64,000 nucleotides of DNA, taken from positions 1,240,001 to 1,304,000 of the forward strand of contig NZ_JADWYI010000001.1 in NCBI RefSeq assembly GCF_016904885.1, written 5' to 3'. Both the position numbers and the translations under genes were made by a program. This DNA comes from Archangium primigenium (GTDB lineage Bacteria > Myxococcota > Myxococcia > Myxococcales > Myxococcaceae). This document shows, one piece after another, positions 1-64,000 of the stretch. Numbering within the stretch: the first letter of the stretch is position 1; the number at the start of each line of letters is the position of its first letter. Below the pieces are notes generated by a model. The model saw nothing but the letters and a program-made list of their open reading frames with translations. It was not told the origin of the DNA and ran no database searches.

Positions 1-2
1 TC

Positions 3-446
3 ACGCTCTTCGACGTGAGCGACCTGGCCCATCCGCGCGAGGCCTTCACCCAGCAGGTGGGCTCGCTCTCCAGCTACAGCGAGGCGCTCTACGACCACAA
101 GGCCTTCACCTGGTTCGCGGCCAAGGGACTGCTCGCCATTCCCTTCGTGGACTGGAACTGGACGAACGGGACGGGCGACTACTGGTCCAACTTCACGAGC
201 GAGCTGCGCGTCTTCCGGGTGAACCCCGCCACCGGCTTCGTGCCCGTGGGCGCGCTGAGCATGAAGGACCTGTACCAGACGGTCAGCACCCCGCAGTGGA
301 GCTACTCCTACGTGCCCTATGTGAGACGCAGCGTGATGGCGGATGACTACGTGTACGCCATCACCGATGCCGGGGTGCGCGTGTCGCGAGTGGAGCAGCT
401 CACCGAGCCCCTGGCGACCGTGCGCTTCGGCGCGCCGACGCCGTAG
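3..446 (+). CDS. Secreted beta-propeller domain protein, C-terminal part
   Basis: This is the last 147 codons of a gene whose 5' end lies outside the window; the frame is open from base 3 and stops with TAG at 444-446. The visible part begins TLFDVSDLAHP and continues with a run around SYSEALYDHKAF and GLLAIPF. That pattern (a DVSDP-like strand, then a Ser-Tyr-Ser-Glu-Ala stretch with DHKAF) is what I know from the secreted Beta_propel family (bacterial proteins with a C-terminal propeller). The tail ends in short strand-like segments with no anchor or sorting signal. Signal peptide and start cannot be seen. Function beyond an extracytoplasmic binding or scaffold role is not inferable. No close neighbour shares its direction except the MATE gene 83 bases downstream. 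Confidence 0.8.
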   Translation, partial: TLFDVSDLAHPREAFTQQVGSLSSYSEALYDHKAFTWFAAKGLLAIPFVDWNWTNGTGDYWSNFTSELRVFRVNPATGFVPVGALSMKDLYQTVSTPQWSYSYVPYVRRSVMADDYVYAITDAGVRVSRVEQLTEPLATVRFGAPTP

Positions 447-529
447 CGCGTCAGGCGGCGGGGGGGCCGGGACGTCCGCGTGAGGAGACTCGCGCGGCGT
501 CCGCGCGAACGCGCTATAGGCACCCCGCC

Positions 530-1924
530 ATGTCGTCTCCGCCGCTGACGTCCCCGTCCCTGCCCAGTCGTGCCGAGGAATTCCGAGCCCTCTGGAAGCT
601 CGCCCTGCCCATCGCCGTGGCCCAGGCGGGCCAGTCCCTCATGTCCTTCGTGGACACGGCCGTGGTGGGCCGCGTGGGCACCCAGGCGCTCGCCGCGGTG
701 GGCCTGTCCACCGCCATCTTCTTCGCCGTGAGCAGCTTCGCCATCGGATTGATGATGGGCGTGGATCCCCTGGTGTCCCAGGCCTTCGGGGCGAGGAACA
801 GCGGACGGGCCCGGGAGCTGCTCTGGCAGGGCAGCTACCTGGCGCTGATGGTGGGCGGAGTGCTGGCGGTGCCGATGCTCGTCATCCCCCGGATGCTGCT
901 CGGCGGCGGGGTGGCCTTCGAGGGGCTGCCGGAGGTGCGGGACTACCTCACCTGGCGCGCGCTGAGCCTGCCCCTGCTCTTGCTGTTCATCACCGCGCGC
1001 TCCTACCTCCAGGCCACGGGGCGTCCCCAGGTGCTGGTGGTGTCCACGGTCATCGCCAACCTCGTCAACCTGGGCGCCAACGTCCTGTTCGTCTTTGGAG
1101 GCGAGGGCCTGCCCGCGTGGCTGGGCCCCTTGCGCGCCCTGCCCGCACTGGGGGTGAAGGGCTCGGCCATCGCCACGCTGCTCGCGTGCGTGGTGCAGTG
1201 GGCCATCGTCGCGTGGGTGGTGCGCCAGACGACCGCGTCCCAGGGCCAGGGTTGGGTGCGGCCGGTGAGGGCGGACATCGTCCAGGCGGCGCGGGTGGGC
1301 GTGCCCATCGGAGCGCACATCGCGGCCGAGGTGGGCGTCTTCTCGCTCACGGGCATGCTCGCGCGGTGGTTGGGCCCGGAGAGCATGAGCGCGCATCAGA
1401 TCGCCCTGTCCTACGGCAGCCTGTCCTTCGCCATGGCGCTGGGCATCGGCAACGCGGGCAGCGTGCGCGTGGGCTGGGCGGTGGGCGCGCTCGACACGCC
1501 CCGGGCCCGGCGCAGCGGCTTGGTGGCGTTCGCCTCGGGCGCGGGCTTCATGGCGCTGTGCGCGCTCTTCTACGCGACGATGGCGCCCCAGCTCGCGGGC
1601 CTCATGGGCGCGCCGCTCGAGGTGCGGCCCCTGGTGGTGCCCCTGCTCATGGTGTGCGCCGTCTTCCAGTTGTCCGACGGCGTGCAGGGCGTGGGCGCGG
1701 GCGTGCTGCGCGGCGCCGGCGAGACGCGCTTCACCTTCGTGGCCAACATGGTGGGCCACTACCTCGTCGGACTGCCCGTGGCGCTCCTGCTCGGCTTCGT
1801 GCTCGGCTGGGGCGTGGTGGGCATCTGGTGGGGGCTGTGCCTGGGGCTCACCTGCGTGGCGCTCGCGCTGCTCTGGCGCTTCCTGCGCCTGAGCACGGGC
1901 CCGCTGCGGCCCCTGGAGTCCTGA
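530..1924 (+). CDS. MATE family multidrug/cation efflux transporter
   Basis: This 464-residue inner-membrane protein belongs to the multidrug and toxic compound extrusion family (NorM/DinF type), which exports cationic or amphipathic compounds using an H+ or Na+ gradient. The N-terminal third shows the usual features: EFRALWKLALPIAVAQAGQ, then SFVDTAVVGRVGTQALAAVG, the family's signature loop between the first helices. About twelve hydrophobic helices follow in two related halves, and the length is normal for the family. ATG at 530 lies 83 bases after the preceding gene. The start is supported by the natural N terminus before the first helix, although no strong Shine-Dalgarno is present. Substrate cannot be predicted. 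The gene is convergent with the following minus-strand gene, 15 bases away. Confidence 0.93.
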   Translation: MSSPPLTSPSLPSRAEEFRALWKLALPIAVAQAGQSLMSFVDTAVVGRVGTQALAAVGLSTAIFFAVSSFAIGLMMGVDPLVSQAFGARNSGRARELLWQGSYLALMVGGVLAVPMLVIPRMLLGGGVAFEGLPEVRDYLTWRALSLPLLLLFITARSYLQATGRPQVLVVSTVIANLVNLGANVLFVFGGEGLPAWLGPLRALPALGVKGSAIATLLACVVQWAIVAWVVRQTTASQGQGWVRPVRADIVQAARVGVPIGAHIAAEVGVFSLTGMLARWLGPESMSAHQIALSYGSLSFAMALGIGNAGSVRVGWAVGALDTPRARRSGLVAFASGAGFMALCALFYATMAPQLAGLMGAPLEVRPLVVPLLMVCAVFQLSDGVQGVGAGVLRGAGETRFTFVANMVGHYLVGLPVALLLGFVLGWGVVGIWWGLCLGLTCVALALLWRFLRLSTGPLRPLES

Positions 1925-1939
1925 GCCGCTGGGGGGCCC

Positions 1940-2521
1940 CTAGAAGCGCAGCGTGGGGCCGATGAGCAGCGAGTGCAGGGGGTTGGTGCAGGCCCCCGCC
2001 GCGCCCGTGGTGGGGTCGTCCACGCGCACGTCGCACCACTGCCAGGCGGTGGAGGCCGTGAGGCCCAGGTGCTCGCCGAACCAGGCGTCCACGCCCAGGC
2101 GCAGCGCGGTGCTCAACCCCGCGTGCAGCATCCGCCGCAGATCCTCGCCGTCCGTGGGGAAGGCCAGGGGGGTGGAGCGGCTCTGGGACACGCGCAGGCC
2201 CACCCACGGGTTCACGCCGCCCTCGCGCAGGAAGCGCAGCCGCAGCTCCAGGCCCAGCGACAGGTAGTCCAGCTCCGCCTGCTGTCCCGAGAACTTCGCG
2301 CCCCACGTCTGCACGCCCTCGCCCACCAGTCCGAGCGACAGTCCGAAAGGGGTTTCCCCGCCCACGTAGGCTTGCAGGGCGCCGCCCCGGGCCCTCAGGC
2401 CCGAGGTGTGGTCGAGAATGGCGCCCGTGGTGACGGAGGCATACCCACGCCACGGACCCGCCGCCGAGCTCCCCGCCCACAACACGACCATCAGGCTTCC
2501 GAGACTCGTCACGTGTCGCAT
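1940..2521 (-). CDS. Exported outer-membrane-type beta-barrel protein
   Basis: A 193-residue protein with a clear signal peptide (MRHVTSLGSLMVVLWAGSSA, cleavage likely after SSA or SAAG). The mature part alternates short polar/aromatic strands (GGALQAYVGGETPFGLSLGL, LSLGLELRLRFL, ALRLGVDAWFG) and finishes with LIGPTLRF. A C-terminal phenylalanine is typical of proteins assembled into the outer membrane by BAM. It resembles small OmpA-barrel or Skp-like exported myxobacterial proteins but no named family is recognised. Two cysteines (WCDV and GACT) may form a disulfide. It is transcribed divergently from the MoxR operon, with about 107 bases between the starts, so the two promoters share that interval. 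Confidence 0.75.
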   Translation of the reverse strand: MRHVTSLGSLMVVLWAGSSAAGPWRGYASVTTGAILDHTSGLRARGGALQAYVGGETPFGLSLGLVGEGVQTWGAKFSGQQAELDYLSLGLELRLRFLREGGVNPWVGLRVSQSRSTPLAFPTDGEDLRRMLHAGLSTALRLGVDAWFGEHLGLTASTAWQWCDVRVDDPTTGAAGACTNPLHSLLIGPTLRF

Positions 2522-2628
2522 GTGGGGCGGAGCTTAACGCAGACCCGCCCTGTCAGGTCCACCCACGGTCCGTGTTCGTTCCCGGGCGGGCATTCGATGC
2601 CGGGGACTCACCGGATAGAGTGCACTCC

Positions 2629-3765
2629 ATGGCTTTTTCCTTCGATGAGTCCTGCTCACGTGTCCGTGAGGCCCTGGCCGATGCGGGCCGGGGGCTCGTG
2701 GAGCGCGAGGCGATGGTGGAGGTGGTGACGCTGTGCGCCGTGGCCGGCGAGCACCTGCTCGTCATCGGCCCGCCGGGCACCGCCAAGAGCGAGGCCGTGC
2801 GCCGCACCGCGCGCGCGCTCGGGGGCTCCTACTTCGAGTACCTGCTGGGCCGCTTCACCGAGCCCTCGGAGGTGTTCGGCCCGGTGGACCTGCGCAAGCT
2901 GCGCGAGGGGCTCGTGGAGACGGAGACGGCGGGCATGTTGCCCGAGGCGGAGGTGGCCTTCCTCGACGAGGTGTTCCTCGGCTCCACCGCCATCCTCAAC
3001 ACGCTGCTGGGCGTGCTCAACGAGCGGGTGTTCCGCCGGGGCCACACGCGGCTCGCCTGTCCGCTGCGCGTGTGCGTGGGCGCCTCCAACGCCCTGCCCG
3101 AGGACGAGGCGCTCGCCGCGTTCGCCGACCGCTTCCTCGCGCGCATCTTCGTGGAGCCCGTGCCCGACCCGCGCCTGGAGGAACTGTTGGCCGGAGGCGC
3201 CGCGCTCGCCCTCGAGGGCGAGACGCGCACCGCGTCGCTCGAGGCGCTGGACGTGCTGGCCCGGGCCGCGCGCGAGGCGGACCTCACGCGCGTGCGCCCC
3301 CACCTGGCCCAGGCGCTGCGCCTGCTCCGGGGCGCGGGGCTCGCGCTGAGCGACCGGCGCATGGTGAAGACCCAGCGCCTGGTGGCTGCGGCCGCGGTGC
3401 TCGCCGGACGCCGGGAGCCGGACGGGGGGGATTTGTGGCCGCTCGTCTACGCGGTGCCCACGCAGGCGGGACAGGCCCTGGCGCGCGAGGTGCTGCGCGA
3501 CGTGCTCGCGCGCTCGGAGAACCCCGCGCTCGCCGCCGCGGCCCTGGAGGCCAGCGCGGGGCCGCTCGCGCGCGCCCAGCGGCTCATCCACGCCGCGCGC
3601 GGGGTGCTCGCGGCGCGGCCCGGGGACGCGGAGGGGGAGGCGCTCGCGGCGTGGCGGCTCAAGCTGGAGGGCGTGGTGCGCGAGGTGGACGCGGGCTTCG
3701 CGCCCGAGGCCCTGCCCGAGGACCTGCGGGCCCTGCGCGAGGAAGTGCGCGCCGCGCTTCCCTGA
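2629..3765 (+). CDS. MoxR/RavA-type AAA+ ATPase, first gene of a bpX ternary operon
   Basis: A 378-residue AAA+ ATPase of the MoxR group, chaperone-like machines that work with von Willebrand A (vWA) proteins. Walker A is GPPGTAKS (residues 47-54), Walker B is VAFLDE (109-114), the sensor-1 Asn is in GASNALP (about 154) and the arginine finger candidate is in DRFLAR (about 168). The C-terminal 150 residues are helical and RavA-like. I chose ATG 2629 (MAFSFDESC) because the upstream in-frame codons from 2572 look non-coding. The gene heads a tight cluster (gaps of 21 and 2 bases, then 4-base overlaps) with an exported protein, a small bpX-like protein, a vWA-like/propeller protein and a large propeller protein. 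That arrangement matches the computationally described MoxR-vWA-beta-propeller ternary systems. Confidence 0.9.
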   Translation: MAFSFDESCSRVREALADAGRGLVEREAMVEVVTLCAVAGEHLLVIGPPGTAKSEAVRRTARALGGSYFEYLLGRFTEPSEVFGPVDLRKLREGLVETETAGMLPEAEVAFLDEVFLGSTAILNTLLGVLNERVFRRGHTRLACPLRVCVGASNALPEDEALAAFADRFLARIFVEPVPDPRLEELLAGGAALALEGETRTASLEALDVLARAAREADLTRVRPHLAQALRLLRGAGLALSDRRMVKTQRLVAAAAVLAGRREPDGGDLWPLVYAVPTQAGQALAREVLRDVLARSENPALAAAALEASAGPLARAQRLIHAARGVLAARPGDAEGEALAAWRLKLEGVVREVDAGFAPEALPEDLRALREEVRAALP

Positions 3766-3786
3766 AACGAGGCAAGCTCTCCGCCC

Positions 3787-4470
3787 ATGCGAATGACCCT
3801 GCTCGCCGTGTCCCTGTCGGTGTCCCTGTCCCTTCCCGCGCTCGCCCAGGACGCCGCGCCCCTGGACCTGTCGCGCGTGCCCAAGCAGGGCGCCACGGCC
3901 AAGGACTTCGTGCCCGCCGGTTGGAAGATCGAGCAGACCGTCCAGGGCGACCTGGACAAGAAGGGGGGGGCGGACACGCTCCTGCAACTCGTCGAGGACA
4001 AGCCCGCCGAGTCCGCGGACGGGGTGCCCAACGAGCGCACGCGCGCGCTGCTGGCGCTGCTGGCCGAGGGCGGCAAGCTGCGGCTCGCGGGCGCGAGCAA
4101 CAAGGTGCTCTACTGCACCACGTGCACGGGCACGCTGGGCGGCACGGGCGAGGGCCTGGTGAAGATCGCCAAGGGCGTGGTGCTCGTGGATCAGCTCAGC
4201 GGCTCGCGGGAGAGCACCGGCACGCTCCTGCGCTTCCGCTACGACGCCAAGGCGGACCGCTTCGCCTTCATCGGCGAGGACGTGACGCGCACGGACCGGC
4301 TCGAGGGCACCACCGAGAAGGTGAGCACCAACCTGCTCACCGGCCAGCGCGTCACGGACAACCTCCGCTACGATCCGAAGAAGGACAAGGAGGTGCCCGT
4401 GTCCTCCAAGAAGAGCCAGGTGCCCGTGAAGAAGGCGTACCTCGAGGACGTGGACATCTCCTCGTACTGA
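3787..4470 (+). CDS. Exported protein embedded in the MoxR-bpX operon
   Basis: A 227-residue protein with a signal peptide (MRMTLLAVSLSVSLSLPALA, cleavage after ALA) and no lipobox, so probably periplasmic. The mature N terminus has DFVPAGWKIEQTVQGDLDKK followed by GGADTLLQLVED, resembling a known pattern in exported proteins of unknown function in which a Gly-Trp strand precedes a calcium-loop-like Asp-rich turn (FG-GAP-like). A CTTC motif in YCTTCTG (about residue 113) is CxxC-like. The C-terminal half has YDAKADRFAFIGEDV, then Lys-rich KKDKEVPVSSKKSQ and ends DISSY. It lies 21 bases after the ATPase and 2 bases before the next gene, so it is surely cotranscribed. It may be the envelope-side partner or client of the cytoplasmic ATPase complex; that is inference. 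Confidence 0.75.
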   Translation: MRMTLLAVSLSVSLSLPALAQDAAPLDLSRVPKQGATAKDFVPAGWKIEQTVQGDLDKKGGADTLLQLVEDKPAESADGVPNERTRALLALLAEGGKLRLAGASNKVLYCTTCTGTLGGTGEGLVKIAKGVVLVDQLSGSRESTGTLLRFRYDAKADRFAFIGEDVTRTDRLEGTTEKVSTNLLTGQRVTDNLRYDPKKDKEVPVSSKKSQVPVKKAYLEDVDISSY

Positions 4471-4472
4471 GC

Positions 4473-4907
4473 ATGGACACCGCCACCGCCCTCCTCTGGT
4501 CTCCCCGCGCCGAGCCCCTGCCCGCGCTCGCCGTGGCGGGCGTGGGGCCGGTGGCGCTCGGGCTCGCGCGGCGGGTGCTGCGCGAGGACGACACGCGCCT
4601 GGGGCTCTGGCGCGGCGTGGCGGGCGCGGGCGTGCTCGTGCTCCTGGGAGACCCGGACACGCTGCCCTGGGCCGAGGGCGTGCTCTACCTCGGCCGCGAT
4701 GCGCGGGCGCCCGCGCTGCTCCTGCCCTGCACGCTCGCGCCGGACGTGGCGCCCGCCCTGCTCGAGCGCGCGCTCGTCTCGCGGGCCGGAGGCACCACGC
4801 CGCTCGCCGTGCTGCCGCGCTCGGGGCAGCTCGTGCCCGTGGGGCCCGCGCGGCCCCTGTCCCGCGAGGCCTTGAGGGCCTGGTGTGCCCGGCAGGAGCC
4901 GCCATGA
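4473..4907 (+). CDS. Small bpX-type protein (bpX5-like) of the MoxR ternary system
   Basis: A 144-residue protein without signal peptide or membrane segment. The sequence alternates beta-prone and Ala/Leu-rich pieces: LLWSPRAEPLPALAVAGVG, VLVLLGDPDTLPWAEGVLYL, then ALLLPCTLAPDVAPALLERA. The order of gene, size and the LGDPxxLPWxxGxxYLG segment agree with what I remember of the bpX5 domain protein in MoxR-vWA-beta-propeller ternary systems; the numeral is from memory and unchecked. It starts with ATG 2 bases after the exported-protein gene and its TGA overlaps the next ATG (ATGA at 4904-4907), so translation is coupled to the vWA-like protein. It may act as an adaptor in the same complex. Confidence 0.7.
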   Translation: MDTATALLWSPRAEPLPALAVAGVGPVALGLARRVLREDDTRLGLWRGVAGAGVLVLLGDPDTLPWAEGVLYLGRDARAPALLLPCTLAPDVAPALLERALVSRAGGTTPLAVLPRSGQLVPVGPARPLSREALRAWCARQEPP

Positions 4908-6703
4908 CCGTGCTGCCCGAGGCCCTGCGTCCCTGGGCGGCGCACCTGTCCCTCTTTCCGGAGGAGCTGGCGCTCGCGCTGGGCGGCGCCGTGGCCCGGC
5001 TGGCCGCGGCGCTCGGGCCTCCGCGCATCCGGGGGGATGCCTCCGGGGGCGAGCCCCAGGGCTATGACGGCCTCACCCGGCGCGGAACGCCCGACCGTCT
5101 GCTCGTGAGCGAGTGGCTCCTGGCGATGGAGGCCCCGGACGAGTTCGTGCGCCGCGCCGCCTTCGGTGAGCAGGCCTATCTGCGGCCCGCCTTCCGGGCC
5201 CCCCGGGAAGGTCGCCGGTGCGTGGTGCTGTTGGACGCGGGGCCGGATCAACTGGGCGCCCCACGCATCGCGCACCTGGCGCTGCTCGTGGTGCTCGCCC
5301 GGCGCGCCGAGGCCGCGGGCGCCGACTTCCTCTGGGGCGTGCTCCAGGCGTCTCCGGAAGAGGGCACGACCCCGGGCGTGACCGCCGCCACGCTGGACAC
5401 CTGGCTCAAACGCCGCCGCGCCGAGCCTCCCGACGAGGCACGGCTCGGCGCCTGGCGCGAGGGCCTTCGGGGCGCGGGCGCCGCCGAGGAGGTCTGGCTG
5501 GTGGGAAGCGCGCGGCTCGGCCGCCTGCGGGGCACCGAGGGCCTGTCCCGGGTGGCCGTGGACGAGGTGGTGGCACCGGGACCGCGGCGGCTCGCCGTGG
5601 AGGTGCGGCCCGCGCGAGGCCCCGTGCGGCCCGTGGTGTTGGACCTGCCCCCCGTGGCCCAATGCGTGCGGCTGTTGCGCGATCCCTTCGGCACCGCCAC
5701 CGCCGCGCCCCGGTCGGGGTTCGACAGCCCCGTGCGCTCCCTGCGCTTCTCCCCGGAGGGGCTGCGGCTCCTGCTGTCCCACGCGGATGGGAGCGTGTCC
5801 GTCCTGGCGCCGCCCCATTCCCCACGCGCCACCCTGGCCAGGCCCCGGCGCTTCCTGTCCCGGCCGGACGAGCGGGTCCTGGCCTTCGGCTGGCGGCCCA
5901 CCGGCGGCCTGTTGGTGCTGACCCTGCACGCCGGCAAGCTCCGGATCCGGGGGCAGCTCCAGGGACGCCCGTCCGGGCTCGCCTGGGCGCTGGAGCCCTC
6001 CCAGTTCATGCGCCCTCGGAGCGGAGCGCCCTGCCTGCTCATGTCCCAGCGCGACGCGGAGGGCCGCGAGACGCCCCTGCTGCTGGATGACGGGGGCCGG
6101 CTCGTCGCGCTTCAACCCGAGGGGCCGACGCCCTCCGCGGACCGGGTCCTGCTCCAGTCCGTCACCGCGCTCACCGAGTTCCGGGGCCGCTTCTTCTTCG
6201 TGTGCGGCACCCTGGGGGAGGACGTGCGCCCCGAGCGCGCGTTCTTCACGGGCTGCCTGGGTTACTGGTCGCGGCGGATCGAGGATGCCCTGCCCTTCGA
6301 GGCCCACTTCATGATCGAGGGGCTCGGGTGGGACGAACACGCCGGACCCCGGCTCGCGTGGCGCGATGCGTCCGGCGGATGGAGGCTGGGCCGGGGCTCG
6401 CATGTGCCGGAGGACCAGCGGCTCGACGTGCCCGCCGGAGCGCGGGTCGTGGGGCTCGCGCACGGGCCCTCGGAGTCGAGCACGGTGGGGCTGGTGGTGC
6501 TCGCCGAGGACCAGCGCACCTTCCAGTGTGTCACCGCGGAGCGCACGGAGCGGTTGGTGGTGGCGCCGGAGCGGGTGCGCTCTTGCTGCGTCAGCCCCGG
6601 GGTCCCCCTGCTGGCGTGGCTCACGGAGTCGGGGCGGATGGGCGTGTGGAGCCTTCAGTACCGGGCCCTCGTCATCGACAACCCGCCGGGAGGCACGCCA
6701 TGA
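4904..6703 (+). CDS. vWA-like domain plus beta-propeller protein of the MoxR ternary system
   Basis: A 599-residue cytoplasmic protein that I take as the vWA partner of the MoxR ATPase. Residues about 1-105 are a helical region containing GYDGLTRRGTPDRLLVSEWL, a pattern seen before the vWA domain in CoxE-like partners of MoxR ATPases. Residues about 105-215 look like a vWA fold: RRCVVLLDAGPDQLG, then PRIAHLALLVVLARRAEAAG. The metal site (DxSxS) reads DAGPD, so both serines are lost and Mg binding is doubtful. From about residue 270 the protein consists of propeller-like strands, for example VRSLRFSPEGLRLLLSHADG and VLAFGWRPTGGLLVLTLHAG. It overlaps both neighbours by ATGA (4904-4907 and 6700-6703). 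The ATPase would remodel or be targeted by this protein. Confidence 0.78.
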   Translation: MTVLPEALRPWAAHLSLFPEELALALGGAVARLAAALGPPRIRGDASGGEPQGYDGLTRRGTPDRLLVSEWLLAMEAPDEFVRRAAFGEQAYLRPAFRAPREGRRCVVLLDAGPDQLGAPRIAHLALLVVLARRAEAAGADFLWGVLQASPEEGTTPGVTAATLDTWLKRRRAEPPDEARLGAWREGLRGAGAAEEVWLVGSARLGRLRGTEGLSRVAVDEVVAPGPRRLAVEVRPARGPVRPVVLDLPPVAQCVRLLRDPFGTATAAPRSGFDSPVRSLRFSPEGLRLLLSHADGSVSVLAPPHSPRATLARPRRFLSRPDERVLAFGWRPTGGLLVLTLHAGKLRIRGQLQGRPSGLAWALEPSQFMRPRSGAPCLLMSQRDAEGRETPLLLDDGGRLVALQPEGPTPSADRVLLQSVTALTEFRGRFFFVCGTLGEDVRPERAFFTGCLGYWSRRIEDALPFEAHFMIEGLGWDEHAGPRLAWRDASGGWRLGRGSHVPEDQRLDVPAGARVVGLAHGPSESSTVGLVVLAEDQRTFQCVTAERTERLVVAPERVRSCCVSPGVPLLAWLTESGRMGVWSLQYRALVIDNPPGGTP

Positions 6704-9390
6704 GCCCCGTGCGTCCGCGCGAGCAGGTGCACCGGGGCCGGGTGACCGCGGCGGCGCTCTGGTTCGATGCCCCGTGGCTCGGCGAGCGCGAGGCCCGGCG
6801 GCGGGTGCTGGCGGCGTGGACGCCGGGCGGCGAGGTGTTCGCGCTGGGCGGAGGCCTGCTCTGGCGGCTGCCCGAGCCCGTGCGCATGGACTGCGCCACG
6901 GCGCCGGGGCTCGTCTTCACGCACGAGCAGGGCGTGTGGTGCGCCGCGCCCCTGTCCCCCTCCGAGCGCGAGCGGCTGTCGCCTCCGCCCGGGTCGGTGG
7001 TGTGGGTGCGCGCGGGCGTCGCGCAGGTGCATGCCCTCGGGGCCGCCGAGCGCGTGGACGTGTCGGCCTGGCTCGACACGTCGGGCTGGACGGTGGTGGC
7101 CGTCGAGGGGCTGGGCGCACCACCGCTCCCCGTGGCGGTGCCCGTGCCCGTGCCACCGCCCTCGCGGGCCACCTTCGGCGTGGGCGCCGCCGCGCCCGAG
7201 GCCGAGGCTCTGCGGGCCCGCCTGGAGGGCCGTGCCGCTCCGGAGCCCCACGCGCTCGTCCCCGCCACGGCGCCACCGGGCCTGCTCGCGCGGCTCCTCG
7301 GGTGGTGGCGCGCCCGGCACGAGACCCCGGCCTCCTCCCGTCCTCCTTCCGCCGCTCCCGCCGCCTCGTCGGAAGGGGCGTGGTCCCGGCTCACCGCGGG
7401 GCTCTCCCGCTGGCTCGCCACCGCCACGCCGCTGGGCACCTGGCTCGGCCGTCGCAAGGCGGCCTACGTGCGGCGGCTCTTCGACCTCTTCGACGAAGGC
7501 GCGCTGGAGGAGGCGCTGCGCTACGCCATTCCCCTGGGCAAGGGGGAGCTGTCGGAGTCCACGCGGGTGTCGCTCGACCTGCCCGGGCCGCGCGAGACAC
7601 TGGCCGTCCAGCCCCTGGCGGGCGGCGGGCGGACGGTGTTCGGGGGCGGCGAGGCGCTCTACGACGCCCTGCGCGAGCGCTACCGCGGGGCCCTGCGCAA
7701 GCTGGAGCGCGAGGGGCGCATCGAGGAGGCGGCGTTCGTCCTCGCCGAGCTGCTGCACGAGGCGGAGGAGGCCGTGTCCCTGCTGGAGCGGCATGGCCGA
7801 CCGCGGCTCGCGGCGGAGCTGGCCGAGGGCCGGGGCCTGGCGCCCGGGCTGGTGGTGCGCCAGTGGCTGCTGGCGCGGGACGTGGCGCGCGCGGTGGACG
7901 TGGCCCGGCGCACGGGTGCCTTCGAGGACGCCATCGGCCGGCTCGCGTGCACCCACCCCACCGACGCGCGCGCCCTGCGGCTGCTCTGGGGCGAGGTGCT
8001 CGCGAGCGCGGGGGCCTACGGCCGCGCGGCGGACGTGGTGTGGCCGGTGGTGGAGTCGCGGGGCCTCGCCCGGGTGTGGTTGGAGCGGGCCGTGGAGGCG
8101 GGCGGCGGTGACGGGGCCCAGGCGCTGGCGCGGTTGCTGCTCGCCTTCCCCGAGCGCCTGGAGGACCTGCGCCCGCGGCTGCACGCGCTCTGGGAGGGCG
8201 AGGGCCGCCACGAGGCCCAGGCGCGGCTGCGCTTCCTGCGCGCGCTCGCGGACTCGAGCGAGGGCGGCGAGGTGCGCACGCTGCTCTTGCGCGAGTCGCT
8301 GCGCGGGTTCATGCGCGACGTCGCCGCGGAGTGGGTGCTCTTCGAACCCCGGGAGTTCGAGCGCCTCGTGCAGGCCATGAAGGATCCGGTGCTCGCGGCG
8401 GAGCTGCCCGCGCTGTCCCCCCGGGTGCCGGTGCCCTCCCAGCCGATGTTCCTGTCCTTCGCCGAGGAGACGGGCGGACCCTGGCCCCTCCATGACGCGG
8501 TGCCCTTGGCGGAGGGGCGCGTGCTGGTGGCGCTGGGGGAGCGGGGGGCCCGGCTGCTCTCGCCCGAGGGCCGGTGCGTGGCGCACTTCGACGTGCCGGC
8601 CTTCTCGCTGGTGCTCTCGTGGGAGGGGGACCGGGCGTTGGCGCTCGCGCCCCGGGGCGGACTGCACCGCGTGTCCCGGCTGGACCTGGTGCGGCGCCGG
8701 GCCACGACCTGGTGCGACCTGCGCGTGGACGCCTTCTCGCCCGAGTACGACGGGAGCCTGTGGTTCGTGGCCGAGCGCGACACGGTGCTGGCCCTGGACG
8801 CGCTCGCCGACGAGCCCCGGGCGCTGTGGCGGGTGACGGACGTGGGCGGGCCGGTGGTGGCCCTCACCGCGGGGACCCACCGGATGAGCTTCGTGTGCGC
8901 GCACGAGTCCTTCGCGGGCCCGCTCCTGCTCGAGCGCTGGGCCTATGAGCTGCGGGAAGGGCCCACCCTCCGGGCCCGGCACGTCGTGTCCGCCGCGCCC
9001 AAGTGGCCGGTGTTCCCGCACCTGTCCCTGCTGGCGAACGGGGAGCTGGCGGTGACGGGGATTCCCGGCGCGCGGCTGTCGTGGCTGGCCCCGGCCGACA
9101 ACCCCCAGCTCGTTCCGCCGAAGCCGCCGGAGGAGGGCGACCTGCTGCGGGTGCACCTGGGCATCCCGTGGATCGCGACGCTGGAGGCGCGCCCGGCTCC
9201 CGCCGAGGGGCTCGTCCTGGGCCTCTGGGATCGGTCCCGGGGGCAGCTGCTCGCGCGGGTGTCGCTGGAGGGCGCCCATCCGGAGGCCCGGGTGCGCCGG
9301 GTGGGCAACCAGCTGGTGTTCTTCGATGCCCGGGGCTGGCTTCTCCACATGGAGAACGCCCACGTGCTCCACCGGATCATCCCCCGCTGA
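6700..9390 (+). CDS. Large bpX-type/beta-propeller protein (bpX6-like) of the MoxR ternary system
   Basis: An 896-residue protein with no signal peptide. Residues 1-140 form an N-terminal module with VHRGRVTAAALWFDAPWLGE and EVFALGGGLLWRLPEP, which agrees with my recollection of the bpX6 domain. A Pro/Ala-rich linker (about 145-230) follows. Then comes an Arg/Leu-rich alpha-solenoid region (about 255-560) with repeats such as EALRYAIPLGKGEL and AAFVLAELLHEAEEAVSLLE. The C-terminal third (about 570-896) is propeller-like, for example GRVLVALGERGARLLSPEGR and DAFSPEYDGSLWFVAERD. It is the last gene of the operon; its ATG overlaps the preceding TGA. A weak hairpin with a short T run lies 18 bases after its stop. 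It probably serves as the target-recognition or scaffold subunit, which is inference from the described three-part systems. Confidence 0.75.
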   Translation: MSPVRPREQVHRGRVTAAALWFDAPWLGEREARRRVLAAWTPGGEVFALGGGLLWRLPEPVRMDCATAPGLVFTHEQGVWCAAPLSPSERERLSPPPGSVVWVRAGVAQVHALGAAERVDVSAWLDTSGWTVVAVEGLGAPPLPVAVPVPVPPPSRATFGVGAAAPEAEALRARLEGRAAPEPHALVPATAPPGLLARLLGWWRARHETPASSRPPSAAPAASSEGAWSRLTAGLSRWLATATPLGTWLGRRKAAYVRRLFDLFDEGALEEALRYAIPLGKGELSESTRVSLDLPGPRETLAVQPLAGGGRTVFGGGEALYDALRERYRGALRKLEREGRIEEAAFVLAELLHEAEEAVSLLERHGRPRLAAELAEGRGLAPGLVVRQWLLARDVARAVDVARRTGAFEDAIGRLACTHPTDARALRLLWGEVLASAGAYGRAADVVWPVVESRGLARVWLERAVEAGGGDGAQALARLLLAFPERLEDLRPRLHALWEGEGRHEAQARLRFLRALADSSEGGEVRTLLLRESLRGFMRDVAAEWVLFEPREFERLVQAMKDPVLAAELPALSPRVPVPSQPMFLSFAEETGGPWPLHDAVPLAEGRVLVALGERGARLLSPEGRCVAHFDVPAFSLVLSWEGDRALALAPRGGLHRVSRLDLVRRRATTWCDLRVDAFSPEYDGSLWFVAERDTVLALDALADEPRALWRVTDVGGPVVALTAGTHRMSFVCAHESFAGPLLLERWAYELREGPTLRARHVVSAAPKWPVFPHLSLLANGELAVTGIPGARLSWLAPADNPQLVPPKPPEEGDLLRVHLGIPWIATLEARPAPAEGLVLGLWDRSRGQLLARVSLEGAHPEARVRRVGNQLVFFDARGWLLHMENAHVLHRIIPR

Positions 9391-9407
9391 CGGGGTGCGG
9401 AAAGGGG

Positions 9408-9434
9408 GTGGGGTGATTTCGACCCCCACTTTCT
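9408..9434 (+). terminator. Possible intrinsic terminator of the MoxR-bpX operon
   Basis: Stem GTGGGG (9408-9413) pairs with CCCCAC (9424-9429) across a 10-base loop, followed by TTTCT. It sits 18 bases after the last stop codon of the operon. The stem is short and the T run weak, so this is only a candidate. Confidence 0.4.
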
Positions 9435-9761
9435 GGGAGCCCGGACGGTGGGGTCCGCCGGATTGGGTTGTCCGCCGTGATTTCGCGCAGGAGGCAACAG
9501 GTCCTGAATCGAATGGGGGATGTGAATGGTCATCCCCTCACCTGTTGGCTTGGGCCCTTTGGACCACCTGGAACGTCGGGTTCACCTCGGAGCGCTGGGG
9601 CGGGCGCCTGAGGACGACGGCCGGAGGCAAACCCCCGCGCGCGCGAGCACTCTTAGAGTTCTCGGTGCGCTGAACTACCCCTCCTGTCCTGTCGCGGACC
9701 GCCTGTCCGACCCTAATCAACCCGCCTGATGGGTCGCCTTACCGAGGGCCAGGGACACGCG
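9435..9761. other. Gene-free spacer before the XRE regulator
   Basis: About 330 bases without a convincing gene. Short open frames on both strands have no recognisable protein features. The final 100 bases, slightly richer in A/T around CCCTAATCAACC (9713-9724), probably hold the promoter of the XRE gene. I see no repeat or RNA structure that I can name. Confidence 0.5.
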
Positions 9762-10139
9762 ATGGGACAACCTTCGACCAGCAAGCTGGCGGCGAACGTG
9801 GGCGAGCTGGCGCGCGAGGCCCGGGTGCGCGCGGGGCTGACACAAGCGGACGTGGCCGAGCGGGTGGGGTTGGCGACCGAGGTGTACGGCCGGCTGGAGC
9901 GCGGCCGGATGCTGCCCAGCGTGCCGTCCCTGCGGCGGCTGTGCATCGCGCTGCGGATGCCGTCGGACTCCCTGTTGGGGCTCAACACGGGTGAGGTGCC
10001 CACGTGGGCCGCCGAGGCCTCGCCGGAGGAGCTCGACGAGGTGCCCGAGCTGCGTCGGCTCATGCGCACGCTGCGCAAGCTGGACGGGGCCCAGCTCAAG
10101 CTCATTGGCCTGGTGGCCTCGGCGCTGCACAAGCGCTGA
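9762..10139 (+). CDS. XRE-family helix-turn-helix transcriptional regulator
   Basis: A 125-residue DNA-binding protein. Residues about 8-65 form a Cro/C1-type helix-turn-helix: LAREARVRAGLTQADVAERV, then the recognition segment GLATEVYGRLERGRMLPSVP and LRRLCIALRMPSDSLLG. The C-terminal half (EELDEVPELRRLMRTLRKLD) is a short helical region likely used for dimerisation. I prefer ATG 9762 because GAGGGCCAGGGA lies 7-18 bases upstream of it, whereas the earlier in-frame ATG at 9729 lacks any ribosome site. It follows the bpX operon by 370 bases in the same direction, so it could regulate that system or the TonB receptor downstream; neither is shown by the sequence. Confidence 0.9.
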   Translation: MGQPSTSKLAANVGELAREARVRAGLTQADVAERVGLATEVYGRLERGRMLPSVPSLRRLCIALRMPSDSLLGLNTGEVPTWAAEASPEELDEVPELRRLMRTLRKLDGAQLKLIGLVASALHKR

Positions 10140-10224
10140 GCGCACAGTCGGCGCACACGGGGCTTGTCTTCTGGCGGGGCTCCCGGCGTCATGGGCCTTC
10201 CTCTCGGAGGGGGTGGGTTCGCTC

Positions 10225-13158
10225 ATGACAGTCGCATGGGGTCGCTGGAGGAGGCCGCTGGAGGTCCTGGGGCTCGTGCTGTGCCTGGGGGCGCTGACGG
10301 CGCATGCCCAGCTGCCCACGCCCACCACGCCGCCGGGCAGCCTCCAGGAGCAGCTCCAGGGGCCTCGGGGCCGGGGCGCCGCGGACGCGGGCACGGTGGA
10401 GCGCGAGCTGGACGTCCAGCGCGGGGACGCGGGCTTCCAGGTGGGCGCGCCGGAGGCGGACGGGGGCTCGCCCCGCTTCGAGCCGCCCACGCTGGTGACG
10501 GACTCGCCCGCGCGCTACCCCGAGGCGCTCGCCGCCCAGCCCGTGCCCGGCACGGTGCGGCTGGAGCTGCTGGTGGACGCCGAGGGCGAGGTGGCCGAGG
10601 TGAAGCTCCAGCAGGGCACCCACCCCCTGCTCGACGAGGCCGCGCTGCACGCCGCCACGGGCCTGCGCTTCACGCCGGCGCGGGTGGACGGGGTGGCGGT
10701 GCCGGTGCGCCTCGCCTTCGAGTACCACTTCCAGGCCCCCGCGCCCGTCGAGGTGTCCGAGTCCGGCGCGCCGCTCGCGCCCGTCACCCTGCGCGGCCGG
10801 GTGCGCACCAAGGGCAACCGTGCCCCCATCGTGGGCGCCATCCTCGTGTTCGACTCGGCCGAGGGCGCGCCCGGGGAGACGGACGGGGACGGACGCTTCG
10901 AGGCGCGGCTGGGCACGGGCTCGCACACGGTGCGGGTCACCGCGCCGGGCCACAAGCCGGGCTTCTTCCGGGAGCTGGTGCGCGCGGGCGAGGCCCTGGA
11001 GGTGGTGTACGGCCTGGAGCCGCTGGTGGTGAACCCCTACGAGACGGTGATCCGGGGAGACCGCGAGCGCACGGAGGTGTCGCGCGTCACGCTGCACGAG
11101 AACGAGCTGCGCGAGATTCCGGGCACGCAGGGCGACCCCTTCCGGGTGGTGATGCTGCTGCCGGGCGTGGGCAGCATGCTCTCGGGGGTGTCCTACCCGG
11201 TGGTGCGCGGCAGCCAGCCGGCCGCCACGGGCTACTTCCTGGACGGCATCCGCGTCCCCATCCTCTTCCACCTGTTCCTCGGTCCGGCCGTCATCCACCC
11301 GGACTTCATCGACACCATCGACTTCTACCCGGGCAACCCGCCCACCCCGTACGGGCGGCTCACGGGCGGCGCGGTGGAGGGGCGGCTCACGCGCCCCCGC
11401 GATGACCGGGTGCACGGCAGCGCCTACGCGGACTTCATCAACGCGGGCCTCTTCATCGAGTACCCCTTCCAGTCCACGGGCACCAACGTCTCGGTGGCGG
11501 GCCGGCTGTCGTACACGCCGTGGCTCATCGCGCTCGCGGCCAACGCCCTGAGCCCGCCCGGCGCGGACAGCTCCAAGCTGGTGCTCGACTTCTTCGACTA
11601 CCAGGCGCGCGTGGAGCAGACGATTGGCCCCGGGCGGCTGCGCCTGTTCGCCTTCGGTTCCTCGGACACCTTCGGCACCCAGGCGGTGACGAACGCGGGC
11701 ACCACGGCCTTGCAGTCGGTGCTCTTCCACCGCGTGGACCTGCGCTACCGCCACCCGGTGGCGGGCGGCGAGCTGGAGGGGGGGGTCACCGCGGGCCTGG
11801 ACCGCTTCGCCTTGTCCAACCTGGACCCGCGCGCGGGCGGCAACCTCATCGACGTGGACCAGCGCAACGTCACCGCGCGCCTGGGCTACTCGCGCTCGCT
11901 GGGCCGGGGCTTGTCGTTCACGAGCGGCCTGGACGTGGAGAGCAAGCGCGCCATCATCGCGCTCACGGAGCGGACGCCCTCGGGCCGGGGCTCCTTCCAG
12001 GACCTGCGCGTGGAGCTGCCGGTGGCGCTCGCCACGTTCAGCGGCCTGTGGGGCGAGGCCACCTGGCACGAGGAGGGCTCACCCTGGACGGTGGTGCCCG
12101 GCCTGCGCCTGGACAACTACCACCTGTCCGGCGGCGTGAACGCGTTCGTGGCCGAGCCCCGGGTGAGCGTGCGCCGCCAGATGAGCGAGGCGCTGACGCT
12201 CAAGGGCGGGGTGGGCCTGTACCACCAGCCGCCCACGACGCTCATCAGCCTGCCCATCGTGGACATCGCGGCGCTGGGGCAGGGCCTGCAGCGGGCGCTC
12301 CAGATCTCCGCGGGCGTGGAGTACCGGAACCTCGGGGGCTTCGACGTGAGCCTGGACGGGTACGTGAATCCGCTCCTGCGCACGGTGGAGCTGACGCCGT
12401 TCGGTGAGGAGGACACGGCGCCGTCCTTCCCGGACGTGCCCGTGCCCGTGGATCCGACGGACCCGCGTGGACCGCCGGGCCCCACGGGGCGCGTGCGCCG
12501 GAGCTTCCAGGAGGAGGGCGGGCCGCCTCCGCCGCCGGACCTGAGCGACCTGGGCAACTTCCGCAGCCGGGGCCTGTCCTACGGCCTGGAGCTGCTCATC
12601 CGCAAGCCGCTGGGGGGCAACTGGTTCGGCTGGCTGTCGTACTCGTTGCAGCGCAGCACGCGCCTCACGCGCTTCACCCGCTACGACACCAACGACGAGC
12701 CGGTGGGCGAGGCCCAGGCGTACCTGCCCTACGTGTTCGACCAGACGCACGTGGCCAACCTGGTGCTCAACTACAAGTTCGCCAACAACATCACCCTGGG
12801 CGGGGTGCTGCACTTCAACACCGGCCGGCCCGAGTCCGGCCACCTCACGAGCCGCACGCTGGTGGAGGGCACGGACCGCGACGGCCTGCCGCGCTGGAGG
12901 CGGGTGGACCTGGACCAGGTGGACCGGCTGCCGGCCTTCTTCCGGTTCGACGTGCGGCTGGCCAAGGCGTGGGCGTACGAGACGTTCTCGCTGGAGCTGT
13001 ACCTGGACATGCTCAACGTGACGATCAACCGGGAGACCATCAGCTTCGACTACGCCTACGGGTACACCCCGAGCGGCATACCCACGGGCCAGCTCACCAA
13101 GACGGCGGTGGGCCTGCCCATCGCCCTGCCCATCCTGGGCCTCAAGGGGCGCTACTAG
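10225..13158 (+). CDS. TonB-dependent receptor fused to a TonB-type C-terminal domain
   Basis: A 977-residue outer-membrane receptor. After a signal peptide (EVLGLVLCLGALTAHAQ) and a Pro/Gly-rich linker comes a TonB C-terminal-like domain (about residues 90-172: GTVRLELLVDAEGEVAEVKL, LHAATGLRFTPARVDG). Next is a carboxypeptidase-regulatory-like beta-sandwich (about 185-265, with APIVGAILVFDSAEG). Then a plug domain (about 270-400) and a 22-strand-type barrel ending LGLKGRY. TonB-dependent receptors import substrates such as siderophores or oligosaccharides using TonB-ExbBD energy; a receptor carrying its own TonB-like domain is a combination I associate with myxobacteria. GGAGGGGG lies upstream of the chosen ATG; GTG 10213 is an alternative start. 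Substrate is unknown and no TonB or ExbBD genes are adjacent. Confidence 0.88.
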   Translation: MTVAWGRWRRPLEVLGLVLCLGALTAHAQLPTPTTPPGSLQEQLQGPRGRGAADAGTVERELDVQRGDAGFQVGAPEADGGSPRFEPPTLVTDSPARYPEALAAQPVPGTVRLELLVDAEGEVAEVKLQQGTHPLLDEAALHAATGLRFTPARVDGVAVPVRLAFEYHFQAPAPVEVSESGAPLAPVTLRGRVRTKGNRAPIVGAILVFDSAEGAPGETDGDGRFEARLGTGSHTVRVTAPGHKPGFFRELVRAGEALEVVYGLEPLVVNPYETVIRGDRERTEVSRVTLHENELREIPGTQGDPFRVVMLLPGVGSMLSGVSYPVVRGSQPAATGYFLDGIRVPILFHLFLGPAVIHPDFIDTIDFYPGNPPTPYGRLTGGAVEGRLTRPRDDRVHGSAYADFINAGLFIEYPFQSTGTNVSVAGRLSYTPWLIALAANALSPPGADSSKLVLDFFDYQARVEQTIGPGRLRLFAFGSSDTFGTQAVTNAGTTALQSVLFHRVDLRYRHPVAGGELEGGVTAGLDRFALSNLDPRAGGNLIDVDQRNVTARLGYSRSLGRGLSFTSGLDVESKRAIIALTERTPSGRGSFQDLRVELPVALATFSGLWGEATWHEEGSPWTVVPGLRLDNYHLSGGVNAFVAEPRVSVRRQMSEALTLKGGVGLYHQPPTTLISLPIVDIAALGQGLQRALQISAGVEYRNLGGFDVSLDGYVNPLLRTVELTPFGEEDTAPSFPDVPVPVDPTDPRGPPGPTGRVRRSFQEEGGPPPPPDLSDLGNFRSRGLSYGLELLIRKPLGGNWFGWLSYSLQRSTRLTRFTRYDTNDEPVGEAQAYLPYVFDQTHVANLVLNYKFANNITLGGVLHFNTGRPESGHLTSRTLVEGTDRDGLPRWRRVDLDQVDRLPAFFRFDVRLAKAWAYETFSLELYLDMLNVTINRETISFDYAYGYTPSGIPTGQLTKTAVGLPIALPILGLKGRY

Positions 13159-13204
13159 GGCCGCTGTGACGTGCCGTCGCGGGTCTCTTCCGCATTGGCG
13201 AGTC

Positions 13205-13786
13205 ATGGGTTTTGAACTCGAGGTCGACAACCATCGCGCCTTGCGCCGGAGCGGTGGAAGGCGGACGGTGTCTGTGCGCTCGTAGGCCCCAACGGCAGCG
13301 GCAAGACGACCCTGTTAAGCGTGTTGAGCGTCCTGTCAGAGGCGTCGGAACACGGGTTCGGATTCGCGGCCCCGCCTTCTTCCGGCATCAGCAAGCAACG
13401 GCCGTTGAATACACTAGGTTCGCGCTGACTGTTGATGACGCTCGCTGGGAATGTGAACCTTCACCGAGTGGTCCGGGCATCGCCATTCCTGTCCAGAGCG
13501 TCTCATCATCGGGGAAAAGTCTTAGCGGAGCGACGCGCCGGTGACGCGAGGTTCCGAGCTGAAGACGAACTCATCCTTCTGCTGATCGAGGGTTTCTGTA
13601 CTTCGTGGAGAGCGCGCTTTCTGATGAGCCAGTCGGAGGTTTGCATTCCCTGTTGAGCACGATGATGAGTTTGGCCTCTATGGTTTCGACGCCTTCTGGC
13701 AACTGAAACAAGAGGGCTCGAAAGAGGATACGAGCGTTTGGTTTATCTCAGATGGGCGTACTGCCTTCCGCGTGCTGAGTAGTTGA
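13205..13786 (+). pseudogene. Decayed AAA-family ATPase (AAA_15/AAA_21, OLD-like)
   Basis: Pieces of one ATPase can be read across several frames. It begins MGFELEVDNHRALRR (13205) and hits TAG after a frameshift. Another frame gives ADGVCALVGPNGSGKTTLLS, a perfect Walker A. A third gives RFALTVDDARWECEPS, then LAERRAGDARFRAEDELILL in yet another frame. The last part, FGLYGFDAFWQLKQEGS and VWFISDGRTAFRVL, is the kind of C terminus expected in this family, ending in TGA at 13784-13786. At least three frameshifts make it non-functional as written. Base composition is visibly lower in G+C than the flanks, suggesting imported DNA. Sequencing error is unlikely to explain so many breaks but cannot be excluded from one sequence. 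Confidence 0.75.
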
Positions 13787-14024
13787 TTACGCAACAGCTT
13801 CGTGTTGATTGCGTTGTTCGGAGATTGTTCCGCACGAGTGTTTCCCTAATCTTTCGCCGCCCGCGAGGGGCGGTGAATTGATTCGGTGCTTCATGCATGT
13901 GGTTGACGCCGAGACATGGAAACAAGGCCCCGGTCGACCTCGGTCGCGGACATTGGAAGTTCCACTGCATTGTATTGGGGGAGCGTCACTTCCCCGCCAC
14001 TCTCACCAAGGAAGGGATAGAAAG

Positions 14025-14864
14025 ATGAGCAACCTCGACACCTCAAAAGTGCATGACGCCTTCTGGCATGCGGCGAGGCAACTCCTGGATGCCGCGGGGC
14101 CCGACGGCATCGTCAGTCAAAAGGACATCCGCACCAAGCTGGTCTCGCTGCAGGGAAACGAGCGTGATTTCGTCGACGCGTTCTATCGCTTCGTGGTTCA
14201 CCGTGACACCAAGCGCTCCGCCCGGATGACGAAGAAGGACATCCACGCCGCGGTCACCTACGCCGTGGCCGAGCTCGTCGACCGTGTCGATCTCGACAAA
14301 AATGGCCTCTCCGAGGACGAAGTCGCGCTCATGTCCGAGCTTGGCAAGCTCGCCGTCGAATTCGCCAAGTCGCTCAAGCCGACCCAATTCAATGGCCGGA
14401 AGCTCAGTGCGGAGATCAGTGGAATCTCCAATGGAATCGTGTACGACGGCCGATACAATCCTGAGCAAGCCACGAGCATCGAGTCCTTCTTCGCCGAAGC
14501 GAAGCTTGCCCACCTCACCGCCGACGCCTTCCGCCCGCTCATCCGTTTGACGGCAGAATCGCACTATAAGATCGTCACTTTCGAACCCGGGGAGGATAGC
14601 CTCCAGGCCCTCTGCAAGGCGCAGCAAGAGGATTACGACCGGGGGCGGGCACAGGAGATCGTTCAGCTGATGAAGGACAACCTGCGCGAGATCCATAAGG
14701 TGATTGTCGACATCGACAAGGACAAGAGGGGCGAGGCGGGGGCCTCCGAAGACTCCAGGAGATTCGACAACAGGGTTGAAGGCGGCACCTTGTACATCGT
14801 GGGCCTAGACGTCGATGGGAACGTCGCGGGGCTGAAGACCGTTGTCATTCGGGAAGGGGAGTGA
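14025..14864 (+). CDS. NuiA-like protein with an EF-hand-like segment
   Basis: A 279-residue cytoplasmic protein (no signal peptide). The N-terminal part is helical and contains DRVDLDKNGLSEDEV (about residues 85-99), an EF-hand-like loop whose last ligand position is shifted. The C-terminal 110 residues match the pattern I know from nuclease A inhibitor (NuiA)-like proteins: LTAESHYKIVTFEPGED resembles their Ser-Glu-Ser-Asp...Phe start, EIVQLMKDNLREIHKVIVDI their long helix, and GTLYIVGLDVDGNVAGLKT their closing strand pair. NuiA of Anabaena inhibits a non-specific nuclease. I assign the fold as likely, the activity as unknown. The upstream GGAAGGGA gives a ribosome site for ATG 14025. G+C is lower than the flanks and the gene sits beside a decayed ATPase, which suggests recent acquisition. 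Confidence 0.6.
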   Translation: MSNLDTSKVHDAFWHAARQLLDAAGPDGIVSQKDIRTKLVSLQGNERDFVDAFYRFVVHRDTKRSARMTKKDIHAAVTYAVAELVDRVDLDKNGLSEDEVALMSELGKLAVEFAKSLKPTQFNGRKLSAEISGISNGIVYDGRYNPEQATSIESFFAEAKLAHLTADAFRPLIRLTAESHYKIVTFEPGEDSLQALCKAQQEDYDRGRAQEIVQLMKDNLREIHKVIVDIDKDKRGEAGASEDSRRFDNRVEGGTLYIVGLDVDGNVAGLKTVVIREGE

Positions 14865-14900
14865 TTGGCCGCCTGATGCGGTGAACGGTTACAGGGGTTT

Positions 14901-15263
14901 TTGCTTGCGCAGGCAACCCGAGTGCGCGAACTCCTTCGCCACCGCGCGTCATTCCACCTCTTCGTCCCCATGCCAGCCGCGTACTTCCATGCGGCGCCCG
15001 CAGCACTCGCCGTCGCTGGCGCCAATGCCGTGTCCTCGTTCGACGTGGCCGGATGCGGCACGGAGGTCTTCGCGGTGGATGTTCCAGCCTACCGGTTGTG
15101 GCTTGATGTCTGGTCCGAGGTGACGGCGCGAGTGGATCGTGAATGTGACGTGCGGGCGTTGCTTGACGACTTCGCCGACGGCATTGGCGCGGGCTGGCAC
15201 TCTCGCGGACCCATCGCACCCCTCACTGCGAGGCGAAGCGGTGGGCTTCCTCGAAATCTGTGA
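14901..15263 (+). CDS. Doubtful ORF, possibly a gene remnant
   Basis: An open frame with a possible TTG start (120 codons), in the spacer between the NuiA-like gene and the next clear gene. Its first 90 residues read like a folded protein (SFHLFVPMPAAYFHAAPA, GCGTEVFAVDVPAYRLWLDV), but there is no ribosome site and no initiator ATG. The last 25 residues look random. I cannot assign a family. It is most likely a 5'-truncated remnant or a fragment of an imported gene. The rest of 14865-15305 shows nothing I recognise. Confidence 0.3.
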   Translation: MLAQATRVRELLRHRASFHLFVPMPAAYFHAAPAALAVAGANAVSSFDVAGCGTEVFAVDVPAYRLWLDVWSEVTARVDRECDVRALLDDFADGIGAGWHSRGPIAPLTARRSGGLPRNL

Positions 15264-15305
15264 GCGTTCACACGAAGAGCGTCGCTCGACGACGGAGTGC
15301 GCCCC

Positions 15306-15749
15306 ATGACCCCGGTGGCGGTCTTCTCGCTCCAGTCGGGCCACCTCCGCCACGACGGACGGGAGACGGGCCTCCGCGTCTCCGCCGCCCTCCTGGAGGC
15401 CCAGTTCCGGCTTCCCTCGGGGCTCTTCCTGCTCTTCCTCACCGACGACTGTCCTTATGAGGAGCGGCTCCAGATCCTCCTGCTCGACGCGCGCTTCCAG
15501 CTCCTGGATGGGCTCTCGGTGGGCTGGATCTACACGCCCGGCATCCTGAGCGGGCTCGAACCCCTGGGGCCGCACGCGCTCCGGTTCGACTTCTTCACGG
15601 ACAGGCCCCTGCGTGTGAGCGTCCACCCCGAGGGCCGCTTCCGCCTGTTCAGACGCCTGCCGTTCTTCGCGCGCCCCCTCGCTCGGCGTCCCTTCGCGCG
15701 GCACTATTTGGAGCTCCAGGCGTTCGAGGGGCGGGCCTCCTTCAAGTAA
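15306..15749 (+). CDS. Hypothetical protein upstream of a GspE-type ATPase
   Basis: A 147-residue protein without signal peptide or membrane helix. It starts MTPVAVFSLQSGHLRHDGRE and contains a beta-rich middle (LFLLFLTDDCPYEERLQILL) and a basic C-terminal stretch (FRLFRRLPFFARPLARRPFA). I do not recognise the family. It lies 9 bases before the GspE-like ATPase in the same direction and is probably cotranscribed, so it may assist that ATPase. The downstream gene's ribosome site lies in its last codons. Confidence 0.65.
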   Translation: MTPVAVFSLQSGHLRHDGRETGLRVSAALLEAQFRLPSGLFLLFLTDDCPYEERLQILLLDARFQLLDGLSVGWIYTPGILSGLEPLGPHALRFDFFTDRPLRVSVHPEGRFRLFRRLPFFARPLARRPFARHYLELQAFEGRASFK

Positions 15750-15758
15750 GAAGCCTCC

Positions 15759-17315
15759 ATGCCGACCGGCCCCGAAGGCTTCTCCGAGCTCTCGCAGTTC
15801 CCACTCGATCGTCACTCCATGCGGCTCCTGCCGGAGTCCCTCTGCCGTCGGCTGCTCGTGGTGGTGCTGGGCAAGGTCGACCCGACGCAGTCCAACGCCC
15901 CGGTGACCATCGGCATGGTGCAGCCGGACGACGAGCACATCCTCCTGCGCATCGGGGACCTGCTCGAGCGGCCCATCCAGCCGGTGCGGCTCAACCGCTA
16001 CGAGATCGAGTCCGCCCTCCAGACGGGCTTCGGGCAGGGGCCGCGCACGGAGGCCCAGCTCGTCATCCGCCCGGCGCCGCCGTCCCGAGGGCCTCCGTCC
16101 GCCGTGGAGATGGTCAATCACATCCTCGCGCAGGCGGTGGACAAGAAGGCCTCGGACATCCACATCGAGAGCTATGCCCAGGACGTGGACGTGCGCCTGC
16201 GCATCGACGGCATCCTCCACCAGATGTACACGGACATGGATCCCGAGTCCGTGCGCGAGGTGGTCAGCCGCATCAAGATCCTCGCCGAGCTGGACATCGC
16301 CGAGCGCCGTCGGCCCCAGGACGGCCGCATCCGGGCGCTCATCGAGCTGCGCGAGGACAAGCGCAAGCTCATCGACTTCCGCGTGAGCGTGGTGCCCAGC
16401 CCCGCGGGCGAGGATGTCGTCATCCGCATCCTGGACGCGCAGGCGGGGCTCGTCCCGGTGGACAAGCTCGGCATGACCGCCGAGATGCAGCGTGTCTTCC
16501 TGCAACTGCTCTCCAACCCCGAGGGGCTCGTGCTGGTGACCGGTCCCACCGGCAGCGGCAAGACGACCACGCTCTACTCGGCCCTGTCCCAGCTCAATGA
16601 CGGGCGGCGGAAGATCATCACCGCCGAGGACCCCATCGAGTACTTCGTCCCCAAGGTCAACCAGAAGCAGGTCAGCGAGCAGATGTCCTATCCGCTGCTG
16701 CTGCGCGCCCTGATGCGCCAGGACCCCAACGTCATCCTCATGGGCGAGGTGCGCGACCTGGAGACGGGGAACACGGCGCTCAACGCGGCGCGCACGGGTC
16801 ACCTCGTGCTGAGCACGCTGCACACGGCGGACGCGGTGGGCGCCATCGGCCGCCTGCGCGGCCTGGAGCTGGACGACACGGACATCGCGGATGCGCTCCT
16901 GGCGGTGCTGGCGCAGCGGCTCGCGCGCCGCGTCTGCGAGAAGTGCTCCACGGAGGCGGTGCTCACCGAGGCGCAGACGGCGCTCTTCGGCGGCCTGTTG
17001 GACGGCCTGCGCCCGCGCAAGGGCCAGGGGTGCGCGCACTGCCACCACACGGGCTATCGCGGCCGTGTCGGCATCTACGAGCTGCTCATGGTGGAGCCAG
17101 GCCTCCAGGACCTGATCGTCACCGGGGCCCACAACGCGCGGCTGCGCGAGCACGCGCGCCAGCACGGCTTCCGGTCGATGGTCGAGGACGCGCTGGACAA
17201 GATTGGCGCGGGGCTGACCACGCTGGACGAGCTGACCCGCGTGGTGCCCTTCCGCCACATCGTCGCCACCCGCGAGGAGCGGCGACGCCAGGGGCTCAGC
17301 AGTTCTTCTGGATGA
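15759..17315 (+). CDS. GspE/PulE/PilB-family secretion or pilus assembly ATPase
   Basis: A 518-residue hexameric ATPase of the type II secretion/type IV pilus assembly group. The central N2 domain is visible in DKKASDIHIESYAQDVDVRL and RLRIDGILHQM. Walker A is GPTGSGKTT (about residues 264-272), the Asp box TAEDPIEY, Walker B VILMGEVRD and the His box GHLVLSTLHTADA. A four-cysteine zinc site (CEKC and CAHC, about residues 393 and 428) is of the GspE/PilB type. The N-terminal domain is short and divergent compared with PilB. No other secretion or pilus gene is nearby except the preceding unknown, so it is an isolated paralog. Its 3' end overlaps the convergent lipoprotein gene by 20 bases. Confidence 0.93.
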   Translation: MPTGPEGFSELSQFPLDRHSMRLLPESLCRRLLVVVLGKVDPTQSNAPVTIGMVQPDDEHILLRIGDLLERPIQPVRLNRYEIESALQTGFGQGPRTEAQLVIRPAPPSRGPPSAVEMVNHILAQAVDKKASDIHIESYAQDVDVRLRIDGILHQMYTDMDPESVREVVSRIKILAELDIAERRRPQDGRIRALIELREDKRKLIDFRVSVVPSPAGEDVVIRILDAQAGLVPVDKLGMTAEMQRVFLQLLSNPEGLVLVTGPTGSGKTTTLYSALSQLNDGRRKIITAEDPIEYFVPKVNQKQVSEQMSYPLLLRALMRQDPNVILMGEVRDLETGNTALNAARTGHLVLSTLHTADAVGAIGRLRGLELDDTDIADALLAVLAQRLARRVCEKCSTEAVLTEAQTALFGGLLDGLRPRKGQGCAHCHHTGYRGRVGIYELLMVEPGLQDLIVTGAHNARLREHARQHGFRSMVEDALDKIGAGLTTLDELTRVVPFRHIVATREERRRQGLSSSSG

Positions 17316-17613
17316 GGTTGTTGCACTCGCGGACCGCGCGCTGGGGCGTGCAGTTCTTGAAGGTACACACCGGACCGCCCGTGGACGGGCTCTTACAGTA
17401 CTCGAGCACCACCCAGCAGGTGGCGGCGGGGTTCATGGCGTCGGTGGAGGGCTCCTCGTAGGACGCGATGGGCGACTCGGACATGCCGTCGCCTTCCACC
17501 ACCAGCGCCGAGGGACTCTCCTCGGTCAGCGTGGACTGCTGCATGTCCTGCTCGGTGCCACCACAGGCGATGAGCGACACGGTCGCGGCCAATCCCAAGA
17601 GAAATTTCTTCAC
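17296..17613 (-). CDS. Small cysteine-rich lipoprotein
   Basis: A 105-residue predicted lipoprotein. Reading from GTG at 17613 gives MKKFLLGLAATVSLIACGG with lipobox LIAC; AAAGGA lies 13-18 bases upstream of the start. Residues after the lipid-bearing Cys are acidic and Ser/Glu-rich, then the C terminus has six cysteines (CWVVLEYC, VCTFKNC, ECNNLIQKNC) likely forming three disulfides in the envelope. The function is unknown. The gene converges on the GspE-like gene and their last 20 bases overlap. Confidence 0.75.
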   Translation of the reverse strand: MKKFLLGLAATVSLIACGGTEQDMQQSTLTEESPSALVVEGDGMSESPIASYEEPSTDAMNPAATCWVVLEYCKSPSTGGPVCTFKNCTPQRAVRECNNLIQKNC

Positions 17614-18049
17614 GAGCTGAAGGTCCTTTCCGAGCCCTGGCTTCACCCGTGAAGCCAGCGTGGTCGAATGGGTAAGCACGCTCAGTGACGTTGGGAAGGT
17701 AGCGAAGCCGTGGCCTGGCGAGTGAGGTGCGTCACATCGCCGGAGTGAGCCGCTTCACAGTTTTCCTGTGAGTGGACTGGTAGACAGTCCCCATGAATCC
17801 TGAAGACGGGGTCTGAGCCAGGGCCTTGGGCCTGGGGCCGTCTGTGTTCTCGGCCCACGGGGCGCTCTCCCGAGTGAATGGACGTTTCGACATCGCGGGC
17901 GCGCGAACGTCACACGTGTGCGCGGATCCACCCAACTCATCCCTCCCACCAAGACCTCACGCTCTTGAGAGAAGGCTGTCTTCTCTCGCCCGCGGTACTG
18001 CTGTTCAACACGTACGGACACCTGGACGCTGAACCTGGATGTGTTTCAC
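17614..18049. other. Intergenic region with two inverted repeats
   Basis: About 435 bases between a minus-strand lipoprotein and the plus-strand lipoprotein-RHS pair, so it should hold promoters for both. I see GGACTG (17774-17779) paired with CAGTCC (17785-17790), and GAGAGAAG (17967-17974) paired with CTTCTCTC (17980-17987). Neither is followed by a T run, so they are not clear terminators. No gene is supported here. Confidence 0.5.
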
Positions 18050-18382
18050 ATGCGAATGAAATCAAGAGCTTTGCCCTTGTGGATGTGGGCCTGGTGCTGT
18101 CTGGCCAGCGCCTGTTTGAACGCGGGACCCGAGGCCACCATCGAGGAGCCCACCGCCAGTGAGTCGGCGAAGGCCTTACTGACGGGAGTCGTCGCTTGTA
18201 ACCCCACCAGCACGGCGAATTGCCAGGGCTGCGCGTCCGGCCTGTGCTTGCAGCGACACTCCGGACGGATTTGCACGACCGCGTGCAGTGACACCCAGCC
18301 CTGTGCCACGGGGAAGGAATGCGAGATGCGGCAGACAGGTGCGGGATTGCTCGGGTACTGCGTGCCCACGGGAAGAAATTGA
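18050..18382 (+). CDS. Cysteine-rich lipoprotein coupled to the RHS gene
   Basis: A 110-residue predicted lipoprotein: MRMKSRALPLWMWAWCCLAS followed by ACLN, lipobox LASAC. The mature part carries ten or so cysteines in a compact arrangement (ACNPTSTANCQGCASGLCLQ, ICTTACSDTQPCATGKECEM), resembling disulfide-rich extracellular modules common in myxobacterial surface proteins. ATG 18050 is favoured (GGA ten bases upstream); GTG 18041 is an alternative. The stop overlaps the RHS start codon (TGATG at 18380-18384), so the two are translationally coupled. It may be an accessory or envelope-anchoring partner of the RHS protein; a role as immunity protein is possible but unsupported. Confidence 0.7.
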   Translation: MRMKSRALPLWMWAWCCLASACLNAGPEATIEEPTASESAKALLTGVVACNPTSTANCQGCASGLCLQRHSGRICTTACSDTQPCATGKECEMRQTGAGLLGYCVPTGRN

Positions 18383-21300
18383 TGAGACCCCTTCGGATTC
18401 GTGTGTTGAGTCTTTGTTCCGCGCTGTATGCGTTGTTCCCCGTGGGCGCCGCGGCGCAGCAGCTCTGCAGTCCGTTCGACGCCATTCCCGCGTCGAACGT
18501 CTCCTCGGGCGGCCGCATGGCCGACGTGGCGGCCTGCTGTGATGGCGAGGCCACCGATGAAGGCTGTGGTCCCTGCCGGTGTGCCGAGTGTGGGGATGAG
18601 CCCGCGGAGCGAAACATCGGTCGTCCGGTGGACGTGCTGAATCAGTTCGCCTGGCTGGAGCGGACAGATACCCACCTCGCCATGCCCAATGGGCCCGCCC
18701 TGCTGATGGGCCGGACGTACTCCACCCACTGGGCGCAATCGAAGGGGGGGCGGGATGAGATTGGCCGACTCGGCCCGGGCTGGACGGACACCTATGGCGC
18801 CCGACTGGTCTTCGATGGCAACTCCCCACCCCAGGTCGTGACGTACCGCAAGGCGGACACCGGCACGGAGAACTTCACCCGGCAGCAGGATGGCTCCTAC
18901 GCGGGCCGGATGCCTGGGCGGCGTCTCGTCTATGACTCGGGGACGCAGCGCTGGGTGATGGAGAAGTTCGATGCCAGCACCGAGGTGTTCGATGCGCTCG
19001 GACAACTCGTGCTGCTTCGCGCTCCGGATGGGGGCGAGGCGCAACTGGTGTATGCCGATGGGCTCAGCTGTCCGGTGACCGCGGCCCGACCGGCGGGCGT
19101 GCTGTGCCGGGTGGACTTCCTCTTCGGCCATCAGCTGTGGTTCAGCTATCACGCCACCGCGTGGCCGGGCGCGACCCGACTGGCCGCGGTGTCCCGGGAC
19201 GCCGCGGGCACCCAGCCGCTCGTGCAGTACGCGTACAACACCGGCGGCTACCTGGTGACGGTGACCCAGCCGGACAACCGGCAGGAGCACTACGCCTACG
19301 CCTTCACCCATGCCTTCCCCCGGTACCCCGGTGCCACGGTGAAGCTGTTGACGTCGGCCACGGACGGGGTGGGGGCGCTGGTGGAGTCCTTCACCTACCA
19401 CCAGGAAGTCCTGGGGCAGAGCCGGGTGACGGTCCACGAGAACCCCGAGGGTCGCTACACGTTCTCGGCGGGCCGGGTGCTCTCGACGTCGAGCGTCCGC
19501 ACCACGCATGTGCGGTCGACCCGCGAGAACCTGGACTACACCTGGGAGGGAGGAAAGCTGAAGACGGTCTGTCACAGCAATGCCCAGGGCTGTGATTCGA
19601 GCCGCATCAAGGAAGTCACGGTGCCCGCCACGGGCATCCAGGCCGCGACCTGCGAGCGAGGCTTCGATGGCTTCTACACGCGCTACCTGCGCGACGCGCT
19701 GGGCCGCCGCACCTCGACGCTCCGAGGGCTCGCGAGCTGCGCTAGCCCGACGGATCAGGAACTCGCCCACGAGGTGTTCAAGGGGTACGTGGCCAACTCG
19801 AACCGTGACGCCTACACCGCTCGCAAGAGCGTGGACACGACGGTGGGAACCCAGACGTTCTCGGTGAACGACTACACGGCGCACAGCGCCGCGGTGGACC
19901 CCCTCTGCGGCAATGCCTCCTGCCAGGTCCCCACGGCCTACAACACGCCCGCTTCCGCGCTCACCTCGCAGGTGCAGCAGCGAGTCCGGTTCGGTCGCAC
20001 CCTGGGCAACACCAATGGCACCTGGGTCAACCGCATGGAGGTGACGAAGTTCACCTACAACAGCCAGGGACTGCTGACGCAGAAGGACGGGCCTCTGCCT
20101 GGCACGGCGGATACCTTGACCTATGAGTACTACGACGTGCTGGGCCCCCAGGCGTCGGCGGGTCGGCTCAAGAGGATCCTCCACGGCACCCGGGTGCTCA
20201 CCGAGTACCAGGATTACGATGCCCTGGGGCGTGCCCAGCGGATCCTGAACGAGAGCGGCCAGGCCACGGTCCAGACCTTCGACGCCATGGGCCGGATTCT
20301 CACGGCGCAGGGGCCGGATGACACGCAGCCGACCGTCCTCACCTACACGGCGGCGGGAAAGCAGCAGGAAGTCAAACTGCCCAGCGGCGCTCGCTTGATC
20401 TACAGCCACAACACCCTCGGTCAGATGACCTCCGTGGGCGTGACGAGCACCCCTTCGGGGACGCCTCCGGTCTTCGATGAGGAGATCACGTACGAGTGGG
20501 GGACGGCCCTTGTCGAAGCGGGCCGCATGCTGAGCGAGAGCTACTCGCGCGACGGCGCCGTGGTGCGCACCACCCGCTATGGGTACGACGACCAAGGTCG
20601 CAAGGCGGAGATCCGCTACATGCGGACGGATGGACAGGACAACGAGCGGGCCGCCGTGCACCTCTCGACCTTCGACGAAGACGGGCACCTCACCACCACG
20701 GAGGTGGGCGTGTCCTCGGTGACCGAGGGGAGCGAGACGGACGCACCCACCAATCACATCTATGACCAGCTCCAGCGGCTGTCCCAGGTGACCCGGGGCG
20801 ACTACGTCACCCAGAACCTGCTCTACGATGTGCATCACAACCTCGCGGAGGTGAACGAGACGAGTGTGTTTGGCTCGGGCACTCCGCGGATGCGGTACAA
20901 GTACGATGACTTCGGTCGGCTCGTGGAGGTGACGAGCATCACCCTGGGGACCCGGCGCTATGTCTATGACGAAGCGGGCAATCGGGTGCAGGAACTCGTG
21001 CCGACCGGAGAGGTCCTGACCACGGCGTATGATGCGCGTGGCCGGGCCCTGTCCATCACGGGGCCGGACTACTCCGTGAGCTTCACCCACGACACGGATG
21101 CGGCCAGTATGATCCTCGATTGCGCGACGGGCACGGCGCTCGGGGCCAGCCAGGGAATGGGTCGCCTCACGGCGGTGACGGAGCCTTCGGGCAACACCTA
21201 CTTCGGGTACACCGTGGGAGGGCGGCCGCGCTTCGAGGCGAGGGTTGCTCCAGGCGCCACCTGCGCGAAGACCATGCGATGGGAATACAATACCAACGGT

Positions 21301-23799
21301 ACCTTCGCCGCCTTGCGCTACCCCAGTGGTGCGCGCATCCGTTACGACTACCCCACGGGTGTGCTGCATGCCCGTGAGCTCTCCGCGATGGTGCTGGAGG
21401 TGGGAGCCTCGTCCATTCCTCTCACGACGGGCCTGGTCTGGTCGGGTGGGGGACTCAGGGCCTACTCCGCGGGCAATGGTCTCATGTGGAGTCTGTCGCG
21501 CTGGATGGATGGTGCTCCGCGTGAGTGGAAGCTCACCCAGGGCCCTGGCGGTGCGTTGGTCCGCAACCGTGTCTTTGGCGAAGAGGTGAACGGTACGCTC
21601 GAGCCTCGCGTGAACGGACGCGGCAGTCCCAATCGCATCGAGGAGAACGTTCCGGCTTGGACTCGAGGCTACACGTACGAGCCCGGGACGGGACGCCTGA
21701 TGATCGACAGCAGTCCGGATTACGTGGAGCAGTACCTCTACACGACGGATGACAACCGTTCCTTCTCCTTCGGCTCTTTCCCCCAGAATTCGGGCATGAG
21801 CAGGACCTCGTCGTACACGTACAACAACAGCAACAACTCTCGTCTGTCGAGTGTCAGCACCACGGAAAGCCCGTCCGGTCCCACCACCACTCGAACGTTC
21901 ACTTACTCCACGAGTGGCATGGTCACCCAGGTGAACACGGGCGGCAGGCTGGCGGCCATGTGCTACGACAGTCGCGAGCAGGTAGGCGCCGTGGTGGGGC
22001 CGGGCGGCCAGTACAGTCGGCAGCACTTCAACTACCGGCGGCAGCGTGTCCGCGAGGTGTGGCCGCTCAACGAGTTGGTGACGGATTACTGGGTGGACAG
22101 CGGTGGGTCGCTGCTTGTGGAGACGGGCGCGGCGAGTCTCACCACCCAATACCCCCGGCCTGTCTGGGAGTACGTCTACCTGAATGGCATGCCCGTGGCC
22201 CGCGTGGACTCGGTGGAGGCCGTGAATGGCACCACCACGTACCAGGGAGTCACCTGGCTGTTCGGAGGTCACCTGGGTGAGCTGTTGGTGGAGGCGGACG
22301 CCGACGGTCACGTGATCCGCAACTACGATTATTCGTCGTTCGGTGCCCGCACGGCGCGGCCGACGCCCGCGGTGCCGTCGAACGTCGTCCTGAGCCGCGC
22401 GGCTCCGTCGACCCAGGTGGTGTTGCCTGCCTCCGCCTCGGCGGTGTTGCGCTTCACCAACTACGCCCTGGCGTCCTGTGACAGCGTGGCGGTGGTGGAT
22501 GCGGAGGGACACCTGCTCAAGCGGTTGTCCGCGAGTCAGTCGGCTCAATTCGAGACGGCGAGCCTGCCGGCGCAGGGGGCCTCGATCCAGGTGGTGTTGG
22601 AGCCGGGAGCGTGCGCGGGTCCGTCCTCCTTCACCCTCGCGGAGGTCAAGCCGACCTGGGGCCGTGCCTCGGAAACGGTCCTGACGGGCCATGCCTCTCC
22701 CCATCCCTATCCCGCGGCGGGGTCCACGACCACGCTCTCGCTGTCGTCTCCCTCGCACCTGCTCGTGGAGAGCCACCTGGCGGATTGTGACAGCCTCGAG
22801 GTGCGCCGGAGCGTCACGGGTGAGGTCTTGTGGACCTGGCCGCACGATGGCGGTGTACTGCGCACCGCCTGGACGCCCGAACTGTCCGGGAGCGTGGACG
22901 TGGGCATCTGGAGCAGCGCGGGCTGCAACCAGGGCCAGCAGCAAGCGGGCTTCGCCGTGCTCCGTCAGTACACGCGGCAATCCCCGGGTGCTGCCTCCAA
23001 CCTGCACTACCCGGGACAGCGCAAGCTCGTCGCCGCGGCCAATACCCGCCGGGGCGCGTTCATGGAGCCCGAGGCGGATCTGCTGGAGAACTGGTTCCGT
23101 GTCTATGAGCCTGGTACGGGACGGTACATGCAGCCCGAGCCGTTGGCGTCGGTGGTCCCGGGCATGTCCCTCGGCTCCACATATGGGTACGCCGACAACA
23201 ACCCCCTAGGTGCTGTTGATCCAACGGGGCTCTTCACGCTGTCACCTGGCGCCCCAATCTGCAACAACTGGGATGAGGCGCTCAAACTCGCGAGAAAAAA
23301 GGCGGGTTGTGACGGTGGATGCAAGAAGTGCAAGACGCCGTGTGACGTCTGCCAGATGCTTCAAAGCGATACATACCCCATCGTTTACCTGATTGAGGTT
23401 CTCCAGAATACCGAACACGTAAACGATACTCGGGTCAAAGGTCGAGTTACCATCCAGGCGCATACGGATTATTGGAAGCAGATGAGTCCTATTATTTATC
23501 CGCAGACGGAGGAGTTGAACTCGTTTGCCAGAGGAATCTGGCCGGGAATGGAGGAGGGATACCACTACACAGTCGCGTTCAAGAAGAGTCTTTGCAATAA
23601 GCCAGTCAAGGGGTCCGAGTACATTGGAAAAGACAATCTGGAGAATCTCGCGATGGCGATGCTCCATGAGTCGATTCATATGTGCATGGCTTCGGGGATT
23701 GTGAGCGAGGAAACACTGGATGATCGGCCTTTGAGTTTGAACAGTCCTTGGACGACGGATACGCAAGACGTGGTGGACCAGTGCTGGAAGCAGAAGTGA
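18382..23799 (+). CDS. Exported RHS-repeat protein with HExxH C-terminal tip
   Basis: A 1805-residue secreted RHS/YD-repeat protein. A signal peptide (RVLSLCSALYALFPVGAAA) is followed by YD repeats such as YDALGRAQRILNESG and YDDFGRLVEV. RHS shells are hollow beta-cocoons around a C-terminal toxin. The core motif is present near 23100-23235 (YEPGTGRYMQPEPL, YGYADNNPLGAVDPTGLF). The variable tip (residues about 1617-1805) has a five-cysteine cluster (CDGGCKKCKTPCDVC) and HESIH (1762-1766), an HExxH zinc metallopeptidase signature. The tip DNA is clearly poorer in G+C than the shell, as expected for exchanged tips. ATG 18382 follows directly from the upstream lipoprotein stop. No obvious immunity gene follows; the next gene is a polysaccharide ligase starting one base after the stop. 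Confidence 0.88.
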   Translation: MRPLRIRVLSLCSALYALFPVGAAAQQLCSPFDAIPASNVSSGGRMADVAACCDGEATDEGCGPCRCAECGDEPAERNIGRPVDVLNQFAWLERTDTHLAMPNGPALLMGRTYSTHWAQSKGGRDEIGRLGPGWTDTYGARLVFDGNSPPQVVTYRKADTGTENFTRQQDGSYAGRMPGRRLVYDSGTQRWVMEKFDASTEVFDALGQLVLLRAPDGGEAQLVYADGLSCPVTAARPAGVLCRVDFLFGHQLWFSYHATAWPGATRLAAVSRDAAGTQPLVQYAYNTGGYLVTVTQPDNRQEHYAYAFTHAFPRYPGATVKLLTSATDGVGALVESFTYHQEVLGQSRVTVHENPEGRYTFSAGRVLSTSSVRTTHVRSTRENLDYTWEGGKLKTVCHSNAQGCDSSRIKEVTVPATGIQAATCERGFDGFYTRYLRDALGRRTSTLRGLASCASPTDQELAHEVFKGYVANSNRDAYTARKSVDTTVGTQTFSVNDYTAHSAAVDPLCGNASCQVPTAYNTPASALTSQVQQRVRFGRTLGNTNGTWVNRMEVTKFTYNSQGLLTQKDGPLPGTADTLTYEYYDVLGPQASAGRLKRILHGTRVLTEYQDYDALGRAQRILNESGQATVQTFDAMGRILTAQGPDDTQPTVLTYTAAGKQQEVKLPSGARLIYSHNTLGQMTSVGVTSTPSGTPPVFDEEITYEWGTALVEAGRMLSESYSRDGAVVRTTRYGYDDQGRKAEIRYMRTDGQDNERAAVHLSTFDEDGHLTTTEVGVSSVTEGSETDAPTNHIYDQLQRLSQVTRGDYVTQNLLYDVHHNLAEVNETSVFGSGTPRMRYKYDDFGRLVEVTSITLGTRRYVYDEAGNRVQELVPTGEVLTTAYDARGRALSITGPDYSVSFTHDTDAASMILDCATGTALGASQGMGRLTAVTEPSGNTYFGYTVGGRPRFEARVAPGATCAKTMRWEYNTNGTFAALRYPSGARIRYDYPTGVLHARELSAMVLEVGASSIPLTTGLVWSGGGLRAYSAGNGLMWSLSRWMDGAPREWKLTQGPGGALVRNRVFGEEVNGTLEPRVNGRGSPNRIEENVPAWTRGYTYEPGTGRLMIDSSPDYVEQYLYTTDDNRSFSFGSFPQNSGMSRTSSYTYNNSNNSRLSSVSTTESPSGPTTTRTFTYSTSGMVTQVNTGGRLAAMCYDSREQVGAVVGPGGQYSRQHFNYRRQRVREVWPLNELVTDYWVDSGGSLLVETGAASLTTQYPRPVWEYVYLNGMPVARVDSVEAVNGTTTYQGVTWLFGGHLGELLVEADADGHVIRNYDYSSFGARTARPTPAVPSNVVLSRAAPSTQVVLPASASAVLRFTNYALASCDSVAVVDAEGHLLKRLSASQSAQFETASLPAQGASIQVVLEPGACAGPSSFTLAEVKPTWGRASETVLTGHASPHPYPAAGSTTTLSLSSPSHLLVESHLADCDSLEVRRSVTGEVLWTWPHDGGVLRTAWTPELSGSVDVGIWSSAGCNQGQQQAGFAVLRQYTRQSPGAASNLHYPGQRKLVAAANTRRGAFMEPEADLLENWFRVYEPGTGRYMQPEPLASVVPGMSLGSTYGYADNNPLGAVDPTGLFTLSPGAPICNNWDEALKLARKKAGCDGGCKKCKTPCDVCQMLQSDTYPIVYLIEVLQNTEHVNDTRVKGRVTIQAHTDYWKQMSPIIYPQTEELNSFARGIWPGMEEGYHYTVAFKKSLCNKPVKGSEYIGKDNLENLAMAMLHESIHMCMASGIVSEETLDDRPLSLNSPWTTDTQDVVDQCWKQK

Positions 23800-25587
23800 G
23801 TGCTTCGGGTCTTGGGTGAGAACGTTCACAAACCCTGGCTCCAGGGCCGCGCGGTGGTGGTGCTTTGTGCGGTCCTGGTCTGCCTCGCGGTCGCGGCTCA
23901 GGTGCCGTGGACGCAGAGCGCGGCGGTGCTGCCCCGGCGTCTCGCGCTGCATCTGCTGACGGTCGGCGTGCTGCTGCATGCGGCGCGCCGTCCGCGGTGG
24001 GGCGCGGTGGCCCTCGTGGCCGGCGCGCTGGGGGCCTGGTGGACCGTGACGTGGCGGCTCGGGGAGTCCCCGTGGTGGGGGGCTCCCCGGTGGTTGGACG
24101 GTCTCGTCGCGCTGGTGCTCCTGAGCAGCGTGGCGGGAGGGCGGCTTCCGCGCCGGTTCCTCTTGGTGCCGCTCATGGCCCTGGGCGGGGCGGGCGCGCT
24201 CCTGGGTCTCGTGCAGCAATGGGTAGACCTGCCCTGGTTGCTCCAGGCCACCCGCCCCGCGGCCTTCTTCGTCAGCCGGGCGGTGGCGGGGGAGTTCGTG
24301 GCGGCCTCGCTGCTCCTGGCGGTGGGCTTCCTCCTGGGGCGGGGGAGGCCCTGGGCGCTCGTGCTTGTGGGCGTGCAGGTGGCCTTCCTGGTCTCCACGC
24401 GCAGCCGTACGGGCTGGGCGGTCGCGGCCGTGGGTTTGCTGTGGATGGGGTGGCATCTGGACGGTCCCCGGCGGCACTCACTCGCGGCCGTGGTGGGGTT
24501 GAGCGCCGGGCTGGCCGTGCTGTTCACTCCGGGCCCCCGCCTGGCGTGGCAGGCCCCAAATCCGTATGCCGACTCCCTGGGGTCCCTGTCCCGTCTGGAA
24601 CTGAGCGGGCGGTGGGTCACCTGGCGCAACACGTGGGCGCTGGTGATGGACCATCCCGGGTTGGGCGTTGGGCCCGGTGGCTTCTCGGGGGTCTACCCGG
24701 CCTATCACCGGGCGGTGGTGCGGGATGAGGCCTTCAGCGCGGGTCAGCAGATCGAGGAGCCCCACCACGAACTGCTGCGGGTCGCTGTGGAGAGTGGATT
24801 GCCGGGAGTCGGGCTCGTGCTGCTCCTGGGCGGGGTGCTGCTTCGGGGCGTGCCCCGTCGTCCAGGACGCCGTACGGCCGCGCTCCTGGGGGCCGGCGGG
24901 GCCCTGGTGCTCTCCTCGTGTGTGTCTCTGACGTTCGTGGCCCCGCCCACGCTCCTGCTGGCCACCTGCGTGGCGGGACTGTTGGCCCGGACCCGGAGCC
25001 ACCGGCGTTTCCGAGGGCGGCCCGTCGGGGTTTCGCTCGCGGCGGCCTCCCTGCTGGGCCTGGTGCTCTGGATGGACGTCCCCCTCACGCGGGCGTCCAT
25101 CGCCTGGAGGAAAGGGGAGGAGGCCGCGGCGCGGGGTCTTCTGCGCAGCGCGACCGAGGGTTTGAGCGAGGCGATGGCCCAGGCCCGTGACGTCGCCGTC
25201 CATGCACGGCTGGCGGAGGTGTCGTTCCTGGCGGGAGACATGAACCGGTGTGTCCAGGTCGCTCGGGGCGGACTGCACCACCTGCCGCGCTCCACCCGGC
25301 TGTTGTTCCTGCTCGGCGAGTGCGAGGCGGCGCGGGGAAACACGGCCGCCGCACGAGAGGCCCATGCGCGGGGGTTGCGGCTGTTGCCCGACAATCCCCA
25401 TGCCTTGTGGGGCCTGGCCCGGCTCGGCTCGGGGGAGGAGCGCGTGCGCCTGCTGCTCCAGGCACGCGAGGCGCTGGAGGTGGAAGCGTCGCTCCTTCCG
25501 TCCACCCATGCCTGGCGGGAGCGCGAGCAACTCCAGCGCCTTTCCCAGGAGGTGGAGGCGGCGCTGGCCGGGCCGCACGCCGAGTGA
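23800..25587 (+). CDS. O-antigen ligase/Wzy-family membrane protein with TPR tail
   Basis: A 595-residue inner-membrane protein. Residues about 15-420 contain ten or more hydrophobic helices. Between them lies the periplasmic loop typical of the O-antigen ligase/polymerase family (Wzy_C): SGRWVTWRNTWALVMDHPGL, GVGPGGFSGVYPAYHR and EEPHHELLRVAVESGLPGVG. These enzymes transfer or polymerise undecaprenyl-linked glycans; a conserved His in EPHHE is expected to matter. The C-terminal 150 residues form TPR-like helices (VHARLAEVSFLAGDMNRCVQ). Start GTG 23800 abuts the RHS stop (TGAGTG), with GGAAGCAG just upstream, so the two genes are probably cotranscribed. No glycosyltransferase genes are nearby; the acceptor is unknown. 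Confidence 0.87.
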   Translation: MLRVLGENVHKPWLQGRAVVVLCAVLVCLAVAAQVPWTQSAAVLPRRLALHLLTVGVLLHAARRPRWGAVALVAGALGAWWTVTWRLGESPWWGAPRWLDGLVALVLLSSVAGGRLPRRFLLVPLMALGGAGALLGLVQQWVDLPWLLQATRPAAFFVSRAVAGEFVAASLLLAVGFLLGRGRPWALVLVGVQVAFLVSTRSRTGWAVAAVGLLWMGWHLDGPRRHSLAAVVGLSAGLAVLFTPGPRLAWQAPNPYADSLGSLSRLELSGRWVTWRNTWALVMDHPGLGVGPGGFSGVYPAYHRAVVRDEAFSAGQQIEEPHHELLRVAVESGLPGVGLVLLLGGVLLRGVPRRPGRRTAALLGAGGALVLSSCVSLTFVAPPTLLLATCVAGLLARTRSHRRFRGRPVGVSLAAASLLGLVLWMDVPLTRASIAWRKGEEAAARGLLRSATEGLSEAMAQARDVAVHARLAEVSFLAGDMNRCVQVARGGLHHLPRSTRLLFLLGECEAARGNTAAAREAHARGLRLLPDNPHALWGLARLGSGEERVRLLLQAREALEVEASLLPSTHAWREREQLQRLSQEVEAALAGPHAE

Positions 25588-25774
25588 GGTGGGGCGCTCC
25601 TTCTCGCGCACTCCACCGCTCGTCCCATCCACCGGGGGGCCGCCTGGGGCGTGGCATTGTCCTCGGGTCCAGGGGTGCGGCGGAGGGCCCCGTGGAAGAA
25701 TCGCGGCTTCGTGCTTCACGTGCGGGCTCCCCCGAAGAGGAGAGCCGGGGTGCACGGCGCGATTGGGGGTTCTC

Positions 25775-27679
25775 GTGACATCAACCAGGCACGTCGCATC
25801 CGCGGACCGGTGGGGACCGAGCGGCGAGTATCCCGACCCGTACATCTTCTTGCAGAGCGTGAGGGATGGCACGGGCCGGCTGCTGGACTTCCACGGGCGG
25901 GTCTTCAACGAGGCCGCCACGCGCCTGGTGTCGGGGTGGGGACCGGCCCTGTCGACGTGGAGCGCCCTGGAGGGCGTGCCGAGCCTGGGCGCGCTGGGCC
26001 GGGTGGTGGACGGCGAGCCCTCGCTCACCTTCGAGGTGGGGCTGCGTCGCGGCGAGGCCCTGGAGCGGTGGTTCCTGGCGCGGGCCGTCAAGCGGGAGGA
26101 TGGCGTCGAGCTGTGGCTGTCGGACGTCACCGAGGCCTTCGCGGAGCGGCGGTCGCTGCGCGAGGCCCTGGCGCGCGAGCGGCTGGCGCGCGAGCGCGAG
26201 GCGTACCTGGGCCTGGCGCTGGAGACGGCGCGCATGGTGACGTGGGAGTGGTCCGAGGCCCGGGGCGCCTTCACGCTGTCGGACAACGCGGCGTCCTTCT
26301 TCGGCCAGCCGCGGGACGACGTGGGCAACTCGCTCGACCAGCTGCTGCGCAACGTGCGGCCCGAGGAGCGCGCCCAGATCGCCGAGGCCTTCGAGCGGAT
26401 GCGCTACCTGCCCGGCCCCCACTCCTTCTTCTTCCATGGCGAATGGCCGGACGGCTCGGTGCACATCTACGAGGTGGTGGGCCGCTCCTTCCACGAGGAG
26501 GGGCAGCCCGTGCGGGTGCTGGGCGTGGCCCTGGAGTGCACCGAGCGCGAGCGGGCCCACGAGGCCCTGCGCGAGGCCGAGGAGCGCTACCGCCTGGCGT
26601 CGCTCGCCACCAATGACGTGCTCTGGGAGTGGTGCGTGCGCGATGGCCGCATCCTCTGGGGCGAGGCCTGCACGCGGGTGCTCGGCTTCCTGCCCGAGGA
26701 GATGGGGGACTTCGATGGGTGGATGGAGCGCATCCACCCCGAGGATCGCGAGCGCGTGCGCGACGGCCTGCGGCTGCTGCACGACTCGCGGGACGAGGCC
26801 TGGAGCGCCGAGTACCGCCTGCGCGGCAAGGACGGCGCGTACATGGACGTGTTGGACCGGGGCCGCGCGGCGCGCGACGTCCGGGGCCGGCTGGTGCGGA
26901 TGATCGGCTCGATGATGGACATCACCGAGCGCAAGCGGATGCTCGCCCACATGGAGGAGGAGGCGCGCTTTCGCGAGCGCTTCATCGGCATCCTCGGCCA
27001 CGACCTGCGCAGCCCCCTGCACGCCATCGCCCTGTCGGCGCGGGAGCTGAGCCGCCGCGAGCTGCCGCCCCGGCAGGAGGGCATGGTGCGGCGCATCGAG
27101 TCGAGCGCGTCGCGCATGGGCAACATGATCTCCGACATCCTCGACCTGACGCGGGCCCGGCTCGGCGGGGGCATCCCCCTGCACCTGTCCCCCACGAGCC
27201 TGCCCCGGGTGTGCCGGCAGGTGGTGCAGGAGCTGGAGGCGCTCTACCCGACGCGCCTGGTCGTCGTGGAGTCCGAGGGCCACTGCGAGGGCATCTGGGA
27301 CTGGGAGCGGCTCGCGCAGGTGGTGAGCAACCTGGTGGGCAACGCCCTGTCACATGCCTCGCACGACGATCCCATCTTCGTGCGCTGCTGGCAGGAGGCG
27401 GGACGGCAGTGGCTGGAGATCTCCAACCCCGGGCCGCCCATTCCCCCCGAGCTGTTGCGCACGCTCTTCAGCCCCTTCGGGCAGGGCCGCTCGGTGCGCA
27501 CCGGGCGGGGCAGTGGCCTGGGGCTCGGGCTGTTCATCGTGCGCGAGCTCGTCCGGGCGCACGGGGGCGAGGTGACGGTGCGCTCCGAGGATGGGGCGGG
27601 CACGGCGTTCCGCATCGTGCTGCCCCTCGACTCGAGCGCGACCCGGCCCCCGCTGGAGCCGGCCGTCGTGCCCCGCTGA
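25775..27679 (+). CDS. PAS-PAS-PAS sensor histidine kinase
   Basis: A 634-residue cytoplasmic sensor kinase without membrane helices. Three PAS-type domains are seen: residues about 15-125 (less certain), about 140-265 (TARMVTWEWSEARGAFTLSD) and about 270-395 (YRLASLATNDVLWEWCVRDG, closing MMDITERKRM). The phosphoacceptor H-box is ILGHDLRSPLHAIALSA. The ATPase domain has an N-box (NLVGNALSHA), a modified G1 box (ISNPGPPIPPELL, Asn in place of the usual Asp) and G2 GRGSGLGLGLFIV. The start GTG 25775 has GGGGG six bases upstream. No response regulator is adjacent, so it is an orphan kinase. It converges on the metallophosphoesterase gene, one base apart. Confidence 0.9.
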   Translation: MTSTRHVASADRWGPSGEYPDPYIFLQSVRDGTGRLLDFHGRVFNEAATRLVSGWGPALSTWSALEGVPSLGALGRVVDGEPSLTFEVGLRRGEALERWFLARAVKREDGVELWLSDVTEAFAERRSLREALARERLAREREAYLGLALETARMVTWEWSEARGAFTLSDNAASFFGQPRDDVGNSLDQLLRNVRPEERAQIAEAFERMRYLPGPHSFFFHGEWPDGSVHIYEVVGRSFHEEGQPVRVLGVALECTERERAHEALREAEERYRLASLATNDVLWEWCVRDGRILWGEACTRVLGFLPEEMGDFDGWMERIHPEDRERVRDGLRLLHDSRDEAWSAEYRLRGKDGAYMDVLDRGRAARDVRGRLVRMIGSMMDITERKRMLAHMEEEARFRERFIGILGHDLRSPLHAIALSARELSRRELPPRQEGMVRRIESSASRMGNMISDILDLTRARLGGGIPLHLSPTSLPRVCRQVVQELEALYPTRLVVVESEGHCEGIWDWERLAQVVSNLVGNALSHASHDDPIFVRCWQEAGRQWLEISNPGPPIPPELLRTLFSPFGQGRSVRTGRGSGLGLGLFIVRELVRAHGGEVTVRSEDGAGTAFRIVLPLDSSATRPPLEPAVVPR

Positions 27680-27680
27680 C

Positions 27681-28592
27681 TCAGGCCGTGGGCGCCGTCT
27701 CGGCGTGGCGCAGGGTGAAGAAGGCCACCTCGGGATAGGTGCCCCGGCGCAGGTACATGCCACCGAAGCCGAAGCCCAGGCCCATGTTCACGTACAGCTG
27801 GTTGCCGCGCACATGGTAGTGGCCCTGGATGTAGGGCTGGCCGGCGCGGCGGAAGATGGCCTCGGTGAGGCCGCGCACCACGAACTGGCCGCCGTGGGTG
27901 TGCCCGGAGAACTGCACCAGGTTGGCGTTGGGGGGCAGCTTGTCCACCGTGGGCGGCGAGTGGGTGAGCACCAGCCGCGTGCCGGACTCGGGCGCGCCCC
28001 GGAAGGTGGCCTCCACGTCGTCGCGGTGCGTGCGCCCGTCGTCGATGCCCAGCACCGTGAGCGGCGCGCCCCGCACGTCGAGCACGCGGTGCTCGTTCTG
28101 CAGCACCGTGTAGCCCAGCCGCTCGAAGCCCGAGCGCAGGTAGTGCGCGTTCACCCAGTGGTCGTGGTTGCCGAGCACCGCGAACACCGGCCGGTTGAAG
28201 CCCGCGAGCAGCTCGATGACACGCGGCAGGGGCTTGGCGCTGTGGGTGACGTAGTCGCCGGTGAGGAAGATGACGTCGGGGTTGCGCGCGTTGACCTCGG
28301 CCACCGCGCGGCGGATGCGCACCGCGCTCGTCGCCATGCCCACGTGGATGTCCGACAGGTGGGCCACCACCAGGCCCTCGTGCTCGCGGTGCATGCCCGG
28401 CACGTGCAGCACGTTCTCCGACAGCGTGAAGTGGTCCCTCCAGCGCAGCCGCGCCTCGGGCCGCAGCGGATCCGGCCCCGGAGCCTTCAACTCGTTGCGG
28501 CGCATGGTCTCGCGGTGCAGCGCGGGGGCCGCGTTCGAGGCCAGCTGGACGTTCGAGGAGGCGGAGCGGCGGCGGGCGAATCGAGGGGCCAT
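27681..28592 (-). CDS. Calcineurin-like metallophosphoesterase (YkuE/YaeI type)
   Basis: A 303-residue hydrolase of the calcineurin-like superfamily. The metal ligands are all visible: HLSDIHVG (DxH, about residue 79), FLTGDYV (GD), VLGNHDHW (GNHD/H), VLTHSPP and SGHTHGGQF (GHxH). That order fits the YkuE/YaeI branch, some members of which hydrolyse UDP-2,3-diacylglucosamine or other pyrophosphates at the membrane. The N terminus is basic (MAPRFARRRSASSN) without a transmembrane helix, unlike membrane-bound YkoQ/YaeI. The substrate is unknown. The gene overlaps nothing but ends one base from the convergent kinase gene. Confidence 0.92.
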   Translation of the reverse strand: MAPRFARRRSASSNVQLASNAAPALHRETMRRNELKAPGPDPLRPEARLRWRDHFTLSENVLHVPGMHREHEGLVVAHLSDIHVGMATSAVRIRRAVAEVNARNPDVIFLTGDYVTHSAKPLPRVIELLAGFNRPVFAVLGNHDHWVNAHYLRSGFERLGYTVLQNEHRVLDVRGAPLTVLGIDDGRTHRDDVEATFRGAPESGTRLVLTHSPPTVDKLPPNANLVQFSGHTHGGQFVVRGLTEAIFRRAGQPYIQGHYHVRGNQLYVNMGLGFGFGGMYLRRGTYPEVAFFTLRHAETAPTA

Positions 28593-28705
28593 GCGAATCC
28601 TTCCGTCGAGGAACGGGACGAAGTGTAGAGCACCCCCACCCCACCACCCGATCGGGCGCGCGGCGCTCGCCCGTCGGGGGACCTGCCGGTGAGGGGGCGG
28701 GCTGG

Positions 28706-28744
28706 GAAAAAAGCCCGAAGGGCGGCGGGAAATTCCGCCGCCCT
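28706..28744 (-). terminator. Strong intrinsic terminator of the propeller lipoprotein gene
   Basis: Read on the minus strand, AGGGCGGCGG pairs with CCGCCGCCCT (28735-28744 with 28719-28728) around a six-base loop, followed by TCGGGC and six T (28707-28712). It lies 41 bases after the stop of the minus-strand gene ending at 28786. Confidence 0.75.
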
Positions 28745-28785
28745 CCCGCTGTTGAGCGCCTCCCCCGGCGAGCGGCCGGGCGGGC

Positions 28786-30237
28786 TCAGTAGCCGCGCAG
28801 CACCGTGAGGCCCCGGTCGGTGAGCACGTACAGCATGGCGGGCTTCACCGTGGGGTCGTACACGAGCTGCTTGATGGCCACGCCCTCCACGCCCTCCACG
28901 TGGGTGAGCTGCTTCTGGGCATCCAGCCGCCACAGGCCAAAGCCCGTGGTGCCGATGAAGAGCGAGCCGTCATCCGTGGCGGCCAGCGACGTGAGCTTGT
29001 CGGTGGGCACGCCGCTCACCTTGGTGCCGCGCGCGGTGGAGGGCCGGAGGATTTCATAGTTCCACAGGCCGAAGTCCCGGCTGGCCGCGTAGTACTTGCC
29101 GTCGGTCGTCTGCTGCACGCCGCGCCACAGGTCCTTGTCCTCCTGGCTGTTGAGTTCGGGCAGGTAGGAGTTGAGCCGATCCTGGTTGAGCGCGGTGTCC
29201 ACCCGGTCCCAGTCCGCGAGCTTCGGGGAGGGCGTCACCACGCCGAGCTGCCAGTCGTTGCCGATGAGCACGTCGCCGTTCTGCGCGATGCCCAGCGCGT
29301 AGGTGTAGCCCGCCATCTGCGTCGTGCCGGTGCTCGGCGGGGGCTTGGGCTTGAACCACACCGGGTGGCGGTGGCTGTTGTAGACGAGCCCCTGGATGCG
29401 CGTCACGCCGTGGTTGGTGCCGATGTAGATCTGCCCCTTGTGCTCGCCGCGCATCACCTTGGTGCACGAGAAGACGGAGCGGTCCTCGTCGAAGTGGTGG
29501 TCGTTCGTGTTGCGGATGCCCACGTCCTGGGGCCCGTTGCTGCGCGCCGAGCGGCTCAGGTGCTCCTCGAGCACGATGTTCCCGTCGGCGGTGAGCTTCA
29601 CGGCGTCCAGGTCGCCCTTCTGGTACTCCTGGTAGCGCGCGGCGTCGAAGCGCGTGGAGTCCGGGTTGTCGTAGGCCGGGAAGTCGCGGCCATCCGGGCT
29701 GTAGATGAAGGCGTTGTCCAGCTCCGCGGCCAGGTAGCCCACGTAGACGCGGCCCGCGCTGCCGCCGCAGATGACGCTGGAGCCCAGGGCGAGCTTGTCG
29801 GAGCCGAAGCCCTGGGACGCCTGGCCGACGCCGCTCACCCACCGGGGTGCGCTGTCGCCCGGGCGCAGCACGCCGATGCGGTCTCCATCCAGCATCCAGA
29901 TGTTGTAGGCGTCATCCACCGCCACGCCCTGCATGCCGGTGCCGAGCCCGTACCGGGCGGAGTAGTGCACCACGGGCTCGTCGGGCCACGGGCCCACGGA
30001 GGCCTCGGGCGGCGGGGCCGGGGGCTCGCTCTGCGGCGGGGCGGGCGGGTTGTTCGTGGGCGGCGGCTCCACGGGCGTCTCCGGGGCCGGCGTCACCTGA
30101 ACGGGCGGCGGGTGATCCGTCGAGGGGTCCGTGGACACGGCCGCGTCGTCGCTCCCCGTCGGCGGCGAGCCGTCCATGCCGCCACACCCGCTCACCACCA
30201 TCGCCCCTACCGCCCACGCTCCCCACCATCCGCGCAT
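28786..30237 (-). CDS. Predicted lipoprotein with beta-propeller-like repeats
   Basis: A 483-residue lipoprotein: MRGWWGAWAVGAMVVSGCGG has lipobox VSGC. A Pro/Thr-rich linker of about 75 residues follows. The rest has strand repeats typical of propellers of the ligand-binding two-component-regulator type: GMQGVAVDDAYNIWMLDGDR, GIAQNGDVLIGNDWQLGVV, LAATDDGSLFIGTTGFGLW. A strand LTVLRGY closes the chain. The start at 30237 was chosen because the longer in-frame reading (from 30414) has no signal-peptide character. The gene ends with a strong terminator. Likely a surface or periplasmic sensor/scaffold; ligand unknown. Confidence 0.82.
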   Translation of the reverse strand: MRGWWGAWAVGAMVVSGCGGMDGSPPTGSDDAAVSTDPSTDHPPPVQVTPAPETPVEPPPTNNPPAPPQSEPPAPPPEASVGPWPDEPVVHYSARYGLGTGMQGVAVDDAYNIWMLDGDRIGVLRPGDSAPRWVSGVGQASQGFGSDKLALGSSVICGGSAGRVYVGYLAAELDNAFIYSPDGRDFPAYDNPDSTRFDAARYQEYQKGDLDAVKLTADGNIVLEEHLSRSARSNGPQDVGIRNTNDHHFDEDRSVFSCTKVMRGEHKGQIYIGTNHGVTRIQGLVYNSHRHPVWFKPKPPPSTGTTQMAGYTYALGIAQNGDVLIGNDWQLGVVTPSPKLADWDRVDTALNQDRLNSYLPELNSQEDKDLWRGVQQTTDGKYYAASRDFGLWNYEILRPSTARGTKVSGVPTDKLTSLAATDDGSLFIGTTGFGLWRLDAQKQLTHVEGVEGVAIKQLVYDPTVKPAMLYVLTDRGLTVLRGY

Positions 30238-30415
30238 GCTTGTCCCTCGCCTCGTCGAGCCGTCTCGTGACGGTCGTCCTGCGTAGAGCAAGCACCATGC
30301 CCGACGGGACGAGGCGGCCCGCTCCTCTCCGCGCGCCGGGCAAGCCCCCCGGAGAGGGAAAAATCCTTCACTCGCTGGGCGGGCGCGGTGCCCTGCCTGA
30401 GGCCCGCAAAGCAAC

Positions 30416-30447
30416 CGGGCCCGCCTCCCGTGAGGGAAGCGGGCCCG
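30416..30447 (-). terminator. GC-rich hairpin, probable terminator for the minus-strand pair
   Basis: CGGGCCCGC (30416-30424) pairs perfectly with GCGGGCCCG (30439-30447); on the minus strand it is followed by GTTGCTTTGC, a weak T run. It sits 25 bases after the stop of the gene ending at 30472. Confidence 0.55.
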
Positions 30448-30471
30448 AAGGGTGCCGCGGGCGTCCGGGCG

Positions 30472-30897
30472 CTACTTGCTCGGATGCGTGGCGTTGATCT
30501 CGGTGACGATCATCTTCTGCCCGTCGCGGTGGAAGCGGGCGCGGATCTGCGAGCCCTCGGGCAGGGCGCTCGCCTCGACCTTGCGGTCATTGAGCATCAC
30601 CACCGTGTCCGGACGCAGCTCGAAGCTGGAGTCCTTCCGGTTGGAGCGCGAGAGGACCAGGCTGTCGCCGTCCACGCTCTTGAGCGTGCCGTTGGCGCTG
30701 TAGGTCTTCTCGGTCTTGACGCTGTCGGACGAGCCCTCGGTGATGGCGTCCTTGACGTCCTTGGCCGTGTTCGTGATGGCGGGCCCCACCTGGGTGGCGT
30801 CCACGCCCGTGGAGGGGCGGTTCGTCTGGGCGGGCGGCTGCTCGGCCATGGCCACGGTGCCGAGGGTGAGGACCATCGCGGTGAGAAGCTTCTTCAT
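30472..30897 (-). CDS. Small periplasmic protein, paralog of its upstream neighbour
   Basis: A 141-residue exported protein (signal MKKLLTAMVLTLGTVAMA, cleavage before EQ). The mature N terminus contains STGVDATQVGPAI, shared word for word with the protein encoded at 30946-31515. The C-terminal 75 residues look like a small beta-barrel (TLKSVDGDSLVLSRSN, RPDTVVMLNDRKVEASALPE, QIRARFHRDGQKMIVTEINA), an OB- or SH3-like fold. GGAGACAG supplies the ribosome site. Function unknown. The two genes are 48 bases apart and clearly derive from a tandem duplication. Confidence 0.8.
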   Translation of the reverse strand: MKKLLTAMVLTLGTVAMAEQPPAQTNRPSTGVDATQVGPAITNTAKDVKDAITEGSSDSVKTEKTYSANGTLKSVDGDSLVLSRSNRKDSSFELRPDTVVMLNDRKVEASALPEGSQIRARFHRDGQKMIVTEINATHPSK

Positions 30898-30945
30898 GGG
30901 TCTGTCTCCTGTCGGTGAGTGCGGGATGGAATCCGAGCGGCGCGA

Positions 30946-31515
30946 TTACTTGTGCGCCTTGGGGCTGGTGGCGTTGAGCTCCACGGCGACGATCTCCTCG
31001 CCCTCGAGCTGGAAGCGGGCGCGCACCTGCGAGCCCTCGGGGATGGCGTTCGACTCGACCTTCTTGCCGTCGAGCATCACGATCGTCTCCGGGCGCACGT
31101 CCAGGTTGGCGTCGGGCAGGCCCTGGCGCACGAGCGTCACGCCACCGCCGCCGGTGTTCTTCAGGGTGCCGCGGGCGCTGAAGGCGTGCTCGCGCTTGAA
31201 GGTGCCGTCCGAGGCCAGGGCGAGGCCCGCCTTGTGGGCGGCCTTGTCGGCCGTGTTCTCCACGCCCTCCTTGGCGCGCTCGGCGGTGCGCTCGGTGCCC
31301 TCCTTGGCCTCCTCGGCGGTGCCGGAGACCTTCTGGCCCACGTCCTTGGCCGTGTCCTTGATGGCGGGGCCCACCTGCGTGGCGTCCACGCCCGTGGAGA
31401 CGCGGCTGGTCTGGTTCTTCTCGTTCTGTTGCTCCGCCTGGCTCTGGGGCATCGGCTGCTCGGCGATGGCGGCGGTGCTCAGGGTCACGACAAGCGCGGT
31501 CAGAAGCTTCTTCAT
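30946..31515 (-). CDS. Periplasmic protein with coiled-coil insert, paralog of the next gene
   Basis: A 189-residue exported protein (signal MKKLLTALVVTLSTAAIA). It has the same ends as the neighbour at 30472-30897: STGVDATQVGPAI near the N terminus and DVRPETIVMLDGKKVESNAI with IPEGSQVRARFQLEGEEIV at the C terminus. Between them is an extra Lys/Glu/Ala/Thr helix (GTERTAERAKEGVENTADKA), typical of LEA-like or stress-tolerance repeats. The pair probably forms one transcription unit. Function is unknown; a stress-related envelope role is a guess from the LEA-like helix. Confidence 0.8.
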   Translation of the reverse strand: MKKLLTALVVTLSTAAIAEQPMPQSQAEQQNEKNQTSRVSTGVDATQVGPAIKDTAKDVGQKVSGTAEEAKEGTERTAERAKEGVENTADKAAHKAGLALASDGTFKREHAFSARGTLKNTGGGGVTLVRQGLPDANLDVRPETIVMLDGKKVESNAIPEGSQVRARFQLEGEEIVAVELNATSPKAHK

Positions 31516-31712
31516 GTGGATTCCCTCCCGGTTGAGTGGCGACGCCCATGACGGCGTCCGTGGAAAAAGCTGGGGTCGCGGTAGGGCGCCGCCAAGTCTT
31601 GAAACCGCATGGACCAGGCGGGCGGACGAGCCACTGGCTCCCCCGTGGGATGACCTGCGAAGTCATGGCCCCGACGTTGCACGACACGTCGGGTATGCGA
31701 AGATCCTCCCTC

Positions 31713-32291
31713 ATGAGCCCGCGCAATGACCCATCCGTCGAGGACGCCTATGAGTCCGCCCCCTCGGAACTCGTGGCGGAGATCCTCGAGGGGGAGCTGT
31801 TCCTGAGTCCCCGGCCGGCGCGGCCCCACGCCAACGTCCACATCAACCTCGGGATGCTCCTGGGACGGCCCTTCAAGTTCGGGCAGGACGGGCCGGGCGG
31901 ATGGGTGCTGCTCGCCGAGCCCCAGCTCCACCTCGGGCCGCGTCCGGACAAGGTGGCGCCAGACCTGGCCGGGTGGCGGCGCGAGCGCCTGCCCCGCGCC
32001 GTCGGAGGTTCCGAGGCGCCCGCCCACTACGAGCTGCCTCCGGACTGGGTGTGCGAGATCTTCTCGCGGCGCACGCGGCACCGGGATCAGGGCGTGAAGC
32101 AGCGCATCTACGCGCGTGAGGGCGTGCGCCACCTGTGGCACGTGGACCCCCTCACGCGGACGATCGAGCTGTTCCGGCTCGGGTCGGACGGGTGGAGCGC
32201 CCCCGAGCGCTTCACGGGGGAGCAGGGCCTCGTGCGCATCGAGCCGTTCGACGCCATCGCCCTGGACCTGGCCCTGGTCTGGAGCGAGTGA
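31713..32291 (+). CDS. Uma2 family (DUF820) restriction-endonuclease-fold protein
   Basis: A 192-residue protein of the Uma2 family, PD-(D/E)XK nuclease-fold proteins abundant in cyanobacteria and myxobacteria whose role is largely unknown. The family signature is visible: VAEILEGELFLSPRP, HINLGMLLGRPF, APDLAGWRRERLP, PDWVCEIFSRRTRHRDQGVK and YAREGVRHLWHVDP. The metal-binding Asp/Glu with Lys are expected in the PDLAGW and CEIFS...K segments. ATG 31713 is chosen; ATG 31695 is an in-frame alternative. The gene converges on the CobW-family gene, 41 bases away. Confidence 0.88.
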   Translation: MSPRNDPSVEDAYESAPSELVAEILEGELFLSPRPARPHANVHINLGMLLGRPFKFGQDGPGGWVLLAEPQLHLGPRPDKVAPDLAGWRRERLPRAVGGSEAPAHYELPPDWVCEIFSRRTRHRDQGVKQRIYAREGVRHLWHVDPLTRTIELFRLGSDGWSAPERFTGEQGLVRIEPFDAIALDLALVWSE

Positions 32292-32332
32292 GCCGCGCTA
32301 CCACCCGCTCCGCCCGGCGCGCGTGAAGTCCC

Positions 32333-33595
32333 CTACCTGGACGAAGGACTCGCGTCGGGGGCGGCGTCCTGGACGTCGACCCAGGCGGGGAAGGGGTCAC
32401 GCAGGCGGCGCCAGGCCCGGGGCCCGCGTGCCATTTCCTGGTCCGTGAGGAGCGCGGCCTCCAGCTTTCGGCGCAGTCCGGCCTCGTCGAGCTCCACGCC
32501 GATGAAGACGAGCTCCTGGCGGCGATCACCGAAGGGCTCCCGCCACTCGCGCTCCACCTGGGCGCGCAGCTCGGGGTCCTCGCGCCACTCCTGGGCGGTG
32601 GGCGTGGCGTACCAGGGGCCGGCGTACTCGCAGGTGGCCGCGCCGCCGGCCTGGGACCAGAGCCCCGTCTCCTCCATGCGCGAGGCGAGCCAGAAGAAGC
32701 CCTTGGAGCGCAGCACGTTGGTCCAGAGCGCGCCGTCCTCGTAGAGCAGCGTCCAGAAGCGGCCGGGGTGGAAGGGGCGGCGGGCCCGGTAGACGAAGCT
32801 CGTCACGCCGTAGGTGTCGCGCTCGGAGACGACCTCGTCGCGCATCCGCTGGAGCCAGCCCGGTGCCTGGGCCGCCCGCTCCATGTCGAACAGCCGCGTG
32901 TCGAGGATGGCCGCGAGCGGCAGGTGGCCCCGGTGCGCGGGGTGGATGCGCGCGTCCGGGTTGAGGTGGCGCAGCAGGGCCTCCAGGCGCGCGCTCTCCT
33001 CCGGGGTGACCAGATCCCCCTTGGAGACGACCAGCACGTTGGCGAACTCCACCTGCTCCACGAGCAGGTCCGCCACCGTGCGCTCGTCCTCCTCGCCCAG
33101 GGCGAGCTTGCGCGCGCGCAGGTCCTCCTCGCTCCTCCAGTCCGCGAGGAAGTTCTTCGCGTCCACCACCGTCACCAGCGTGTCCAGCCGCGCCACCCGG
33201 GACAGGCTCTGGCCGTCCTCCGCCTCGAAGGTGAACGTCTCGGCCACCGGCAGCGGCTCGGAGATGCCCGTGGACTCGATGAGCAGGTAGTCGAAGCGGC
33301 CCTGTCCCGCCAGCCGCGCCACCTCGCGCAGCAGATCCTCGCGCAGCGTGCAGCAGATGCACCCGTTCTGCAGCTCCACCAGATGCTCGTCCACCCGCGA
33401 CAGCGCCGCGCCCCCGTGCTGGACCAGGCGCGCGTCGATGTTCACCTCGCTCATGTCGTTGACGATGACCGCCACGCGCCGTCCCTCGCGGTTGCCCAGC
33501 ACGTGGTTGAGCAGCGTCGTCTTCCCCGCGCCCAGGAAGCCGGAGAGCACGGTGACGGGCAGGCGGGTGTCGGTCTGGCGGGAGGGCGAATCCAT
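32333..33595 (-). CDS. COG0523 (CobW/ZNG1-type) GTPase, putative zinc metallochaperone
   Basis: A 420-residue G3E-family GTPase. Walker A is GFLGAGKT (residues 19-26), the metal-binding signature GCICC (78-82) and the CobW C-terminal domain occupies about residues 260-400. COG0523 proteins with CxCC deliver Zn to essential enzymes under zinc limitation. I chose ATG 33595 (MDSPSRQTD); the earlier in-frame M at 33637 would overlap the candidate operator at 33605-33621. The gene is divergent from rpsN, and both sides have the ATGCAAC palindrome. Together with the four cysteine-poor ribosomal proteins and the Fur-family gene nearby, this strongly suggests Zur control. Metal and client are inferred. 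Confidence 0.9.
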
Positions 33596-33604
33596 TCCCC
33601 GCAA

Positions 33605-33621
33605 ATGCAACCGAATTGCGT
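33605..33621. promoter_or_regulatory. Candidate Zur operator A (upstream of the COG0523 GTPase gene)
   Basis: ATGCAAC CGA ATTGCGT: an imperfect 7-3-7 palindrome starting 10 bases upstream of the GTPase start codon on the minus strand. It matches the boxes at 33648-33664 and 35092-35108 in spacing and core TGCAAC-N3-RTTGC. Repression by Zur at this site is inferred from context. Confidence 0.6.
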
Positions 33622-33647
33622 TCCAGTCAAGTGCCACGGAATATCAA

Positions 33648-33664
33648 ATGCAACTGTGTTGCGA
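33648..33664. promoter_or_regulatory. Candidate Zur operator B (upstream of rpsN)
   Basis: ATGCAAC TGT GTTGCGA: a 7-3-7 near-perfect palindrome 32 bases before the rpsN start. It probably covers the rpsN-rpmB promoter. Same core and spacing as boxes A and C. Confidence 0.65.
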
Positions 33665-33696
33665 TTGTGGGACGTTCGCGGTATGTCCCCGGTCCC

Positions 33697-33999
33697 ATGG
33701 CCAAGACGAGCAAGATTCACAAGAACGAGCAGCGCAAGGCGCTGGTGCGCCGGTACGCCGAGCGGCGGGCGGCCCTGAAGGAAGCCATCCGCACGGCGGG
33801 CACGGTGGAGGAGCGGATGCGGGCCCAGACGGCGCTCGCGAAGCTGCCGCGCGACTCCAACTCCATCCGCGTCACCCACCGGTGCGCCATCACGGGCCGG
33901 CCGCGCGGCTACCTCAGGCGCTTCGGCATGTCGCGCATCGCCTTTCGCGAGAAGGCCCTGGCCGGCCACGTCACCGGCGTCACCAAGTCCAGCTGGTAG
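33697..33999 (+). CDS. rpsN: 30S ribosomal protein S14, zinc-independent (C-minus) form
   Basis: A 100-residue S14 beginning [20 protein letters not shown] and ending TGVTKSSW. The signature [20 protein letters not shown] is present. It is the long form lacking the CxxC...CxxC zinc ribbon of short S14; only one Cys remains. Zinc-free S14 paralogs replace zinc-binding ones during zinc starvation in other bacteria. It is followed by rpmB after 11 bases and preceded by the candidate Zur operator. Whether a zinc-binding copy exists elsewhere in the genome cannot be seen here. Confidence 0.96.
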
Positions 34000-34010
34000 G
34001 AGAGGCGCAC

Positions 34011-34247
34011 ATGTCCAAGGTCTGTCAGGTCACGGGGAAGCGGCCGCTGGTGGGCAACGTCGTCAGCCACGCCAACAACAAGACGAAGACGCGCTCGGTG
34101 CCCAATCTCCAGTACCACCGCTTCTGGGTGGAGAGCCTCGGGCGCTTCGTGCGCCTGCGGGTGAGCGCCCACGGCATCCGCATCATCAACAAGCGCGGCA
34201 TCGAGCGGGTGCTCAAGGAGTTGCAGGCGCGCGGCGAGAAGTTCTGA
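34011..34247 (+). CDS. rpmB: 50S ribosomal protein L28, zinc-independent form
   Basis: A 78-residue L28 ([20 protein letters not shown], then [20 protein letters not shown]). L28 zinc forms carry CxxC pairs; this one has a single Cys at position 5, so it is the zinc-free type. TAGGAGAG lies a few bases upstream as ribosome site. It is the second gene of the rpsN-rpmB unit and ends at the bidirectional hairpin 34264-34295. Confidence 0.96.
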
Positions 34248-34255
34248 GCCGCTGG

Positions 34256-34295
34256 AAATCAAAAGGGGGCGGGGCCGGTGAAGGCCCTGCCCCCT
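34256..34295. terminator. Bidirectional terminator between the two ribosomal-protein operons
   Basis: AGGGGGCGGGGCC (34264-34276) pairs with GGCCCTGCCCCCT (34283-34295) with one G-U pair around GGTGAA. On the minus strand it is followed by TTTTGATTT, giving a good terminator 7 bases after the small ORF's stop at 34302; on the plus strand it follows rpmB with a poor T run. Confidence 0.7.
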
Positions 34296-34301
34296 CGCGC
34301 T

Positions 34302-34511
34302 TCATCCCCCCGCGGGCTCCGAGGCGCACTCGCCCGCGCGCACCAGCCGCAGGGCCCGGGAGGGCTCACCCTCGTCCTCCGGCGCGGAGGCGTCGTCTAG
34401 CGCGCCCCCCACGTCGATGAGCTCGGGGGGCGCGAACGCCCGCTCCCGTTCCCGGAAGCGGGCGGCCTCGGGCCGGGGCCCGCGCGGCAAGCACGCGCGC
34501 CGGCGGCTCAC
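34302..34511 (-). CDS. Small unknown protein, third gene of the rpsR-rpmG operon
   Basis: A 69-residue protein starting at GTG 34511, whose first bases overlap the rpmG stop (GTGA), so translation is coupled. It contains [19 protein letters not shown] followed by an acidic, Pro-rich tail. The same pattern (AARLRERWREFASPEFVEV, then DD) occurs in the protein at 35138-35338, so they are paralogs in one zinc-related cluster. No known family is recognised. Its place inside the ribosomal-protein operon and before the terminator argues that it is real. A role in ribosome remodelling under zinc limitation is a guess. Confidence 0.6.
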
Positions 34512-34672
34512 GGCTTGCCTTCGACGAACAGCACGTGCTTGCGCACGCGCGGGTCGTACTTCTTGAGCTGGAGCTTGTCCTGCGACTTCCGCTTGTTCTT
34601 CGTCGTCGTGGAGACGGTGCCGGTGCCGGCCGTGGACACGAGCTGGATGATGGCGCGATGGCCCTTGGGCAT
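34508..34672 (-). CDS. rpmG: 50S ribosomal protein L33, zinc-independent form
   Basis: A 54-residue L33: [20 protein letters not shown], later [17 protein letters not shown] and the end HVLFVEGKP. There is no cysteine at all, whereas zinc-binding L33 has two CxxC pairs, so this is the C-minus paralog. GAGGAG lies six bases before the ATG. It follows rpsR after 46 bases and overlaps the downstream small ORF by GTGA. It belongs with rpsR, rpsN and rpmB to a predicted zinc-starvation set. Confidence 0.95.
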
Positions 34673-34718
34673 GGGGAACTCCTCGAGAAAGGGTGGGGGG
34701 TGGGGGGAACCGTGGGGC

Positions 34719-35015
34719 TCAGGTGCCCGTGGCGACGTAGGGCAGCAGTCCGAGCTGGCGCGCGCGCTTGATGGCCTGGGCCACCTGCCGCTGCTGCTGC
34801 GCCGTCACCCCGGTGATGCGGCGGGGGATGATGCGCCCGCGCTCGGTGATGAAGTGCTTGAGCAGGGTCACGTCCTTGAAGTCCACCGTGCGCGCCGCGC
34901 CCAGGGGGTTGGGCTTTCGCCGTCCGAATCCGAGTCGACCCGCGCGGCGATCGTCCTCACCGCCCACGGAACGGGAGCCGCCCTCGGCGGGCGGCCGCTT
35001 CTGCGAAGTGCTCAT
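34719..35015 (-). CDS. rpsR: 30S ribosomal protein S18, zinc-independent form
   Basis: A 98-residue S18. The N-terminal 25 residues ([16 protein letters not shown]) are a variable Ser/Gly/Arg tail. The core has [20 protein letters not shown], then [16 protein letters not shown] and [20 protein letters not shown]. It contains no cysteine, whereas zinc-binding S18 has Cys ligands. AGGAGC supplies the ribosome site. The operon promoter must lie in 35016-35137, where candidate Zur operator C sits 76 bases upstream of the start. Confidence 0.96.
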
Positions 35016-35091
35016 GTCGGGTGCTCCTGGCGCGCGCCACGCCTCGGCGCGCGGAGTTGTCCAGGATCATCCTTAACGGATATCCCATGAA

Positions 35092-35108
35092 ATGCAACAC
35101 GGTTGCAT
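35092..35108. promoter_or_regulatory. Candidate Zur operator C (upstream of rpsR)
   Basis: ATGCAAC ACG GTTGCAT: a perfect 7-3-7 palindrome between the small ORF ending at 35138 and rpsR. It is the best of three copies in the island (others at 33605 and 33648); the palindrome was not noticed elsewhere in the window. Confidence 0.68.
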
Positions 35109-35137
35109 GTGCATGGCCGTGGCGTGTGGCTCCGTGC

Positions 35138-35338
35138 TCAGGGGCCGGGGTCGAGCGGGCCGTCCTCGGCGCTCAAGAGTTGGAGTCGGCGTGGGGTGGG
35201 CCCGGGCGTGTCGTCCTCCAAGGGCACCACCTCGACGAACTCGGGGGAGGCGAACTCGCGCCAGCGCTCGCGGAGCCGAGCGGCGCGCGGTGCTCCGGGG
35301 GGTCTGCCCTCCGCCCTCACTCCATGCCGGTGCCGCAT
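35138..35338 (-). CDS. Small unknown protein, paralog of the one at 34302-34511
   Basis: A 66-residue basic/proline-rich protein. GGAGGAG lies four bases before ATG 35338, an excellent ribosome site. The segment RAARLRERWREFASPEFVEV followed by a DD pair and an acidic/Pro tail aligns without gaps to the rpmG-coupled small protein over about 23 positions. It lies between the Fur-family gene (122 bases upstream) and candidate operator C. No known family is recognised. Confidence 0.55.
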   Translation of the reverse strand: MRHRHGVRAEGRPPGAPRAARLRERWREFASPEFVEVVPLEDDTPGPTPRRLQLLSAEDGPLDPGP

Positions 35339-35460
35339 GTACTCCTCCGGATCAGGACTGGCCTGGAGCAGAGGTAGTCATCGCCGGAACGCGGCACGAG
35401 GGGGACGGGGGGACGATTGCTCCGGGGGTCGGGGGCGGGGAGCGCCTCCCTGCGCGCCGG

Positions 35461-35913
35461 TCACTGGCCGCAGCGATCGCAGCGGCCGCGCAGCTGGATG
35501 TCCACGCTCTTGGCCGCCAGCGCCTTGGGGGCGCCCTTGGCGGGCTTCACGTGCACGGACTCGGCGGGCAGGCAGGCCACGCTGCCACAGTCCGTGCAGG
35601 TGAAGTGTGGGTGGGGGCCGTGCTCGGCCTGGGTGTCGCCCTTGAGCTCGAAGCGCCAGACGTGGTCCCCCAGGTCCGCGCGCATGACGAGGCCCGCCTC
35701 GGTCAGGTCCGTCAAGTTGCGGTACAGGGTGACGCGGTCGTAGCCCTCGTCCTGCAGGGCGTCCACCAGCTCCGCGTGGCTCAAGGGGGCCTTGGCCGCC
35801 TCGAGCTCGCGCAGGACCGCCACCCGGGCGGTGGTGCTGCGCAGTCCGGCCGCGCGCAGGCGCTCCTGATAGTCACCGAGGCTCGGGGGAGGGAGGTTCT
35901 TGCGGGCCGCCAT
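35461..35913 (-). CDS. zur: Fur-family metalloregulator, probable zinc uptake regulator Zur
   Basis: A 150-residue Fur-superfamily repressor. The winged helix covers about residues 10-85 (QERLRAAGLRSTTARVAVLR, then DRVTLYRNLTDLTEAGLVMR). The dimer/metal domain has HVWRFELKGDTQAEHGPHPH, with the structural zinc site formed by CTDC and CDRC near the end. ATG 35913 gives the natural N terminus (MAARKNLPPPSLGDYQERL); the longer reading from 36051 has no ribosome site. Fur, PerR and Zur cannot be told apart from this alone, but adjacency to a COG0523 GTPase and four zinc-free ribosomal proteins points to Zur. An imperfect inverted repeat lies just upstream of its start. Confidence 0.85.
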   Translation of the reverse strand: MAARKNLPPPSLGDYQERLRAAGLRSTTARVAVLRELEAAKAPLSHAELVDALQDEGYDRVTLYRNLTDLTEAGLVMRADLGDHVWRFELKGDTQAEHGPHPHFTCTDCGSVACLPAESVHVKPAKGAPKALAAKSVDIQLRGRCDRCGQ

Positions 35914-36130
35914 GTCCCCTCGAATAACCCAACTCGCTTGGGGTTGCACGCACGTCGCCTCCGCCTGGATGGTGGCGGGCCAACACGGGCCCTGTCCCCA
36001 GGGGAGGTGGGAGGCCCCATGCGAGCGGAGGGCCTGTTCCACCCGCGACACGCGGGGGGTCCCCCTCTCTTGTCAGCCTTCCCGGTGAGGTCCAGTTTCG
36101 TCTTCCCCGCCCCACGAAAGGACCAGGGAA

Positions 36131-36520
36131 ATGCCGGACAAGCAGACCGTCGACCGTGCGCGCCAGGAGCAACCCGAGACGTCTTCCGACCACGCGTCGC
36201 CCTCCCTCCGCGCCGCGCACACCGAGCCCGAGGCCCCGGCCTCCGCGGGCTCCTCCGAGAAGGCGGCGCCCAAGCGCCGCCGCGCCAGCACCCGCTCTTC
36301 CGCCCGCGTGAGCAAGAAGGCCCGCGCGAAGGCGAAGTCGGCCCCGGCCAAACGCCGCACGCGCAAGGCGGCCCGCGCGGCGGCGAGCGACACGCCCGCC
36401 AAGAAGCGCGCCCCGAGCCGTGCCACCGCCAAGGCGAAGAAGCGCGCCGCCGCGCCCAAGCGCACGGGCCGCACGCAGGTCAAGCGCGCCCGCGCCACCC
36501 AGCGCGCCAAGGCGAGCTAG
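36131..36520 (+). CDS. Histone H1-like lysine/arginine-rich DNA-binding protein
   Basis: A 129-residue highly basic protein. After an acidic/polar N-terminal 40 residues, the rest is nearly all Lys, Arg, Ala, Ser, Thr and Pro (KAAPKRRRASTRSSARVSKK, KKRAAAPKRTGRTQVKRARA), like the C-terminal tail of histone H1 and bacterial H1-like proteins. Such proteins bind DNA non-specifically and compact the nucleoid. AAAGGA lies ten bases upstream of ATG 36131. Its TAG stop shares bases with the stop of the convergent desaturase gene (CTAG at 36517-36520). Confidence 0.82.
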   Translation: MPDKQTVDRARQEQPETSSDHASPSLRAAHTEPEAPASAGSSEKAAPKRRRASTRSSARVSKKARAKAKSAPAKRRTRKAARAAASDTPAKKRAPSRATAKAKKRAAAPKRTGRTQVKRARATQRAKAS

Positions 36521-37674
36521 GTCCCGACGCGTCCCAGGCGTGCGCGGTCCTCTTCCGCCGCGCCCTCCAGGCGCAGCATCGAGTGGCGGCCCACCATGAT
36601 GTGGACCGCCTTGCGCGTGCGGCGAAAGACGTTCTCCTGCACGTAGGGCAGGCCGTAGCGCTCGCACAGCGCCTGGACCCGGGCCTGCGAGCGCTGCAAC
36701 TGGAGCAGGGACAGCCCCGGCCACAGGTGGTGCTCGATCTGGTAGTTGAGCCCACCGTGCAGGAAGGCCAGCACGTCGCCTCCCGTCGTGTAGTTCGTGG
36801 AGCCCAGGATCTGCCGGACGCAGTAGTCCGCGCGGCCCTGGGTGCGCTCCTCGAAGCGGTAGATGTCCTCGCCCGCGTGATTGGGGGCGATGAGCACGAA
36901 GCTCTGGAGGTTGGCGAAGACCTCGGCGAGCAGCGAGTTGAACAGGACCGCGAGCGCCGCCGCGCGGCCCAGGGGCAGGAACAGCAGGGGCGCGAGCACG
37001 AACCGGACGCTGGCGTAGGGCAGCAGGCACATCCACCAGAAGGCCCGCCCGTCGGCCGTGCGCGGGTCGAAGGCCTTGTGCATCCAGAAGGGCCCGTCCT
37101 CGTCGTCCATCTCCGGCAGGCGCTTCTTGGCCCACCGCCATTCCAGGAAGGTGCTGGGCGCGTAGTAGGTCAACCGCCAGGTGCACGCCAGGATCGCCAC
37201 GATCACGTAGCGCAGCGCCATGGGAATCCGGGAGGTGCGCAGCCACTTCATGCGCCGCTCCACCAGGTCGGGATCCTTCGTCTCGCCGGTGTGCCCGTGG
37301 TGCAGGACGTTGTGCTCGTGGCTCCACGCCTGGGGGTGGATCCAATCCAGCCAGTCGATGGCGCGGCGCCAGCCCCGGGCGAAGGTCTTCTCCCGCGCGC
37401 CGTCCGGGGCCTGGGCCACGCGCTCGTAGCCCCGGTGCAGCACGTGGTGGGCCACGATCGTCCAGCGCGCCGTCATGCCCTGGGCGATGAGCCACGCGCT
37501 GAGGGGGTTGGGCGCCAGCCAGGCGGTCGCATACCCCAGCACCGCGCTCAGCCGACCCCACCGGCTCATCTTCTGGAGGTGGCGGAGATCCTCTTCGCCT
37601 GGGGTGGACTCCAACTGGCTCTTGATGGTCTGGAGTTCCTTGACGAAGGACTCCCTGGCGGAAGGCGCGATCAC
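36517..37674 (-). CDS. Membrane fatty acid desaturase
   Basis: A 385-residue di-iron membrane desaturase. All three histidine boxes are visible: HHVLH (about residue 76), HEHNVLHHGH (about 116) and NYQIEHHLWP (about 312), the last with the QxxHH form found in front-end and acyl-lipid desaturases. Four or more hydrophobic segments surround them. It inserts a cis double bond into a fatty acyl chain using O2 and an electron donor. No ATG exists near the start of the homologous region; GTG 37674 (MIAPSARESFVKELQTIK) is my choice. The gene is divergent from the HYR protein gene. Confidence 0.9.
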   Translation of the reverse strand: MIAPSARESFVKELQTIKSQLESTPGEEDLRHLQKMSRWGRLSAVLGYATAWLAPNPLSAWLIAQGMTARWTIVAHHVLHRGYERVAQAPDGAREKTFARGWRRAIDWLDWIHPQAWSHEHNVLHHGHTGETKDPDLVERRMKWLRTSRIPMALRYVIVAILACTWRLTYYAPSTFLEWRWAKKRLPEMDDEDGPFWMHKAFDPRTADGRAFWWMCLLPYASVRFVLAPLLFLPLGRAAALAVLFNSLLAEVFANLQSFVLIAPNHAGEDIYRFEERTQGRADYCVRQILGSTNYTTGGDVLAFLHGGLNYQIEHHLWPGLSLLQLQRSQARVQALCERYGLPYVQENVFRRTRKAVHIMVGRHSMLRLEGAAEEDRARLGRVGT

Positions 37675-37855
37675 GGTGCCGGATATAGTCAGAGGCGCGC
37701 GGGTCCACCCACAAGCGCTTTGTTGGGTCGGCACGTCTGCCCGATTGGCTGGGTACGGGCCGCGCGTCACCCGCCCCTCGAAGACACATACACACTGTCC
37801 GTACGGATTTCCGCGCGCGCGCGGGAGGCACCGAAGAGGTCTATCCTCCCCCGTC

Positions 37856-40800
37856 ATGCCTCGCTTTTCCGTGCCGTCCCGCCTCGCCGCGCTCGCGGCG
37901 GGGTTCCTCTTCGCCTGTTCCTCCACCACGCCCGAGCCGGACGTCACGGCGCCCGCGCCGGCCGAGAGTGTCTCGCCGTCCTTCGATGTCCAGGCCGTCA
38001 TCCGCCGGGTGACCCGGACGTTCCACTCCGAGTCAGGCCGCTTCTCGAGCATGCAGGGGACCTACGCGGTCCAGGTCGCGCCCGAGGGCACGGTGCGCTT
38101 CGCGGCGCGTCAGGCCGCCCTGTCCGCGGAGGCCCTGGTGTTGCGCACCGCGTCCCTCGCCCGGGGTGGACAGGCCCTGACGAGCGCCGTCCGGACCACG
38201 GTGCGCGAGGACGGCGCGCTCGCCCTGGACCGGGGCGCGGTGGTGGAGGTGCTGGAGAACGCCGACGGCGGGCTCGCGCAGCGCTGGGAGCTGGCTGGCA
38301 AGCCCCGGGGCGCGGGTGACCTGGAGGTGCGGGTGGTGGTGGCGGGGCTCGCGTACGCGGGCGAGACCGCGGGCGGGCAGCACTTCACGGACCCGGCCAC
38401 GGGACTGGGCGTGCGCTACGGCCAGGCCACCTGGGTGGATGCCCGGGGCGTGGAGACCGCCGTGCGGACCGAGTACACGGAGGGCGCGCTGCGCCTCGTC
38501 GTGCCGGAGGCGGTGCTGGAGTCGTCCACGTGGCCCGCGCGCCTGGCGCCCCTCCTCTCCCCGGAGATCCGTCCGGACACGCCCGTCTTCGCGCCAACCT
38601 CGCTCAATGAGGCGGCCCCCGTGACGGCCCATGCGGAGGGAACCCTGCTCGTGGTGTGGGACGTCCTCGTGGGCACCCAGCGCGACATCGTCGGCACGCG
38701 CGTGCGGGCCTCGGATGGCGCGGTGCTCGACCCCACGGGCATCGTCCTGGCCTCCAGCTCCGTGGAGGAACACCAGCCCACCGTGGCGGCCCAGGGCGGC
38801 GTCTTCCTGGTGGCCTGGCGGCAGTTGAATGGGGGCATCTACCGCACGCGCGTGCGGGCCTCCACCGGCCAGGTGCTCGACGCCGCGCCGGTGAAGTTCT
38901 CGATCAGCGGCTCCACCGCGCACTCGCCCGCCGCCGCCTGCGGCACGGACGTGTGCGCCGTGGTGTGGGGTGAGTCGTCGGGCATCCTCTCCGCGCGGGT
39001 GCGGCTCTCGGATGGGGTCGTGCTGGGCACCTCGACCCTCTCCACCAAGGCCATGGCCGCCCAGGGCGATCTCGCGGTGGCCGCCGATGAGTCCCAGTTC
39101 CTCGTGGCCTGGTCCGTGACGGTCGGGACCGGCACCCGGAATCAGGACATCCAGGGTGTGCGGTTCCGGGCCGCCAGCGGCTTGATTCTCGATTCCTCCC
39201 CCCTGCTCATCTCCACCGCCGCCGACATCCAGAACGCGCCCGCCATCGCCTTCACCTCGGGTCACTTCCTCGTGGTGTGGTCCGACACCCGTCTCACCAC
39301 CTCCACCGGCCTCTACGGCTCGCGGGTGCGGGCCTCGGATGGCGCGGTGCTCGACCCCTCGGGCCTCCTCATCGCGTCCTCCTCGGACAAGCCCGCCGAG
39401 GTGGCCGTGGGCACCGATGGCACCCAGTTCCTGGTGGCGTGGCAGAGCATGGTCGGCTCCCTGTACGAGCTCCACGCCCGGCGGGTGACGACCGCGGGGG
39501 CCGTGGTGGAGCCCTCGCCCGTGGTGCTCGCCAAATCCTCCACGAGCGGGGCCTATTCGCCCGCGCTGGCCTTCGACGGGACGCACTACCTGCTGGCCTG
39601 GATGCGCCGCGAGTCCAGCGATGCGTCCCAGAACATCTACGGCGCGCGCGTGCGCCCCTCGGACCTGGGCCTGCTCGAGCCCGCGGGGACGCTGCTGTCC
39701 GCGCAGGCCAACCGCCAGTCCTCGCCCGTCGTGGCCTGGGGCGGGGGCAAGTACCTCGTGGCATGGCTGGACTCGCGCCAGCGCGCCAGCGGTGAGGACC
39801 TCTACGGCGTGCGGCTCGGGGTGGACGGCCAGCCGCTCGACACCACGGCCATCCCCCTCTCCACGACCGCCGCCGTGAAGACCTCGCCCCAGGTGGTGTC
39901 CGATGGCGCCGACTTCCTCGTGGCGTGGAACGTCGGCTCGAGCATTCAAGGCGCGCGCGTGCGGGGCGCCGATGGCGTCGTGCTCGATCCCACGGCCCTC
40001 CCCATCTCCGGCACCCAGAGTCTCATCGGCGCGCCGCGGTTGGCTTTCGGCGGCGGGCACTACTTCGTGGCCTGGACCGACCAGCGCGTCACCAACGACA
40101 CCAACGTGTACGGCGTGCGGCTGCGGCCCTCGGATGGCCAGGTGCTGGACGCGTCCGCCCTCCTCGTCTCGGGGGCTTCTGGGACCCAGAACTCCCCCGC
40201 GGTCGCGTTTGGCGCGGGCTCGTTCTTCGTGACCTGGCTGGACGCGCGCGCGGGCCGCAATGAAATCTATGGCGCGCGGATCAGAGCGGCGGACGGCGAG
40301 GTGCTGGATCCCGCGGGCCTGGCGATCTCCACCGGTTCGACCTACCGGACGGATCCGGTCGTGGCCTCCGATGGCACCCGCTTCCTGGTGGCCTGGCGCG
40401 ACCAGCGCACGGGCACGGGCGATTTCTATGGGAGCCGGGTGGAGGCCGCCACGGGCCAGGTGCTCGATCCGGCGGGGCTCGCGCTGCTCCTCGAGCCCAG
40501 CCTCCAGAACGTGTCCTCGCTCCTCTTCGATGGGAGGAACTACCTGCTGGTGTGGTCGGACACCCGGAGCGGCTCGGTCCGCCTCAATGGCCTGCGGTTG
40601 AAGCCGGAGGGCACCGCGCTGGATGGCACGGGCTTCCTCATTGCCCCGGGCGTCTCGTTCTCCACGCCGCCCCCCGCCGCGGCGTCGGGGCCGGGCCGCT
40701 ACCTCTTCGCGGCGGCGCCCACGGACACGGTCACGCGGACCCAGCGTGTCGTGCTGTGGCGGGGCGTGATCGTCCCGGATGGAGAGGCCTGCGCGGGCGC

Positions 40801-42466
40801 GGCGGAGTGCGAGAGTGGCCAGTGCGTGGAGGGCGTCTGCTGCGCCACCGCCTGCGAGGGCGGCACCTGTGGCTCGGGCACGTGCGAGTACCCGCCGCCC
40901 GGCATCACCTGTCCCTCGGACGTGGTGGCCGAGGCCACGAGCGCCGCGGGCGCCCGCGTCGACTACCCGCCGGCCACCGCCACGGGTCGGCCGCCGCTCG
41001 CGGTGACGTACAGCCAGGCGTCCGGGACGGACTTCCCCCTGGGCCCCACCTCCGTCACGGCCACGGTCACCGACGGCGCGGGCGAGACCCGGTCCTGTGC
41101 CTTCGCTGTCACCGTGAGCGACACCACCGCGCCCACGCTCGTGTGCCCCGCGGCGCGCGAGGTGGAGGCCACGGGCCTGGATGGCGCGCTCGTCACCTAT
41201 CCGTCCGCGACGGCCAGTGACGCGGTGTCCGCCGTGACGCTGGAGGCCACGCCGCCCTCGGGCAGCCGCTTCCCGGTGGGCACCACGGACGTCTCGGTGC
41301 GGGCCACGGACGCGGCGGGCAACACGTCCACCTGCCAGTTCCCGGTGACCGTGACCCTGCCGCCCGAGCCCCAAGTCACCTGTCCCTCGGACGTGGTGGC
41401 CGAGGCCACGGACGCCGACGGCGCGCTCGTGACGTATCCGCCCGCCACCGGCTCGGGCACCGAGCCGCTCACGGTGACGTCCCGCCCGGCGTCCGGGTCG
41501 CGCTTCGCCCTGGGCCTCACCGCCGCCACCGCCACGGCGCGCGACGGACTGGGCCGGGAGGCCTCGTGCGGCTTCTTCGTCACCGTGGAGGACACCACGC
41601 CGCCCACGCTCGTCTGCCCCGAGTCGCTCACCGTGGACGCCACGAGCACCGCGGGCGCCCTCGTCACCTATCCGCCCGCCACGGCCACCGACGCGGTGTC
41701 CCCCGTGTCCATCGGCTACGTGCCATCCTCGGGGACGCACTTCAACGTGGGCACCACGCGGGTGAGGGCCGTCGCCCGGGACCTGGCGGGCAATCTGTCC
41801 GAGTGCGCGTTCACGGTGACGGTGCGCCTGCCGCCCGCGCCCGAGGTGACGTGTCCCGCGGACGTGGTGGCCGAGGCCAATGCGCCCCGGAGCGCCACCG
41901 TCGAGTACCCGCCCGCGACCGCCACGGGGACCGAGCCGCTCGTGCTCTTCTATACCCAGGACTCGGGGACGCGCTTCCCCCTGGGCACGAGCCCCGTCTC
42001 CGCCGGGGTGCGCGATGGCCTGGGTCGCGAGGACACCTGCGCCTTCACCGTCACCGTGCGGGACACCACCGCGCCCGTGCTCACCTGCCCGGCGGACGTC
42101 GAGGTGCGCGACGCGCCCGAGGGCGGAGTGTCCGTGGACTACCCGGCGGCCACCGCGACGGACCTGGGCTCCGAGCCCGTGCTGGCCTACAGCCACCCCG
42201 CGGGCGCGCACTTCCCCGTGGGCACGACGCGGGTGACGGTCACGGCCACGGACGAGGCGGGCCACGCCTCCACCTGCGACTTCCAGGTGCGGGTGGCCCC
42301 GCGCGAGGCGCCGCCGGTCGTCGTTCCGGAGCCCAAGCCGGAGCCGACGCCCGAGGCGGGGTGCGGCTGTGGCGCGGGGATGGGGACGCCCGCGGGGCTG
42401 GGCTGGATGGCGCTGCTCGTGCTGCTCAGCCGGAGCGCCACCCGGCGGCGGGACGTCTCCGGGTAG
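37856..42466 (+). CDS. Giant HYR-domain surface protein with MYXO-CTERM sorting tail
   Basis: A 1536-residue exported protein. The N terminus (RLAALAAGFLFACSST) has a lipobox (LFAC). Residues about 245-1000 hold about a dozen repeats of 60-65 residues, each with a GARVRASDGAVLDP-like and a FLVAWSDTR-like piece; the fold is probably a beta-propeller. A Cys-rich stretch follows (CAGAAECESGQCVEGVCC). Then six HYR (hyalin-repeat) Ig-like domains occupy about residues 1016-1480, alternating in two types. A Pro-rich spacer leads to GCGCGAGMGTPAGLGWMALL and RRR, the MYXO-CTERM signal recognised by myxosortase. It is likely surface-displayed adhesin or matrix protein. Both a lipobox and MYXO-CTERM are present, which is unusual. 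It ends 6 bases from the convergent TerC gene. Confidence 0.88.
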   Translation: MPRFSVPSRLAALAAGFLFACSSTTPEPDVTAPAPAESVSPSFDVQAVIRRVTRTFHSESGRFSSMQGTYAVQVAPEGTVRFAARQAALSAEALVLRTASLARGGQALTSAVRTTVREDGALALDRGAVVEVLENADGGLAQRWELAGKPRGAGDLEVRVVVAGLAYAGETAGGQHFTDPATGLGVRYGQATWVDARGVETAVRTEYTEGALRLVVPEAVLESSTWPARLAPLLSPEIRPDTPVFAPTSLNEAAPVTAHAEGTLLVVWDVLVGTQRDIVGTRVRASDGAVLDPTGIVLASSSVEEHQPTVAAQGGVFLVAWRQLNGGIYRTRVRASTGQVLDAAPVKFSISGSTAHSPAAACGTDVCAVVWGESSGILSARVRLSDGVVLGTSTLSTKAMAAQGDLAVAADESQFLVAWSVTVGTGTRNQDIQGVRFRAASGLILDSSPLLISTAADIQNAPAIAFTSGHFLVVWSDTRLTTSTGLYGSRVRASDGAVLDPSGLLIASSSDKPAEVAVGTDGTQFLVAWQSMVGSLYELHARRVTTAGAVVEPSPVVLAKSSTSGAYSPALAFDGTHYLLAWMRRESSDASQNIYGARVRPSDLGLLEPAGTLLSAQANRQSSPVVAWGGGKYLVAWLDSRQRASGEDLYGVRLGVDGQPLDTTAIPLSTTAAVKTSPQVVSDGADFLVAWNVGSSIQGARVRGADGVVLDPTALPISGTQSLIGAPRLAFGGGHYFVAWTDQRVTNDTNVYGVRLRPSDGQVLDASALLVSGASGTQNSPAVAFGAGSFFVTWLDARAGRNEIYGARIRAADGEVLDPAGLAISTGSTYRTDPVVASDGTRFLVAWRDQRTGTGDFYGSRVEAATGQVLDPAGLALLLEPSLQNVSSLLFDGRNYLLVWSDTRSGSVRLNGLRLKPEGTALDGTGFLIAPGVSFSTPPPAAASGPGRYLFAAAPTDTVTRTQRVVLWRGVIVPDGEACAGAAECESGQCVEGVCCATACEGGTCGSGTCEYPPPGITCPSDVVAEATSAAGARVDYPPATATGRPPLAVTYSQASGTDFPLGPTSVTATVTDGAGETRSCAFAVTVSDTTAPTLVCPAAREVEATGLDGALVTYPSATASDAVSAVTLEATPPSGSRFPVGTTDVSVRATDAAGNTSTCQFPVTVTLPPEPQVTCPSDVVAEATDADGALVTYPPATGSGTEPLTVTSRPASGSRFALGLTAATATARDGLGREASCGFFVTVEDTTPPTLVCPESLTVDATSTAGALVTYPPATATDAVSPVSIGYVPSSGTHFNVGTTRVRAVARDLAGNLSECAFTVTVRLPPAPEVTCPADVVAEANAPRSATVEYPPATATGTEPLVLFYTQDSGTRFPLGTSPVSAGVRDGLGREDTCAFTVTVRDTTAPVLTCPADVEVRDAPEGGVSVDYPAATATDLGSEPVLAYSHPAGAHFPVGTTRVTVTATDEAGHASTCDFQVRVAPREAPPVVVPEPKPEPTPEAGCGCGAGMGTPAGLGWMALLVLLSRSATRRRDVSG

Positions 42467-42472
42467 CGCCGC

Positions 42473-43465
42473 TCAGGCCCGGGCCTCCCGGCGGCCGCCG
42501 GGCGCGGGAGGCCGGGGCTCGGAGCGCTGGGACGCGGGGGCCTGGGGATGCCGGGCCTTGTACCGGAGGCTCCACGCCACCGAGGCGCCGATGAGCACCA
42601 CGATGATGGCGACCGAGAGCAGGGGGGGCACCTCCACCCAGTGCGACAGGAGCATCTTCGCCGCGGCGAACGCCAGCACCGCGGCGAGCCCCCAGTGCAG
42701 GTAGCGCAGCGCGTGCACCGTCTTGGCCAGGGCGATGTAGAGCGCGCGCAGGCCGAGGATGGCGAGGATGTTGGAGGTGTACACGACGAACATGTTGCGG
42801 CTCACCGACATGGCCGCCGGCACCGAGTCGATGGCGAACGCCACGTCCGACAGCTCGATGGTGATGAGCGCGAGCAGGAGCGGCGTGGCGCGCCAGTGGC
42901 CGTCCTCGCGCACGAAGAATCGCTTGCCGTCGAACTCGCGCGTCACCGGCAGGTGCTTCTCCAGGAAGCCCACCAGCTTGTTCTTCCCCTCGGAGGGTTT
43001 GTTGGGGGGGCTGCGCGCCACGCGCACGGCCGCCACGAGCAGGAGCGCCGCGAACACGTAGACGACCCAGTGCCAGCGCTCGAGCGCCTGCAGGCCCAGG
43101 AAGATGAACAGGGCCCGGAAGCCGAGCGCGCCGAGGATGCCCCAGAAGAGCACCCGCCGCTGGCTGTCCTCGGGCACGTTGAGGCTGGAGAAGATGACGA
43201 GGAAGACGAACAGGTTGTCCAGGCTCAGGCTCTTCTCGATGAGGTAGGCGCCCAGGTACTCCTGCGCCGCCGTGCCCCCGTGCCTCACCGCGACGAAACC
43301 CGCGAACGCCAGCCCCACGCCGATCCACGCCGCGCTCCAGGCATAGGCGCGTTTGCGCGACTCGTGCTGGGTCTTGCGGTGGGCGAGCAGGTCCACGAGC
43401 AGCATCGCCACGACGATGACCCCGAACAGGCCCCACTCCCACGGCGACACACTGTTGGCTGACAT
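42473..43465 (-). CDS. TerC/Alx-family integral membrane protein
   Basis: A 330-residue inner-membrane protein of the TerC/Alx family, implicated in Mn efflux or tellurite resistance. Typical features: PWEWGLFGVIVVAMLLVDLL, AAWIGVGLAFAGFV, LIEKSLSLDNLFVFLVIFSS (the acidic family motif), and ITIELSDVAFAIDSVPA. There are about seven to nine transmembrane helices. ATG 43465 (MSANSVS) is my choice; ATG 43477 is possible. The leader between it and the S9-type gene is only 119 bases and shows no yybP-ykoY riboswitch motif that I can recognise. Confidence 0.92.
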   Translation of the reverse strand: MSANSVSPWEWGLFGVIVVAMLLVDLLAHRKTQHESRKRAYAWSAAWIGVGLAFAGFVAVRHGGTAAQEYLGAYLIEKSLSLDNLFVFLVIFSSLNVPEDSQRRVLFWGILGALGFRALFIFLGLQALERWHWVVYVFAALLLVAAVRVARSPPNKPSEGKNKLVGFLEKHLPVTREFDGKRFFVREDGHWRATPLLLALITIELSDVAFAIDSVPAAMSVSRNMFVVYTSNILAILGLRALYIALAKTVHALRYLHWGLAAVLAFAAAKMLLSHWVEVPPLLSVAIIVVLIGASVAWSLRYKARHPQAPASQRSEPRPPAPGGRREARA

Positions 43466-43584
43466 GGTGGCTGGCATCCCTGGCAAGCTGCTTATTCCCA
43501 GTTCCACCCACAATGGCCGACAGGGCTGTGCCTCCTGGCGGGGAGCGGTGGGCCCGTATGCCCGCCCGCTCCCTGGACAGGGGC

Positions 43585-45582
43585 TCAGCGCCGGGCGGCG
43601 GCCTCGGGCTCCAGGGCCACGGGCACGAGCGGCTCGGCCACGCCCAGGCCCATCACCCGGACGTAGAAGGCGAACTCGGTCTCCAGGGCGCGGGCGAGCG
43701 CCGCGGGCTCCTGGGGCGCCAGGGTCTCGCCCTCCAGCAGCAGCAGCGCGGTGGGCACGCCGTTGGCGCGCAGCCTGCGCACGAGGTCATCCGTCTGTTG
43801 CGGCGGCACGCGCGTGTCCTTGAGGCCCTGGATGAAGAGCAGGGGGCTGCGCTTGATGTTGTCGATGTGCACGCCGGGCGAGCGGTCCTGCAGCAGTTGC
43901 TTGAACTCCGGCTGGGGCCCGAGCACCTGGTCGAGGTAGTGCGCCTCGAGCTTGTTGGAGCTGTCGAGCAGGGTGTCCAGGTGGGCGATGCTCGCGATGC
44001 TCGTGCCGCAGCGCAGGATGTCGCGGAAGGCGAGCAGGGACAGGGTGGTGTAGCCGGCGCTGCCCGAGCCCCGCGCGATGAGCCGCTTGGCGTCCGCCTT
44101 GCCGTTCTGCACCAGGCGCAGCGCGGCGTTGGCCAGGTCGTCCACGTCCATGACGCCCCAGTTGCCGTAGAGCGACAGGCGGTACTCGCGGCCGTAGCCG
44201 GTGCTGCCCCGGTGGTTGACGTCCACCACGCCGAAGCCCCGGCTGGTGAAGTACTGCACCGTCCAGTCCAGCTGCGTGGAGGCCGAGCCCGTGGGGCCGC
44301 CGTGGCTCACCAGGAGCAGGGGCGGCTTCTCGCCCGCTGGGCCCTGGAAGCCGGGGTGGGTGGGCGGGTAGTACCAGGCATGGGCCTCGCCCAGCTCGCT
44401 GGTGGGGTAGTGCAGGGGCTCGGGGCGCGACAGGTAGGGGCGCAGCTCCTCGGGCACCGGGCCCGCGGCCTTGACGACGTGCGTCTTGCTGGACTCCATG
44501 TCCAGCCGCACCACGCTGGCGGACTCGTCCGGCCCGCCGCCCACGAAGTAGGCCGTGGCGAAGCCGCCGCGCACCTGACGGATGTCCGTGTAGGGCGTCT
44601 CCAGCTCGGAGAACTGGCCGAGCACCACGTCCAGCCGCCCGAGCCTCCACTGGCCCTGCTCGTTGAAGGCGCACACCACGTGGCGCGGCGACACGAAGCA
44701 GTAGGTGGACATGCCCAGGCACCACTGCGCCGCGCCGAACTCCGCCTTGTGCTCGAGCACCGGCACCACGCTGCGCCCCTGCAACCGGTAGAGGTTCCAC
44801 CAGTTGTTGCGGTCGCTCACGAAGTACAGCTCGCCCTGGGGGCTCCACTCGGGCTGGAAGATGGACTCGGTGGAGCCGCCGGCGACGAGCCGCGCGTGGT
44901 GCAAGAGGCCCTCCTCGTCCACGTCCGCCACCCACAGCTCGCACCCGTCCCAGGGCATGCTGGGCGCGTCCCACGCGAGCCACGCCATGCGCCGGCCGTT
45001 GGGGCTGAGCACCGGCGAGGAGTAGAAGTCCCGGCCCTGCGCGAGCACCGTCTGCTTCTGGCCGTCGATGTCCACCGCCACGAGCGCGATGCGCGGCTGG
45101 CCCTCCTGGAGGTTGCGCCAGTCCTCGCGCACGCACAGCACGCGGTTGCGCGCCCGGTCGATGCTCAGGTCCCCGTAGCGGTGCTTGCCGCCCGTGTCCG
45201 GGGTGAGCGCCACCGGGGTGCGGCCCGGGTTGACGCGGTAGAGGCGCTGGTCCGGGTGCGCGCCCCCGCGCGCGTGGTTGACGAAGACGACCAGGCCCTC
45301 GGACACGGCGAACGAGCCGCCGCCCTGGCCATACACGAGCCCGCGGGCGCTGTAGCTCGCGCGGCCCTCCACCGGCGTGGGCAGCACGTCCGTCAGCGTC
45401 CCATCCGCCGTGCGCCGCACGATGGTGTTGCGCCCCGCCTCTCCCGGGCGCGACTCCAGCCAGTACACGTCATCCCCATCCACCGCCACCTCGCCCAGGC
45501 TCAGCGTGTGGGCGGCGAGCAGCTCGGCGGTGATGGGGGACTTCCAGGAGCCATGGGGCGCCTCGCGGCGGGCGAGCGTCAT
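43585..45582 (-). CDS. S9-family prolyl-oligopeptidase-like protein, catalytic residues altered
   Basis: A 665-residue cytoplasmic protein with an N-terminal propeller (about residues 1-390) and a C-terminal alpha/beta-hydrolase domain (about 400-665; LLLVSHGGPTGSASTQLDW). In active S9C enzymes the nucleophile lies in RGGSAGGY; here it reads RGSGSAGY (around residue 502), so the Ser position is Gly. The catalytic His in EGExHGF is replaced: EGETLAPQ (around 620). The Asp is kept (GLKDTRVPP). The protein is therefore probably an inactive or repurposed member. It lies 119 bases upstream of the TerC gene in the same direction. Confidence 0.88.
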   Translation of the reverse strand: MTLARREAPHGSWKSPITAELLAAHTLSLGEVAVDGDDVYWLESRPGEAGRNTIVRRTADGTLTDVLPTPVEGRASYSARGLVYGQGGGSFAVSEGLVVFVNHARGGAHPDQRLYRVNPGRTPVALTPDTGGKHRYGDLSIDRARNRVLCVREDWRNLQEGQPRIALVAVDIDGQKQTVLAQGRDFYSSPVLSPNGRRMAWLAWDAPSMPWDGCELWVADVDEEGLLHHARLVAGGSTESIFQPEWSPQGELYFVSDRNNWWNLYRLQGRSVVPVLEHKAEFGAAQWCLGMSTYCFVSPRHVVCAFNEQGQWRLGRLDVVLGQFSELETPYTDIRQVRGGFATAYFVGGGPDESASVVRLDMESSKTHVVKAAGPVPEELRPYLSRPEPLHYPTSELGEAHAWYYPPTHPGFQGPAGEKPPLLLVSHGGPTGSASTQLDWTVQYFTSRGFGVVDVNHRGSTGYGREYRLSLYGNWGVMDVDDLANAALRLVQNGKADAKRLIARGSGSAGYTTLSLLAFRDILRCGTSIASIAHLDTLLDSSNKLEAHYLDQVLGPQPEFKQLLQDRSPGVHIDNIKRSPLLFIQGLKDTRVPPQQTDDLVRRLRANGVPTALLLLEGETLAPQEPAALARALETEFAFYVRVMGLGVAEPLVPVALEPEAAARR

Positions 45583-45741
45583 GAGCGGGCCTTTCCGTGA
45601 ATTGCGGAAATCAATCTGCCCCGGTTCTTAGCACCCCGTCGGGACGTCGCGCGCCGGGGATGGGGGGCCGGGTGCCCGAGCAAGTGTCGCCTAGTGCGCG
45701 CCCGGGCGCCGCTTTTCGCCCGCGGTATGGGTCCGGACGGC

Positions 45742-46398
45742 TCAGAACCGGCCCGCGAGGCCGAAGGTGGCGCCGCGCGGGGTGACGCTCACCACGGGCT
45801 GCAGCCGCTGCTCCTCCAGGAGGGCGGCGTGGGAGATTTCATGGCCGATGAGGGCGCCGAGCAACATCAGGGGCGGCGCCACGAGGAGCATGGTGAAGCG
45901 GCTGTCGCCCTGCTCCGTGATGGCCAGGCCCAGGCCCACGCCCGCGGCGCCGCCCACCAGCGCGCCGGGCAGCCCGCCCGTGAGCCAGTGGCCCTGTCGG
46001 CCCACGAGCGCGCCGCCCAGGGTGACGCCTCCGCTCACGCCCAGGGCCCCGCCCAGCAGCGTGGTGACGACGCCCGTCGTGAAGCAGGCCTCGATGTCGC
46101 TGGGTCCACACAGCGTGTAGAACACGCCGAGGCCGACCGCGTAGCCCGCGGCGAGCCCCACCGCGCCGCCCACCGCGCCCAGGACCACCTCCGTGAGCAC
46201 CTGGCCGGTGTCCTTCACGTCCTGCATGCCCACCACGGGGAGGTCCTCCGGAGAGGCCTCACTGGACGTCGACAGCAGGCGCGCCGAGCGGGACGGCGCC
46301 GCCTCCGGGCCGAGCAGCGAGGGCGCGGCGGCCCCCACCCGGGGCAGGGTGAGCACGAGCACGAGGAGCAGGACGGAGGGCGAGAAGACGCGGTTCAT
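45742..46398 (-). CDS. Exported glycine/alanine-rich protein, paralog 1
   Basis: A 218-residue protein with a signal peptide (RVFSPSVLLLVLVLTLPRVG) and then long Gly/Ala/Leu-rich stretches that look like membrane-inserting helices (VVLGAVGGAVGLAAGYAVGL, GLPGALVGGAAGVGLGLAIT). It ends VVSVTPRGATFGLAGRF, shared with the neighbouring paralog. Two cysteines (CGPSDIEACF) may pair. No known family is recognised. It lies 59 bases downstream of its paralog and is probably cotranscribed. Confidence 0.78.
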   Translation of the reverse strand: MNRVFSPSVLLLVLVLTLPRVGAAAPSLLGPEAAPSRSARLLSTSSEASPEDLPVVGMQDVKDTGQVLTEVVLGAVGGAVGLAAGYAVGLGVFYTLCGPSDIEACFTTGVVTTLLGGALGVSGGVTLGGALVGRQGHWLTGGLPGALVGGAAGVGLGLAITEQGDSRFTMLLVAPPLMLLGALIGHEISHAALLEEQRLQPVVSVTPRGATFGLAGRF

Positions 46399-46457
46399 GG
46401 CGAGGGCCTCTGAGGAAGAGCGCGAGAAGGGGACGCAAGGGGAGGGCGGCCGGGGCC

Positions 46458-47093
46458 TCAGAAGTGGCCCATGAGGCCGAAGGTGGCGCCGCGCGGGGTG
46501 ACGCTCACCAGGGGCTGGACGCGCTGGGCGGACACGTGGGCCTTGTGGGACAGCTCGTAGCCGATGGAGGCGCCCACGAGCATCAGCGGCGGCGCGGCGA
46601 TCAGGGCGACGAGGGCGTTGTCCGCGATGAGCCCCGCGCCGCTGCCCACCGCGGCGCCCACCAGCATGCCGGGCAGCGCGCCCGTGAACCACTCGCCCTG
46701 GCCATCCGAGAGCATGCCGCCCCAGGTGACGCCCGCGGACACGCCCACGCCCACACCCGCGAGGGTTCCGATGAGCAACCCCGTGACGCAGCCGGACAGC
46801 CCCGTGCCACTGCTGGAGCACGCGGCGCCGCCCGGGCCGATGTAGCCCACCACGCCGCCCACCGCGCCCACCAGCAGGCCCAGGCCCAGCTCCGCCGGCA
46901 CACGTCCGGAGCCCTGCGCCTCTTCCACCGCGGGGGCACCGGCCGGGCCCGCCTCGGGCGCGGGGGCCAGCAGGCGCGCCGCCCGGGGCGTGGCGGCGTC
47001 GGGGCCGACGAGGGAGGGGGCGGCGACACCCGCCTGGGGCAGGACGAGGAGCGACACGAGGGTGAACAGCAAGGGGACCTGGGTGCGATTCAT
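46458..47093 (-). CDS. Exported glycine/alanine-rich protein, paralog 2
   Basis: A 211-residue paralog of the preceding gene product with the same plan: signal peptide (TLVSLLVLPQAGVAA), APSLVGPDAA, a Gly-rich helical core (GLLVGAVGGVVGYIGPGGAA) and the tail PLVSVTPRGATFGLMGHF. ATG 47093 (MNRTQVPLL) is chosen over the two-codon-group longer reading. It is the promoter-proximal gene of the pair; the divergent cheA starts 235 bases away. Function unknown. Confidence 0.78.
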   Translation of the reverse strand: MNRTQVPLLFTLVSLLVLPQAGVAAPSLVGPDAATPRAARLLAPAPEAGPAGAPAVEEAQGSGRVPAELGLGLLVGAVGGVVGYIGPGGAACSSSGTGLSGCVTGLLIGTLAGVGVGVSAGVTWGGMLSDGQGEWFTGALPGMLVGAAVGSGAGLIADNALVALIAAPPLMLVGASIGYELSHKAHVSAQRVQPLVSVTPRGATFGLMGHF

Positions 47094-47327
47094 GCCGGGA
47101 GGGCAATGCAAGACCGCGGCCCAGGCGCGCGCCCTCGGACGCCCTCGGGAGGCGGGGCGCGGAGTGTGCAGCGCGCTTCACGGGTGTGCAGTCCCGGGCC
47201 ACCGTGTCTGGCTGGTGGCCGTGCGGCCCGGCGGCCCCGCCGGTAATTAGGAGCCCCCAGATCCGGGTGATACTCCTGCCCGGTAGCCCCGTCCCCGCCC
47301 CCGCGAGGGTGGGGGAGAGGATGGCGC

Positions 47328-48926
47328 GTGGAACTGGAGCGAGAGTCCCTGCTCGCCACCTTCGCGGAGGAGGTGGGTGACCTCCTGTCGGAGATCGAGG
47401 AGGCGCTCGTCGCGCTGGAGGAGCACCCGGACGAGGAGCGGCTGCGGTCCATCTTCCGCGCCGCCCACACCGTCAAGGGCGCCGCGGTGGCGTTGAGCTT
47501 CTCCGGCATGTCGGACGTGGCGCACCTCCTGGAGGACGTGCTCGAGCTCTTGCTGGTGCGGCGGCTGCCCGTGGTGGACGAGCACGTGACGCTGCTGTTG
47601 AGCGCGGTGGACCGGCTGCGCGCGCTGATGGCGGGCATCCTCACCGGGCAGGAGCTGGCGGACGCGGCGCACGAGGCGCTGCTCGAGCGGATGCGCGCGT
47701 GCTGCGACGTGCTGCGCCTGGAGGTGGCGCGGCCCGCCCAGGCCCCGCACCTGGAGGAGCTGCCCGCGACGGGCCGGCGCGGCCGCACGCTGCGCGTGGA
47801 CGTGGACAAGCTGGACCGCATCGCCACGCTCACCGGCGAGCTGGCCATCGCCCACGCGCGGCTCGCGCGCATGCTGGCGCTGGGCGAGGCCGAGCAGGCG
47901 CGCGCGGTGCACGAGGAGTCGGACCGGCTGCACGAGGCGCTGCGCGAGGAGGTGATGCACGTGCGCATGGTGCCGGTGGGCCCCCTGTTCCGCCAACACC
48001 TGCGCACGGTGCGTGACCTCACCCGCGTGCGGCGCAAGTGGGCGCGGCTCGTGCTGGAGGGCGAGGACGTGGAGGTGGACACGGCGCTCGTGGAGGGCCT
48101 GCGCGAGCCCCTGCTGCACCTGGTGCGCAACGCCGTGGACCATGGCCTGGAGACGCCGGACGAGCGGCGCGCGCTCGGCAAGGAGGCCTGTGGCTCGCTG
48201 CGCCTGCGCGCCTGGCACGAGCCGGGCGTGCTGCTCGTGGAGCTGGCCGACGACGGCCGGGGGCTGGACCACGAGCGGCTGCGCGCGCGGGCCCGCGCCT
48301 TCGGACTGGAGCCCGAGCTCTTGACGGTGGAGGCGCTGGAGGAGCTCGTCTTCCTGCCCGGGCTGTCCACGGCGGACGCGGTGACGGAGCTGTCGGGGCG
48401 CGGGGTGGGCATGGACGTGGTGCGCCAGAGCGTGCGCGCGCTGCGCGGGCAGGTGTCCGTGCGCAGCACGCCCGGCCAGGGCACCACGGTGACGCTGCGG
48501 GTGCCCCTGACGCTGGCCACCATCCAGGGCTTCGCCGTGGGCGTGGGCGCGGAGACGTACGTGCTGCCCCTGGACGCGGTGCAGGAGTGCCTCGCCCTGC
48601 CCTCGGAGAGCCAGGGCCTGGGGGGCAGCGGCGTGTTGAACCTGCGCGGCCGGGGGCTGCCCTTCCTGCGGCTGCGCGAGGCGCTGGGCGTGGCGGGCGC
48701 GCCGGACGGGCGCGAGAGCGTCGTCGTGCTCAGCGAGGGCGGCACGCGCGCGGGGCTGGTGGTGGACGCGCTGTACGGCGAGGGCCCGTGTGTCCTCAAG
48801 CCCCTGGGCCCCCTCTTCCGCCACCTGCCCGGGGTGTCGGGCTCCACCCTGCTCGGCGATGGCCGCGTGGGTCTCGTGTTGGACGTTCCCTCGCTGCTGC
48901 GCTCCGCCACCCGTCCCCGACGGTAG
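47328..48926 (+). CDS. cheA: Chemotaxis histidine kinase CheA without P2 domain
   Basis: A 532-residue CheA. The HPt phosphoacceptor is [11 protein letters not shown] (His47). No CheY-binding P2 domain is visible; the chain passes almost directly to the dimerisation domain ([20 protein letters not shown]). ATPase boxes: [19 protein letters not shown] and [10 protein letters not shown] CheW-like regulatory domain fills the C terminus. GTG 47328 has GGGGGAGAGG upstream. It heads the operon cheA-mcp-mcp-cheW-cheR; no receiver domain or cheY is present in this cluster, so the output partner lies elsewhere. Confidence 0.95.
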
Positions 48927-48934
48927 AGAAGACC

Positions 48935-50614
48935 ATGCTCGAGAACATCACCATCTCCCGCAGGCTGCTGTTCGGGTTGGGCAGCGTCGTCATCGCGCTC
49001 ACCGGCCTCACCTGGGCCAGCTATTTCGCCTTCGTGTCCCTGTCGGCGGAGAACGGCTACGACCGCTTCCGCGACAACCAGCTGCGCCTGTCCGCCATGC
49101 GCGGCGCCCTGCTGGCGCTGGAGGCCCGCACCCAGGGCTTCGCCCTGAGCGGCGAGGCGTCCTGGCTCGAGCCCCTGGCCGCGCGGCGCCTGGAGTTCGG
49201 CGAGTCCCTGGAGCTGCTGCGCGAGACCACGCGGGACAGCCCCCGGGCGCAGGCGGCGCTCACGCGGGTGCGCGACGCGTACCACGGCGCCTTCCTCACG
49301 CACCTGGAGCGCCTGGAGTCGCTGCGCCGCGAGGCGGACGCGGGCCGCGGCTCGCTGGAGGCGCTCTTCCGCCACGTGCGCGAGGACACCGGACGTCCGC
49401 TGCTCGAGGCCCAGGGGCGCGCGCTGGACGACGTGCTCGAGGAGGAGCGGCGCATCCACGAGGCCTTCGTGGCGGAGTTCTCCGGACGGGTGGGGCTCGT
49501 GCGCAAGCTCTTGCTGGTGGTGGGCGTGGTCGGACCCCTGGCCATGCTCGTGCTCACGCTCGTGCTGTCGCGGGGCATCGTGCGCCCTCTGCGCGAGGCC
49601 ATGGAGCTCACCGCCGCGCTCGCCTCGGGGGACCTCACCCGGCCCGTGGTGGTGCGCGGGCGGGACGAGACGGCGCGGGTGCTCCTGGGCCTGCGGGACA
49701 TGGTGGAGCGGTTCGTGGGGGTGCTGAGCGAGGTGCGGGGCGCGGTGGGCTCGCTGTCGGGGGCGTCGCTGCAGGTGTCATCGGCGGCGCAGGCGCTGTC
49801 GCAGGGCACGAGCACGCAGGCGGCGTCGGTGGAGGAGACGACCACGAGCCTGGAGCAGCTGAGCAACACCATCCGGCAGAACGCGGAGACGGGGCGGCAG
49901 TTGGAGGTGCTGGCGGTGCGGGGCGCGGAGGAGGCGGTGCAGAGCGGCCAGGCGGTGAAGGAGACGGTGGAGGCGATGGAGGACATCGCCGAGCGCATCG
50001 GCATCGTGGAGGAGATCGCCTACCAGACCAACCTGTTGGCGCTCAACGCGGCGGTGGAGGCGGCGAGGGCGGGGGAGCACGGGCGGGGCTTCGCGGTGGT
50101 GGCCTCGGAGGTGAGGAAGCTGGCCGAGCGCAGCCAGAAGGCGGCCAAGGAGATAGGGACGTTGGCCAAGCGCAGCGTGAAGGTGGCCGAGCGCTCGGGC
50201 TCGCTGCTGGAGGAGCTGGTGCCCTCCATCCGCAAGACGGCGGAGTTGATGCAGCACCAGTCCGAGGTGATGCGGGAGCAGGCGGCCGGGGTGGTGCAGA
50301 TCAGCCGGGCGATGGAGCAGGTGGACCAGGTGACGCAGCGCAACGCCTCGGCGGCCGAGGAGCTGTCGTCGACGGCGGAGGAGCTGGCGGCCCAGGCCGA
50401 GTCCCTGCGCCGCATGATGTTGTTCTTCAAGCTGGACGAGGGGCGGGCCGGCGACGGGCGGGAGTGGGATCCCGCGCGCGGGGCCGCCCTGGAGGCGAAC
50501 GTGAGCGCCCTGGTGCGTGAGGGGACACCGGCGCCGGTCGCTCTTTCTTCTTCCTTTCCCGAGGTCCCCGAGCGCGCCGTGGTGAGCTCGGACGGGGACT
50601 TCAAACGTTTCTGA
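48935..50614 (+). CDS. Methyl-accepting chemotaxis protein 1 of the plus-strand che cluster
   Basis: A 559-residue transmembrane receptor: TM1 ([20 protein letters not shown]), a periplasmic helical domain of CHASE3 type ([20 protein letters not shown]), TM2 (about residues 190-212), HAMP and a signalling domain. The hairpin tip is [20 protein letters not shown], followed by [21 protein letters not shown] Ser/Pro-rich tail of about 60 residues ends FKRF. The region 49692-50434 is nearly identical to 51389-52131 in the next gene. It lies 8 bases after cheA. Confidence 0.95.
49692..50434 (+). repeat. 743-bp near-identical repeat, copy 1 (receptor signalling module)
   Basis: This stretch matches 51389-52131 with a constant offset of 1697 bases and no indels. 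I noticed only two mismatches (CTGTTGGCG versus CTGCTGGCG, and GAGTTGATG versus GAGCTGATG), both silent. It encodes the whole signalling domain of the receptor. The sequence outside is clearly diverged, which suggests gene conversion. Confidence 0.85.
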
Positions 50615-50628
50615 GCCGCGCTTCATCC

Positions 50629-52278
50629 ATGCCCGTTCATCTCGATATTTCCCGGAAGCTGTGGTTCGGCATCTCGCTGCTCGTCCTCGTGCTGTTCGTG
50701 TTGATGGGCAACTCCTACTTCTTCGTGACCCGGCTGGCGCGCGCCTCGGACGAGAGCCAGAGCGCGCTCAAGCACCTGGCCGATCTGCAAGCCCTGCGCG
50801 CCACGCTGCTGGAGATGGAGGACCGCGTCCGGGGCTTCTCCCTCTCCGGGGACGAGGCGTTCCTCGCAACGCAGGACACGCTGCGCGGACGCGTCCTCGA
50901 GCTCGTCGCGCAGGTGGAGGCGCGCGCGGTGCTCGACCCCGAGGCCCTGGCGCACCTGCGCCAGTTGGTGGACCTGTTCGAGCGCGAGTTCGTCCCCCAC
51001 CTCGACCACCAGGTGTCGCTGCGCCGGGACCTGGACGCGGGCCGGGGTCCGCCCCAGGCGCTCGTGGACTACGTGAAGCTCGGCAAGGGGCGACGCCTCT
51101 TCGCGGCGATCCAGGAGAAGCAGGCGCTGCTCGAACGGGAGAACGCGCTGGTCCGGGAGCGCACCGAGGCGTCCCGCGATGCGATGCGGCGCGCGGTCTA
51201 CCGGATGCTGGGCACCGCCGCGCTCCTGGGTCCGTTGATGGCGATCGTGCTCGCCTGGTCGTTGAGCCGCGGCATCGTGCGCCCCCTGCGCGAGGTGATG
51301 GGCCTCACGGCCACGCTCGCCTCGGGAGACCTCACGGCGCGCGTGGAGGTGCGGAGCGCGGACGAGGTGGGGCGGATGATGGCCGCCATGCGGGACATGG
51401 TGGAGCGGTTCGTGGGGGTGCTGAGCGAGGTGCGGGGCGCGGTGGGCTCGCTGTCGGGGGCGTCGCTGCAGGTGTCATCGGCGGCGCAGGCGCTGTCGCA
51501 GGGCACGAGCACGCAGGCGGCGTCGGTGGAGGAGACGACCACGAGCCTGGAGCAGCTGAGCAACACCATCCGGCAGAACGCGGAGACGGGGCGGCAGTTG
51601 GAGGTGCTGGCGGTGCGGGGCGCGGAGGAGGCGGTGCAGAGCGGCCAGGCGGTGAAGGAGACGGTGGAGGCGATGGAGGACATCGCCGAGCGCATCGGCA
51701 TCGTGGAGGAGATCGCCTACCAGACCAACCTGCTGGCGCTCAACGCGGCGGTGGAGGCGGCGAGGGCGGGGGAGCACGGGCGGGGCTTCGCGGTGGTGGC
51801 CTCGGAGGTGAGGAAGCTGGCCGAGCGCAGCCAGAAGGCGGCCAAGGAGATAGGGACGTTGGCCAAGCGCAGCGTGAAGGTGGCCGAGCGCTCGGGCTCG
51901 CTGCTGGAGGAGCTGGTGCCCTCCATCCGCAAGACGGCGGAGCTGATGCAGCACCAGTCCGAGGTGATGCGGGAGCAGGCGGCCGGGGTGGTGCAGATCA
52001 GCCGGGCGATGGAGCAGGTGGACCAGGTGACGCAGCGCAACGCCTCGGCGGCCGAGGAGCTGTCGTCGACGGCGGAGGAGCTGGCGGCCCAGGCCGAGTC
52101 CCTGCGCCGCATGATGTTGTTCTTCAAGCTGACGGGTGACTCGGCGCGCCGGGAGCTGGACTGGGGCCGCCGGGTGCGGGACGTGGCGGTGGCGTGGCGG
52201 GACGAGCCGGTGGCGCCCGCGCCGCCCCCGCCCGAGGCCCCCGCGCCGCGCCCGACCTCCCGGAGGAACCTGTCATGA
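50629..52278 (+). CDS. Methyl-accepting chemotaxis protein 2 of the plus-strand che cluster
   Basis: A 549-residue receptor with TM1 ([20 protein letters not shown]), a CHASE3-like sensor ([20 protein letters not shown]), TM2 ([20 protein letters not shown]), HAMP and a signalling domain essentially identical to that of the preceding receptor. Its sensory half is diverged, so the pair probably reads different cues but delivers them to the same CheA-CheW array. A Pro/Ala-rich tail closes the protein. It lies 14 bases after receptor 1 and overlaps cheW by ATGA. Confidence 0.95.
51389..52131 (+). repeat. 743-bp near-identical repeat, copy 2 (receptor signalling module)
   Basis: Second copy of the repeat described at 49692-50434. 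The breakpoints fall at TGCGGGACATGG on the left and TTCTTCAAGCTG on the right, outside which the two receptor genes differ. Homologous recombination here would delete 1.7 kb and fuse the receptors. Confidence 0.85.
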
Positions 52279-52778
52279 GCCCCCTCTCACGCGCGCCCCG
52301 GGAGCCCGCGCGGGTGTCGCAGTTCCTGGGCTTCTCGCTGGCGGGCGAGACGTATGCCATCGAGCTGCTGCGCATCCGGGAGATCATCGAGCACGTGCCC
52401 ATCACCCGGGTGCCGGGCATGCCGCCCACGGTGCTGGGCGTCATCAGCCTGCGGGGCCGGGTGGTGCCGGTGGTGGACCTGGCGGTGCGCTTCGGCCTGG
52501 AGCCGCGCCCCCTCACCCGCTGGACCTGCTTCGTCATCGTCGAGGTGCTGCTGGAGGGCGAGCCCACGGCGATCGGCGTGCTGGCCGACACGGTCAACGA
52601 GGTGCTCGACCTGGGCCCGGAGGACATCGAGCCGCCGCCCACCTTCGGCACGCGCGCGCCCGTGGACTTCCTGCGGGGCCTGGGCCGGCGCGAGCAGACG
52701 TTCATCCTCCTGCTGGACCTGGACCGGGTGCTGTCCACGCGCGAGCTGCTGGGCGCGCTCGCCGGTGTCGGGACGTGA
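52275..52778 (+). CDS. cheW: Chemotaxis coupling protein CheW
   Basis: A 167-residue CheW that links receptors to CheA. Typical strands: [56 protein letters not shown] and [13 protein letters not shown]. Its ATG overlaps the receptor stop (ATGA at 52275-52278) and its own TGA overlaps the cheR start (GTGA), so three genes are translationally coupled. The length is normal for CheW. Confidence 0.95.
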
Positions 52779-53629
52779 AGGACCTGGGTCCGCTGCCGCT
52801 CTCCTCGCGGGAGTTCGCCCTCTTCCAGTCCCTGGTGGAGGACGTGGCGGGCCTCCACCTGGGCCCCACCAAACAGGCGCTGCTCGTGAGCCGGCTGTCG
52901 CACCGGGTGCGGGCCCTGGGCCTGCCGTCCTTCGACGCCTACCACGCACTCGTCACCACGCGGGGCCAGGAGGCGGAGCGCACGCGGATGCTCGACTGCC
53001 TCTGCACGAACGAGACGCAGTTCTTCCGCGAGCCGGCGCACTTCGAGTTCCTGCGCGAGCACGTCTTCCCCGAGTGGACGCGGCGGGCGGAGCGGGGCCG
53101 CATGGCGCGGCGCGTGCGGGTGTGGAGCGCGGGGTGCTCGACGGGCGAGGAGCCCTACTCGCTGGCGATGCTGCTGCTCGAGCGCTTTCCCCCGGAGTCG
53201 GGCTGGGACGTGGAGGTGCTGGCCACGGACCTGTCCACCTGGGCCCTGGCGCGCGCGCGCGAGGGGCTGTGGCCCGTGGAGAAGGCCGGGCGGATTCCGC
53301 CGCCGCTCCTGCGCGCCTTCATGCTCAAGGGCACGCGCTCCCAGGAGGGGTGGATGAAGGCGGGGCCCGAGGTGCGCGACGTGCTGCGCTTCGCCCAGGT
53401 CAACCTCAACGACGAGCGCGGCTGGCCCCCGGGGCCCTTCGAGCTCGTCTTCTGCCGCAACGTGCTCATCTACTTCGCCGCCCCGGCGCGCGCGCGCACC
53501 CTCTCGGCGCTGCTCGCCCGGCTCAGGCCCACGGGCCACCTCTTCCTCGGCCATGCCGAGAGCCTCACCGGCGGCACGGGCGGCGTGCGCTGCGTGGCGC
53601 CCAACATCTACGCGCGCCCGTCTACTTGA
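52775..53629 (+). CDS. cheR: Chemotaxis receptor methyltransferase CheR
   Basis: A 284-residue SAM-dependent methyltransferase that methylates receptor glutamates. N-terminal helical domain (about residues 10-75), then TNETQFFREPAHFEFLREHV, the SAM site VRVWSAGCSTGEEPYSLAML, ATDLSTWALARAREGLWPVE and the C-terminal FELVFCRNVLIYF. GTG 52775 overlaps the cheW stop by four bases. No cheB accompanies it in this operon; a cheB lies in the minus-strand cluster at 58585. Its 3' end overlaps the convergent PilZ gene by eight bases. Confidence 0.95.
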   Translation: MKDLGPLPLSSREFALFQSLVEDVAGLHLGPTKQALLVSRLSHRVRALGLPSFDAYHALVTTRGQEAERTRMLDCLCTNETQFFREPAHFEFLREHVFPEWTRRAERGRMARRVRVWSAGCSTGEEPYSLAMLLLERFPPESGWDVEVLATDLSTWALARAREGLWPVEKAGRIPPPLLRAFMLKGTRSQEGWMKAGPEVRDVLRFAQVNLNDERGWPPGPFELVFCRNVLIYFAAPARARTLSALLARLRPTGHLFLGHAESLTGGTGGVRCVAPNIYARPST

Positions 53630-54107
53630 TGCGCTCGAGCGCCAGGTCGAACAGCGCCGTCTCCAGCCGCTCGGCGTCCTTGGCCTCCAGGCCCTCGATG
53701 GAGAAGGACACCCGGTGGGTGGCGATCTTGCGCTGCACCGACACCTGACGGGCCCGGGCCACGATGGGCTCCTGGATGCCCGGCAGACGCAGCGAGAACT
53801 CCGGCTGCTCGTCCTCCGGCGGCGGCTTGTGCATGAGCACCGAGAAGCCCCCCACCGACACGTCCAACGTCATGGCGCGCAAGGGGCCCGTCTGGAACGT
53901 CAGGTCCACCTGCAGCCCCTGGGCGACGCGGAACATGCGCCGCGCGGACTGGTTCTCCGGCACGCTCAGGCCCTGGGCCGCCGTGAGCGCCCGGGCGAAG
54001 TACTCGCGCGCCGCCTGGTACTCGCGCTGCTCACTCGCGTCGAGCTGGTTCTTGCGCGCGCGGGTATGCAGCTGCCGGAAATGCTCCACCCACCGGTTGG
54101 CGCTCAT
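53622..54107 (-). CDS. PilZ-domain protein, first of a tandem pair
   Basis: A 161-residue cytoplasmic protein. An N-terminal helical segment (WVEHFRQLHTRARKNQL, YQAAREYFARALTAAQGL) precedes a PilZ domain with the c-di-GMP-type motifs ARRMFRV (in place of RxxxR) and DVSVGGFSVLM (D/NxSxxG). The first motif is partly degenerate, so c-di-GMP binding is uncertain. It resembles the neighbour at 54124 throughout. It follows that gene after 16 bases on the minus strand. It may link second-messenger level to motility or to the che system. Confidence 0.85.
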   Translation of the reverse strand: MSANRWVEHFRQLHTRARKNQLDASEQREYQAAREYFARALTAAQGLSVPENQSARRMFRVAQGLQVDLTFQTGPLRAMTLDVSVGGFSVLMHKPPPEDEQPEFSLRLPGIQEPIVARARQVSVQRKIATHRVSFSIEGLEAKDAERLETALFDLALERIK

Positions 54108-54123
54108 CGGCTCGCTCCTCGCT

Positions 54124-54615
54124 TCACGGAGGAGTGATGCCCACCCGTTCCAGGGCGAAGTCGATGAGGAAGCCCTCGAGCAGCTCGCACTCGCGCTCGG
54201 TCAGGTCCAGGAAGGCGAACGAGGCGCGGTGCTTGTCGGCGCGCTGGAACTGGGACACCACGCGCACCACGCCCGCCAGCGTCGTGCCGTCCGGCAGGTA
54301 GAGCAGCGCGCTGGGCCGCTCGTTGACGTCCACCGCGTGCGGCAGCATCACGGAGAAGCCACCGGCCGACAGGTCCAGCGTGTTCGTCCACACGTTGCCG
54401 TAGGCCATCTGCAGCTCCAGCGGCAGCTGGTGCGCCACGCGGTAGTGGCGACGCGCCTCGGCCCCGTCGAGCATCAGTCCCTGGGCGTTGAGCAACGCCC
54501 GGGCGAACTGCTCGCGTGCGGCCATGTAGGCGGGCCGCTCACCCACTTCCAGTTTCCCCCGCCGTGCCTTGGTGTGAAGTTCGCGGAACTCGTCGATGAA
54601 CTGGATCACGCCCAT
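54124..54615 (-). CDS. PilZ-domain protein, second of a tandem pair
   Basis: A 163-residue paralog of the next gene product, with the same plan: FIDEFRELHTKARRGKLEVG, YMAAREQFARALLNAQGLML, then the PilZ motifs RRHYRVA (RxxxR) and DLSAGGFSVML (DxSxxG). This copy keeps the arginine motif better than the other, so it is the likelier c-di-GMP binder. Starts at ATG 54615; it is promoter-proximal in the pair. Confidence 0.87.
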   Translation of the reverse strand: MGVIQFIDEFRELHTKARRGKLEVGERPAYMAAREQFARALLNAQGLMLDGAEARRHYRVAHQLPLELQMAYGNVWTNTLDLSAGGFSVMLPHAVDVNERPSALLYLPDGTTLAGVVRVVSQFQRADKHRASFAFLDLTERECELLEGFLIDFALERVGITPP

Positions 54616-54666
54616 GGTGTCGCTCCTGTGCTCCTCGTTCTTACTGAGATTTTCGCGCTCCCGCTA

Positions 54667-56070
54667 TCAAGGAGTGGGGGTGAGCCCCAGGTTGCGCGCC
54701 ACTTCGCGGAAGGTTTCCACCGCGGGCGTGTCCCGACGCGTCAGGCCGAAGTCCCGCTCCACGCGGAACAGTCCGAAGCGGGGCGCGTAGCCCTCGGACC
54801 ACTCGAAGTTGTCGAGCAGACTCCAGTGGAAGTAGCCGTGCACCGGCACGCCCTCGGCCACCGCGCGCTCCACGGCGTAGAGGTGGCTGCGCAGGAAGTA
54901 GGGCCGACGCTCACCCGTGCGATCATCCAGGCCGTTCTCCGTCACCACCAGCGGCACGCCCAGCGCGGCATAGCGCTTGAGGAAGAGGTAGAGCCCCTCG
55001 GGGTAGATGTCCCAACCCAGGTCATTGGTGGGGCGGCCGGCGGGTACGTATTTGTGCGAGAAGGAGGGGGAGGCGTCCTGCCGCACGTGGTCGCGCGTGT
55101 AGTAGTTGATGCCGAGCCAGTCCACCGAGTCCTTCAGGCCGGGCACGTCGCGCTGCAGGGACACGGAGCCGGGGACGACGAGCGACACGTGGCCGGTGCG
55201 CAGGGCGGACGGCAGGCTCTCGTTGAAGAAGGCGTCGGTGAGGCCCGTGACGATGGAGTCACTGGGGGCGCCGGTGGCGGGCTGGAAGACCCGCACGTGG
55301 TGTGCGAGGCCGATCCACGTGGCACGTCCGTCGCCGTCCGCGTCCGTGGTGTCCCGCGCGCGCAGCTGGCGCGCGGAGCGGGCATGGGCCTCCAGGAGGT
55401 GGGCGAGCGCGGTGGCCATGGCGCGCGGGTCCTGCTGGCCCGGGGGCCAGGTGCCCTCCAGGTAGCCGAAGACGACGAGCACGTTGGGCTCGTTGAGGGT
55501 GCACCACCAGTCCACCTCGGCGCCGAGCGCCTCGGCCATGCGGCCCGAGAAGCGCTCGAAGGCGTCCACCGTGGCGGGGTTCTCCCAGCCGCCCTGGGCG
55601 GCCACCCAGCGCGGCAGGGTGAAGTGGTGCAGCGTCACCACGGGCTCGATGCCCGCGGCGCGCAAGAGGCGCGCCCACTGGCGGTAGCGCTCGAGCGCCT
55701 CGGTGTTCCAGACGCCCGGCTCGGGCTCCAGGCGGCTCCACTCCACGCTGAAGCGGTAGGCGTTGGTGCCCAGCCGCCGCATGAGGTTCACGTCCTCGGC
55801 GAAGCGGTTCCACGAGTCGGTGGCGGGGCCGGACCGCGTCTCCTCGTGGATGTGGGGCCGGCCGTCCGGGTAGCGCGTGCGCTCCCAGTCCGCCCAGTCG
55901 TTGGTGTTGCCGCCCTCCACCTGGTGGCTGGCGGTGGCGGTGCCCAGGAGGAAGCCGCGCGGCAGGCCCTTGCCCACGGGCGTGGCGTTGATGGTGGCCT
56001 CCTCGAAGGAGGGCCGCCGCTCGCAGCCCGCGAGCAGCACCAGTGCGACGACGACGACCCGCGCGTTCAT
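54667..56070 (-). CDS. Lipoprotein beta-glucosidase-type glycoside hydrolase, family GH1
   Basis: A 467-residue GH1 enzyme carried on a lipoprotein signal (MNARVVVVALVLLAGCERR, lipobox LLAGC). The catalytic acid/base is in WCTLNEPN and the nucleophile in VVTENGLDD, both intact; NYYTRD and WSLLDNFEWSEGY support the family. The (beta/alpha)8 barrel is full length. It would cleave beta-linked glucosides or related sugars in the periplasm or at the surface. GH1 enzymes are usually cytoplasmic, so the lipoprotein location is notable. The ATG overlaps the upstream gene's stop (ATGA at 56067-56070). Confidence 0.93.
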   Translation of the reverse strand: MNARVVVVALVLLAGCERRPSFEEATINATPVGKGLPRGFLLGTATASHQVEGGNTNDWADWERTRYPDGRPHIHEETRSGPATDSWNRFAEDVNLMRRLGTNAYRFSVEWSRLEPEPGVWNTEALERYRQWARLLRAAGIEPVVTLHHFTLPRWVAAQGGWENPATVDAFERFSGRMAEALGAEVDWWCTLNEPNVLVVFGYLEGTWPPGQQDPRAMATALAHLLEAHARSARQLRARDTTDADGDGRATWIGLAHHVRVFQPATGAPSDSIVTGLTDAFFNESLPSALRTGHVSLVVPGSVSLQRDVPGLKDSVDWLGINYYTRDHVRQDASPSFSHKYVPAGRPTNDLGWDIYPEGLYLFLKRYAALGVPLVVTENGLDDRTGERRPYFLRSHLYAVERAVAEGVPVHGYFHWSLLDNFEWSEGYAPRFGLFRVERDFGLTRRDTPAVETFREVARNLGLTPTP

Positions 56071-56708
56071 GGCGACACGTCCATTCCCAGGGAGAGCCAG
56101 GCGGACTGGGTGCCCGCGAGGCGGAAGGCGTAGCCCTCCAGCCGCAGCGCCACGTCGGAGGACAGGGGCAGCCGGGCCCAGGCACGCGCCCCGAGCGGCG
56201 CCACCCAGGCGAGCCCCACCTGCTTCCACGACACGCCCAGGTGCGCGGGCACGAGGCCATGGAAGTCCAGGAGGCCCGCGTGCACGGTGACAGGCCCCAC
56301 GTGCCGCAGCACCCGCAGGGAGGGCAGCACCTGGAGCCGGGGGCGGGCCGTGTAGCCGAGGCCCAGCACGGGGCCGGCCACGAGGCTCCAGCGCTCGCCG
56401 GTGTAGCCCACGCGGGGGATGAGCGAGAGGCTCGCGCCCGCGCCCCCCGCGTGCACCGGCAGCAGCGACAGCACGTCCGCTTCCAGGGTGAGGCCGCCGA
56501 GCAGCACGTGGCCCGAGAGGGCCTGGGCGGCGAAGGTGTCCGCCCAGCCCGGGCCCACGTCCGTCAGGCCGCTGGAGAGCACGCCCACCTCGCCGCGCAC
56601 CTGCACGGCGGGCAGCGCCCGGGGCGCGGCGGCGGAGGCGCCCGGAGGCGCGAGGGCCACGAGCAGGGCCAGGACGGAGGCGGGGACGGGGACGGAGCGC
56701 GCGCGCAT
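56067..56708 (-). CDS. Exported barrel-like protein coupled to the GH1 gene
   Basis: A 213-residue protein with a signal peptide (PVPASVLALLVALAPPGASA). The mature part is made of alternating strands (VRGEVGVLSSGLTDV, GHVLLGGLTLEADVLSLLP, GPVLGLGYTARPRLQVLPSL, PVTVHAGLLDFHGLVPAHLG) as in small outer-membrane barrels, ending LGMDVSP without a C-terminal Phe. It overlaps the GH1 start by four bases, so the two are cotranslated. A role in access of glycans to the hydrolase is a guess. Confidence 0.75.
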   Translation of the reverse strand: MRARSVPVPASVLALLVALAPPGASAAAPRALPAVQVRGEVGVLSSGLTDVGPGWADTFAAQALSGHVLLGGLTLEADVLSLLPVHAGGAGASLSLIPRVGYTGERWSLVAGPVLGLGYTARPRLQVLPSLRVLRHVGPVTVHAGLLDFHGLVPAHLGVSWKQVGLAWVAPLGARAWARLPLSSDVALRLEGYAFRLAGTQSAWLSLGMDVSP

Positions 56709-56742
56709 GAGGGCGCGCGAGTATATCCGGCCGAGGGGCGGC

Positions 56743-58461
56743 TCAGACGGCGGGATAGTTGCCGGAGCGCGCCCCGTGGCTCACCGCGGGCAGGGTGAAG
56801 GAGAAGGTGCTCCCCTGGCCCCACTCGCTCTGCGCCCAGATGCGGCCGCCGTGCGCCTGGACGATGCCCTTGGCGATGTAGAGCCCCAGGCCCGTGCCCC
56901 GGCTCTCCGCCTCCTTGGCCTGCCAGTAGCGCTCGAAGACGTGGGGCAGGGCCTCGGGGCGGATGCCCGCGCCCGTGTCGCGCACCCACATGTGCACCTC
57001 GCCGCGGCTCAGCCGCGCGCCCACCGTGAGCTCCCCACCCTCGGGGGTGAACTTCACGGCGTTGCCCAGGAGGTTGCCGAGCACCTGGAGCACGCGCGTG
57101 CGGTCGCACTGCACCCGCACGTCGCCCTCGGGCAGCTCCGCCACCACCTTGAGCCCGCGCGCCTCGGCCAGCGGCCGCACGCTCTCGAGCGCCTCGTGCG
57201 CCAGCGACGCCACGTCCTGCACGCTGGGCTCCAGCGGCAGGCCGCCCGCCTCGATGCGGCCCCAGTCGAGCAGGTCAGAGATGAGCCGCGCCATGCGCTC
57301 GCCCGCGGACTGGATGCGCCCGGCCTGCTTCTGCACCTGCTCGGCGCCGGGCTTGCCCTGCGCGCCGCGTAGCAGCAGCGCCGAGGCGAGCTGCACCACG
57401 CCCAGCGGGTTCTTCAGGTCGTGCGACACCACCGCGAGCAGGTCCTCGCGCGCGCGCGTGGCCCGGCGCGACTCGCCGAACAGCCGCGCGTTGTCGATGG
57501 CGAGGCTCGCGCGCACGCACAGGTCCTCGGCCAGCGCCAGGTCGCTCGGGCCGTAGCGCCGCCCCGAGGTGCTGGAGACGAACGTCACCGCGCCCAGCGT
57601 GTGGCCGCGCGCCTTGAGCGGGACGATCATGTACGAGCGCGCCTGCAGCCGCTGCAGCAGCTCCGGGTGCTCGGGCTCGCTCGCGGCGGCGCGCAGGAGC
57701 GAGTCCGTCACCGCCGACACCAGCTCCGGCTCGCCCGTCTGCAGCACCCGCAGCATGCCCACGAGCGCCGGGCGCCGCTCCACGCGCGAGGCGAGCGCGC
57801 GCGCGGACTCGGCCTGGGTGGGATCCAGGTGGGCCACGGCCATGCGCGACACCCACGGCCCCTGCTCCACCGCGTCCACCAGGCACCAGTCGGCCAGGTC
57901 CGGCACCGCCAGGTGGGCCAGCAGCGTGTACATGCCCTGGGGGTCGGGCGCGTGGGCGAAGAGCGTCGTCATCGCCTGATAGAGGAAGGACTGGCGGCGC
58001 TCGGCGGCCTCGACCTCGGCGCGCGCGGCCTGCTCCAGGCCCAGGGCGCGCGCGTAGACCGTCTCCGCCTCGGTGAGCGGCCGCACCTGCACGAGGACGC
58101 GCGGCGGCTTGAGCGCCTCGCGCATGGCCATGAAGGTGAAGGTGTGGGCGCGGGGGCCCCCGGCGGCCGGCCAGAGCGCGTCCACCGAATAAGGGAGCGG
58201 GGCGGACAGGGCCTGGCCGCAGCCGGATTCCAGGCGGACCCCGTCCTCGAGCACCGGGGCCAGACGGGCCCAGGGCTGCCCGAGCAGCAGCTCGGCGGGC
58301 ATGCCCAGCACGGTGGCGCCCGCATCGCTGCACGCCAGCACCCGACCCGCCTCATCCAGGATGTAGGCGGGTTCCGGTTGGGCCTTGAAGGCCAGTTCGA
58401 ATCCGGAGGGCGGGAGGCTCATGGGGCGGGCCGCGATCAACGAGGGGGAGAAGGAGTTCAT
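56743..58461 (-). CDS. PAS-GAF sensor histidine kinase
   Basis: A 572-residue soluble kinase. A PAS-like domain covers about residues 20-135 (AYILDEAGRVLACSDAGATV). A GAF domain covers about 165-315 (LVDAVEQGPWVSRMAVAHLD, MIVPLKARGHTLGAVTFVSS). The HisKA box is VVSHDLKNPLGVVQLAS; the ATPase boxes are GNLLGNAVKFTPEGG, DTGAGI and GTGLGLYIAKGIV. It lies 123 bases downstream of cheB in the same direction and may belong to the che unit or be separate. No response regulator is adjacent. Start ATG 58461 lacks a good ribosome site; ATG 58422 is an alternative. Confidence 0.9.
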   Translation of the reverse strand: MNSFSPSLIAARPMSLPPSGFELAFKAQPEPAYILDEAGRVLACSDAGATVLGMPAELLLGQPWARLAPVLEDGVRLESGCGQALSAPLPYSVDALWPAAGGPRAHTFTFMAMREALKPPRVLVQVRPLTEAETVYARALGLEQAARAEVEAAERRQSFLYQAMTTLFAHAPDPQGMYTLLAHLAVPDLADWCLVDAVEQGPWVSRMAVAHLDPTQAESARALASRVERRPALVGMLRVLQTGEPELVSAVTDSLLRAAASEPEHPELLQRLQARSYMIVPLKARGHTLGAVTFVSSTSGRRYGPSDLALAEDLCVRASLAIDNARLFGESRRATRAREDLLAVVSHDLKNPLGVVQLASALLLRGAQGKPGAEQVQKQAGRIQSAGERMARLISDLLDWGRIEAGGLPLEPSVQDVASLAHEALESVRPLAEARGLKVVAELPEGDVRVQCDRTRVLQVLGNLLGNAVKFTPEGGELTVGARLSRGEVHMWVRDTGAGIRPEALPHVFERYWQAKEAESRGTGLGLYIAKGIVQAHGGRIWAQSEWGQGSTFSFTLPAVSHGARSGNYPAV

Positions 58462-58584
58462 TTCACGCGAGCGGGGTTCCGTCCAGTGCGGACGGAGTCG
58501 TCAGGCAGACGTCGCGTGGGAGATAGAGCCGGTCTGTTGGATCGGCAACCCCCCTCTCCCCGGTGCCGCTTGTTGTTTCGCGCG

Positions 58585-59649
58585 CTACTCGCTCCGGGTC
58601 TCGAGCCCCGCGAGCTCGCGGAAGCGGCGGGAGAAATCCCCGAGGGCGAGCACGTCGTCGGTGACCCCCGCGCTCACCGCCACGCCGGGCATGCCGTAGA
58701 CGACGCTGGTGGCCTCGTCCTGGGCGAGCACCCAGCCGCCGATCTCGTGCACCTCCCGGAGCCCGTCCAGGCCGTCCTGGCCCATGCCCGTGAGCACCAC
58801 GGCGGTGGTGGCCGAGCCGAACACCCGGGCGGCCGAGCGGAACAACCACGTGCCCGAGGGCCGGAAGCCGCCCACGGGGGCCGCGTTCGTCACCTCCACG
58901 AGCCTGTCGGGCCGCACGCCCAGGTGCCGGTCGTCCGGCGCGATGTAGACGACGCCCGGCCTGAGGGGCTCGCCGTCCTCGGCCACCTTCACCTCCATGG
59001 GGCACACGCTGTGCAGCCAGGTGGCCATGCCCTTGGCGAAGCCCAGGGCGATGTGCTGCACCACGAGGATGGGCAGGGGGAAGTTGGCCGGGAGCTCGGA
59101 GAGGATGCGGTGCAGGGCGGCGGGGCCGCCGGTGGAGGCGGCGATGACGATGATCTCCGGCTTGCCCCGGCGCGCGGTGGACACGGGGGCGCGCACGGTG
59201 GGCGCGCCATCGCGCGTGGGCCAGTGGCGGATGACCTTCACCTCGGCCATGGCCTTCACCGTGTCGCGCAGGCGCCGCGCCTCGTCGTCGAAGTCCGGGG
59301 CCTGGGGGCCCACGAGCTTCTGCAACACCGCGAGCGCCCCGGAGCGCAGGGCCGCCATGGACGTCTGGATGTCGCGCTCCACGAGCGTGCTCACCACCAC
59401 CACGGGGGTGGGCACCTCCGTCATGATGCGCTTGGTGGCCTCCAGGCCGTCCATGTTCGGCATCTGGATGTCCATGGTGACCAGGTCCGGCCGCAGGCGC
59501 CGGGTCATGTCCAGGGCTTCCACGCCATCCCGGGCCTCGCCCACCACCTCGAAGGCGTGGGTGGGGTCTCCCCGGAGGATCTCCACCAGCAGCCGGCGGG
59601 CGGTGGGGGAGTCCTCGGCGACGACGACACGGAGCTTGTCCGACTTCAT
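58585..59649 (-). CDS. cheB: Chemotaxis methylesterase/response regulator CheB
   Basis: A 354-residue CheB with an N-terminal receiver (VVVAEDSPTARRLLVEIL; phospho-Asp in DLVTMDIQMPNMDG), a linker, and a methylesterase domain. The catalytic triad is present: Ser in AASTGGPAA, His in VVQHIALGFA, Asp in TGMGQDGLDG. It removes methyl groups from receptor glutamates. It lies 25 bases downstream of cheA-REC; a ribosome site GAGG arises from a short tandem repeat in that gap. Receiver and esterase are complete, so it is expected to be active. Confidence 0.95.
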   Translation of the reverse strand: MKSDKLRVVVAEDSPTARRLLVEILRGDPTHAFEVVGEARDGVEALDMTRRLRPDLVTMDIQMPNMDGLEATKRIMTEVPTPVVVVSTLVERDIQTSMAALRSGALAVLQKLVGPQAPDFDDEARRLRDTVKAMAEVKVIRHWPTRDGAPTVRAPVSTARRGKPEIIVIAASTGGPAALHRILSELPANFPLPILVVQHIALGFAKGMATWLHSVCPMEVKVAEDGEPLRPGVVYIAPDDRHLGVRPDRLVEVTNAAPVGGFRPSGTWLFRSAARVFGSATTAVVLTGMGQDGLDGLREVHEIGGWVLAQDEATSVVYGMPGVAVSAGVTDDVLALGDFSRRFRELAGLETRSE

Positions 59650-59689
59650 AGGAGCTGCCTCACTAAGAGCTGCCTCATAAGAGCTGTCG
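59646..59689 (-). repeat. Three-copy 15-base tandem repeat at the cheA/cheB junction
   Basis: On the minus strand: CGACAGCTCTTATGA, GGCAGCTCTTAGTGA, GGCAGCTCCTATGA. The unit contains the cheA stop region (encoding RQLL) and the last copy holds the cheB start and its ribosome site (GAGG). It looks like replication slippage that created the gap between the genes. Confidence 0.6.
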
Positions 59690-61891
59690 CAACGTCTCCA
59701 GCAGGTGGGTCTGATCGAAGGCGCTCTTGACCAGGTAGGCGCTGGCGCCCACCTGGAGCCCCCGCGCCTTGTCCTCGGGCGTGGAGCGCGCGGTGACGAG
59801 TACCACGGGCAGGCGGCCAAAGCGCGGGGAGCCGCGCACCGCCTCGGTGAGGCTGAAGCCGTCCATGCGCGGCATCTCCACGTCGGAGACGAGCACGTCC
59901 GCGCCCTCGCGCTGCAGCCGCTCCCAGGCCTCCTGTCCGTCCGAGCACACGAGCACCTGGTAGCCCGCGGCCTCCAGGATGCTCTGCTCCAGGGCGCGGG
60001 TGGTCATGGAGTCGTCGGCGAGCAGCACGCGCAGGCGCGCGGAGGCGGCCACCGGGGCGGGGAAGAGGCCCGCGGCGGTGGTGCGGCCCTCGGCGGCGCG
60101 CACGAGCGACGGGGCGTTGAGCAGCGGGGCCACGCGCCCGTCGGGCAGCACCGCCACCCCGGAGACATGGCGGGCACGGCGGATGCGCGCGCCCAGGCCG
60201 CGGATGAGCACCTCCTGCTCGGCCACGACCTCGTCCACGCCCAGGACCGCGTGCAGTTCGCCCGCGCCCAGCACGAGGGCGCTCGGGTGCGGCCGGGGGG
60301 CGCTCGCCGGCAGGCCCAGCACCTCGGCGAGCGTGGCCAGGGGGACGAGGGCGTCGGGGCCGGCCCACAACTGCCGGCCCTCCACGCGCCGCACGTCCCC
60401 GGGATCCAGGCGCACCAGCCGCTCCACGCTCTCGCTGGCCACCGCGAACGTCTGCCCCGTCACCATCACCAGCAGCACGCGCAGGGTGCTCAGGGTGAGC
60501 GGCACGTCCATCACGAAGCGCGTGCCCTGGCCCGGGCGGAAGGCCACGTCCACGTTGCCGCGCAGCGCCTCCACCTGCGAGCGCACCACGTCCAGGCCCA
60601 CGCCCCGGCCCGACACGTTCGTCACCGTGCTGGCCGTGGACAGGCCCGGCATGAAGATGAGCCGCACGTCGCCCGCGTCCTCGAGCACCGGCAGCCCGCG
60701 CTCGCGCGCCTTGTGGCGGATGGACTCCAGGTGCAGTCCCCGGCCGTCGTCCTCCACCACCACCTGCACGCGTCCGCCGCGCAGCCGGGCCGACAGCACC
60801 ACCCGGCCCTCCTCGGGCTTGCCCGCCGCCAGGCGCTCCTCGGGCGTTTCCAGCCCGTGCGACACGGCGTTGCGCATGAGGTGCAACAGGGGCTCGCGCA
60901 GGCCCTGCAAGAGCGAGCGATCCAGCTCCAGCGCGCCGCCGACCACGTCCAGCCGCACCTGCTTGCCCGCCGCGCGCGCCAGATCCCTCGCGCCGCGCTC
61001 CAGGCCCGCGCACCCCTCGGCGAAGGGCAGGGTGCGCGCGCGCCGCACCTCCTCGTCCAGGCCGCCCGAGGCCTGCAGCAGCGTGCGGCGATCGGCCGCG
61101 AGCGCCCGGCCGAGCTGCGCCAGGCGCGTCTCCAGCCGCCGCGCCACGAGCGCCTCGGGGCCCTCCAGCCGCTGGCGCAACTGGGACAGCTCCTCGTTGA
61201 CGGCCTCCAGCGACTCCACGCGCCCTTCCATGCGCAGGCCCGCCACGCGCAGCTCCCCGCTGCGGGCCAGCAGCGCGTCCAGCTTCTGCGCGGACACCCG
61301 CACGGGCAGCCCCTCGGAGAGCGCGGGGGCCGCGGCGGCGGGGGGCTCGGCGGGCACGGGCACCGCGGGGGCCGGGGGCGCCGCGGGGGCCGGAGGCGCT
61401 TCGGCGCGGGGGGCGGCCCTGGGCGGCGGGGGGGCGGGTGAGGGCGCGGGTGCGGGGGACTTGGGCGCGGGCTTGCTCGGCGCGGGGGCGGGGTGGGCCG
61501 CCTCCACCAGCCGGGGCAGCAGGTCCTCCAGGGGCGAGCCCTTCATGTCCTCCTTGCGCGCCAGGCGTCGGCCCGCGTCGTCCAGCGCGTCCGCGGCGGT
61601 GAAGCACAGCTCCATCAGGTCCGGGTTGGTGGCGGCGCCCTGCCGCTCCACCTCCAGCAGCACCTCCTCCAGCCGGTGGCACACCTCCTCGATGAGGCCC
61701 ACGCTCACCGCGCGCGAGGCCCCCTTCACGCTGTGCACCGTGCGCAGGAGCGAGTGCATCAGCTCGCCCGCGCGCACGGGCGAGGTCGCCTTCTCCAGCG
61801 CGAGCAGGTCGCGGTTGAGCGCGGCCACGTGTCCCTCGAGTTCCTCGAGGAACGTGGCCATCAGCGCCTGGGCGAGCCGATCCCGGTCCAT
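59675..61891 (-). CDS. cheA: Hybrid CheA histidine kinase with C-terminal receiver domain
   Basis: A 738-residue CheA-REC. HPt phosphoacceptor: TVHSVKGASRAV (His53). A Pro/Ala-rich linker (about residues 133-195) replaces P2. ATPase boxes: HLMRNAVSHGLE, DDGRGLH and GRGVGLDVV. A CheW-like domain precedes the receiver (about residues 615-738: LLADDSMTTRALEQSILE; phospho-Asp in VLVSDVEMPRMDG). This is the FrzE-like arrangement in myxobacteria. The start ATG 61891 is 2 bases from the upstream stop; GTG 61897 overlapping that stop is an alternative. Confidence 0.95.
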   Translation of the reverse strand: MDRDRLAQALMATFLEELEGHVAALNRDLLALEKATSPVRAGELMHSLLRTVHSVKGASRAVSVGLIEEVCHRLEEVLLEVERQGAATNPDLMELCFTAADALDDAGRRLARKEDMKGSPLEDLLPRLVEAAHPAPAPSKPAPKSPAPAPSPAPPPPRAAPRAEAPPAPAAPPAPAVPVPAEPPAAAAPALSEGLPVRVSAQKLDALLARSGELRVAGLRMEGRVESLEAVNEELSQLRQRLEGPEALVARRLETRLAQLGRALAADRRTLLQASGGLDEEVRRARTLPFAEGCAGLERGARDLARAAGKQVRLDVVGGALELDRSLLQGLREPLLHLMRNAVSHGLETPEERLAAGKPEEGRVVLSARLRGGRVQVVVEDDGRGLHLESIRHKARERGLPVLEDAGDVRLIFMPGLSTASTVTNVSGRGVGLDVVRSQVEALRGNVDVAFRPGQGTRFVMDVPLTLSTLRVLLVMVTGQTFAVASESVERLVRLDPGDVRRVEGRQLWAGPDALVPLATLAEVLGLPASAPRPHPSALVLGAGELHAVLGVDEVVAEQEVLIRGLGARIRRARHVSGVAVLPDGRVAPLLNAPSLVRAAEGRTTAAGLFPAPVAASARLRVLLADDSMTTRALEQSILEAAGYQVLVCSDGQEAWERLQREGADVLVSDVEMPRMDGFSLTEAVRGSPRFGRLPVVLVTARSTPEDKARGLQVGASAYLVKSAFDQTHLLETLRQLL

Positions 61892-61893
61892 CG

Positions 61894-63543
61894 TCACGCG
61901 GTGCGTCCGTATTCTTTCAGCAGGCCCTTGAGCTTCTGTCCCATGCCGTTCAGGTCCTGCATGGCGCGCTCGGTCTGCCGGGTGCTGGTGAGGGTCTGCT
62001 GGGTGGCCTGGCTCACGTCGCGCATGGCCTGGCGGATCTGCCCGATGCCCGTGGCCTGCTGGTTGGCGCTGGCGGAGATCTGCGCCGCGGTGAGCGACGC
62101 CTGGCTGAGCAGGTCCCCGAGCGTCTGGATGACGCCGCCCGCCTGGCTCACCACGCGGGTGGCCGAGGCCACGCTCTTGGTGCCCTCCTCGGTGGTCATC
62201 ACCGCGCCCTGGGTGGCCTTCTGGATCTGCCCCAGGATCTGCCGCACCTGGGAGGTGGCTTTCTTGGACTGGTCGGCGAGCGCCTTGACCTCGGTGGCCA
62301 CCACGGCGAAGCCCCGGCCGTGCTCGCCCGCGCGGCTCGCCTCGATGGAGGCGTTGAGCGCGAGCATGTGCGTCTGCTCGGAGATGTCGTTGACGGTGGT
62401 GATGATGTCGCCGATGGCCTGGGCCTGCTCGGCCAGGGCGAGAATCCGCGAGGCGATGGACTCCACCTGCTCGCGCACGCTCGTCATGGCGCCCACGGCC
62501 TCGTCCACCGCGCGTCGGCCGCTCTTGCCCACCTCCTCGGAGTGGCGCGCCGAGTCGCTCACGGCCTTGGCCCGCCCCGCGGCCTCCTCGGACGTCTGGG
62601 CGATCTCCTCGATGGTGCTCACCGTCTGGGCCACGGCGCTGCCCTGCTCCTGGGCGCCGGCCACCTGCTCGGTGGTGCTCACGAGGATCTCCGACGTGGT
62701 GCCCGCGAGCTGGTTGACGAACTCGGCCACCGTCTTGAGGGTGTGCTCGCGCTCCTGGGCCTGCTGGGCGAGCTGGGCCTCGGCCTGCTGGCGCCGCTCG
62801 GCCATGGTGTTGAAGGCGGTGGCCAGCTCGCCCGTCTCGTCGTCGTTCACCACGTCGATGCGGTGGGCGAAGTTGCCCCGGCCGATCTGATCCGCCCCCG
62901 TCACCAGCTTGTCCATGGGGCCGGTGATGCCGCGGGTGATGAGGTAGCTGCCCATGCTCACGATGAGCAGGCCCACGAGCGTGCCCAGGCCGAGCACCAG
63001 CTTGGTGCTCTGGGAGTTGTCCCGGGCCTCGCGCTCGTTTTCCGCCCAGCGCTGCTCCTCCAGGGTGAGCATCTCGTCGAGCAGCGTGCGGATGCGGTCC
63101 ATCTCCCGCTTGCCCTGGCCGGTGCGCACGAGCGTGAGCGCGGTGTCCACCTGGCCCGACTGGCGCAGCCGGATGGTCTCCGCCATCTCGTCGAGCTTGG
63201 CCTTGAGCAGGGGCTCCATCTGGGAGAGCCGCGCGGCCTGGCTGGGCTCGTCCATGAGGTACTCGCGCAGGCTCGCCAGGTTGAGGTCCAGGTTCTTGCG
63301 CGCCTCGGCGTAGGGGGCCAGGTAGGCCTCCTCGCCCGTGAGCATGTAGCCGCGCTGGCCCGTCTCCGCGTTCACCAGGCTCGCGTACACCTCGCGCATG
63401 AGCCGCGCCTGCTCCCGGCTCTCGAAGAGCTTGCCCGTCGTCTGCACGAGCTGCTGCGCGCCCTGGAAGGCGACGAAGGCCACGATGAGCAGCACCATCA
63501 GCGACAGGCCAAAGCCCATGGCGATCTTCTTGCCGATACTCAT
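61894..63543 (-). CDS. Methyl-accepting chemotaxis protein of the minus-strand che cluster
   Basis: A 549-residue receptor: TM1 ([18 protein letters not shown]), CHASE3-type sensor ([20 protein letters not shown]), TM2 ([20 protein letters not shown]), HAMP ([20 protein letters not shown]) and a signalling domain with [20 protein letters not shown] then [20 protein letters not shown]. The signalling domain differs clearly from those of the plus-strand receptors, so the two clusters probably form separate arrays. It overlaps the upstream cheW by ATGA (63540-63543). Confidence 0.95.
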
Positions 63544-63998
63544 GAAACCCTTTCCTCGGACAGGTCGAAGAAGAGCCGACCATCCCTCAAGAGGGCCTCG
63601 CCCTCCAGCACGATGATTCCCTCGCGGGTGAGCCCCGCGACGAGTCCCCGCTCCTGCGCCCCGAGCGCCGCGGGCGGAGGCATCAGCGTGTCGCGCGACA
63701 CGCTGAGCACTTCTTCCACGCGCTCGGCGCACACGCCCAGCTCCGCGCGGCCCTGCCCCACCACCAGCACGGGGCCGTGCTGGGTGGAGGCGGGCCGGCC
63801 GAACAAGGGCGCCAGCTCCACCACCGCCAGCACCTCGCCGTGCAGCAGCACCACGCCGCGCAGCTGCTCGGGCGAGCCCGGCAGGGTGACGCGCTGCTCG
63901 GAGGTGCGCAACACCTCGCGCACGAAGCGCGTCTCCAGCGCGTAGTCCTGCTCGCCCGCGTGGAAGTGGACGATTTCCAACAGGCGCCCGGGCTCGGC
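63540..63998 (-). CDS. cheW: Chemotaxis coupling protein CheW, 5' end outside or near window edge
   Basis: A CheW-like protein, at least 146 residues. It contains [54 protein letters not shown] and [24 protein letters not shown] at 63980 could be the start, but the frame stays open upstream to the window edge ([10 protein letters not shown]), so the gene is probably longer. It is the promoter-proximal gene seen for the cluster cheW-mcp-cheA-cheB and overlaps the receptor start by four bases. Confidence 0.88.
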
Positions 63999-64000
63999 GT

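Follow-up and report, generated by a model that had tools for sequence, protein, structure and literature searches.

A beta-propeller MoxR operon in Archangium primigenium, with an exported gene that is probably an unrelated insertion between moxR and bpX5

The 64,000-nt stretch of Archangium primigenium DNA analysed here, hereafter the window, contains five consecutive genes on the forward strand. An earlier note on this DNA described them as a complete MoxR–vWA–beta-propeller (bpX) ternary operon with an exported subunit, and its account of the layout agrees in full with the ORF coordinates: gaps of 21 nt between moxR and the exported gene and of 2 nt between the exported gene and bpX5 are followed by ATGA overlaps at the boundaries of bpX5 with the vWA-like gene and of the latter with the bpX6 gene. 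The features of the locus are the following.

1940–2521, minus strand: divergent gene for a signal-bearing protein of 193 aa, outer-membrane-protein-like by eye, a syntenic neighbour in Myxococcaceae
2629–3765, plus strand: moxR, bpMoxR AAA+ ATPase of 378 aa (PF20030, E = 4.2e-84)
3766–4472, no strand assigned: junction of moxR and bpX5, a recurrent insertion slot in Myxococcaceae as judged from interval lengths in relatives, here containing the exported gene
3787–4470, plus strand: exported protein of 227 aa (signal peptide by eye), lineage-specific insertion outside the core
4473–4907, plus strand: bpX5 protein of 144 aa (PF19921, E = 6.9e-25), following moxR in the core order
4904–6703, plus strand: P0004, vWA-like (Rossmannoid, MIDAS motif not kept) protein of 599 aa with a C-terminal beta-propeller (AlphaFold2 model)
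6700–9390, plus strand: P0005, protein of 896 aa with a bpX6 domain (PF19922, E = 1.9e-35), linker, helical-repeat region and C-terminal beta-propeller

The spacing of 21 and 2 nt makes it likely that the exported gene is co-transcribed with the operon. A promoter scan found nothing, such scans being uninformative at this G+C content.

The moxR product scored 281 bits against the Pfam bpMoxR model, for which the cut-off is 27. Its motifs include Walker A (GPPGTAKS), Walker B (VAFLDE), sensor 1 and an arginine-finger candidate (DRFLAR); among 33 aligned relatives Walker A is invariant and the remaining motifs are nearly so; the ATPase motifs are intact. A RavA model also matches residues 9–180 (E = 2.8e-43), but its 148.7 bits fall far under the NCBIfam equivalog cut-off of 681, and identification as RavA was rejected. 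The small bpX-like protein of the earlier note proved to be bpX5, and its large bpX-like/propeller protein was likewise borne out by the PF19922 match and by a modelled propeller. In the AlphaFold2 model of P0005 (pLDDT 73.5), the bpX6 region precedes a low-confidence linker, helices at 317–568 and a propeller at about 583–893 (also delimited as 593–896), for which structure comparison gave a best Z of 19.6 (rmsd 3.6, 273 residues aligned).

The fourth protein, P0004, is less straightforward. Against Pfam it shows weak WD40 similarity only, and its AlphaFold2 model (pLDDT 77) shows helices at the N-terminus, followed by a region of alternating alpha and beta elements at 105–259 and a beta-propeller at 274–596. 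The propeller half of the proposed vWA-like/propeller protein is well founded in this model (best Z 12.1, rmsd 4.8, 265 residues aligned), the Foldseek/VIA rows spanning the propeller only. The vWA half, by contrast, was not confirmed by any profile: residues 105–259 have the alternating strand–helix order, but Pfam vWA models matched neither P0004 nor its 20 close or 36 diverse relatives, and profile–profile comparison with the vWA domains of the same genome gave no match. At the expected first strand P0004 reads D111-A-G-P-D-Q, a D-x-G-P-x-Q pattern in which D111, G113 and Q116 are invariant among the 36 diverse relatives. As the DxSxS MIDAS motif is absent, we call the protein vWA-like only. 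The putative vWA assignment is drawn from operon position and from the published description, according to which some of the vWA domains in such systems are missing one MIDAS aspartate or both (Kaur et al., PMC7159879). In the profile searches bpMoxR, bpX5 and bpX6 all scored well above the respective cut-offs, and there was no vWA match. Of the complete ternary operon the bpMoxR, bpX5, bpX6, propellers and gene order stand, while the vWA fold does not have the same footing.

Two samples were used to follow the locus in relatives: 117 genomes from the order, in which 33 bpX6 loci besides that of the window were read, and a separate collection of 80 named loci, which overlaps with the first. 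bpX6 is present in 44 of the 117 genomes, and no match was obtained in the other 73. Wherever contigs were long enough, the core order moxR–bpX5–vWA/propeller–bpX6 was identical in both samples, and among the named loci it is kept in Myxococcota, Acidobacteriota, Armatimonadota and Pseudomonadota. Such constancy across the named loci indicates that the gene order is not due to chance and, with the ATGA overlaps in the window, gives the cluster an operon-like character. In two Massilia loci the operon contains tandem vWA-like/propeller matches, two in one case (L158:7199-10764) and three in the other (L170:7196-12524).

The exported gene behaves differently. Its product begins with MRMTLLAVSLSVSLSLPALA-Q, which by eye resembles a Sec signal, and has no Pfam match; eight aligned members of its family conserve Cys110 and Cys113, and relatives show weak FG-GAP similarity. 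One member matched a PliI-type lysozyme inhibitor model at E = 0.027; since PliI matched none of the genomes searched, controls included, nothing follows from this and the candidate was set aside. By the criterion of the earlier note, its reading would be refuted if the relatives all lacked the exported gene at this locus. No homologue of the gene was found in any locus read, neither in the 33 other order genomes nor in the 80 named loci. The family does occur elsewhere, in nine of the 117 order genomes. Its two best homologues lie in genomes of the same genus, to which three carriers of the family (G092, G111 and G113) belong; a full-length bpX6 protein query found nothing in these three. In G113 and G111 the family gene adjoins a GH92-like gene, and a truncated copy occupies the same site in G092. 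In the window genome the GH92-like orthologue lies at 3.89 Mb and the exported gene at 1.24 Mb, and the two are therefore unlinked. Two further genomes hold both the exported family and bpX6, on different contigs. A C-terminal fragment of the family is also found elsewhere in the window genome (G000:C1:5671699-5671854; 65% identity over 52 residues). Accordingly, the description of this protein as a subunit of the complex is not supported, and envelope surveillance, hinted at by its signal peptide, was rejected as a reading. With good probability the gene is an unrelated stray that inserted between moxR and bpX5 in this lineage, not a conserved subunit; given its likely co-transcription with the operon, it could conceivably have been recruited recently in this one species. 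With this false lead dropped, the minimal unit comprises four genes.

The junction itself appears to be receptive to such insertions. L066 and L067, the most divergent of the family members read, leave no space there: their moxR and bpX5 genes share 4 nt. Other Myxococcaceae have a gap of tens to hundreds of nt, and many have extra content at this point; of the 32 order genomes that could be measured, 10 have an interval of more than 500 nt, as do 12 of the named loci, which all belong to Myxococcaceae. The other two core junctions are closed among the named loci, with the sole exception of a 985-nt interval in Minicystis. The content of the slot is heterogeneous: in the Archangium-like genome L050, a lipoprotein-like gene accompanies one for the T6SS immunity protein TsiV (PF11876, 4e-42); Corallococcus-type loci have an antisense AHSA1 gene together with genes for an exported protein and for a lipoprotein that weakly resembles globins; one Myxococcus (L123) has a PAAR-like toxin gene (PF13665) with DUF2169; and there is DUF2381 (PF09544) in L098, to which the gene in L114 is closely similar by eye. 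Several slot genes in other lineages are antisense to the operon. The simplest reading of this variety is that the junction tolerates insertions and that the exported gene is one of them. It is unlikely that the Myxococcaceae slot docks exchangeable envelope- and T6SS-related cargo handled by the MoxR–propeller complex, with the exported protein as the current cargo in this species. Alternatively, the complex might have recruited the exported protein in this lineage, either as a functional sensor of the envelope or as a client. Its tight spacing on the operon strand and the exported or lipoprotein genes in other Myxococcaceae slots would fit this idea, but those slots also hold the other kinds of gene listed above (for T6SS immunity, a PAAR-like toxin and AHSA1, some of them antisense), the remaining genomes with the exported family show no linkage between it and the MoxR–propeller system, and no strongly hydrophobic, membrane-type segment was found in the four core proteins; we regard it as very unlikely. 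The locus as a whole is thus probably the four-gene core of a beta-propeller MoxR–vWA subsystem into whose moxR–bpX5 junction one unrelated exported gene has landed.

A second candidate for an envelope partner is the divergent gene at 1940–2521, whose product likewise has no Pfam match. It neighbours moxR in most Myxococcaceae loci, mostly 45–460 nt away, and among the 50 of 117 order genomes with strong matches to it are 40 of the 44 that carry bpX6. Against a true partnership, ten genomes retain the gene without bpX6, which led us to reject it as an obligate partner, and no copy was found next to the core in loci other than those of Myxococcaceae; that this gene is the system's true partner in the envelope is therefore highly improbable. 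In one of the genomes in which bpX6 was not found (G099), moxR is matched over 107 codons at 78% identity beside the neighbour gene (L090:7450-7773), a partial match that looks like the remnant of a lost operon. In another (G062), which has the neighbour gene and no bpX6, other genes occupy the space between the flanking markers.

Rates of evolution differ within the core. By the Nei–Gojobori method, applied to ten Myxococcaceae pairs, dN/dS reached 0.34–1.04 for the propeller of the vWA-like protein and 0.44–0.88 for that of the bpX6 protein (eight pairs with data), compared with 0.07–0.33 for MoxR, 0.10–0.30 for bpX5 and 0.10–0.31 for the N-terminal part of the vWA-like protein; dS is approximate at this G+C content, and the comparisons hold within pairs. 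A pair of MAGs outside these genera (L130/L137) showed no faster propeller evolution. None of the values, which are below or near 1, gives clear evidence of positive selection, and the increase could result from relaxed constraint. The finding is new but modest. It points to the fast-changing propellers of Myxococcaceae as possible recognition surfaces and marks where to seek the target of the system.

The locus is a myxobacterial version of a four-gene ATPase machine that is already known and occurs in several bacterial phyla. MoxR–vWA–beta-propeller ternary systems were described as vWA–MoxR subsystem 4 and proposed to be regulated conflict systems, with a GxxxTAKS P-loop and a divergent vWA among their features (Kaur et al. 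2020, PMC7159879). The locus shares with subsystem 4 a bpMoxR with this P-loop, a propeller component with a divergent vWA-like region, an extra small conserved gene, the lack of an effector, and a third component, here P0005, with a variable N-terminus, helical repeats and a C-terminal propeller. It differs in the one unrelated inserted exported gene and in that the fastest-changing domains in Myxococcaceae are the propellers and not the N-terminal bpX6 domain; moreover, the membrane-spanning segment described for the third component in PMC7159879 is not evident here (top 19-residue hydropathy mean, 1.41). With RavA–ViaA and other MoxR chaperones the locus has the MoxR AAA+ ATPase in common, whereas the partners are different. 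VMAP, iSTAND and FtsH ternary systems likewise combine MoxR with a vWA-type partner in a three-component operon, but no VMAP, STAND, FtsH or effector domains were found among the five proteins here.

It may be supposed that MoxR subunits form an ATP-driven ring acting through the vWA-like protein, that the bpX6 protein would join the complex via its helical repeats or its propeller, and that the two fast-changing propellers would recognise a changing target, whereupon ATP hydrolysis would remodel the complex or a bound partner. The likeliest use of such a remodelling complex would be as a cytoplasmic switch or surveillance (conflict) system. The fast propellers and the patchy loss make us lean in this direction, tentatively and with slightly less than even confidence. 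Neither an effector domain nor a PADLOC match was found, the sole hit of MoxR to the PADLOC models being mad8 (E = 0.021, 29 residues), and the genes immediately around the locus do not form a defence-island context, so the conflict role is proposed by analogy. The want of effectors, recurrent partners and mobile-element copies leaves room for a housekeeping maturation chaperone serving one client complex, like RavA–ViaA or MoxR–MoxC. MoxR–vWA pairs of known role are indeed assembly chaperones, and the core is chromosomal and self-contained, with no match in phages, two partial matches only in plasmids and, apart from common families and closely related loci, no functional neighbours that recur in distant loci. 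Nevertheless, a housekeeping function sits uneasily with the 73 of 117 order genomes in which the core has no match, with the lack of a match where the neighbour gene is retained, a partial moxR match being left in G099, and with the rapid change of both propellers, which would be unusual for binding a constant client; we consider the chaperone plausible without expecting it. As the earlier note held, no experiment on the beta-propeller subsystem was found in the literature searched; the subsystem does occur in predatory bacteria that can be cultured, among them a strain of Myxococcus xanthus (L126).

Elsewhere, the window encodes an RHS-repeat protein of 1826 aa (18319–23796; PF05593), a 1663-aa protein with HYR domains (37475–42463; PF02494) and a methyl-accepting chemotaxis protein with CHASE3 and HAMP (50629–52275).

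Follow-up and report, generated by a model that had tools for sequence, protein, structure and literature searches.

A myxobacterial family joining an EF-hand-like domain to a NuiA-like domain, and a copy that lacks the terminal threonine

NuiA, known mainly from one cyanobacterium, is the textbook example of an inhibitor that blocks DRGH nucleases through a metal bridge. In the 2007 NucA-NuiA structure by Ghosh et al., Glu-24 and the C-terminal Thr-135 of the inhibitor are said to reach the metal site of the nuclease, the terminal Thr reportedly as a ligand of the catalytic metal, and Asp-75 and Trp-76 are said to form a second contact. A passage in PMC5758888 describes NuiA as a competitive inhibitor that binds at the substrate site, and it is a tight intracellular inhibitor, with a pKd of 11.49 as cited in a passage of PMC5374557. 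The canonical EF-hand loop, as set out in a part of PMC3123361, carries its ligands at positions 1, 3, 5, 7, 9 and 12. A survey of the open-licence literature at search level found no description of an architecture with an EF-hand-like domain and NuiA, or with chagasin and an EF-hand. The two-domain family considered here, in which a calmodulin-like calcium-loop domain is followed by a domain resembling NuiA, is undescribed. A myxobacterial radiation that keeps the two active-site residues of NuiA together with an EF-hand-like module would provide natural variants for tests of the metal bridge and of a possible Ca2+ control, and the occurrence of the same module on a chagasin-type inhibitor extends the set. 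The copy that we started from is a natural loss of the C-terminal Thr, ready for comparison.

The gene, its copies and its surroundings

The window is the whole stretch of DNA that was analysed, 64,000 nucleotides long (C1:1240001-1304000 of a 9.49 Mb genome). The features of the gene and its paralogues are the following.

14025..14864, + strand: CDS with EF-hand-like and NuiA-like domains (orphan copy), 279 aa; homologues, M1 in 51/51 distinct N-terminal domains
14025..14378, + strand: N-terminal EF-hand-like domain, residues 1-118; AF2 model, structural matches
14091..14126, + strand: loop 1, residues 23-34; EF spacing, Ala and Gly at positions 1 and 3 (degenerate)
14205..14240, + strand: loop 2, residues 61-72; degenerate, spaced like an EF loop, with D retained at positions 1 and 12 but K at position 3 and S/G at position 5
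14289..14321, + strand: loop 3, a candidate metal loop of 11 residues (89-99, DLDKNGLSEDE) with the pattern D-x-[DN]-x-[ND]-G-L-S-x-x-E
14382..14855, + strand: C-terminal NuiA-like domain, residues 120-277; VIA-align and Foldseek, PF07924 below threshold here and above threshold in the paralogues
14463..14465, + strand: codon of Glu147, equivalent to NuiA Glu-24; alignment, E in 37/37
14850..14861, + strand: C-terminus ending in R-E-G-E, aberrant because the family otherwise ends in Trp/Glu-Thr; alignment (36/37 end in Thr, this copy does not), DNA
C1:5369931-5370716: paralogue L002, full-length copy in the same genome
C1:7746564-7747376: paralogue L003, full-length copy in the same genome

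The ORF had been proposed by the initial annotation, and the evidence is that it is a real gene. It runs from an ATG at 14025 to a stop codon at 14862-14864, giving 279 aa, and purine-rich AAGGAAGGG lies immediately upstream. The chance of an open frame of this length is P ~1e-4 at the local G+C of 0.60, the G+C by codon position is coding-like (0.63/0.37/0.80), and many homologues were found, including two full-length paralogues in the same genome that are 54% and 51% identical to the window protein. The third-position G+C is 0.80 in the window copy vs 0.94 and 0.84 in the paralogues. Comparison of the DNA upstream of the three paralogues revealed no homology.

An initial genome scan with the window protein alone as query confirmed none of its 38 candidates. 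Matches to the window protein were present in 24 of the 145 genomes of the order, and profile matches, some of them to a single domain only, in 43 of the phylum's 195 genomes. When 84,980 species, each represented by one genome, were scanned with a pattern, in a collection from which records near the source genome are possibly absent, 42 loci were confirmed, which by their titles nearly all belong to Myxococcales or Deltaproteobacteria, with one from Bacteroidota. Genes around the loci were called with a simple home-made gene caller. The joining of a NuiA-type domain to an EF-hand-like domain is supported by the sequences of the relatives and by structure; the combination is not unique, since at least 16 further full-length proteins (six of the window type and 10 others) and one 5'-truncated protein carry the same domain pair.

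The same annotation placed the gene in an imported patch next to a decayed ATPase; the import is unproven, and the decay is refuted. The gene at 15759-17315 encodes an intact ATPase of T2SS/T4P type, with a T2SSE match that extends to the end of the profile (positions 9-370 of 370, E 1.3e-111) and an MshEN domain, and decay was ruled out by this match. The evidence for import consists of a local dip in G+C (~0.60, vs mostly 0.65-0.79 elsewhere in the window). Searches of phage and plasmid collections returned no match to the window protein, and the genome carries two further copies while no copy was found in three congeneric genomes, a distribution that fits loss as well as transfer; recent import was set aside as unproven. 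Positions 18382-23799 of the window encode a large protein with repeats of YD/Rhs type, which has an HEXXH-like motif (HESIH) close to its C-terminus.

The NuiA-like domain and its C-terminus

The window protein itself scores below the cut-off of PF07924 (E 0.033; 14.9 bits against 22.1), and its paralogues score above it, with 33.5 and 28.1 bits in the genome search and 32.1 and 26.9 bits as whole proteins. A more distant relative, L085, matches the profile with E 8.5e-21 and the NuiA chain 2o3b_B with E 2e-11. The match of the window protein to NuiA, sub-threshold when taken alone, is secure because its relatives pass the cut-off. An AlphaFold2 model of the window protein, built on an input alignment of 24 sequences, has a mean pLDDT of 87.6. 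In Foldseek, 2o3b_B was the sole match under E 0.001 (E 8.9e-6, prob 1.00), and VIA-align superposed the model on 2o3b_B with Z 14.3 over 128 aligned residues at 2.4 A; the runner-up was another NuiA structure with Z 6.0, and unrelated entries reached at most 5.3. The structural similarity on which the annotation was staked is thus present, but extends over more than the C-terminal third that had been assigned to it, as residues 120-277 of the model align to the entire NuiA. Sequence and predicted structure together identify the C-terminal half as a genuine homologue of NuiA. It shares the whole-domain fold of Anabaena NuiA (2o3b_B, 1j57, 1ktu; PF07924) and differs from it in having the EF-hand-like domain at its N-terminus, four additional residues ahead of the Glu and an extended loop around residues 230-252.

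The residues that contact the nuclease in NuiA were counted in a single MAFFT alignment of NuiA with 37 NuiA-like domains, which stand behind several N-terminal partners and of which several are close relatives. L037 and L054, for which the gene caller chose another frame, were left out, as were L061 (below the Pfam cut-off, a protein without a terminal Thr), L052, L053 and L055-L060 (duplicates of genes in the set) and profile matches for which no locus was issued. The equivalent of Glu-24 is Glu in all 37 domains, including the window protein. The relatives end in Thr as NuiA does: 36 of the 37 domains have Thr as their final residue, and the window protein, which ends in R-E-G-E, is the exception. 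A one-base reading error as the cause of the missing Thr was examined and rejected, since the other two frames past the last conserved residues give no nearby Trp-Thr-stop. The second contact site of NuiA, Asp-75/Trp-76, is also lacking in the window protein, which has Glu and Asp there, and Trp occurs at this site in one of the 37 domains. In our view, the strict retention of a free C-terminal Thr is the best evidence that the family would act by the NuiA mechanism, and by the same token the loss of this Thr is evidence against the mechanism, or for a weaker action, in the window copy. The window copy is thus a homologue by fold, and functional inhibition of the NuiA type is predicted for its relatives only and is doubtful for the copy itself.

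The EF-hand-like module

The N-terminal domain is modelled with a pLDDT mostly of 80-96 over residues 1-118; it is helical, and short bridges occur at residues 4, 30, 68 and 95. Three loops separate the helices, each with one bridging residue (30, 68 and 95) as in EF-hand pairs, and these helix-loop-helix pairs with bridged loops are what the window protein has in common with EF-hand proteins. The model matches several EF-hand proteins, among them bacterial lanmodulin (8fnr, 8dq2), to which it aligns over 91-92 residues at 4.4 A with Z 4.8, which is below 8. For a model of L118, a relative without a NuiA domain, 32 of the 39 structural rows over the N-terminal domain carry the title of an EF-hand protein, in many cases calmodulin. 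The EF-hand Z values of both models are all below 8 and, if taken alone, could reflect a common arrangement. In Pfam searches of 21 members with E up to 1, all matches were weak; EF-hand_1 was the family matched by most members (10/21, best E 0.0067), followed by EF-hand_6 (9/21, best E 0.0026).

Across 51 distinct domains, position 5 of loop 1 is retained and its position 12 stays acidic, but Ala and Gly predominate at its positions 1 and 3; in loop 2, position 1 is retained and position 12 mostly so. In loop 3, D89, [DN]91, [ND]93, G94 and E99 are present in all 51 domains. It is one residue shorter than the canonical EF loop, with ligands at 1, 3 and 5 and the Glu at 11. The window protein thus differs from EF-hand proteins in that loops 1 and 2 lack the ligands at 1 and 3 or at 3 and 5 and loop 3 has 11 residues, so that none of the three has the canonical 12 residues together with ligands at positions 1, 3, 5 and 12. 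It also differs from them, lanmodulin included, in having no evident export signal. The window copy deviates at four columns of the N-terminal domain that are at least 90% conserved. A single metal site of unusual geometry in loop 3 is plausible from the sequence conservation. The calcium switch that had been suggested for the protein would depend on this one loop, a candidate site of high conservation and non-canonical spacing.

The module is found with several cargoes. In the 42 loci it stands alone in 17 (<190 aa) and precedes a NuiA domain in 10 and in one 5'-truncated protein; in nine it precedes a domain that we call type B. The remaining loci comprise one with a chagasin-type inhibitor, one with a type C domain, two with other sequence and one that ends at a contig edge. 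In the chagasin-type case (L095:6001-6684), the likeness to the window protein is the N-terminal module joined to inhibitor-type cargo, but the cargo belongs to an unrelated family of peptidase inhibitors, I42 (PF09394, E 7.7e-14). A fold search with the type B cargo of L118 gave a best Foldseek E of 0.1 and a best structural row of Z 3.9, the weak rows including a BLIP-like protein. The module also occurs in tandem within one protein (L151:1117-1887 and L153:1468-2241). HHalign of the N-terminal domains gave a probability of 68% over 39 columns to another N-terminus that precedes NuiA and 7% to the N-terminus of the nucleases described below, and common descent of these modules is therefore not demonstrated.

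Partner genes, nucleases and readings of the window copy

In six of the seven window-type copies, the next gene on the same strand encodes a protein of 545-666 aa with a VWA-like C-terminal part. The similarity is below the curated cut-offs throughout (two of the proteins were tested against TIGR03436 and matched with E 0.0005-0.002; for L063, Pfam VWA gave E 0.095). The partner in L063 has in addition a choice-of-anchor K domain (E 2.6e-34). These genes (L062:3861-5858, L063:3756-5393, L064:6656-8656, and those in L065-L067) have no evident signal peptide, and their N-terminal half is variable, the choice-of-anchor K domain setting L063 apart from the others. No trace of the partner gene was found at the window locus. 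In 14 of the 42 loci (L085, L086, L087, L093, L098, L099, L105, L108, L109, L111, L112, L113, L115 and L120), a small SCP2-like gene lies directly upstream of the module gene, at a distance of 16-161 bases, with one copy confirmed by Pfam (E 2e-6). The idea of a T6SS/SCP2 adaptor was followed into the literature, where no SCP2 paper was among the top matches.

The genome has two genes for Endonuclease_NS proteins (PF01223), one of which, L083, encodes 461 aa; EF-like loops precede its DRGH nuclease, and a signal peptide is not evident. Similarly organised relatives were found in 15 other myxobacterial genomes among those fetched.

L083:1351-2736 and L158-L172: Endonuclease_NS proteins, 420-500 aa, with EF-like N-terminal loops

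These proteins resemble the window protein in placing EF-like loops before a nuclease-related domain, by eye without a signal peptide. They differ in carrying the DRGH nuclease itself, and HHalign gives only the 7% above for homology of the N-termini. NuiA and PF01223 co-occur without statistical significance (21/30 genomes with NuiA vs 59/115 without, p 0.098), and no nuclease gene was found adjacent to the window copy or its six closest copies. A matched pair of inhibitor and nuclease is thus no more than a lead.

In our view the locus is best explained, with the balance of probability somewhat on this side, as a diverged orphan of a two-domain protein family from myxobacteria. In the intact members, the C-terminal domain would bind the active site of a beta-beta-alpha-metal nuclease of the Endonuclease_NS type, and the Glu and free C-terminal Thr would reach the catalytic metal in the manner of Anabaena NuiA. 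The EF-hand-like domain would hold at most one metal, probably Ca2+, in loop 3, and most likely serves for docking or stabilisation, linking cargo of inhibitor type to a partner, namely the VWA-like protein in the clade of the window copy and the SCP2-like protein in others. The window copy would then probably be a weakened, retired or retargeted inhibitor. Its frame is open and it keeps loop 3 and the Glu, but it lacks the partner gene and the terminal Thr, and it is doubtful as an inhibitor because both have been lost. Its branch is the longest of the clade, with 0.80 changes per column vs 0.045-0.33 for the six other close copies. That it is a diverged orphan whose inhibition of the NuiA type is probably impaired seems to us slightly better supported by the sequence than the contrary, and that it has been retargeted is possible and rather unlikely. 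Several observations sit uneasily with the explanation as a whole: the Asp-75/Trp-76 site is not kept, nuclease genes are absent beside the copies and co-occur with NuiA insignificantly, the EF-hand Z values are low, and the spacing of loop 3 is non-canonical. The intact and coding-like frame implies moreover that the window copy may still be functional.

This last point is the starting point for supposing that the copy is fully active and that its altered C-terminus directs it to another nuclease. The open frame, the coding-like G+C, the retained Glu-24 equivalent and loop 3 and the high-confidence NuiA fold would all be expected, but the copy is the only one of 37 without the terminal Thr, has the longest branch of its clade and lacks a partner gene, which leaves such a change of specificity unlikely. 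A role in a toxin-immunity pair, as its antitoxin or immunity protein, was also considered. NuiA is a tight intracellular inhibitor (pKd 11.49, in the passage of PMC5374557), and nucA/nuiA has been engineered as a kill switch (PMC4890671). Nevertheless, toxin or nuclease genes were found adjacent neither to the window copy nor to the six close copies, the conserved neighbours being VWA-like or SCP2-like, and at least one other inhibitor cargo carries the same N-terminal module; we consider this role very improbable. The antitoxin or anti-nuclease factor of the initial annotation accordingly fares better for the relatives, which from their sequences look like working inhibitors, than for the window copy, where the loss of the terminal Thr and the absence of a neighbouring nuclease gene make it doubtful. 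It is likewise improbable that the NuiA fold now serves for binding without a nuclease target, in a structural protein such as a component of a VWA/choice-of-anchor complex. The choice-of-anchor K and VWA similarity of the L063 partner, the unkept Asp-75/Trp-76 site and the weak co-occurrence with PF01223 are consistent with repurposing, but the strict retention of the Glu and the free terminal Thr in 36 of 37 domains, across different N-terminal partners, would be difficult to account for without contact with an active site.

A wider proposal, which we regard as speculative and not likely, takes in the whole family. With a new EF-hand-like carrier module, myxobacteria would assemble a toolkit of inhibitors of hydrolases (nuclease, cysteine peptidase and perhaps others), docked in a Ca2+-dependent manner to VWA-like or SCP2-like partners; the clade-wide EF-like nuclease would be the matching target, with Ca2+ setting when the nuclease is free, and the window copy would be losing its inhibitor end.

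Two further arrangements were observed. In L107, L114, L116, L119 and L121, the gene after a stand-alone module encodes a large protein that resembles IucA/IucC and FhuF-like proteins, as tested for L121. NuiA domains are also found on other N-termini, including apparent lipoproteins; in L043, L046, L048, L049 and L051, the NuiA domain ends lipoprotein-like proteins with repeated helical segments, and the nuclease-inhibitor fold may be exported to the envelope in these five.
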